NCBI GenBank assembly: GCA_902806175.1
Contig: CADCVQ010000037.1
Location: 1-32,337 of the forward strand
Length of the DNA: 32,337 nucleotides
From: an uncultured Solirubrobacteraceae bacterium
Lineage (GTDB): Bacteria > Actinomycetota > Thermoleophilia > Solirubrobacterales > Solirubrobacteraceae
Direction of reading: 5' to 3'
Shown here: in pieces, positions 1 through 32,337 of the stretch
Layout of the letters: each line of letters begins with the position of its first letter
Position numbering within the stretch: position 1 is the stretch's first letter
Translations under genes and position numbers: made by a program
Notes under the pieces: model-generated
Database searches by the model: none
What the model saw: only the letters and a program-made list of their open reading frames with translations
What the model was told of the DNA's origin: nothing

Positions 1-838
1 CCCGGACGTGCACGCGGCCGGGCGTCGGCCCGGAGGCGTCGACGAACGCGCCGTCCACGACCTCGATCGCGCCGCCGGCCGGCGCGCCGCCCGCACCGCC
101 GGGGCTGGCGGGAAAGTTGACCACCGGGCCTCCCGGCGAATCGTCGATCGTCGCCTCCCCCGCGGCCGCCCCGGCGGCGACGAGGTTGACGGTGGCCGAG
201 GCGCTGAGCAGTCGGCCCCCGCGGACCCGCACGTTGCCGCCGACGAGGGACAGCGACCGGCCGTTGTTGACGCCGAGCGACGCCCGGTCCAGCACGATCG
301 CGCCCGGCGTGCCGAGGAACCCGAAGGCGGCGGGCGCGCTCGTGGTCAGCACGCTCGCGCCGGGGGTGCGCGCGTGGAACCGGCCGTCGGAGCCGAGGCG
401 AACGTAGTCGGCGGACGTGACGGTGAACGAGCCGTTGACGCGCAGCGACGCGCCCGGCCCGAACACGACGCCGTCCGGGTTGATCAGGTACAGGTCGGCC
501 CCCGGGATGGCGCAGACCAGCTCGCCGTTGACCGACGACGGCCCGCCTCCGGTGACGCGCGCGAGGATACGCCCGACGGAGTCCGGCCCTTGGAACTCGA
601 CGGAGGTGCCGCCGGCCACGTCGAACCGGCTGAAGCTGTGGAACAGGTTCGGCCCCGCGCTCGCGCCCGCGGAAGCCGGCACGACGACCCGGGGCCCCGG
701 CAGGGTCCCCGCCGGCCCGAGCGACCCGTCCAACACCACCTGCCCCGACGCCGTGCCGGTCAGGCAGCACACGCCCCCGGCTGCCAGCACCCGCATGAAC
801 GACCCGTCCCGGCGTCCCCGGCGTCCCCAGAATGTCAT
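1..838 (-). CDS. Two-partner-secretion exoprotein, N-terminal TPS domain (3' end outside window)
   Basis: The minus-strand frame is open from an ATG at 838 to the window edge, about 279 residues. After a short basic N-terminus (possible inner start ATG at 796) comes a signal-like stretch, VLAAGGVCCLTGTASG. Then follow hallmarks of the filamentous haemagglutinin TPS (haemagglutination activity) domain: NLFHSFSRFDV, the INPDGVVFGPGA motif and a Gly/Val/Ser-rich beta-helix pattern (for example FGFLGTPGAIVLD). In this family the TPS domain directs secretion through an outer-membrane TpsB pore and is followed by a long beta-helical passenger; the rest is beyond position 1. The sequence just before the start has an AAGG that could serve as a ribosome site. 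Such a protein implies a diderm cell, which does not fit the actinobacterial genes after 4690. No TpsB partner is seen in the window. Confidence 0.85.
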   Translation of the reverse strand, partial: MTFWGRRGRRDGSFMRVLAAGGVCCLTGTASGQVVLDGSLGPAGTLPGPRVVVPASAGASAGPNLFHSFSRFDVAGGTSVEFQGPDSVGRILARVTGGGPSSVNGELVCAIPGADLYLINPDGVVFGPGASLRVNGSFTVTSADYVRLGSDGRFHARTPGASVLTTSAPAAFGFLGTPGAIVLDRASLGVNNGRSLSLVGGNVRVRGGRLLSASATVNLVAAGAAAGEATIDDSPGGPVVNFPASPGGAGGAPAGGAIEVVDGAFVDASGPTPGRVHVR

Positions 839-1277
839 GCCCTTGCCCACGCCGGCAGCTTACCCATGCGCCTCGCCTTTTGGCCAGCGCGGGCGCATTC
901 CAGCCAGCGACAGTCGTCACATTGCGTTGGTCTGCTGAACTCCCCGCCGTCCGGCGCGACGGGGACGCTGCCAGGCTGCTTGCGGTTTCACAGACGGGAG
1001 CGCGGTTTGGACGCGTCCGTCGCGAGGGGACTGCGAAACTGCAGGCGGCCGACCTGCGGGTCCGCCGTACGGCACGCGGGGCGAGGTTTCGGCAGGGCAG
1101 GACCCCCGCTTCTCCGTGACGCTGGCAGGACGCGCGCGTGTCACGACCGAGCTTCCACAAACAGGGGACGTGATCCGCGGCACCTCGCCGGCCACCGCCC
1201 GGTTGCCCTGCCCGTCAAAAGTCATGCCCCCGGCCCGCTGGTTCCGATAACCAGGGTCGGGGAAGCGAGGGCGGTGC
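839..1277. other. Intergenic region between divergent genes
   Basis: About 440 bases separate the divergent exoprotein gene and the small gene at 1278. Long open frames cross it on both strands but their products are Arg/Ala/Pro-rich and look like GC-driven shadows. I see no RNA gene. The only structured element I can point to is the inverted repeat at 1238-1254. Confidence 0.5.
1238..1254 (+). promoter_or_regulatory. Inverted repeat CTGGTT-N5-AACCAG with a CCGATAA core
   Basis: The arms CTGGTT and AACCAG are perfect and flank CCGAT. The sequence TCCGATAA across the spacer and right arm matches 7 of 8 bases of the flagellar sigma-28 minus-10 element (GCCGATAA). A minus-35-like AAAAG lies at 1217-1221 but about 21 nt away, longer than the usual ~15. 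It sits 23 nt upstream of the small gene at 1278 in a flagellar neighbourhood. It could be an operator, a weak sigma-28 promoter, or chance. Confidence 0.3.
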
Positions 1278-1535
1278 ATGCGTGACCTGAGCGTGGTGGT
1301 GGAGAACCTGCGGCTCGTGCAGCGGGCGCGGCGGCGGTTCATGGAGCTGTCGGAGCTGGAGCGGGACTGCATCAACCCCATGCTCGACCGCATGGCCGAC
1401 GACCTCCAGCAGGCAAGCGCCGCCACGGCGGCGGGGTCGGCCACGCGAGACGAGGGCGATGGCCCGGCCGGCAGCGGCACGGCCGGCCAAGGCAGCGAGG
1501 CCGGCCTCAACCCGCCGGCGGGGCCGGACGAATGA
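1278..1535 (+). CDS. Small hypothetical protein upstream of fliD
   Basis: This 85-residue protein begins at an ATG preceded by GAGG about 7 nt upstream. Residues 1-48 look helical and amphipathic (MRDLSVVVENLRLVQRARRR onward, with LSELERDC and MLDRMADDLQQ); residues 49-85 are a Gly/Ala/Pro-rich, probably disordered tail. I do not recognise the family. Its position 73 bases before fliD on the same strand suggests a flagellar role. Flagellar export chaperones such as FliT or FlgN are also small helical proteins, but no specific motif supports that assignment. Confidence 0.55.
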   Translation: MRDLSVVVENLRLVQRARRRFMELSELERDCINPMLDRMADDLQQASAATAAGSATRDEGDGPAGSGTAGQGSEAGLNPPAGPDE

Positions 1536-1538
1536 CGT

Positions 1539-1554
1539 TGGCACGGGTCCGGCA
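1539..1554 (+). promoter_or_regulatory. Possible sigma-54-type promoter for fliD
   Basis: TGGCACGGGTCCGGCA has the GG and GC dinucleotides at the spacing of the minus-24/minus-12 consensus (TGGCACG-N4-TTGCA) but with CG in place of the TT. Transcription would start near 1565, leaving a ~44-nt leader before fliD. In GC-rich DNA such a match can arise by chance. Confidence 0.3.
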
Positions 1555-1608
1555 CGCGGCGCGCGGGCAACCGCGCCTCGCGGCTAATGCCGGACGGACG
1601 GGCACCTT

Positions 1609-4600
1609 ATGGGCCGAATCACCTCTGGCGTCGGGCTGATCAGCGGGATCGACTCCCGCAGCATCATCGACCAGTTGATCTCCCTCGAGTCGCAGCCCAA
1701 GACGCGCCTCGAGGGCAAGATCGACGAGACCAACAAGGTCAAGCTCGCCTACACGGACCTCAGCACGCGCCTCGCCAGCCTCAAGCTCACCGGCACGCAA
1801 CTCAAGAAGCCGTCCACGTTTCAGGCCGCCACCACCACGAGCGGCGACGAGGACGTCCTCACCGCCACCGCCGCAAACGGGGCGGCCGTCGGCAACTACC
1901 AGTTCCAGGTCGCCCGCCTCGTCACCACCCAGCAGTCCGTCACCGGCGGGTTCGCCGACTTCGACAAGACCCGGCTCGGCGCCGGCTCCCTCACCATCGA
2001 GCAGGGCGGCGGCGAGCTGACCAACGAGACGCCCCTCTCCCAGCTCAACGGCGGCGCGGGCGTCCGGCGGGGGCTCTTCCGCATCACCGACCGCGCGGGA
2101 CAATCAGCCGTCATCGACGTCTCATCCGCGATCACCGTCAACGACGTCCTCAAGAAGATCAACACGAGCCTCGGCGTGTCCGTCCGCGCCAGCGCGGCGG
2201 GCGAGGGCATCACGCTCGCCGACGTCTCGGGCTCCACCGCCGGAAACTTCACCGTCCAGGACCTCGGCGACGGTGCCGCCGCCGCGGACCTCGGGCTCGT
2301 CGCCGACGTGGCCGCCTCCACCATCACGGGCGCCGACGTCAACAGCCTCGGCTCCGCAACCGTTCTCGACACGCTCAACGACGGCCGGGGCGTCCGCCGG
2401 GCCGCTACCGGCGCCGACTTCTCCGTAACCGTCGGCGGCTCAACCGTTAACGTCACCCTCGGCGCCGGCGCCCGCACGGCGGGCGACGTCATCGCCACCG
2501 TCAACGCCGCCGGCGGCGCGAACCTCAAGGCCGAGGCCGTCGCGGGCGCCAATGGCCTGCGCCTCACCGATGCCAGCGGCGGCGGGCGGACGATCACCGT
2601 CACCGCCCTGAACGGCTCCAAGGCCGCCGCCGACCTCGGCATCGCCACCGCCCCCGCGGGCGTCGCGGGCGGCACGCTGGACGGCACGCCGTTGATCGCC
2701 GGTCTCAACACCGTGCTCCTGTCCTCGCTGAAGGGCGGCGCGGGCCTCACCCTCGGCAGCATCGAGATTACCGACCGCGCCGGCGCCACCGCCACGGTCG
2801 ACCTCAGCGCCGCCCGCTCCGTCCAGGACGTGCTCGACGCGATCAGCAACGCGCCCGGCGTCGCCGTCACCGCCCGCCTGAAGAAGAGCGGAAACGGCAT
2901 CGAGGTCGCCGACAGCTCCGGCGGCACGGGCAACCTCGTCATCGCCGACGCGGCGGGCGGCGCCTCCGCCACCGACTTGGGCCTGGCCGGCACGTTCTCC
3001 ACCGCCGTCCCCGCCGCCCAAGGCGCCAACCTCCAGCGGCAGTGGGTGACGGAGAACAACACGCTCGCCAGCTACAACGGCGGGCGGGGCGTGGCGCGGG
3101 GCCAGTTCAAGATCACCAACGCAGCCGGCGTCAGCGCCACCGTCGACCTCTCCCAGGGCGACGAGGTCCGCCTCGCCGACGTCATCGCCGAGGTCAACGC
3201 CAAGGGCATCAACGTCACCGCCTCGATCAACGCCAACGGCGACGGCCTGCTCCTGACCGACGCCAGCGGCGGCGCGGGCAAGATGAAGGTCGAGGAGGTC
3301 GACGCCTCCACCGCCCGCGACCTCGGCCTCCTCGGCGTCGCCGGCGCCACCCCCACCATCGACGGCTCGTTCGAGCGCACGATCGAGGTCGCCGCCGACG
3401 ACACGCTGGCGACCCTCCAGACGAAGATCAACGACCTCGGCTTCGGCGTCAGCGCCTCGATCGTCAACGACGGCTCGGGCGCCGCGCCGTTCCGCCTGTC
3501 GCTGTCGTCGCGCAACCCCGGGCGCAGCGGGCGCGCCGTCTTCGACGCCGGCGCGCTGACCGCGCTCCAGACCTCCAACCTCGTCGAGGGGCAGGACGCC
3601 GCCGTCTTCCTCGGCAGCGACCAGGCCGCCAACCCCCTGCTCATCACCGCCGGCTCGAACCAGCTCAGCGGCGTCGTCAAGGGCGTGACGATCGACCTGC
3701 ACGGCGTCGGCGACCGCCCGGTCAGCCTCAGCGTCACGCGCAGCGTCGACGCGGTCGTCGAACAGATGACGAAGTTCACCGAGGGCTTCAACGAGCTCGT
3801 CGACAAGATCAAGGAGCTGACGAAGTTCGACCCCCAGACCGGCGAGCGCGGCCTGCTGCTCGGCGACACGACCGTCCAGACGGTCGAGCAGAACATCTAC
3901 GCCGTGTTCAGCAGCGTCGTGGGCGGCGGCGGGCGCGTGCGGGTCGCGGGCGACGTGGGGCTGAAGCTGGCCGAGGGCGCCAAGCTCGAGTTCGACGAGA
4001 CGAAGTTCCGCGACGCCTACGCCGCCGACGCCACCGCCGTCGAGACGCTGTTCAGCCGCCCCCCGGCGGGCCTGAACGAGACGACGCCGCTGTCGCAGCT
4101 CAACGCCGGCCGGGGCGTGCGTGCGTCGACGGTCGGGGCCGACTTCTCGATCTCGGTGAAGGACGGCACGACGTTCGAAGTCACGCTCGGCGACGCCGCC
4201 ACGTTCGGCGCCGTGCTGGCGAAGATCAACGCCGCCGGCGCCGGCAAGGTCACCGCCGCCCTCGGCGACAACGGCGCCAGCCTGAAGATCACGGATAACA
4301 CCACGACCGGCGCCGCCACGCTGAAGGTGGTCGCCCTCAACGGCTCCCCCGCCAAGAGCGATTTAGGCATCCCCGACGCCGGCCCCGGCGTCCTCGCCGG
4401 CCGCACGATCCTCCCCCCCTCCCCCACCGCCCGCCTGAACGCCGGCGCCGGGCTCGGACACCTGCTTGAAAACAGCTTCGCCCGGCTGATCGACCCCGTC
4501 GACGGCGCGATCAGCAAGGAAAACAAGCAACTCGACGCCAAGAACCAGGCGTTCGAAAGCCGGATCACCGCGCTGGACAAACTGATCGCCAGCAAACGCG

Positions 4601-4839
4601 CGCGGTTAGAGCGCCAGTTCGCCAACATGGAGTCGGTCTTAGCCAACCTCCAAGGCCAGCAGCAGTCCCTCAGCGCCTTCCAAACCCTGCCGACGCCGTC
4701 GCGAAGGTGCGCCGCGAGCGGCGCGAGTACCCCGGCGCGACGCGCGAGGTCTATCTCAAGGGGACCGACCGCTGGCAGGTCTCCTACTTCGCCAAGACCA
4801 AGCCCGGTACGCCGCGCAAGGAGATCGCGCAGGTGCTGA
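1609..4839 (+). CDS. fliD: Flagellar hook-associated protein 2 (filament cap) FliD, enlarged; C-terminus altered by the join
   Basis: FliD caps the growing flagellar filament and guides flagellin folding. The N-terminus MGRITSGVGLISGID and the following coiled region (residues ~1-115) are typical FliD_N. Residues ~145-600 hold four Flagellin_IN-type repeats of ~110-118 residues, starting near 145, 255, 373 and 489; each begins with an LNGGRGV-like motif and contains a GDGLLLTDASGG-like motif. FliD_C starts near residue 669 (FNELVDKIKELTKFD) and is interrupted near residue 831 by a fifth repeat. The final coiled coil runs to about LQGQQQSLSAFQTL (residue ~1027). Most FliD proteins are 450-700 residues. 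After ~4688 the frame gives an Arg/Ser/Pro-rich tail that is a shadow of the next gene's frame, so the last ~50 residues are not FliD and only a few true C-terminal residues are lost. Upstream lies a small gene and a possible sigma-54 site. Confidence 0.9.
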   Translation: MGRITSGVGLISGIDSRSIIDQLISLESQPKTRLEGKIDETNKVKLAYTDLSTRLASLKLTGTQLKKPSTFQAATTTSGDEDVLTATAANGAAVGNYQFQVARLVTTQQSVTGGFADFDKTRLGAGSLTIEQGGGELTNETPLSQLNGGAGVRRGLFRITDRAGQSAVIDVSSAITVNDVLKKINTSLGVSVRASAAGEGITLADVSGSTAGNFTVQDLGDGAAAADLGLVADVAASTITGADVNSLGSATVLDTLNDGRGVRRAATGADFSVTVGGSTVNVTLGAGARTAGDVIATVNAAGGANLKAEAVAGANGLRLTDASGGGRTITVTALNGSKAAADLGIATAPAGVAGGTLDGTPLIAGLNTVLLSSLKGGAGLTLGSIEITDRAGATATVDLSAARSVQDVLDAISNAPGVAVTARLKKSGNGIEVADSSGGTGNLVIADAAGGASATDLGLAGTFSTAVPAAQGANLQRQWVTENNTLASYNGGRGVARGQFKITNAAGVSATVDLSQGDEVRLADVIAEVNAKGINVTASINANGDGLLLTDASGGAGKMKVEEVDASTARDLGLLGVAGATPTIDGSFERTIEVAADDTLATLQTKINDLGFGVSASIVNDGSGAAPFRLSLSSRNPGRSGRAVFDAGALTALQTSNLVEGQDAAVFLGSDQAANPLLITAGSNQLSGVVKGVTIDLHGVGDRPVSLSVTRSVDAVVEQMTKFTEGFNELVDKIKELTKFDPQTGERGLLLGDTTVQTVEQNIYAVFSSVVGGGGRVRVAGDVGLKLAEGAKLEFDETKFRDAYAADATAVETLFSRPPAGLNETTPLSQLNAGRGVRASTVGADFSISVKDGTTFEVTLGDAATFGAVLAKINAAGAGKVTAALGDNGASLKITDNTTTGAATLKVVALNGSPAKSDLGIPDAGPGVLAGRTILPPSPTARLNAGAGLGHLLENSFARLIDPVDGAISKENKQLDAKNQAFESRITALDKLIASKRARLERQFANMESVLANLQGQQQSLSAFQTLPTPSRRCAASGASTPARRARSISRGPTAGRSPTSPRPSPVRRARRSRRC
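4685..4695. other. Probable artificial or recombinational junction between two genomes
   Basis: To the left the reading frame is typical FliD C-terminal coiled coil. To the right, in a different frame, a conserved-looking membrane protein begins mid-sequence (ADAVAKVRRERREYPG) with no upstream promoter, ribosome site or N-terminus. No insertion sequence, integrase, tRNA or repeat marks the point. Gene content changes from diderm and flagellar to actinobacterial here. Confidence 0.7.
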
Positions 4840-6179
4840 TCGACGACCGCAGCGCGCGCGTGCTCGAGGCGTGGACGGACTACCAGGTGCCGTGGTCGAT
4901 GGCGCGCGGCTACTCCGGCGCGTTCGGGCGCATCGTCAACGCGCCGTGGGTGTGGATCCCGCTCGCCGTGCTGTTCGTCGCGCCGTTTCTGCGCCCGCCG
5001 TGGCGGATGCTGCACCTCGACCTGCTCGTCCTGAGCGCCTTCTCGGCGTCGACGGCGTTCTTCAACGCGGCCCGCGTCGACGTGTCGGTGCCGCTCGTCT
5101 ATCCGCTGCTCGGCTACCTGCTGGTGCGGATGCTGTGGATCGGCCTGCGCCACGGCGAGAGCGCACACGACGAGGCGCGCCGGCCGCTGCGCCTGCTCGT
5201 GCCCGTGAGCTGGCTGGCGATCGCGGTGATCTTCCTCGTCGGCTTCCGCGTCGCGCTCAACGTGACGAACTCCAACGTCATCGACGTCGGCTACGCGGGC
5301 GTCATCGGCGCCGACCGGATCGTGGACGGCGATCCGCTGTACGGAGAGTTCCCCAGCGACAACGCGATGGGCGACACGTACGGCCCCGTCGTCTACCTCG
5401 CCTACGCGCCCTTCGAGCAGGCACTGAAGTGGAGCGGCAATTGGGACGACCTGCCGGCAGCGCACGCGGCGGCGATCGCGTTCGACCTGCTCGCGCTGGC
5501 GCTGTGCTTCCTGATCGGGCGCCGCGTCCGCGGGCCGGATCTCGGCGTGCTGCTCGCCTACGCCTGGGCGACCTACCCCTTCACGCTCTACGCGCTCATG
5601 TCGAACTCCAACGACGCGCTCGTTGCGGCGCTCGTGCTGGCGGCCGTCTGGGCCGCCGGCAGCGCACCCGCGCGCGGCGCGTTCGTCGCGCTCGCGGGCC
5701 TGACGAAGTTTGCGCCGCTGGCCCTCGGCCCGCTCTTTGCGCTGCATCGAGGTGGACGGCCGCGCCCGCGGCTGCGCTCGCTGCTGGCGTACGCGGTCGG
5801 CTTCGCGGCGGCGGTGCTGCTCGCCTTCGCGCCGCTGGTGGGCGAGCTGAGCCTGCGCGACTTCTGGGATCACACGATCGCCTTCCAGGCGCAGCGCGGC
5901 TCGCCGTTTTCGATCTGGGGGCTCTACGACCCCGACGTCACGTGGCTGAACTACGTCCAGCGCGCGCTGCAGGTCGCCGCCGCGCTGCTGGCGATCGCCC
6001 TGGCGTTCGTCCCGCGGCGGCGCGATCTCGTCGGGTTGGCCGCCCTCGGCGCGGCGATCCTGATCGCGCTGCAGCTCGGCGTGTCGCACTGGTTTTACCT
6101 GTACATCCCGTGGTTCTTCGGCCTCGTCATGATCGCGCTGCTCGGACGCTCGGCGATGCCTGCGCCCACGCGCGCATGA
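4692..6179 (+). CDS. Polytopic membrane protein, GT-C/GT87 glycosyltransferase-like (5' end lost at junction)
   Basis: The frame is open from the junction; the first usable start codon is a GTG at 4707, but the sequence before it (ADAVAK) reads as the same protein, so the true start is missing. The first ~75 residues form a soluble PepSY-like segment (TREVYLKGTDRWQVSYFAK ... ARVLEAWTDYQV), in which the lost N-terminus would begin. About ten hydrophobic helices follow, with extracytoplasmic loops rich in Asp, Gly and Tyr, such as DGDPLYGEFPSDN and TYGPVVYL. This pattern resembles polyprenyl-phosphate-sugar-dependent GT-C transferases that build cell-envelope glycans. Its stop overlaps the start of the next gene (ATGA), so the two are probably co-translated. 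Donor and acceptor cannot be told from sequence. Confidence 0.75.
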   Translation, partial: DAVAKVRRERREYPGATREVYLKGTDRWQVSYFAKTKPGTPRKEIAQVLIDDRSARVLEAWTDYQVPWSMARGYSGAFGRIVNAPWVWIPLAVLFVAPFLRPPWRMLHLDLLVLSAFSASTAFFNAARVDVSVPLVYPLLGYLLVRMLWIGLRHGESAHDEARRPLRLLVPVSWLAIAVIFLVGFRVALNVTNSNVIDVGYAGVIGADRIVDGDPLYGEFPSDNAMGDTYGPVVYLAYAPFEQALKWSGNWDDLPAAHAAAIAFDLLALALCFLIGRRVRGPDLGVLLAYAWATYPFTLYALMSNSNDALVAALVLAAVWAAGSAPARGAFVALAGLTKFAPLALGPLFALHRGGRPRPRLRSLLAYAVGFAAAVLLAFAPLVGELSLRDFWDHTIAFQAQRGSPFSIWGLYDPDVTWLNYVQRALQVAAALLAIALAFVPRRRDLVGLAALGAAILIALQLGVSHWFYLYIPWFFGLVMIALLGRSAMPAPTRA

Positions 6180-7396
6180 CGGCCGGCTTCGAGCGCCTGC
6201 AGTTGGCGCTGGCCGGCGTTGCGCTGCTGGCGCTCTACGGCGTCGCGACGACCGTCGGGCCGTTTTCCGACATCACCGTCAACGACCTCTACGTGTACGG
6301 CGTGTACGCCGACCTGCTGCACGACGGCCAGCTGCCGTACGTCGATTTCGGCTTCGAGTACCCGCCGCTGGCGGCGATCGCGCTCTGGCTGGCGGGGGTG
6401 CCCGGCCTCGACGACCCGACGTACGCGGTGAGCTTCGCCGTGCTCATGGGAATCTGCCTCGTCGCGGCGCAGCAGCTCGCCGCGCGCCTCGCCGGCCGCG
6501 GCCGCACGCGCCTGACGGTGGCCTGGCTGTTCGTCGCGACGCCGCTGCTGATCGGCGCGTCGCTGCGCACGCACTTCGACGCGTTGCCGATCGCGATTGC
6601 GCTCGCGGGCCTGCTCGCGCTGAGCAACGACCGCGACGACCTCGGGTTCGCGCTACTCGGCGTCGGCACGATGACAAAGCTCTTTCCGGGCCTGCTCGCG
6701 GTGATCGCGCTGCTGTGGCTCGCCGGCCGCGGCGAGTGGCGCGCCGCGCTGCGCGGCGGGGCGATCTTTGCGGCGGTCGTCGTCGCGATCTCGCTGCCGC
6801 TGTCGGGGGCGGGCTACGTCGACTCCTTCGAGTTTCACCTCGAGCGCCCGGTGCAGATCGAGTCCTCCGCAGCGAGCGTGCTCTTCGCCCTGGGCGGGTC
6901 GGAGGTCACGGGCACGAACCTGCGGCCCGACCGCTTCAAGTCAAACGGCCTCGACGGCGGCCACGCCGACACCGTCGAGCGCGTCTCTCAGTTCCTGTTG
7001 ATCGTTGCACTGGCGTCGATCGTCTGGCTTGCCGCCCGGCAGCCCGGCGCGCGCCACCTCGTGCTCTGCGGCTTCGCCGCGCTGCTGGCGTTCGTCACAC
7101 TCGGCAAGGTCTTCTCGCCGCAGTACGTCATCTGGCTTGCGCCGTTCGCGGCGCTCGCCTGGGTCTGGGGCCTGCGCGCGGTTGCGCTGCTGACGGCCGC
7201 CGCGATCGTGCTCACGCACGTCGAGTTCCCCAGCCGCTACTTCGACCTCATCAACGAGCAGACCGACGTCGTCGCGATCGTCGCCGCGCGCAACGCGCTG
7301 CTGCTCGTGGCGCTGCTCGTGCTGACGAGGTCGTTGCTCGTCCCGGGCCGACCAGATCATGATCCCAGTGGCAGCTGGGAGCAGCGGTCCGCCTGA
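6176..7396 (+). CDS. GT87/GT-C-like membrane glycosyltransferase
   Basis: This 406-residue protein starts at an ATG overlapping the previous stop (ATGA). It has about ten hydrophobic helices. An acidic loop after TM1 (ITVNDLYVYGVYADLL) is followed by a motif usual in GT87-type mannosyltransferases, PYVDFGFEYPPLAAIALW. Other loop motifs are GTMTKLFPG and KVFSPQYVIWLAPF, also typical of that superfamily, where the catalytic Asp lies in the first extracytoplasmic loop. It probably transfers a hexose from a polyprenyl-phosphate donor outside the membrane. It is the partner of the upstream membrane protein and may act in the same envelope glycan step. The last ~25 residues are polar. Confidence 0.8.
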   Translation: MTAGFERLQLALAGVALLALYGVATTVGPFSDITVNDLYVYGVYADLLHDGQLPYVDFGFEYPPLAAIALWLAGVPGLDDPTYAVSFAVLMGICLVAAQQLAARLAGRGRTRLTVAWLFVATPLLIGASLRTHFDALPIAIALAGLLALSNDRDDLGFALLGVGTMTKLFPGLLAVIALLWLAGRGEWRAALRGGAIFAAVVVAISLPLSGAGYVDSFEFHLERPVQIESSAASVLFALGGSEVTGTNLRPDRFKSNGLDGGHADTVERVSQFLLIVALASIVWLAARQPGARHLVLCGFAALLAFVTLGKVFSPQYVIWLAPFAALAWVWGLRAVALLTAAAIVLTHVEFPSRYFDLINEQTDVVAIVAARNALLLVALLVLTRSLLVPGRPDHDPSGSWEQRSA

Positions 7397-7444
7397 GCCC
7401 GGCTCACGCTCGCGGCGCGCGGGTGGCGCCGGTGGTGCAGGGTG

Positions 7445-7460
7445 TGCGAGCATGCTCGCA
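7445..7460 (+). promoter_or_regulatory. Perfect 16-bp palindrome at the start of the following gene
   Basis: TGCGAGCATGCTCGCA is a perfect dyad with no spacer, and its last base is the A of the downstream ATG. Its position fits an operator or a structure controlling translation; chance is possible in this GC-rich context. Confidence 0.35.
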
Positions 7461-8083
7461 TGAAGCTCTTCGGCCGCAACGGAGAGGTCGGTCAACCGCC
7501 GCCGGCGAGCGCGCGCACGCACGCCCCGCGGCTCACCCCGGATCAGAACGGCGCGATCCGCGAGCTCAACGGCCTCGTCATGGACGGGATGCGCGACTGC
7601 CCGATCGAGAGGAGCACGCTCGGCCTCCTGCAGGTGGGCCTGCCGCACCTCACGCAGCGCGAATGCTCCGCGGAGGCGGTCGTCGCCGGACAGACGGCCG
7701 CCCGGCTCGGCTATCTCGCGCGATCCGCGGAGTACGCGATGTTCGAGGCGGCACAGGAGCTCGACGACGGGCTGCTCGACACGCTCGCCGAGCGCCTCGA
7801 CGCCGCCGGATCCGGCACGGACGCGATCCAGGACGCCGTCGCCGAGCTCGCCGCCGAGCTGGCGCTCGCGGAGCCGATGGACGCGCAGGCCGGAGACGAC
7901 GGCGCGCTGTGGCTGCTGCCCGGCGCCGGCGGCGAGCTGCGCTCCGCGCTGCGCGACCGGCTTGCCCGGGCGTTGAGCCGGCCGGAGGACGTGAGCCTCT
8001 ACGAGCTGCGACGGACGTGGATGTACGGCTACTTCCTGCGCAGTCTGCAGGAGTGCTTCGAGGACGAGGACATGTCGGGCTGA
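7460..8083 (+). CDS. Hypothetical helical protein
   Basis: This is a 207-residue soluble protein with no signal peptide or membrane segment. The ATG at 7460 (MKLFGRNGEVG) is preferred over an in-frame GTG at 7442 because the intervening sequence lies in a palindrome. After a Pro-rich linker (residues ~10-25) the rest looks alpha-helical and Leu/Ala/Glu-rich, with blocks such as LTPDQNGAIRELNGLVMDGM and YELRRTWMYGYFLRSLQECF. Two Cys residues occur in the first half (DCPIERS, RECSAEAV). I do not recognise the family. It stands alone between a glycosyltransferase operon and a convergent phosphoesterase gene. Confidence 0.65.
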   Translation: MKLFGRNGEVGQPPPASARTHAPRLTPDQNGAIRELNGLVMDGMRDCPIERSTLGLLQVGLPHLTQRECSAEAVVAGQTAARLGYLARSAEYAMFEAAQELDDGLLDTLAERLDAAGSGTDAIQDAVAELAAELALAEPMDAQAGDDGALWLLPGAGGELRSALRDRLARALSRPEDVSLYELRRTWMYGYFLRSLQECFEDEDMSG

Positions 8084-8102
8084 CCCAGCCGTGCCGACGG
8101 GC

Positions 8103-8123
8103 GAGTCGTCCGCGGCCCGACTC
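8103..8123. terminator. Hairpin between convergent genes
   Basis: GAGTCG and CGACTC form a 6-bp stem with a 9-nt loop in the 38-bp gap, overlapping the minus-strand stop codon at 8122. There is no T-run on either side, so it could end transcription from both directions only weakly. Confidence 0.35.
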
Positions 8124-8913
8124 AGCGCGCCGGCAGCAGCACCTGCTCGATCGCGTCCGCCTTCAGCGTCTGCGAGCAGCGCACCAGCACGCCCATGAGC
8201 CAGGGATCGTCCTCCGACGTCTCGTAGCGCTCGTTCATGTGCGTGACGAAGCCACGGATCGACTGCTCCTTGCGCACGCCGATGACGCCGCCGCGCGGGC
8301 CGGTCATGCCGACGTCGGTGATGTAGGCCGTGCCGCCCGGCAGCACGCGACCGTCGGCGGTCGGCACGTGGGTGTGGGTGCCGACGACCGCGCTGACGCG
8401 GCCGTCGAGGTACCACCCGAGGGCGACCTTCTCGCTCGTCGCCTCGGCGTGGAAGTCGACGAGCACGTGGTCGACACCTGCCTCGAGCTCGCCCAGCGCG
8501 GCATCGATGTCGGTGAAGGCCGGGCGGCCGGCGCGCAGGAAGAGGTTGCCGCTGAGGTTCACGACGCCGAGCCGCAGCCCGTCGTTCTCGACGACGCAGA
8601 CGCCGTGGCCGGGCTGGCTGCGCAGGTAGTTGTAGGGGCGCAGGATCGCCTCGTGCTCATCGAGGTAGCCGTAGATCTCGCGCCGGTGGTAGGCGTGGTT
8701 GCCGAGCGTGATGACGTCGACGCCGGCGGCGAACAGCTCGTCGGCGATCTTCGGCGTGATCCCCAGGCCGCCGGCGGCGTTCTCGCCGTTGACGACGACG
8801 AACGTCGGCGCGTGGCGTTCGCGCAGCACCGGCAGCAGCCCGAGCAGGGTATGCCTGCCGAGCGAGCCGACGATGTCACCGATGAACAGGATGCTCGCGA
8901 TGGCCTCGGACAC
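8122..8913 (-). CDS. YmdB/TIGR00282-family metallophosphoesterase
   Basis: The product is 263 residues from a GTG at 8913, the family's usual length. An upstream in-frame start at 9024 would run through the divergent gene's start and adds a sequence with no family character. The metal-binding motifs of the calcineurin-like superfamily are present in order: GDIVG (residues ~12-16), NGEN (~42-45), GNHAYH, DFHAEATSEK and GTHTHVPTAD. Members such as Bacillus YmdB hydrolyse 2',3'-cyclic nucleotides and affect biofilm and RNA metabolism; substrate here is inferred. In many genomes the gene neighbours rny (RNase Y), which is not present here. Only 22 bp separate it from the divergent AI-2E-type gene, so the two probably share a control region. 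Confidence 0.88.
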   Translation of the reverse strand: MSEAIASILFIGDIVGSLGRHTLLGLLPVLRERHAPTFVVVNGENAAGGLGITPKIADELFAAGVDVITLGNHAYHRREIYGYLDEHEAILRPYNYLRSQPGHGVCVVENDGLRLGVVNLSGNLFLRAGRPAFTDIDAALGELEAGVDHVLVDFHAEATSEKVALGWYLDGRVSAVVGTHTHVPTADGRVLPGGTAYITDVGMTGPRGGVIGVRKEQSIRGFVTHMNERYETSEDDPWLMGVLVRCSQTLKADAIEQVLLPAR

Positions 8914-8919
8914 GGGACA

Positions 8920-8925
8920 TACTCT
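8920..8925 (+). promoter_or_regulatory. Minus-10 box TACTCT for the AI-2E-family gene
   Basis: TACTCT fits TAnnnT and ends 10 nt before the ATG at 8936, so the transcript would have almost no leader. No clear minus-35 is seen. AGGGG directly abuts the ATG and is too close to act as a normal ribosome site. Confidence 0.5.
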
Positions 8926-8935
8926 GACGCAGGGG

Positions 8936-10216
8936 ATGGCTGATCCGGTGTCTGACACCCCGCATGTGCCGCCGCCCACGTCGGGCGGGCGGGTCGTCGT
9001 CGCGCGGTGGGTGCAGCTCGTCATGCTGCCGCTCGCGGTGCTCGCGCTCTACGCGCTCGCCAGCGCGGCCGGCGTCGTGCTGCTGCTGTTCATCGTCGCG
9101 GCCGTCATCGCGCTGATCCTCAACCCGCTCGTCGTGCTGGTGCAGCGCACGCGCGCGCCGCGCACAGCGGCCGTGATCGCCGTCTACGCGGCGTTCTTCA
9201 CGCTGCTGCCGTTTCTCGGATTCCTCGCCGCCGGGCCGGTCGCCGACCAGGCGACGTCGTTTGCCAACGACGTGCCGGGGCTCGTCGACGACGCGAGCCT
9301 GCTGCTCGACGACGTCCAGGAGTTCTTCGACGACAACGGCATCAACGTGCAGATCAAGGGCGAGAACGACAGTGCCCTGACGAACCTGCAGGACCGGATC
9401 GTCGAGGGGTCGGGGGAGATCGTGACGGTCACCGGCGAGCTGCTGCGCCTCTTCATCGAGCTGTCCTTCCACGTGATCCTCGTGATCGTCCTGTCGATCT
9501 ACATGCTCATCTACGCGCCGCGGATCGGCGAGCTCGTGCGGGCGGCGATGCCGCCGGGCGACGGCACGCCGCAGGACGACTACCCGACGCGTGTGCAGCG
9601 CGCGGTCTTCGGCTACGTCCGCGGCCAGCTGCTGTTCAGCGCGATCATGGGCTTCTCGGCGGGCGTCAGCCTGTGGATCTTCGGCACGCTCGGGATCTTC
9701 CCCGAGGGGCGCACGTACGCGTTCGCCTTCGGCCTGTTCTTCGGGGTCATGGAGCTGGTGCCGTACGTCGGCCCCGTGCTCGGCGCCCTGCCGCCGGTGA
9801 TCGTCGCGCTCGTGCAGGATCCGCTGACCGCGGTCTGGGTCGCGTTGCTGTTCGTCGCGCTGCAGCAGCTCGAGGGCCACGTCGTGGCGCCGAACGTCTT
9901 CGGCCGCACGCTGCGGCTCAACCCGCTTCTCGTGATCTTCGCGCTGCTGCTGGGTGGGCAGATCTACGGCTTCGTCGGGGCGCTCGTGGCGCTGCCGATC
10001 GCGGCGGTGCTGCGCGAGACGGTCGTGTACCTCAAGGACCATCTGGTGTTCGAGCCGTGGGGCACGGGCTCGCCGCTGCTGATCGGCGAGGGCGCGCCGC
10101 CTGCACCGGTGGTGGCGCCGCCGGTGGCCGAGCCGCCGGAGGAACAGCCGACGGAGCGGGTGCCGAGCGCGGCGGGGGTGAGGCCGCGTCCGCTCCGAGA
10201 GGAGCGTGGCGAGTAA
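8936..10216 (+). CDS. AI-2E family transporter (UPF0118 permease)
   Basis: The protein has 426 residues from the ATG at 8936. It has the layout of the AI-2E/UPF0118 family: two helices at the N-terminus (about residues 20-65), a third near 80-100, a soluble segment (VPGLVDDASLLLDDVQEF, QIKGENDSALTNLQDRI) and a C-terminal bundle of four or five helices. That bundle holds the family motifs VELVPYVGP-like (MELVPYVGPVLGALPP), LQQLEGHVVAPNVFG and LNPLLVIFALLLGGQIYG. Members export AI-2, auxin-like compounds or act in Na+/H+ exchange, so the substrate is unknown. The last ~50 residues are Pro/Glu-rich and probably disordered. A long hairpin spans its stop codon. Confidence 0.9.
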   Translation: MADPVSDTPHVPPPTSGGRVVVARWVQLVMLPLAVLALYALASAAGVVLLLFIVAAVIALILNPLVVLVQRTRAPRTAAVIAVYAAFFTLLPFLGFLAAGPVADQATSFANDVPGLVDDASLLLDDVQEFFDDNGINVQIKGENDSALTNLQDRIVEGSGEIVTVTGELLRLFIELSFHVILVIVLSIYMLIYAPRIGELVRAAMPPGDGTPQDDYPTRVQRAVFGYVRGQLLFSAIMGFSAGVSLWIFGTLGIFPEGRTYAFAFGLFFGVMELVPYVGPVLGALPPVIVALVQDPLTAVWVALLFVALQQLEGHVVAPNVFGRTLRLNPLLVIFALLLGGQIYGFVGALVALPIAAVLRETVVYLKDHLVFEPWGTGSPLLIGEGAPPAPVVAPPVAEPPEEQPTERVPSAAGVRPRPLREERGE

Positions 10217-10246
10217 GTGCTCGGATGGTGAGCACCTTTCGCCACG
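10205..10246 (+). terminator. Two-part hairpin over the stop codon
   Basis: CGTGGCGA (10205-10212) pairs with TCGCCACG (10239-10246) and GTGCTC (10217-10222) with GAGCAC (10230-10235), giving 8 + 6 bp with a small internal loop and a 7-nt apical loop. There is no following T-run. The TAA stop lies in the internal loop. Confidence 0.5.
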
Positions 10247-10344
10247 ACCCCGCAGCGACTCGTCCGCGAGGGAGTATCGCCGCCCGCGTCCCGGCGTCCG
10301 CCCGAGGCGCGTTGCAACGACGTGAGCCGGACTGCGCGCGCAGG

Positions 10345-10350
10345 TACCCT
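10345..10350 (+). promoter_or_regulatory. Minus-10 box TACCCT for hemB
   Basis: TACCCT ends 6 nt before the hemB ATG, which predicts a leaderless message. The upstream gap (10247-10344) holds no gene; it contains TTGCAACGAC at 10312-10321, a 10-mer repeated upstream of qcrA. Confidence 0.55.
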
Positions 10351-10356
10351 TCCTCC

Positions 10357-11328
10357 ATGGCCTTCCCCGCAACGCGCCTGCGGCGCCTGCGCGCCACGCC
10401 GGTCCTGCGCGAGCTCGTCCGAGAGACCCGGCTGAGCCCGGCGGACATGGTCCTGCCGCTGTTCGTGCAGGCGGGCGACACGCGGCGCACGCCGATCTCC
10501 TCGCTGCCCTCGATCGACCGCCTCTCGATCTCCGCCGCCGTCGAGGAGGCCGGCGCGGCCGCCGCGCTGGGGCTGCCCGCGGTCCTGCTGTTCGGCATCC
10601 CCGAGCACAAGGACGCCGACGGGACGGGCGCCTACGACGACGAGGGGATCGTCCAGCTCGCGACGCGCGCGATCAAGGACGCCCACCCCGACCTCGTCGT
10701 GATGACCGACGTGTGCCTCTGTGAGTACACCGACCACGGCCACTGCGGCCTGCTGCGCGCCGACGGCTGCGTCGACAACGACCCGAGCGTCGAGCTGATC
10801 GCGCGTGCCGCCGTCTCGCACGCGCGCGCGGGCGCCGACGTCGTCGCGCCCAGCGACATGATGGACGGGCGCATCGGCGCCGTCCGCGCCGCGCTCGACG
10901 ACGAGGGCTTCGGCGACACGCCGATCGTCGCCTACAGCGCGAAGTTCGCCTCGGCCTTCTACGGCCCGTTTCGCGAGGCCGCGGGCTCGGCGCCCGCGTT
11001 CGGCGACCGCCGCGCCTACCAGATGGACCCCGCCAACGGCGACGAGGCGCTGCGCGAGGCGCTGCTGGACGTGCAGGAGGGCGCCGACGTCGTGATGGTC
11101 AAGCCCGCGCTCGCCTACCTCGATGTCATCCTCCGCGTCAAGGACGCCACGCATCTGCCCGTCGCCGCCTACAACGTCAGCGGCGAGTACGCCATGATCA
11201 AGGCAGCCGCGGCGGCGGGAGCGCTCGACGAGCGTGCCGCGGTGCTGGAGACCCTGACGTCGATCCGCCGCGCGGGCGCGGACATCGTCATCACCTACCA
11301 CGCGAAGGACGCTGCTGGATGGCTGTGA
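10357..11328 (+). CDS. hemB: Delta-aminolevulinic acid dehydratase (porphobilinogen synthase)
   Basis: HemB condenses two 5-aminolevulinates to porphobilinogen in the cytoplasm. The protein is 323 residues, normal for the family. The two Schiff-base lysines are visible in AYSAKFAS (K196) and MVKPALAYLD (K249). A cysteine cluster of the zinc-dependent type is present, DVCLCEYTDHGHCG (C120, C122, C130). The start is fixed by the leaderless promoter and by the usual N-terminus, RLRRLRATPVLRELVRET. The next gene overlaps its end by 10 bases, and hemL follows, so these form an operon for tetrapyrrole synthesis. Confidence 0.97.
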   Translation: MAFPATRLRRLRATPVLRELVRETRLSPADMVLPLFVQAGDTRRTPISSLPSIDRLSISAAVEEAGAAAALGLPAVLLFGIPEHKDADGTGAYDDEGIVQLATRAIKDAHPDLVVMTDVCLCEYTDHGHCGLLRADGCVDNDPSVELIARAAVSHARAGADVVAPSDMMDGRIGAVRAALDDEGFGDTPIVAYSAKFASAFYGPFREAAGSAPAFGDRRAYQMDPANGDEALREALLDVQEGADVVMVKPALAYLDVILRVKDATHLPVAAYNVSGEYAMIKAAAAAGALDERAAVLETLTSIRRAGADIVITYHAKDAAGWL

Positions 11329-12437
11329 CCCCACGTAACGTCGACCGGAGGACGCCGCTTGCGGCGGCCGAAGGGCGAAATGACAAAGTTCGGTCTCGCA
11401 AGGATGGCGCCGCCGCGCCACTCGACGACGTCGACCGCAAGGTCCTGAACCTCATGCAGGGCAAGTTCCCGCTCGAGCCCAAGCCGTTTGCGGCCGTCGC
11501 GACGCTTGCGGAGCTCACCGAGGCCGAGGTCATGGCACGCGTGCAGCGGCTGCTCGACGACCGCATCATCCGCCAGGTCACGCCGATCTACGACACGCGC
11601 GCGCTCGGCTACGGCTCGATGCTCGTCGCCGCGAAGGTAGATCCCGAGCATCCATGGCGCGCCGCGAAGATCATCAACTCGCATCCCGGCGTCAGCCACA
11701 ACTACCTGCGAAACCACGAGTTCAACATGTGGTTCACGCTCGCGGTCGAGCGCGACTCAAAGCTCGGCCTGCAGGGCACCCTCGACGTCCTGCAGGAGCT
11801 GACCGGCGCCGAGTCGATCCGCCAGCTGCCGACGCTCAAGCTCTTCAAGATCCGGATGGACCTCGAGATGCAGGGCGACACGAAGTCGCTGTCGACCGAG
11901 GGCGTCGCCGAGGCGCCCGTCGACCTCGAGGGCGTGCCCTACGACGAGTTCGACGTCGCCGTCATCCGCGCGACGCAGGGCGACATGTCGGTCGTCTCCG
12001 AGCCCTACGCGCCCGCCGCCGCGCAGCTGGGGATCACGCAGGCCAAGCTGCTCGAGCACATGGCCGCCATGAAGGAGCGCGGCATCCTGCGCCGCGTCGC
12101 CGCGATCCTCTTTCACCGCCGCGCCGGCTTCAGCGCCAACGGCATGGGCGTGTGGGTCGTCCCGGAGGAGAAGATCGAGGAGTACGGCCCGCGGATGGCC
12201 TCCTTCCGCGGCATCTCGCACTGCTACCAGCGCCCGACCTACGCGGACTGGCCCTACTCGATCTTCACGATGGCCCACGGCCGCTCCAAGGAGGAGTGCG
12301 ACGCGATCCTCGACACGATCGCCGCCGAGTTCGACATCTCCGAGCGCGCCACGCTGTACTCCTCGACGGAGTTCAAGAAGATCCGCCTCCTGTACTTCAC
12401 CGAGGAGTTCAAGGACTGGGAAGCCGAGAACGGGTGA
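11319..12437 (+). CDS. Fused siroheme decarboxylase-like protein (AhbA-AhbB / NirDL type, AsnC/Lrp fold)
   Basis: This 372-residue protein contains two AsnC-like halves. The N-half (about 36-180) has a winged-helix segment (LDDVDRKVLNLMQGKF) and the motif VSHNYLRNHEFNMWFTL. The C-half (about 205-372) has its own helix-turn-helix segment (YDEFDVAVIRATQGDM) and ISHCYQRPTYADWPYSIFTM. The NYxR-x-x-E-x-N-x-W and HCYQRPxxxDWPY motifs are hallmarks of siroheme decarboxylases (NirD/L/G/H, AhbA/B), which convert siroheme to 12,18-didecarboxysiroheme in the alternative heme or heme d1 pathways. AhbA and AhbB are often separate chains. It is usually annotated as an AsnC/Lrp regulator by fold, but placement between hemB and hemL favours an enzyme. 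AhbC and AhbD are not in this window, so the pathway is not proven. The ATG at 11319 overlaps hemB. Confidence 0.82.
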   Translation: MAVTPRNVDRRTPLAAAEGRNDKVRSRKDGAAAPLDDVDRKVLNLMQGKFPLEPKPFAAVATLAELTEAEVMARVQRLLDDRIIRQVTPIYDTRALGYGSMLVAAKVDPEHPWRAAKIINSHPGVSHNYLRNHEFNMWFTLAVERDSKLGLQGTLDVLQELTGAESIRQLPTLKLFKIRMDLEMQGDTKSLSTEGVAEAPVDLEGVPYDEFDVAVIRATQGDMSVVSEPYAPAAAQLGITQAKLLEHMAAMKERGILRRVAAILFHRRAGFSANGMGVWVVPEEKIEEYGPRMASFRGISHCYQRPTYADWPYSIFTMAHGRSKEECDAILDTIAAEFDISERATLYSSTEFKKIRLLYFTEEFKDWEAENG

Positions 12438-12453
12438 TCGTTCCCGCCCGCCC

Positions 12454-13755
12454 GTGACGATCTCGCTGCGTGACACGCGCTCGGCAGAGCTCTACGCCCG
12501 CGCGCTCACGTACCTGCCCGGCGGGGTGAACTCGCCGGTGCGCGCGATGCGCGCGATCGGCCGCGACCCGCTGTTCGTGCAGCGCGGCGACGGCGCCGAG
12601 TTGTTCGACGCGGACTCGAACTCCTACGTCGACTGGGTCTGCTCGTGGGGCCCGCTGATCTGCGGCCACGCGCACCCGCAGATCGTCGCCGCGATCACCG
12701 CGGCGGTCGCGCGCGGTACGAGCTTCGGAGCGCCGACGGCGGGCGAGGTCGATCTCGCCGAGGAGGTCAGCCGCCGCGTGCCAGGCGTGCAGGTGCTGCG
12801 CATGACCTCGTCGGGCACCGAGGCCGCGATGAGCGCGATCCGCCTGGCCCGCGCGGCGACGGGCCGCACGAAGATCCTGAAGTTCGCCGGCGCCTACCAC
12901 GGCCACGTCGACGGCCTGCTCGCCGACGCCGGCAGCGGCCTGGCGACGCAGGGCATCCCGGCCTCGCCGGGCGTTCCGCAGGAGGTGGCGGCGGCCACGA
13001 TCGTCGTGCCCTGGAACGACCACGACGCCCTCCGCGCCGCGACCGAGAAGCACGAGCTGGCCGCGATCCTCGCCGAGCCGCTGCCGGCCAACATGGGCGT
13101 CGTGGCGCCGGCGGAGGGCTTTCTCGAGCTGCTGCGCTCACGCGCCGACGAGACCGGCGCGCTGCTCGTCTTCGACGAGGTCATCTCCGGCTTTCGCGTC
13201 GCGCGCGGCGGCGCGCAGGAGCTCTTCGAGATCACGCCCGACCTCACGATGATGGGCAAGGTCATCGGCGGCGGCCTGCCGGCGGCCGCGTACGGCGGCC
13301 GCCGCGACCTGATGGAGCGCATCGCTCCGGCCGGCGACGTCTACCAGGCGGGCACGCTGTCGGGCAACCCGCTCGCCGTCGCCGCCGGCCTCGCGACGCT
13401 CGCGCTGCTCGAGGGCGAGCAGCCCTACGCCAACCTCGCCGCGACGACGACCGCGCTCGCCGAGGGGCTCACCGACGCCGCGCGCTCGGCGGGCGTGCAG
13501 GACCACGTCCAGATCACGGCGCGCACCGGGCTGCTGACGGTGTTCTTCAGCCCCACGCCGGTGACCGACTACGCCGGCGCGCGGGCCTGCGACCACAACG
13601 CGTACGCGGCCTGGTGTCGTGGCCTGCTCGCGCGCGGCATCTATACCCCCGCGTCGCAGTACGAGGCCTGGTTTCCCTCGCTCGCGCACACGCCCGAGCA
13701 GATCGAGCGCACGACCGCCGCGGCCGCCGCCGCATTCGCGGAGATCGAGCTGTGA
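12454..13755 (+). CDS. hemL: Glutamate-1-semialdehyde 2,1-aminomutase
   Basis: HemL makes 5-aminolevulinate from glutamate-1-semialdehyde in the C5 route, using PLP. The 433-residue length is normal. Characteristic motifs are YLPGGVNSPVRA near the N-terminus, SSGTEAAMSAIRLAR, KFAGAYHGHVDGLL, FDEVISGFRVA and MMGKVIGGGLP, whose lysine (K269) would hold PLP. It starts at a GTG 16 nt after the previous stop. The gene overlaps the next one by GTGA, so translation is probably coupled. Confidence 0.97.
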   Translation: MTISLRDTRSAELYARALTYLPGGVNSPVRAMRAIGRDPLFVQRGDGAELFDADSNSYVDWVCSWGPLICGHAHPQIVAAITAAVARGTSFGAPTAGEVDLAEEVSRRVPGVQVLRMTSSGTEAAMSAIRLARAATGRTKILKFAGAYHGHVDGLLADAGSGLATQGIPASPGVPQEVAAATIVVPWNDHDALRAATEKHELAAILAEPLPANMGVVAPAEGFLELLRSRADETGALLVFDEVISGFRVARGGAQELFEITPDLTMMGKVIGGGLPAAAYGGRRDLMERIAPAGDVYQAGTLSGNPLAVAAGLATLALLEGEQPYANLAATTTALAEGLTDAARSAGVQDHVQITARTGLLTVFFSPTPVTDYAGARACDHNAYAAWCRGLLARGIYTPASQYEAWFPSLAHTPEQIERTTAAAAAAFAEIEL

Positions 13756-14291
13756 GCGACCCGGACGCCGTCACGCGCCTGCGCGCGGCGATCCGCGCCG
13801 GCGCGGGGCCGCTGGCCGACGCCGTGAGCGCGGCCCCGGCCACCTACGCGATGGGCGAGGGCGGCCTCGATCCCGTCGCGCTCGCCGCCTCCGGGCCGCA
13901 CGCGGCGCAGCACCGCGACGACGTCGAGCTCGCCGTCAGCGCGATCCTCGAGGGCTGCCTGCTGCACTACGGCCAGCCGCGCGCGCTGCAGATCGGCGAC
14001 CCCGACCTCGCGCTGCTCGCGGGCGATCGCCTCTACGCGCTGGGTCTCGCGCGGCTGGCGTCGATCGGCGACCTCGGCGCGATCGCCCAGCTCGCCGACA
14101 TCATCGCGCTCAGCGCGCAGGCGCACGTCGCGCGTGACGAGGCCCTCGCGCTGGCGGCGTGGCACGCCGGCGCTGCGGCGATCGGCTGGGGCGAGAACGC
14201 GCCGACGGCGGCGGCGAAGGCACGTGCCCGGGAGGGTGACCCGGGCGCCGCCGAGGCGCTGCACGCCGCCGCGTCGCAGACCGTCGCATGA
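13752..14291 (+). CDS. Uncharacterised alpha-helical protein in the heme/respiration cluster
   Basis: The product has 179 residues from a GTG that overlaps the hemL stop (GTGA). It is Ala/Leu-rich, with no membrane segment or signal peptide. The central part, LLAGDRLYALGLARLASIGD followed by an AQLADIIA-type helix, resembles the middle helices of trans-polyprenyl synthases (often LLxGDxLxxxA), but neither Asp-rich DDxxD motif is present. One possibility is a non-catalytic partner of the prenyl synthase encoded at 17340, by analogy with the small subunit of heterodimeric heptaprenyl synthases; this is inference. No family is recognised with confidence. It lies in the same strand order as hemB-hemL and just before the Rieske gene. 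Confidence 0.65.
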   Translation: MSDPDAVTRLRAAIRAGAGPLADAVSAAPATYAMGEGGLDPVALAASGPHAAQHRDDVELAVSAILEGCLLHYGQPRALQIGDPDLALLAGDRLYALGLARLASIGDLGAIAQLADIIALSAQAHVARDEALALAAWHAGAAAIGWGENAPTAAAKARAREGDPGAAEALHAAASQTVA

Positions 14292-14353
14292 CACATGTTT
14301 GCAACGACCCGCACAGCGGCGCGTCTGGCGCATCGCAAGAGTCCGCGGGACGC

Positions 14354-14359
14354 TAGATT
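14354..14359 (+). promoter_or_regulatory. Minus-10 box TAGATT for the qcr operon
   Basis: TAGATT ends 7 nt before the GTG at 14367 and stands out as AT-rich in GC-rich surroundings. It predicts a leaderless qcrA transcript and supports the GTG over the upstream ATG at 14295. Confidence 0.6.
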
Positions 14360-14366
14360 TCACTTC

Positions 14367-15044
14367 GTGGCTCGCGAGCGCAAACAGCCCAAGAAGAAGC
14401 TGACGACCGAAGAGGCGCAGATCCCGGGCGCCTTCGAGGGCGAGACGGTCAGCCGCCGGCGCTTCATGACGGGCACCGCACACGCCGCGAGCGGGATCGC
14501 CGTGGCGGCCTTCACGCTGCCCGCCGTCGGCTTCGCCGTCGCGCCCGTCTTCGACAAGCAGGAGCCGCGCTGGGAGACGGTCGGTCCCGTCGGCGACTTC
14601 CCCGACGACACGTACGTCCCGCGGACGCTGACGCTCGTGCGCGGGATCGGCGACGTCGGCAAGTCGACGGTCTACATCCGCAAGTACAACACCGACCTCG
14701 ACGACGAGGAACGCGACGAGTACAACGAGTTCATCGCGATCTCCACGCGCTGCATGCACCTCGGCTGCCCGGTCCGCTTCGTCGCCGCCTCGGAGCGTTT
14801 CATCTGCCCGTGCCACGGCGGCGTCTACGACTTCCAGGGCAAGGTCGACGGCGGTCCGCCGGTGCGCCCGCTGGATCGCTTCTACACGCGTATCCGCAAC
14901 GGCAACCTCGAGGTCGGACCGCGCTTCAGCGTCAACTCCGAGCTGAAGCGCTTCTCACCGCGCGACCCCGGGATGCCGCTCGACGGCATCGGCCAGTACC
15001 TCTACCCGGCGCGCCCGAGCGTCCGCAAGCTCCCCAACACCTAA
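14367..15044 (+). CDS. qcrA: Menaquinol:cytochrome c reductase Rieske iron-sulfur subunit
   Basis: From GTG 14367 the product is 225 residues; an in-frame ATG at 14295 adds 24 residues but would lie upstream of the promoter. Residues ~29-36 (SRRRFMTG) resemble a twin-arginine signal and precede a hydrophobic anchor (~38-62), as in Tat-exported Rieske proteins. The 2Fe-2S ligands are in CMHLGC (C129, H131, disulfide C134) and CPCHGG (C147, H150, disulfide C149). The protein takes electrons from menaquinol on the outer face and passes them to cytochrome c. It is the first gene of an operon with cytochrome b and the subunit IV-cytochrome c fusion. tatA and tatC lie 4 kb downstream. Confidence 0.95.
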   Translation: MARERKQPKKKLTTEEAQIPGAFEGETVSRRRFMTGTAHAASGIAVAAFTLPAVGFAVAPVFDKQEPRWETVGPVGDFPDDTYVPRTLTLVRGIGDVGKSTVYIRKYNTDLDDEERDEYNEFIAISTRCMHLGCPVRFVAASERFICPCHGGVYDFQGKVDGGPPVRPLDRFYTRIRNGNLEVGPRFSVNSELKRFSPRDPGMPLDGIGQYLYPARPSVRKLPNT

Positions 15045-15048
15045 AGCC

Positions 15049-15852
15049 ATGGCCAACCTCAAGCCACCGCTCCCGCGCGCACTGCGCCCCAAGCCCAAGG
15101 GTCCCAGCGAGGACAACGGCAAGGCGAAGCCCGGCCGCAAGGAGAAGCTCGCCCAGAAGGGCATCTCCACGATCGACTGGATCGACGAGCGCACGGCGCT
15201 GTCCGGCGGCGCGCGCTGGGTGATGTTCCGCAAGATCCCGAGGGGGACGAACTGGTTCTACACGCTCGGCTCGGCGTCGTTGTTCGCATTCCTCTCGCAG
15301 GCCGTCACCGGCGTGATCCTCGCGATGTACTACGACCCGTCGGCGACGCGCGCCTATGAGTCGGTGCGCTACCTCACCAACGAGGTCTTCCTCGGCGAGT
15401 TCGTCCGCGGCATGCACAAGTGGGGATCGACGGTCATGGTGATCCTCGTCTTCCTGCACATGGGCCGCACGTTCTTCTACGGCGCCTACAAGTATCCCCG
15501 CGAGCTGAACTGGGTGATCGGCGTCGTCCTGCTGATCCTCACGCTGTTCATGTCCTTCACCGGCTACCTGCTGCCGTTTGACCAGCGCTCCTTCTGGGCC
15601 ACGACCGTCGGCGTCGCGATCAACGGAACCGGCCCGCTCGTGGGTCCCTACCTCAACGACTTCCTGCGTGCCGGCCCCGAGTTCGGCGTCACGACGCTCG
15701 CACGCTTCTACGCGCTGCACATGCTCGTCCTGCCCGGCGCCATGGCGGCGATGATCGGCGCGCACCTGTATCTCGTCGCGCGCCTCGGCACCACCGCGCC
15801 GCCGTGGTTGAAGGCCGACATCCCGGCCGACTCGCGCAAGGACGGCACATGA
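15049..15852 (+). CDS. qcrB: Cytochrome b6-type subunit of the menaquinol:cytochrome c reductase
   Basis: The 267-residue protein carries an N-terminal basic extension (~1-60) and four membrane helices, matching the N-terminal half of cytochrome b. Heme ligands are H123 and H137 in helix B (13 residues between) and H224 and H239 in helix D. The 14-residue gap in helix D is the b6-type spacing, against 13 in mitochondrial cytochrome b. The b6-type split is confirmed because the C-terminal half is encoded separately next door. It starts 4 nt after qcrA and overlaps the next gene by ATGA. It forms the quinol-oxidising core in the cytoplasmic membrane. Confidence 0.95.
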   Translation: MANLKPPLPRALRPKPKGPSEDNGKAKPGRKEKLAQKGISTIDWIDERTALSGGARWVMFRKIPRGTNWFYTLGSASLFAFLSQAVTGVILAMYYDPSATRAYESVRYLTNEVFLGEFVRGMHKWGSTVMVILVFLHMGRTFFYGAYKYPRELNWVIGVVLLILTLFMSFTGYLLPFDQRSFWATTVGVAINGTGPLVGPYLNDFLRAGPEFGVTTLARFYALHMLVLPGAMAAMIGAHLYLVARLGTTAPPWLKADIPADSRKDGT

Positions 15853-16592
15853 ACACGCGCGAGAAGGAGGCCTACCTCCGCGAGTACTCGATCCTGAAGT
15901 CGCAGGGCAAGCCGTTCTTCCCGTACTCGATCGCCAAGGACGCGATCATGGCGTGCGTCGTCATGGCGTCGATCATCCTCATGTCGCTCACGCTCGGCGC
16001 CGAGCTCGGACCGAAGGTCGACCCGACGACGACGACCTACACGCCGCGACCCGAGTGGTACTTCTTCTTTCTCTTCGAGGTCCTGCGGGTCGTCAAGCCG
16101 CCGTCGCTCACGCCGCTGGCCGCGATCGGCGTGCCGACGATCTGCATGATCCTGCTGTTCTTGCTGCCGTTCTATGATCGCAGCCCCGAGCGGCGCCCCG
16201 AGCGCCGGCCGATCGCGATGGCGGCGGCCTTCTTCACGATCGCCGCGATGGCCTTCCTCACCTACGAGGGCGCGAACGCCGGGTCGCCGAACCAGATCGA
16301 CATGGAGGCGCCCGAGGCCGTCGTCGCGCAGGGTGCCGCGAACCTGCGCACGTGGGAGTCCGGCAAGCAGGTGGTCGCGCAGTCCGGCTGTCTGGCCTGC
16401 CACAAGATCGGCCACAACGGCGGCACCCTGGGACCGGACCTGACGGCGATCGGCGGCCGCCTCGCGCGGCAGGCGATCGCGCGCACGCTCGTCAACCCGA
16501 CGGCGCCGATGCCGGCCTACACCGAGCTCGACGAGAAGAAGCGCGACGACCTCGTCGAGTTCCTCGCGCAGTTGAAGGGCGGCGAGCACTAG
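15849..16592 (+). CDS. qcrC: Cytochrome b subunit IV fused to a c-type cytochrome
   Basis: The 247 residues combine two parts. Residues ~25-140 hold three membrane helices and the subunit IV motif PEWYFFFLFEVLR (68-80), which lines the quinol site. Residues ~155-247 form a class I cytochrome c domain with CLACH (181-185) and a likely axial Met in NPTAPMPAY (M221). This arrangement matches QcrC of Bacillus; most studied actinobacteria instead have a diheme QcrC and an unsplit QcrB. The N-terminal ATG at 15849 overlaps the qcrB stop. Heme c must be attached outside the membrane, so cytochrome c maturation genes are expected elsewhere. Confidence 0.93.
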   Translation: MNTREKEAYLREYSILKSQGKPFFPYSIAKDAIMACVVMASIILMSLTLGAELGPKVDPTTTTYTPRPEWYFFFLFEVLRVVKPPSLTPLAAIGVPTICMILLFLLPFYDRSPERRPERRPIAMAAAFFTIAAMAFLTYEGANAGSPNQIDMEAPEAVVAQGAANLRTWESGKQVVAQSGCLACHKIGHNGGTLGPDLTAIGGRLARQAIARTLVNPTAPMPAYTELDEKKRDDLVEFLAQLKGGEH

Positions 16593-16662
16593 TGGCCCGC
16601 GGGCCCGCTCGTCAGGTCCCATCCTGAGCCAGCCCGACAGAGGAACGCTGCAGGAGCCGCAG

Positions 16663-17337
16663 GTGCGGGCGATGTTCGATCGCATCGCCGGCTTCTACGA
16701 CGTCATGAACTCCGTCATGACGGCCGGGCTGCACCACGGCTGGCGCCGTCGCGCCGTCGACCTCGCGCGCGTCGCTCCCGGCGATCGCGTGCTGGACGTC
16801 GCGACCGGCACGGGCGATCTCGCGCTCGAGCTGGCGGCGCGCGTCGCGCCCGGCGGCGAGGTGATCGCCGCGGACTTCTCGGAGGAGATGCTCACCCGAG
16901 CTCGCGCCAAGGGCGTCGGAGCGCCCGTGCCCGTGACCTTCGAGTGGGCCAACGCGATGGCGCTGCCCTACGCCGACGGCGAGTTCGCGGCGGCGACCGT
17001 CGGCTTCGGGGCGCGCAACTTCGCAGACCTCGACCAGGGCCTGCGCGAGATGACGCGCGTCGTGCGTCCCGGCGGGAGCGTCGTCGTGCTGGAGATCACG
17101 ACGCCGACGCGGCCGCCGCTGTCGACGTTCTACCGGCAGTGGTTCGATCGTGTGGTGCCCGTCATCGGCAAGCTCGCGGGCGATCCGGAGGCCTACAGCT
17201 ACCTGCCCGACTCCGTCAAGCGCTTTCCGGGGCCGCACGAGCTGGCCGCGCGGATGGACGGCTGCGGCCTAAACGTCTCCTACATCCTCACGGCCGGCGG
17301 GATCATCGCGCTGCACGCTGGCACCAGGCGAGGCTGA
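16663..17337 (+). CDS. menG: Demethylmenaquinone methyltransferase (MenG/UbiE family)
   Basis: This SAM-dependent methyltransferase would complete menaquinone by methylating demethylmenaquinone. Motifs are MFDRIAGFYDVMN at the N-terminus, the SAM loop VLDVATGTGDLAL (43-55), DFSEEML and a UbiE-like VGFGARNFADL block. The GTG at 16663 gives 224 residues. The open frame extends upstream to a CTG at 16624, adding LSQPDRGTLQEPQ, which looks like natural family N-terminus; no ATG, GTG or TTG lies between, so the real start may be that CTG. It follows the qcr operon by 70 bases and precedes the prenyl synthase gene, consistent with supplying the quinone for QcrABC. Confidence 0.92.
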   Translation: MRAMFDRIAGFYDVMNSVMTAGLHHGWRRRAVDLARVAPGDRVLDVATGTGDLALELAARVAPGGEVIAADFSEEMLTRARAKGVGAPVPVTFEWANAMALPYADGEFAAATVGFGARNFADLDQGLREMTRVVRPGGSVVVLEITTPTRPPLSTFYRQWFDRVVPVIGKLAGDPEAYSYLPDSVKRFPGPHELAARMDGCGLNVSYILTAGGIIALHAGTRRG

Positions 17338-17339
17338 CG

Positions 17340-18329
17340 GTGCGCAGCGCCGAGGCGACGCTCAGCGAGATCATCGGCGCGGCCGGAGCGCACGTACCGC
17401 GGCTGCTCGCGCTCGTCGAGGAACGGCTCGTGCTGCTCGCCGCCGGCCACGGCCCGGTGCTGGCCGAGCACGCGGGGGAGACGATCGCGGCGGGCGGAAA
17501 GAGGATGCGGCCGCTGCTCGTCGTGCTGGCGGCGGGGCCCCACGCGGGACGCGAGCGCGAGCTCGTCGCCGCGGCCGCCGCAGTCGAGCTGATCCACTCG
17601 GCGACGCTCGTCCACGACGACGTGCTCGACGGGGCGCGGCTGCGCCGCGGCGCGCCGACGGTCTGGGCGCGAGCCGGCCGCGACGTGGCTGTCGCAACCG
17701 GCGACCTGCTGTTCTCGCGCGCCTTCTCGGAGCTGACGGCGGTCGGCTCGCTGGCGGCGGTGCGGTCGCTGTCGCGCGCGACGTCGGCGCTCGCCGAGGG
17801 CGAGCTGCTGCAGCGCCAGGACGCGTGGAACGGCTCGGTCGCGATCGAGCGCTACCTGCTGCGCTGCGAGCTGAAGACCGCGCGCCTGTTCCAGGCAGCC
17901 TGCGAGATGGGCGCCCAGGTCGCCCGGCTGAGCACGTCGCAGATCGCCGAGCTCGGCGGCTTCGGGCGGGGGATCGGCCTCGCGTTTCAGCTGCTCGACG
18001 ACGTTCTCGACGTTGCGGGGCCGGCCTCGCTGACGGGCAAGCACCGTGGCACCGACCTGCTCGACGGCACGGTCACGCTGCCGCTGATCCTCGCGCGCGA
18101 GCGCGACGCGCGGCTGGCCGCGGTCGACCTGCGCACGATCACGACGCCCGCGGCGGCCGAGCAGCTCTGCGAGAGCATCGAGCAGACGGGTGCGCTGCGC
18201 GAGTCGCAGGCGCGTGCGCTGCAGATCGTCGCCGAGGCGAAGCTCGCACTCGACGGCCTGCCGCTCGAGAACGGTCAGCGTAGGGCGCTGAACCTCGTCG
18301 CCGACTCGGTGGCGGAGCGCACGGCGTAA
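17340..18329 (+). CDS. Trans-polyprenyl diphosphate synthase (menaquinone side chain)
   Basis: The 329-residue protein starts at a GTG 2 nt after the menG stop. Both Asp-rich motifs of chain-length-determining prenyl synthases are present: HDDVLD (D93-D97) followed by RLRRGAPT, and LLDDVLD (D220-D224). GGKRMRPLL (~52-60) binds the substrate diphosphate. It would extend FPP with IPP to the long chain used for menaquinone; the exact length is not readable with confidence. Its neighbours are menG and the bc complex. Typical symbols would be hepT or ispB, but the chain length is unknown so none is given. Confidence 0.92.
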   Translation: MRSAEATLSEIIGAAGAHVPRLLALVEERLVLLAAGHGPVLAEHAGETIAAGGKRMRPLLVVLAAGPHAGRERELVAAAAAVELIHSATLVHDDVLDGARLRRGAPTVWARAGRDVAVATGDLLFSRAFSELTAVGSLAAVRSLSRATSALAEGELLQRQDAWNGSVAIERYLLRCELKTARLFQAACEMGAQVARLSTSQIAELGGFGRGIGLAFQLLDDVLDVAGPASLTGKHRGTDLLDGTVTLPLILARERDARLAAVDLRTITTPAAAEQLCESIEQTGALRESQARALQIVAEAKLALDGLPLENGQRRALNLVADSVAERTA

Positions 18330-18337
18330 CCGTCGCG

Positions 18338-18355
18338 TCGCCGCAAGCGCGGCGA
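18338..18355. terminator. Hairpin between convergent genes
   Basis: TCGCCGC and GCGGCGA form a perfect 7-bp stem with loop AAGC in the gap between the prenyl synthase gene and the minus-strand zinc-ribbon gene. No T-run follows on either side. Confidence 0.4.
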
Positions 18356-18373
18356 GTCCGGCGATGAGTCCGC

Positions 18374-18799
18374 CTAGAAGTCTTCGGGCAGGACGTGCCC
18401 GGCCGCCAGCGCCGTGACGAAGCGCTCGATGGCTTCTTCCATGTTCGCCCGCGTGAGCTGGCGCAGATCGGCTACGAGCGCCTCCGTTCCGCGGTCGAGT
18501 GTCTCGTCGAAGCGCTGGATCGCCTCTTCCTCGAAGATGTCCGTGACGTTCCACTCGCAGTTGGGGCAGCGCAGGCTGACCTCCCAGCGGGAGCGATCGG
18601 CCTCTTCCCACGTGAGGGGGTAGACGAGCTGCGACGTGCACTCCGGGCACACGTGGATGTCGGTCTCGACGGGACCGACGTCCTCGAAGGAGATGACCTC
18701 GATCGTCTTGCCGGAGGGCAGAACCACCTTGCGGACGTACTGGTTGTGATCCGGCGCCGGGCTGTTTTCGAACTCCTGCATGACCAACTCATCGGTCAC
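18374..18799 (-). CDS. Small zinc-ribbon protein
   Basis: The 141-residue protein has a CPEC pair (C51, C54) and a CPNC pair (C78, C81), the layout of a zinc ribbon, between a beta-rich N-terminus (VRKVVLPSGKTIEVISFEDV) and an acidic helical C-terminus (EEEAIQRFDETLDRGTEALV). It has no membrane segment. The GTG at 18799 is the first start; ATG at 18781 is an alternative that removes six residues. No known function is recognised; it may bind a protein or nucleic acid. It is transcribed away from tatA, with about 110 bp between the two starts. Confidence 0.75.
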   Translation of the reverse strand: MTDELVMQEFENSPAPDHNQYVRKVVLPSGKTIEVISFEDVGPVETDIHVCPECTSQLVYPLTWEEADRSRWEVSLRCPNCEWNVTDIFEEEAIQRFDETLDRGTEALVADLRQLTRANMEEAIERFVTALAAGHVLPEDF

Positions 18800-18874
18800 G
18801 CCATGACGGAACTTGACAGTTCCCTATGAATGTCCAGAACACGTCCACGCGACAACTGCGCCAGACGGGCGCGG

Positions 18875-18880
18875 TACTCT
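18875..18880 (+). promoter_or_regulatory. Minus-10 box TACTCT for tatA with ribosome site GTGAGG
   Basis: TACTCT lies 28 nt before the tatA ATG. The leader, about 22 nt, includes GTGAGG at 18895-18900, spaced 8 nt from the ATG. This is the one clearly led (not leaderless) transcript among the promoters I see. Confidence 0.5.
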
Positions 18881-18908
18881 GTCGTCAACCAACCGTGAGG
18901 TGCTTTTC

Positions 18909-19136
18909 ATGCCGTTTGGCCCCCTCGAGATCGGCATCGTCCTTCTGATCGTCCTCGTCGTCTTCGGCCCCAAGCGCCTGCCCGACCTCGGTCGCTCGCT
19001 CGGTTCGGGGATGCGCGAGTTCAAGGATTCGATCACTGGCAACCACAAGGACGAGGACGACGACGGTCCTTCCAAGCTCACCGCGGCGGCCAAGGCCGAC
19101 GAGCCGGACGAGGCCGCCAAGCGGCCCGCCAGCTGA
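18909..19136 (+). CDS. tatA: Twin-arginine translocase subunit TatA
   Basis: The 75-residue protein has the TatA plan: a short N-terminus, one membrane helix (~5-20, LEIGIVLLIVLVVFGPKRLP), the FGPKRLPDLGRSLGSG hinge and an amphipathic helix, then an acidic, soluble tail. It forms the channel component for export of folded proteins. tatC overlaps its stop; no tatB is seen, so this may be a minimal TatAC system. The Rieske protein upstream is a probable substrate. Confidence 0.95.
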   Translation: MPFGPLEIGIVLLIVLVVFGPKRLPDLGRSLGSGMREFKDSITGNHKDEDDDGPSKLTAAAKADEPDEAAKRPAS

Positions 19137-20359
19137 GCCGGCAGCGCCGCATCGCGGCCGCGCTGCGGCCCATCAGTCACGAGGACAAGCTCACCCTCGT
19201 CGACCATCTGTCGGAGCTGCGCCGCCGGCTGCTGATCTCGGCCCTGACGCTCGTGGCCGCGTTCGCCGTCTGCTTCTGGCAGAACAACGCGATTCTCGAC
19301 ATCGTCACGAAGCCGGTCCGGGAGACGCAGAACCTCCAGAACCCGAGCAAGCGCAGCCAGGATCCGCTCGAGCAGGCGGCGCGTTTCCAGAAGGAGCAGG
19401 CGCAGGCGCTGACGGCGCTCGCGCCCGCGTTGGACTCCGTGGCCAGGACGTTCGACTCGCTCGCCGGTGCCGAGAACCTCTCGATCGCGCAGCGGGCGGC
19501 GATCGCGCGCAACTCGCGAACGCTCGCGTCGGCCAGCCGCCAGGTCGCCCAGGCGGCGGCCTCCGTGCCGAGGAACACGCAACGCAACCTCGTGACGTTG
19601 GGCGTCACCGAGCCGTTCACCGCGACGATCACGATCGCCTTCTACGCGTCGCTGCTGCTGGCGATGCCGATGCTGCTCTTCCAGGCCTACGCGTTCGTGC
19701 TGCCCGCCTTCAGTCCGGGAGAGCGAAAGCTCGCGCTCCCGCTGATGCTGATGGTGCCCGTGCTCTTCATCGCGGGGGCGGCGTTCGGCTACTTCGTCGT
19801 GCTCGAACGCGCTGTGCAGTTCCTGCAGAACTTCAACGACGACTCGTTCGACATCCTCTTGCAGGCCAAGGACTACTTCAAGTTCGCGGTCCTCTTCGTG
19901 GCCGGCATCGGCCTGCTGTTTCAGATCCCGGTCGGCGTCCTGGCGATCACGCGGCTGGGCATCTTCACGCCGCGCCAGCTCGCCAAGAACCGCGGCTACG
20001 TGATCCTCGGCATCGCGATCGTGGCGGCGGTCGCCACGCCCACGCCCGACCCCTTCACGATGACGCTCGCGATGGGGCCGTTGATCATCCTCTTCGAGCT
20101 GAGCATCCTGCTCGCGCGCTGGCTCGAGCGCGTCAGCCCGCGCGGCAAGAGCAGCCGCTGGGCCGACGACGACGAGGACGAGCACGACGAGGGCGACGAG
20201 GACGACGACGACGACGACGGCGATTGGGACCCGTTCGCGGAGGAGGAGCTCGACGAGGACGATGAGGACGGCGACCTCGACCTCGACCTCGACCGCAGCG
20301 AGCCGGCCGGTCGCGACGGCGACCTGACTAAGCTGGAGGGACCCGACCGGAAGGACTGA
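19133..20359 (+). CDS. tatC: Twin-arginine translocase subunit TatC, enlarged, probable CTG start
   Basis: TatC recognises twin-arginine signals in the membrane. The conserved N-terminal motif DHLSELRRRLL is encoded at 19200-19235, so a GTG at 19253 inside the first helix is too late. Upstream in frame no ATG, GTG or TTG occurs; a CTG at 19133 overlaps the tatA stop as CTGA and gives 408 residues. TM1 (~38-54) is followed by an extracytoplasmic loop of about 110 residues, roughly twice that of E. coli, with a helical Ala/Gln/Arg-rich insert. Later motifs are typical (LPAFSPGERK, LFQIPVGV, TPTPDPFTM). The C-terminal ~65 residues are extremely acidic (DDDDDDGD), cytoplasmic. The family is usually 240-320 residues. 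Confidence 0.93.
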   Translation: MSRQRRIAAALRPISHEDKLTLVDHLSELRRRLLISALTLVAAFAVCFWQNNAILDIVTKPVRETQNLQNPSKRSQDPLEQAARFQKEQAQALTALAPALDSVARTFDSLAGAENLSIAQRAAIARNSRTLASASRQVAQAAASVPRNTQRNLVTLGVTEPFTATITIAFYASLLLAMPMLLFQAYAFVLPAFSPGERKLALPLMLMVPVLFIAGAAFGYFVVLERAVQFLQNFNDDSFDILLQAKDYFKFAVLFVAGIGLLFQIPVGVLAITRLGIFTPRQLAKNRGYVILGIAIVAAVATPTPDPFTMTLAMGPLIILFELSILLARWLERVSPRGKSSRWADDDEDEHDEGDEDDDDDDGDWDPFAEEELDEDDEDGDLDLDLDRSEPAGRDGDLTKLEGPDRKD

Positions 20360-20366
20360 TCGCTCG

Positions 20367-21065
20367 ATGCTGTTCGACCTGCGCGGACGCGGCCGGCGCC
20401 GCACCGTGCAAGCCATCTACCTCTCCCTCGCCATCCTCATGGGTGGCGGGCTCGTCCTGTTCGGCATCGGAAGCGACCAGAGCGGCGGGTTGGTCGACGG
20501 CCTCGTCGGCGAGGACGGCGGCGGCGGCGGCAGCGCGACCGAGTCGCTCGACGAGCAGATCGACGCACAGCTCGCCAAGACGCGCGCCAACCCCAAGGAC
20601 GCCGACGCGTGGGCGCAGCTTGCGATCGCCCGCTTCCGGCGCGCCGGCATCGAGGGCCAGCAGCAGGACGGCACGTACACCGCCGCCGGCAAGCGCCGCC
20701 TCGGGCTGGCCGCGGCCGCGTGGGAACGCCACCTCGCGCTCGATCCGAAGAAGCCCGACGTCCGCGCGGCGAACCTCATGGTCCAGGCCTACGGCGTCCA
20801 GGGCCTCAACCAGCTCAACAACGCCGTCAACGCAAAGCAGATCGTGACGCAGGCCGAGCGACCGCCGAGCTCGAACCTCTACGCCCAGCTCGCGGTGCTC
20901 GCCTACCAGGCCGGCGACAACCGCACGGGCGACCTCGCCGGCACCAGGGCGGTCGATCTCGCGCCGAAGGCGGACCGCAAGGAGCTGCGCCAGCAGCTCG
21001 ACCTGCTCAAGCAGCAGGCCGCCACCGACCGCGCGCAGCAGACCGCGACGACGCCCGCGAGCTGA
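20367..21065 (+). CDS. Membrane-anchored TPR-like protein
   Basis: This 232-residue protein starts 7 nt after tatC, with GGAAGG upstream. One membrane helix (~14-34, AIYLSLAILMGGGLVLFGIG) is preceded by a basic N-terminus, so the rest likely faces outward. A Gly/Asp-rich linker (GLVGEDGGGGG) leads to helical repeats that resemble TPR units (AQLAIARFRRAG, AAWERHLALDPKKPDVRAAN, LYAQLAVLAYQAGD). It is probably co-transcribed with tatA-tatC and could help assembly or export of envelope proteins; that role is inferred from position. Confidence 0.75.
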   Translation: MLFDLRGRGRRRTVQAIYLSLAILMGGGLVLFGIGSDQSGGLVDGLVGEDGGGGGSATESLDEQIDAQLAKTRANPKDADAWAQLAIARFRRAGIEGQQQDGTYTAAGKRRLGLAAAAWERHLALDPKKPDVRAANLMVQAYGVQGLNQLNNAVNAKQIVTQAERPPSSNLYAQLAVLAYQAGDNRTGDLAGTRAVDLAPKADRKELRQQLDLLKQQAATDRAQQTATTPAS

Positions 21066-21096
21066 GCGACCGCTCGCGGCGACGCGGGGCGACCAC

Positions 21097-21102
21097 TAGG
21101 AT
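21097..21102 (+). promoter_or_regulatory. Minus-10 box TAGGAT for tRNA-Lys
   Basis: TAGGAT lies 20 nt before the mature tRNA. Transcription would start near 21109, just where a 17-nt inverted repeat (GCTGGGT-CGC-ACCCAGC, 21108-21124) begins; its last two bases are the first two of the tRNA. Confidence 0.45.
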
Positions 21103-21122
21103 TGCCCGCTGGGTCGCACCCA

Positions 21123-21195
21123 GCCCCTGTAGCTCAACTGGCAGAGCAGCGGACTCTTAATCCGAAGGTTCCAGGTTCGATTCCTGGCGGGGGCA
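21123..21195 (+). tRNA. tRNA-Lys (anticodon CTT)
   Basis: The 73-nt cloverleaf has acceptor arms GCCCCTG and CGGGGGC (one T-G pair), a D arm GCTC/GAGC, an anticodon loop CTCTTAA giving CTT for codon AAG, and a T arm CCAGG-TTCGATT-CCTGG. The discriminator is A and CCA is not encoded. The first anticodon-stem pair is G-A; the other four are Watson-Crick. It is flanked by hairpins on both sides. Confidence 0.95.
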
Positions 21196-21202
21196 CTGGA
21201 CG

Positions 21203-21217
21203 AGCTCGCAGCGAGCT
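21203..21217 (+). terminator. Inverted repeat after tRNA-Lys
   Basis: AGCTCGC-A-GCGAGCT is a perfect dyad 8 nt after the tRNA. As RNA it would make a 5-bp stem with a 5-nt loop. There is no T-run. It may end tRNA transcription or that of the convergent lipoprotein gene. Confidence 0.3.
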
Positions 21218-21292
21218 GCAGGCACTCATCACAAGAGCGGGGATGACGATCGGGCGGGAAGATCTCCTCCAACCTGACGCGACGGCGGGGCG

Positions 21293-22762
21293 CTACCGGG
21301 CGCCCGCGACCGGCGCCCCGAGTGCCGACTGGCTGCGCAGGCGAAACGTGGCGCTCGGATCGACCGGAACGGTCGTGCTGAAGCTGCCGTCGGCGCGGGT
21401 GTCCATTCGTGCGATCGTGCGCCAGCCCGCGTCGCCCTCGAGCACCTCGAGGCGTGCCTCGCGCCGGCCGGATCCCGGCCTGACGAGCCCCCAGAAGCGG
21501 ACCTTGCCGGCTCCGGCGCGGCGCGCGACGAGCGCCAGCGCGAACGCGCGGTGCGCGGGCTTCGGCCGGCCGTCGGCGAAGCGCAGCCCGGACTGGTAGT
21601 CGCCCCAGCGCTCGCGCAGAGTCGCCCCCGGGCGCCGGGGCAGATCGCGGACGAGGAACTGCGCGACGCTGCGCACGGCCGGCTGGGCCCGCGCGATCCG
21701 CTCGGCCTCGGGCAGCCAGCGCGCCTGCTCTGCGAGGTCGGCGGACTGCGTCGGATCGGGCGGAGCGGTCTGGTAGCCCGCCTCGGTGAGGTACAGCGCG
21801 AGGTGGTTGCGGGTGCGCCCGGCGGCGTGCAGGCGCGCCAGCAGCGACGTGAGCCGCTCCAGGTCCGCCGTGCGGACGTTGTCGGCGCGCGGGTCGGACT
21901 GCCAGGGCGCCAGCGCGAGCGAGTACGGATGGTGTGACCAGCCGTCGCCGGGCAGCGCCGTGAAGTCGGCGCACTCCGTGCGAGTCAGCGGTCGCAGCGC
22001 CTCGTCGACGCACGCCATCTCGCGCAGGAACGTCAGCGGCGCCATGCGCTCGTCGGCGTCGTCGCCGCGCGCGCTGCCGACCGAGGAGGTCGCGCCGATC
22101 AGGACGAGCGCATCCGGCGCGGCGGCCTCGATGCGCGCAACCGCCGCGCGCACCATCGCGCGGTACAGGTGCGGCGCCGCGGGCTGCCAGCCGTCCCGCG
22201 TGCGCTCCCACTGCGGCAGCAGGAACGCGTTGTGGTTGGGCTCGTTCCAGATCGTGAACGCGGCCGCGTCGCCGTAGCGCCGCGCGACCGCCTCGGCGAA
22301 ATCGGCGTAGTCCTCGACGAGGACGGTGTCGCGTTCGCGCTGTGCCCGCCGGCTCGCCCTGGCGACGCCCCAGCGCGGCGCCCAGAACGCGATGTCGATC
22401 GCGGTCCGCATGCCGCGCGCGCGAGCCATCTCGTGGACGCGGTCAAGCGCGGCCCACGCGCCGCGCGGATAGGCCCGCGGATCGGTGCCGTCGAACGCCG
22501 GTCGCCGCGCTGCCCGCGGGGCGGGCGCGATGACCGACCAGCCGGCCGTGACGCGAACCCAATCGACCCCGAGCGCGCGCATGTCGTCGAGCGTCGCCGC
22601 GATGCGCTGCGGCGGGCGGTGCAGCACCTCGGCGTCGTCCTGGATGATCGTCACGACGCCCGGCGGCGTTCGAGGCGCGTCCCCGCAGCCGGCGCACGCG
22701 AGCGCCACGAGCGCGAGCACGACTGCGCCGGCCGGTATCCACGCGCGCGCGCTCGCGATCAC
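21293..22762 (-). CDS. Secreted lipoprotein, clan GH-A glycosidase-like
   Basis: This 489-residue protein starts at a GTG right after a leaderless promoter. The N-terminus is a signal peptide ending near C26 (LACAGC, a loose lipobox), so it is probably a lipid-anchored protein. The rest follows a (beta/alpha)8 barrel: IDIAFWAPRWG, then TIWNEPNHNAF with the likely acid/base E174 after Asn, and LYLTEAGYQT with the likely nucleophile E327 at the end of a late strand. Arg-rich QFLVRDLPRR and a C-terminal beta-domain (~410-489) follow. Such proteins resemble GH39/GH5-type enzymes acting on polysaccharide; substrate and family are unknown. Confidence 0.8.
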   Translation of the reverse strand: MIASARAWIPAGAVVLALVALACAGCGDAPRTPPGVVTIIQDDAEVLHRPPQRIAATLDDMRALGVDWVRVTAGWSVIAPAPRAARRPAFDGTDPRAYPRGAWAALDRVHEMARARGMRTAIDIAFWAPRWGVARASRRAQRERDTVLVEDYADFAEAVARRYGDAAAFTIWNEPNHNAFLLPQWERTRDGWQPAAPHLYRAMVRAAVARIEAAAPDALVLIGATSSVGSARGDDADERMAPLTFLREMACVDEALRPLTRTECADFTALPGDGWSHHPYSLALAPWQSDPRADNVRTADLERLTSLLARLHAAGRTRNHLALYLTEAGYQTAPPDPTQSADLAEQARWLPEAERIARAQPAVRSVAQFLVRDLPRRPGATLRERWGDYQSGLRFADGRPKPAHRAFALALVARRAGAGKVRFWGLVRPGSGRREARLEVLEGDAGWRTIARMDTRADGSFSTTVPVDPSATFRLRSQSALGAPVAGAR

Positions 22763-22768
22763 GACACC

Positions 22769-22774
22769 AGGCTA
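22769..22774 (-). promoter_or_regulatory. Minus-10 box TAGCCT for the lipoprotein gene
   Basis: On the minus strand TAGCCT is followed by GGTGTC and then the GTG start at 22762, 6 nt later, predicting a leaderless transcript. The divergent aminotransferase promoter lies 45 bp away. Confidence 0.55.
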
Positions 22775-22818
22775 CGGCCACGAGCGCCGCGAATCGCTAG
22801 TCCGTGCGCCGATCCTCG

Positions 22819-22824
22819 TAGGCT
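22819..22824 (+). promoter_or_regulatory. Minus-10 box TAGGCT for the aminotransferase operon
   Basis: TAGGCT ends 7 nt before the ATG at 22832, again leaderless. It supports this start over an upstream in-frame one. Confidence 0.55.
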
Positions 22825-22831
22825 CTCTCGC

Positions 22832-23611
22832 ATGACCGGCAAGCTCGCGATCCTCGACGGCGACGTGATGGACGTCGCACAGGCGCAGATCCCCGTGACC
22901 GACGAGGGCCTGCTGCGCGGCGACGGCGTGTTCGAGGTCGTGCGCCTCTACGAGGGCCGGCCCTACGGCCTGGAGGAGCACCTCGAGCGGATGGCGCGCA
23001 GCGCCGCGACGCTGCGGCTGGCCTTCGACATCGACGCCGTCCGCGCCGACGCCGAGAAGCTGCTCGAGCATTCCGAGCCCGCCGACGGCGCGCTGCGGCT
23101 GCTCGTCACGCGCGGCGGCCGGCGCATCGGGATCGTCGAGGACCTGCACGTCATGCCCGAGACGGTCGCCCTGGCGACGATCACGTACACGCCGACGCGC
23201 GTGCTCGACGGCGTCAAGTCGCTCTCCTACGCGGCGAACATGCTGGCGACGCGGATCGCCCGCGAGCAGGGCGCCGACGAGGCGCTGCTCGTGACGCCGC
23301 ACGGGCGCGTGCTCGAGGGTCCGACGACCTCGTTCTTCTACGTCCTGGATGGCGCGTTGTGCACGCCGCCGCTGGAGGACCGGATCCTCGACTCGATCAC
23401 GCGCCGCGCGCTGTTCGCCGTCACGGACGCGCGCGAGCGCATCACGACGCTCGACGACCTGCGCAACGCCGGCGAGGCCTTCCTCGCCTCCTCTGCGCGT
23501 GAGGTGCAACCGGTGCGCGCGGTCGACGACATCGCGATCCCCGCCGTCCCCGGGCCGGTGTCGCTCGAGGCGGCGCGGGCCGTCGCCGCGTACATCGAGG
23601 CGCGGCTCTGA
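22832..23611 (+). CDS. Class IV (branched-chain/D-amino acid type) aminotransferase or aminodeoxychorismate lyase
   Basis: The 259-residue protein belongs to fold-type IV PLP enzymes. It shows the N-terminal DEGLLRGDGVFEVVRLYEG block, the HLERMARSAATLRL block, the PLP lysine in GVKSLSYAANM (K129), and EGPTTSFFYV, in place of the common EGxxSNxF. The motif around K129 resembles D-amino acid aminotransferase and BCAT. Family members include IlvE, D-alanine aminotransferase and PabC (4-amino-4-deoxychorismate lyase); sequence alone does not decide. It starts an operon with the epimerase gene, whose CTG start overlaps its stop. Confidence 0.9.
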   Translation: MTGKLAILDGDVMDVAQAQIPVTDEGLLRGDGVFEVVRLYEGRPYGLEEHLERMARSAATLRLAFDIDAVRADAEKLLEHSEPADGALRLLVTRGGRRIGIVEDLHVMPETVALATITYTPTRVLDGVKSLSYAANMLATRIAREQGADEALLVTPHGRVLEGPTTSFFYVLDGALCTPPLEDRILDSITRRALFAVTDARERITTLDDLRNAGEAFLASSAREVQPVRAVDDIAIPAVPGPVSLEAARAVAAYIEARL

Positions 23612-24675
23612 AGATCGTCACGGTCATCGGCAACCGCCCGCAGTTCATCAAGGCGGCCGCGGTGTCCGGTCCCCTGCGCGCCGCGCACGACGAGCTGCTC
23701 GTGCACACCGGCCAGCACTACGACGACGAGCTGTCGGCGATCTTCGTGCGCGAGCTCGACGTGCCGCCACCGGATGTCGAGCTGCACCTCGGCGGCGGCT
23801 CGAACACGACGCAGACCGCCCGCATGCTCGGCGCGCTCGGGGAGCTGCTGCGCGACGCGGCGCCCGACGCGGTGCTCGTCTACGGCGACACGAACTCGAC
23901 GCTCGCGGGCGCACTGGCGGCGACACAGGCCCATATCCCCGTCGCCCACGTCGAGGCCGGCATGCGCTCCTTTGACCGCGCGATGCCCGAGGAGATCAAC
24001 CGCGTCCTCACCGATCACCTCAGCGACCTGCTGCTCGCGCCCTCGCAGATCGCCGCGGACAACCTCGCGCGCGAGTCCGTGGGCGGTGCCGTACAGGTCG
24101 TCGGCGATGTCATGGTCGACGTCGCGCGCGTGCTCGCCCCGCGCGCGGCCGCCGACGACGGGCCGCTGCGACAGGCGGGCGTGATGCCGGGGAAGTACGT
24201 CCTGGCGACGGCGCACCGCGCCGGCACGGTCGACGACCCGCGGCGCCTGGCGCAGTTCGTCGAGTTGCTGCTCGGCATCGACGAGCCAATCGTGCTGGCG
24301 CTGCATCCGCGTACCCGTGCGCGGCTGGAGGCGGCCGACCTGCTCGCACGCGTCGAGACGGGCACGATCGTCCTGCCGCCGCTCGGCTACCTCGCCTTCG
24401 CCTCCCTGCTGATGCGCGCACGCGCGGTGCTGACGGACTCCGGCGGCGTGCAGAAGGAGGCCTACCTCGCGGGCGTGCCGTGCGTGACGCTGCGTGACAC
24501 GACGGAGTGGGTCGAGACCGTCGAGGCGGGCTGGAACGTCCTCGTCGACCTCGACGCGGGCGCCGCCGCCACTGCGCTCGCCCGCGCCGCGCCGGCCCAC
24601 CGGCCCGAGCTCTACGGCGACGGCCACGCCGCCGATCGGGTCGTGGCGGCGATCGGCGACGAGCTGGATGGTTAG
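23608..24675 (+). CDS. wecB: Non-hydrolysing UDP-N-acetylglucosamine 2-epimerase, CTG start
   Basis: WecB interconverts UDP-GlcNAc and UDP-ManNAc for cell-surface polymers. The family N-terminus, K-I-V-T-V-I-G-N-R-P-Q-F-I-K, begins exactly at a CTG (23608) that overlaps the aminotransferase stop (CTGA). The next usual start, a GTG at 23662, would remove 18 residues including the conserved RPQ. The length is then 355. Catalytic residues are present: Asp in YGDTNS, Glu in HVEAGMRS, Glu in PEEINR and His in TAHRAG. The usual HRxEN motif reads HRAGTV, so the Glu-Asn pair is changed. Other motifs: TGQHYDD, DSGGVQKEAY and TTEWVET. The next gene overlaps it. Confidence 0.93.
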   Translation: MKIVTVIGNRPQFIKAAAVSGPLRAAHDELLVHTGQHYDDELSAIFVRELDVPPPDVELHLGGGSNTTQTARMLGALGELLRDAAPDAVLVYGDTNSTLAGALAATQAHIPVAHVEAGMRSFDRAMPEEINRVLTDHLSDLLLAPSQIAADNLARESVGGAVQVVGDVMVDVARVLAPRAAADDGPLRQAGVMPGKYVLATAHRAGTVDDPRRLAQFVELLLGIDEPIVLALHPRTRARLEAADLLARVETGTIVLPPLGYLAFASLLMRARAVLTDSGGVQKEAYLAGVPCVTLRDTTEWVETVEAGWNVLVDLDAGAAATALARAAPAHRPELYGDGHAADRVVAAIGDELDG

Positions 24676-25377
24676 GCTCTCGGGCGCGATGCCCGATGCC
24701 CCCGGACTGATTCTCAGCCCCACCGCGCAGGTCGGCAGCGGCGTGACCTTCGGCGCCCACGTCGTCGTCCACGACGGCGTCATCATCGCCGACAACTGCA
24801 CGATCGGCGACGGCGCCGTGCTCGGCAAGACGCCGAAGCTCGCCAGGCGCTCGACGGCCCCGCGTGACCCGCTCGACGGCCTCGTCCTCGCGGAGGGGGT
24901 CACCGTCGGCACCCACGCGGTCCTCTTCGCCGGCGCCCGCGTCGGCGCCGGCTCGATCGTCGCCGACCAGGCGTTCGTCCGCGAGCGCGCGATGATCGGC
25001 ACGGAGACCGTCATCGGCCGCGCGAGCGGCGTGGACAACGACGTGCAGATCGGCGACCGCGTGCGGATCCAGTCGCAGGCGTACGTGACGGCCTACAGCG
25101 TCGTCGAGGACGACGTCTTCTTCGGTCCGTGCGCGATGACGACGAACGACGACACGATGGCGCGCCACCCCAGCGGGATGGCGCTGCGCGGCGCGACCCT
25201 GCGGCGCGCCTGCCGGATCGGCGGCGGCGCCGTGCTCGTGCCGGGCGTCGAGATCGGCGAGGAGGCGTTCGTCGCCGCGGGAGCGGTCGTCACGGCCGAC
25301 GTGCCCGCGCGCAAAGTCGTCATGGGGGTGCCGGCACGGCTCGTGCGCGACGTCCCCGATGCGGACCTGCTCGAGCG

Positions 25378-25387
<10 letters not shown>
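24668..25387 (+). CDS. Hexapeptide-repeat acyltransferase (left-handed beta-helix)
   Basis: The protein has 239 residues from an ATG at 24668 (overlapping wecB by 8 bases) or 232 from ATG 24689, which follows a TAGGCT box by 10 nt. Its many hexapeptide repeats (for example VGSGVTFGAHVVVHDGV, CTIGDGAVLG, VTVGTHAVLFAGARVGAG) form a left-handed beta-helix, ending in the C-terminal PARKVVMGVPARLVRD motif. It resembles sugar O- or N-acetyltransferases such as WbpD and WlbB, which act on UDP-sugars. The loop around GKTPKLARRSTAPRDPLDG is a non-repeat insertion. Context with the epimerase suggests a nucleotide-sugar pathway for surface glycans. Confidence 0.88.
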
Positions 25388-27440
<2,053 letters not shown>

Positions 27441-27450
27441 GACGGCTGGA

Positions 27451-28173
27451 TCAGACGCCCGGCCGCTGCTGGCGCGCGTCGGGGCCCCAGAGCGGGAGCA
27501 CCTCGCACATCTCCTCCAGCCGCGACACCGTGCGCTCGTTGATCTGCTCGGCGAGCTCGCCGCGCTCGAGGTTCGTCGTGATGATCACCGAGCGCTCGTC
27601 CTCGTAGCGCGCGTTGACGATCGCGTAGAGCTGCTCGAGCACCCAGGGGCTCGTCTTCTCGGCGCCGACGTCGTCGATGTGCAGCAGGTCGACGGCGGCC
27701 AGCCGGTCCAGCAGGTCGACGCTGTCGCTGGCCTCGTCGAAGGTGCTGCGGCGGATGTCGGTCAGCAGGCGTGGCAGCGAGTAGATCGCGACGCTGCGCC
27801 CCGCCTCGAGCGCCTGGCGCGAGACGAGCATCGCGAGCGTCGTCTTGCCGGTGCCGACCGAGCCGAAGAACCACAGCCCGCGCCCGCCGTCGAGGTTCTC
27901 GTCGATGCGGTTGACGAAGCGCTTGACCGCGGCCGTCACGGGCGCCGCGATCTCGGTCACCGGCGGGCGGTCGAACGACACGCCGCGGTACTTGCGCGGG
28001 ATGACGCCGCTGAGCGAGCGGGCGCGGGCGCGGCTGACGCGCTGTGCGCGGCAGCGGCAGTCGCGCGCGCTGTTCGTGGCATCGTCGAAGACGAAACCGC
28101 TGCCGTCGCAGAGGTCAAACGGGCAGGTGTCGGCGAGCACGGTTGCCGAGAATACGTCACGCGCAGGCGCCAT
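27451..28173 (-). CDS. DnaC/DnaI/IstB-like AAA+ ATPase (probable helicase loader)
   Basis: From ATG 28173 the product is 240 residues. An in-frame start at 28317 is rejected because the leaderless promoter lies between. The N-terminal part holds a Cys-rich knuckle (CPFDLCDGSGF ... DCRCRAQR) like the zinc-binding N-terminus of DnaI. The ATPase core follows with Walker A GSVGTGKTT, Walker B LLHIDDVGAE, a sensor-like IITTN and the VSRLEEM region typical of DnaC/IstB proteins. It probably loads the replicative helicase; a role in transposition is less likely because no transposase is nearby. Confidence 0.88.
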   Translation of the reverse strand: MAPARDVFSATVLADTCPFDLCDGSGFVFDDATNSARDCRCRAQRVSRARARSLSGVIPRKYRGVSFDRPPVTEIAAPVTAAVKRFVNRIDENLDGGRGLWFFGSVGTGKTTLAMLVSRQALEAGRSVAIYSLPRLLTDIRRSTFDEASDSVDLLDRLAAVDLLHIDDVGAEKTSPWVLEQLYAIVNARYEDERSVIITTNLERGELAEQINERTVSRLEEMCEVLPLWGPDARQQRPGV

Positions 28174-28179
28174 CGCGCG

Positions 28180-28185
28180 AGTGTA
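28180..28185 (-). promoter_or_regulatory. Minus-10 box TACACT for the DnaC-like gene
   Basis: TACACT on the minus strand ends 6 nt before the ATG at 28173, predicting a leaderless transcript and fixing this start. Confidence 0.6.
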
Positions 28186-28284
28186 AGGTGCGCGATGCAA
28201 CCTGCCGCGGAGCCGCGCGCGGCGGGTCCGCATTTTGGGGGCACGGCTCTCGATCAAGCGGTCCGCGCGGCTGCGCGGCCGGGC

Positions 28285-28302
28285 CTCGTCGCGTTCGACG
28301 AG
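28285..28302 (-). terminator. Hairpin downstream of the FG-GAP gene
   Basis: CTCGTCG and CGACGAG form a perfect 7-bp stem with a 4-nt loop, 32 bases after the minus-strand stop at 28334. A second dyad CCGCGC-GGCT-GCGCGG lies at 28263-28278. Neither has a T-run. I see no gene between 28186 and 28333; the short plus frame from 28195 looks like a shadow. Confidence 0.4.
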
Positions 28303-28333
28303 ACCCAGCCCGCGCAACCGGCGCCTGCCCGAG

Positions 28334-30691
28334 CTAGCGCGCGGTCCTGCGCGCGCTGCGACGCGATGCCGCGACGGACACCCGCTCGCGCGCCGACTGG
28401 GCGCCCGTACAGGCGTCGGACGGCAGCACCCGGGCGCGGAACAGCGTCGTGCTCGTCACCCTGATGAACGGCGACTGGAACGTGCCCCGGCTGCTGGTCC
28501 TGACCGTCCGGAACGTCGTGAAGCGCGTCCCGCGCAGTGCGCGCCGCTGCAGCTGGACCGACTGGCCCGGCTCGCATGCCGCGGCGTTCGCGAACGCCTC
28601 GACGGCTCCGCGCAGCCGGACGGTGCCGCTGCGCCGCACCGACGTGCGCGATGCGTCGAGATCGACCGTGCGTCCGGCCAGAGCTACGCCCGCGCCACCA
28701 CCGCCGCCGCCCGCGGGGCCGGCCGGACCCGGGCTACCGGCCGGGCCGGGGCTCCCCGGCTCGCCGGGGCTACCGGCCGGTCCGGGCGGGCCCGCGGGCG
28801 GACCCGGAGGCGTCGGAACGACCGCGTTGGGGTCGCTGCGGAACAGGTACAGGCGCCCCACGTCGAGGATCGACGGCGTCCCGCCGTCCCAGCGCACCGA
28901 CGAAACGGCGAAGTCCAGGAATCCGTCCGCGTTGAGGTCGCCGATCGGGAACAGCTTGCTGCCGAAGCCGCTCTCGGGCTGGGCGTCGGGATCGGAGATC
29001 ACCTGCAGGGGCTGGTTGTTGGCCGGGTTCATGATGGTCACGTCAAACGACGTGTCCTCCTTGTTGGCTGTCTGGACGGCGGAGAACTGGCCGACCATCA
29101 CCTCGTTGCCGACCTGCGACCCGCCCACGAGCTCGCCCGCGCCCTCCGTCGGGTTGCCGAAGCGCCCGAAGGTGTTGGGTGTCGGGTCGTCCATCTGGGC
29201 GAACACGATGAAGTTCTGCGTGAAGTTTCCGCTGAACACGTACGCCCGGCCCGACTGCGCCTTGTTCTGCGCATGCTGAAACCCGGCCAGGACCACATCG
29301 GGAAGCGCCGTGTCACCGAGGTTTCCGACCGCGAACTGCTGGCCTGTGTTGAAGCCGAACAAGGCATTGGAAACAGGCTCGGGGTTGTTGTAGACGTACA
29401 GCAGCGCGCCGGTCGCGCCGTCGTACAGGAAGGCGAGGCCCGCCTCGAAGTACTGCGGATCGGGGTCGAACATCGGGATGTCCGCCCGCTGGGCCGAGAC
29501 GACGAAGTCCGGCTTGCCGTCCTGGACGATCGTGCGATTGGCCGCGAGGCAGCGCTCGCCCGGAGCGATACCGGGCTGCGTGCACGTTCCGACATCGCCG
29601 ACCGGCATCTGCGAATGGCCGAAGTTCTCCGGGCGTCCCGCGATGAAGAACGAGTCGTCGGTCTGCGCCGCGATGTTCTTGAGGATCCTCGGCGGCGTCT
29701 CGCCGGCACCCGCGCCGTCGAGGATCTCCGCCGGGTTGGAGCCCGCGATCTCCTCGCCGCGGTAGATGTAGGTGCGACCCGCGGCGACACACGTGGCCGT
29801 ACCCGCCGTCCTGGCGCAATGCGATTCGGGATGGGCGGTCGCGCCGGTCTCGGGGAAGGCATTGGCGCCGATGACCACATCACCGACGCCGCCGGCACCG
29901 TCGAAGTCGCCGGTCCGCACGCTCGCGGGCATCGCCGCGCTGGTCAGGCACGGCCCGATGCCCGAGTTGCCGGCACATGGCGGTAGACCGCGAGGATTGG
30001 TCACCGTGCGCCCGAAGCCGCCCCTGACGGGGTTCGCGGCCGTAGCGACCGCGGGCAGCGGGTTCTCTGAGATGCGCGCCGCGATCAGCGCCCGATCCGC
30101 GGCCGGCATGTCGATCCTCTTGAGGATCGCGAGCGTCCTGCCGTCGAGAACGTAGGCCCGGCCGACGTCGGGGACGCCGCCGACGTCGACGCCGCCGAGG
30201 CCGATGAGGATCTCGTTGACGCCATCCGGCGGGCCGACGGTCGCGCTCGCACAGGTCGGCCCCACCTGGCCTGCGACCTGCGCCGGAGCGTTCGCGCAGC
30301 TGCCGATGTCGGTCATCCGGCCGATGTGGTTGTCGGCACCGGTGTTGCCGCGCGTGCCGCCTCCGTCGCCGACGTTGACGTTGCGCAGGACCTCGCCGGT
30401 CGCGCCGCTGAACAGCCAGATGGTGCCCGCGTTCTCGAAGCCGGCAACGCCGGCGAAACTGCCGTTGAACTGCATGACGACGAAGTCTTCCCTGCCGTCG
30501 GCGTTGGTGTCGCCGATCGAGATGCTCGAGTTGCCGAAGCCGGCGTTGGCGGTCGGCAGCGGCGACTCGATGCGCTGGACCTGATAGCCCGGTGGCAGCG
30601 CGGCCGGCGCGGTGCTGGCTCCGACGGCTGCCAGCGACAGCAGCATGGCGCCTACCAGGATGCCGCAACGACGCAATCTGGACTGACCCAC
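28334..30691 (-). CDS. Secreted FG-GAP (integrin-alpha-like) protein with collagen-like segment
   Basis: This 785-residue protein starts at a GTG preceded by GGGGAGAG, a good ribosome site. The signal peptide ends near residue 30 (GILVGAMLLSLAAVGASTAPA). FG-GAP repeats with Asp-rich Ca-binding loops are seen: GDTNADGREDFVV (~60-72), GDFDGAGGVGDVVIG and GDLNADGFLDFAVS, with blade motifs such as VGRAYVLDGRTL, GRTYIYRGEE and GRAYVFSGNF. They should form a beta-propeller. Residues ~626-655 are a Gly-X-Y run (GPAGSPGEPGSP and similar) of about nine triplets, a collagen-like stalk. A C-terminal beta-domain (~670-785, Arg-rich end) follows. It is probably a cell-surface or released adhesin-like protein; ligand unknown. 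It is divergent from the RCC1 gene. Confidence 0.87.
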   Translation of the reverse strand: MGQSRLRRCGILVGAMLLSLAAVGASTAPAALPPGYQVQRIESPLPTANAGFGNSSISIGDTNADGREDFVVMQFNGSFAGVAGFENAGTIWLFSGATGEVLRNVNVGDGGGTRGNTGADNHIGRMTDIGSCANAPAQVAGQVGPTCASATVGPPDGVNEILIGLGGVDVGGVPDVGRAYVLDGRTLAILKRIDMPAADRALIAARISENPLPAVATAANPVRGGFGRTVTNPRGLPPCAGNSGIGPCLTSAAMPASVRTGDFDGAGGVGDVVIGANAFPETGATAHPESHCARTAGTATCVAAGRTYIYRGEEIAGSNPAEILDGAGAGETPPRILKNIAAQTDDSFFIAGRPENFGHSQMPVGDVGTCTQPGIAPGERCLAANRTIVQDGKPDFVVSAQRADIPMFDPDPQYFEAGLAFLYDGATGALLYVYNNPEPVSNALFGFNTGQQFAVGNLGDTALPDVVLAGFQHAQNKAQSGRAYVFSGNFTQNFIVFAQMDDPTPNTFGRFGNPTEGAGELVGGSQVGNEVMVGQFSAVQTANKEDTSFDVTIMNPANNQPLQVISDPDAQPESGFGSKLFPIGDLNADGFLDFAVSSVRWDGGTPSILDVGRLYLFRSDPNAVVPTPPGPPAGPPGPAGSPGEPGSPGPAGSPGPAGPAGGGGGGAGVALAGRTVDLDASRTSVRRSGTVRLRGAVEAFANAAACEPGQSVQLQRRALRGTRFTTFRTVRTSSRGTFQSPFIRVTSTTLFRARVLPSDACTGAQSARERVSVAASRRSARRTAR

Positions 30692-30752
30692 AGCTCACTC
30701 TCCCCTTCTCAGATTCTCCCGGTACATGCCGCCGTAGCGCTGCGGCTAGCTG

Positions 30753-30758
30753 ACCCTA
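30753..30758 (-). promoter_or_regulatory. Possible minus-10 box TAGGGT for the FG-GAP gene
   Basis: On the minus strand TAGGGT would place the start of transcription ~55 nt before the GTG, giving a led message with the GGGGAGAG ribosome site. TATAGG just upstream is another candidate. Confidence 0.3.
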
Positions 30759-30803
30759 ACCTATAGATGGATGGCGAGTAGCACTTTCTTGCCTGCGCTT
30801 CTG

Positions 30804-30809
30804 TAGCCT
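30804..30809 (+). promoter_or_regulatory. Minus-10 box TAGCCT for the RCC1 gene
   Basis: TAGCCT is followed by GGCGCGC and then the GTG at 30817, 7 nt later: another leaderless layout. Confidence 0.5.
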
Positions 30810-30816
30810 GGCGCGC

Positions 30817-32337
30817 GTGCCGGTCTCCTCGACAGCGCGCTCAGCCCCGTCTCGTCGCAGTCGCCGTCCCCGCGTCACACCCATCTGCGGAGCGCTGGTC
30901 GTACTGGCGGTCGTCGCGGTCATGCTTCCGGCCGGCGCCCCCGCCGGCCAGTCCTCCCAGGCCACGCCTGCTCCGGTGGCCCAGGTCGCCGCGGGCGTGT
31001 ACCACTCCTGCGCGTTGGTTGCTCCCCCCGGCCCGCTGACGGCGTCCGCAAGCTTGCCTGTGCGCTGCTGGGGCTTCAGCGGCGATGGCCAGGTCGGCTA
31101 CGGCAACACGAGCGTCATCGGCGACGACGAGACCCCCGCCTCGGCCGGGCCCGTCGATCTCGGCGCGGGTCGAACGGCGCAGGCGCTCGCGGCCGGCGAC
31201 TATCACAGCTGCGCGGTGCTCGACAACGGCAGCGTGCGCTGCTGGGGTTACGGCAACGAGGGCCAGCTCGGCTATGGCAACAGAAACCAGATCGGCAACA
31301 ACGAGACGCCGGGCTCCGTCGGACCCGTGAACCTCGGCGCCGGACGGACGGCCACCGCGATCACCGCCGGCGGCAACCACACCTGCGCGCTGCTCGACAA
31401 CGGTGACGTGCGCTGCTGGGGCCTCGGCGAGTTCGGGCAGCTCGGCTACGGTCCCGGCCCGAATGGCAGCGCGCCGCCGTCGGTCGGCGACACCGAGGAT
31501 CCCGGGCAGGCGGGTCCGGTGAACCTCGGCGGCCGCGACGCGACGGCGATAACCGCGGGCCTCGGCCACACCTGCGCGCTGCTTGACAACGGCACGGTGC
31601 GCTGCTGGGGCCTCGGCGGCAACGGGCAGCTCGGCTACGGCGCCACCGCCGCCGTCCTGGATCCGAGCCAGGTCGCGCAGCCCGTCAACCTCGGCACGGG
31701 GCGCACCGCGAGGGCGATCACCGCCGGCGCCTCACACACCTGCGCGGTGCTCGACGACAACAGCGTGCGCTGCTGGGGGCTGAACGACACCGGGCAGCTC
31801 GGCACCGGGAACACGATCTCGATCGGCGACAACGAGGCGCCCGGATCCGTCGCGCCGGTCAACCTCGGCACGGGGCGTACCGCGATCGCGATCAGTTCCG
31901 GCGGTGAGCACACGTGCGCCGTGCTCGACAACGGCACGGTGCGCTGCTGGGGCTCGGGTCTGTTCGGGCAGCTCGGGTACGCGAGCCTCGCGTCGGTCGG
32001 CGACAACGAGACGCCGGGCTCGTTGCCGGCCGTCGACCTCGGCGCGGGACGCACCGCCACGGCGGTCGCCGCCGGGATCTATCACACGTGCGCACGCCTG
32101 GACGACAGCGGCGTGCGCTGCTGGGGCAACGGGGCCGACGGGCGGCTGGGTCACTGCGCTCGCGCGGACATCGGCGACGACGAGCCGCCCGCGTCGATCG
32201 CGCGCGTCGATCTGGGCGCGGGCGGCGCTGCGTGCCCGGTGGCGCTCACCGTTGCGCCGCCGCCGCCGCCGCCTCCTCCTCCTGCGCCGCTCGGCCCATC
32301 GACTGGCGAGACCCCGGGACCTGCGCCCGCCGCCCCC
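30817..32337 (+). CDS. Secreted RCC1-repeat beta-propeller protein (3' end outside window)
   Basis: The frame is open from the GTG at 30817 to the window end (507 codons). A basic N-terminus and hydrophobic stretch (CGALVVLAVVAVMLPAGAPA) form a signal peptide. Seven repeats of ~56-63 residues follow, each with a core like HSCAVLDNGSVRCWG and then GQLGYGN; cores start near nt 30999, 31201, 31375, 31567, 31735, 31909 and 32083. Seven is the count of a complete RCC1 propeller. Each core has two Cys ten residues apart, suggesting a disulfide in every blade, which suits an extracellular protein. After the last blade comes a Pro-rich linker (PPPPPPPPPAPLGPSTGET) that leads to a further domain beyond the window. 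Function unknown; surface location is inferred. Confidence 0.88.
   Translation, partial: MPVSSTARSAPSRRSRRPRVTPICGALVVLAVVAVMLPAGAPAGQSSQATPAPVAQVAAGVYHSCALVAPPGPLTASASLPVRCWGFSGDGQVGYGNTSVIGDDETPASAGPVDLGAGRTAQALAAGDYHSCAVLDNGSVRCWGYGNEGQLGYGNRNQIGNNETPGSVGPVNLGAGRTATAITAGGNHTCALLDNGDVRCWGLGEFGQLGYGPGPNGSAPPSVGDTEDPGQAGPVNLGGRDATAITAGLGHTCALLDNGTVRCWGLGGNGQLGYGATAAVLDPSQVAQPVNLGTGRTARAITAGASHTCAVLDDNSVRCWGLNDTGQLGTGNTISIGDNEAPGSVAPVNLGTGRTAIAISSGGEHTCAVLDNGTVRCWGSGLFGQLGYASLASVGDNETPGSLPAVDLGAGRTATAVAAGIYHTCARLDDSGVRCWGNGADGRLGHCARADIGDDEPPASIARVDLGAGGAACPVALTVAPPPPPPPPPAPLGPSTGETPGPAPAAP

Follow-up and report, generated by a model that had tools for sequence, protein, structure and literature searches.

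A probable false fusion of planctomycete-like and host-lineage DNA within fliD in a Solirubrobacteraceae draft contig

Does a contig in which fliD gives way, in mid-gene, to a membrane-protein gene that lacks its start represent one chromosome or the DNA of two organisms? The window (the whole stretch of DNA that was analysed, 32,337 b) is the entire contig C37 of the draft genome G000 (4.12 Mb in 183 contigs, completeness 97.08%, contamination 1.58%). The initial annotation proposed that two genomes had been joined inside fliD at position 4688, and our results indicate, with a probability of about 95%, that DNA of two organisms was falsely fused in this contig at 4688/4689. The features considered are the following.

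1..4688, no strand assigned: left segment with a TPS-domain gene, a small ORF and a truncated fliD, Phycisphaerales-like and apparently foreign according to FliD identity, TPS distribution and tetranucleotide distance
2..850, minus strand: two-partner-secretion (TPS-domain) protein, N-terminal part, cut by the contig end (PF05860, E=2.9e-31)
1278..1535, plus strand: small ORF ahead of fliD, matching the position of the small ORF ahead of fliD in Phycisphaerales loci
1609..4689, plus strand: fliD (FliD_N and FliD_C domains), cut shortly ahead of its natural stop codon
4688..4689, no strand assigned: probable chimeric join, where the end of FliD homology abuts the start of membrane-protein homology
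4689..6179, plus strand: membrane protein without its N-terminal part, according to the overlap with contig C171 and the intact gene in 19 relatives
4699..28135, no strand assigned: right segment collinear with G001:C10 279449-258080 (blastn, 85-91%), continuing from the counterpart of C171

The join and the interrupted membrane-protein gene

Comparison with other FliDs showed that the match extended through codon 1027 (CTG, 4687-4689), and that beyond this codon the same frame became the Arg/Ser/Pro-rich shadow (PTPSRRCAASGASTPARRARS...) described initially, which ended with a stop codon (4837-4839). The membrane-protein frame lay two bases off the fliD frame and began to resemble its relatives at GCC-GAC (4689-4694), encoding Ala-Asp. 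The two homologies touched at 4688/4689, so that the proposed breakpoint was correct to about one base; the precision with which the join can be placed is about one to a few bases. Both fliD and the membrane-protein gene were cut at this point, where those of the relatives run on.

As the initial annotation had stated, the membrane protein started in mid-protein: its start codon and N-terminal part were absent at 4689, and the window encoded its C-terminal 495 residues. The N-terminal ~73 residues were on another contig of G000, C171 (42,965 b), and a DNA search of this genome with positions 4400-5000 showed that bases 1-242 of C171 overlapped window 4689-4930 with 97% identity, with 6 differences in the 230 bases past an anchor at 4701. 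The frame on C171 extended upstream to an ATG (MLRARGAACAAALLIVLLGAGAAAAQQ...), upstream of which lay genes for a GtrA-family protein and a phosphodiesterase-like protein, the latter name being read by eye from the sequence. The membrane protein was encoded by 53 of the 61 genomes of the related set. When the loci of 19 relatives were fetched, the homology continued in every case (19/19) without a break into the N-terminal part found on C171, with a phosphodiesterase-like gene among its 5' neighbours in nearly all of them and GtrA in most. None of these 19 relatives had fliD beside the membrane-protein gene, an order that had been named at the outset as evidence against a chimera.

A single 473-kb contig (C10) of the same-genus genome G001 contained the counterparts of C171:1-6741 (279218-285906) and of window 4699-28135 (279449-258080), end to end and in orientations that agree. 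Because they adjoin on one G001 contig, C171 and the window from 4689 onwards are natural neighbours. The true neighbour of the right side exists in the same assembly, which was demonstrated for the right side alone, and the right part belongs to G000's own lineage. Window 1-4689, searched against five same-genus genomes, gave just short, scattered DNA matches at chance level.

We found no direct or inverted repeats of at least 12 b in 4400-5000 around the join, no tRNA near it (the sole tRNA of the window is at 21123) and no plasmid match. The join had neither the repeats nor the tRNA by which a horizontally acquired island would be recognised, in agreement with the earlier remark that no mobile-element mark lies there. 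Shared sequence of sufficient length to explain a join by the assembler was not seen either. The exact 30-base junction sequence had no match in viral contigs, which are not expected to contain the junction.

Origin of the left segment

Residues 1-816 of the window FliD were 56-57% identical to the FliDs of two Phycisphaerales bacterium MAGs, and its N-terminal 820 residues were 42-60% identical to those of the fetched Phycisphaerales loci; identity to Phycisphaerales FliDs was at most 60%, and 22 of 26 Phycisphaerales genomes had a match. The FliD C-termini of relatives ended a few to ~25 codons past the window's cut. Most of the Phycisphaerales loci fetched had a small ORF 5' of fliD, and most had fliS directly 3' of it. 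The window resembled this arrangement in having the small ORF followed by fliD, as well as in the internal repeated modules present in both sets of FliDs, but its fliD was cut before the stop codon, fliS was absent, and the GC content of the left part was 72% as against 53-65% in those Phycisphaerales fliD loci with which it was compared. Judging from these similarities, the left 4.7 kb appears to come from a flagellated planctomycete of Phycisphaerales type. The comparison of both halves with their nearest taxa, proposed with the initial annotation, thus placed the left FliD closest to Phycisphaerales and the right part in collinearity with same-genus relatives. The left segment reached the contig end at base 1, and no genome near enough to reveal its own continuation was found.

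The TPS protein is a diderm-type feature. The only match to its secretion domain in G000 was window 2-850, and there was no match in any of 60 relatives of G000 or in the two Phycisphaerales genomes searched. Because these two genomes gave no match, the origin of the TPS gene can be given only as not of the host lineage.

Flagella had been taken initially as a feature that divides the two sides, and this proved insufficient on its own, because several relatives of the right side carried distant FliDs (27-36% identity across part of the protein) and FlhA was present in 3 of the 21 genomes checked. These distant FliDs led us to consider that the host was simply flagellated, against which stood the lack of any FlhA match in G000. 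The one FliD_N domain of G000 was that in the window. The separation of the two sides is based on closeness to Phycisphaerales, on the TPS secretion domain and on G000 having neither FlhA nor a second FliD. The distant FliD-like proteins were scattered among the host-lineage relatives (L027, on G003:C276, and L026-L034), one of these genomes being of the same genus; other same-genus genomes had no FliD match, which points to patchy flagella in the host group.

The composition of the left part was compared with 61 sampled segments of 4,689 b from G000, as the initial annotation had recommended. Its GC content (0.722) was nearly equal to the mean of these segments (0.713, sd 0.015). Its tetranucleotide frequency distance to the genome mean was 0.312, larger than that of all 61 own segments (mean 0.152, maximum 0.263), and this measure set the left part apart. 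The TETRA correlation (Markov-corrected tetranucleotide scores) was less decisive: at 0.637, with 10 of the 61 own segments lower, it did not by itself distinguish the left part. Segments L074 (C1), L076 (C20), L082 (C120) and L083 (C140) of G000 had TETRA correlations below that of the left segment, and could be further contamination or islands.

Within fliD, a module of ~124 residues (window 4069-4440), ~50% identical to an earlier FliD module, preceded the C-terminal coiled coil; this extra module occupied the same place in some Phycisphaerales FliDs and was missing in others (SJ572, SJ194). Of the last ~127 codons (4309-4689), 11.0% ended in A/T compared with 3.1% of the first 900 codons (for the 100-codon stretch richest in them, p 0.0065 by permutation), and the gene's three TTA codons all lay in this last part. 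A clear switch in codon endings of this kind was not seen in the five Phycisphaerales fliDs checked. It may represent a second mosaic point within the left segment, for example between two Phycisphaerales species, or chance.

Artefact, recombination or native arrangement

The overlap with C171, the collinearity with G001 and the membrane-protein gene intact in 19/19 relatives together support the chimera initially suspected, and an artefact of assembly or library is far more likely than recombination. The 6 differences in 230 overlap bases suggest that the locus exists as strain variants and that the assembly broke there. The locus would have been present in slightly differing strain versions, the assembly may have broken at the variant site, and the loose end could then have been joined to an unrelated molecule by the assembler, by scaffolding or through a chimeric library molecule or read. 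As GC is similar (72.2% compared with 71.3%) and just 4.7 of the 32 kb are foreign, binning would not have kept the fused contig apart from the majority.

A real illegitimate recombination, in which planctomycete DNA was put into the membrane-protein gene of one (minority) strain with truncation of both genes, would amount to an inter-phylum transfer of planctomycete flagellar and TPS-secretion DNA. We consider it very improbable. It draws on the fact that C37 and C171 overlap at 97% and not at 100%, suggesting two strain versions, one of which could differ structurally; it does not fit well with two genes interrupted in mid-frame, with the absence of both repeats at the join and a nearby tRNA, or with foreign DNA that extends to the contig end and shows no second junction to host DNA. 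Moreover, no other flagellar marker tested was found in G000, and the arrangement was absent from all relatives examined. Even less credence can be given to a native arrangement, that is, a flagellated bacterium in which fliD adjoins a membrane protein starting at GTG 4707. This codon is formally able to start the membrane-protein frame, and distant FliDs and FlhA do occur in some relatives, but the window FliD is near Phycisphaerales and not near the FliDs of these relatives, FlhA is unmatched in G000, and C171 and the relatives have the missing N-terminus along with other neighbours. The C171 overlap, together with the collinearity of G001 across the join point, effectively refutes this arrangement.

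A false fusion has known parallels. Draft genomes are known to contain chimerism that escapes marker-gene checks, and GUNC was made to detect errors such as inter-phylum chimeric contigs in metagenome-assembled genomes (PMC8201837). The contig shows the same pattern, with its genes split between two distant lineages, and its genome likewise passes the marker-gene checks; it differs in that the foreign part is small and the true neighbour, C171, is in the same bin and overlaps at the breakpoint. The chimeric contig is an ordinary phenomenon and most probably not a real biological feature, useful as a warning: a genome 97% complete and 1.6% contaminated still contains a contig from which one would ascribe to its lineage a two-partner-secretion protein, and also a Phycisphaerales-like flagellar cap. 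A planctomycete-like source should be assumed for findings in 1-4688 and the host genome for those at 4689 and beyond, and inferences that tie the left side to the right side should be dropped.

The right end of the contig

The end of the collinearity with G001 at 28135 raised the question of a second foreign join at the right end, which was dismissed because window ~28347-32240, most of the last 4.2 kb, was collinear (75%) with another same-genus genome, G002. Positions 28348-32337 constitute a variable region, collinear with G002 alone. They include a long secreted-looking protein with a collagen-like Gly-Pro stretch (28334-30691, minus strand; domain named by eye) and, from 30817 onwards on the plus strand, a repeat protein resembling RCC1-type repeats, also judged by eye, with several further DNA matches in G002.
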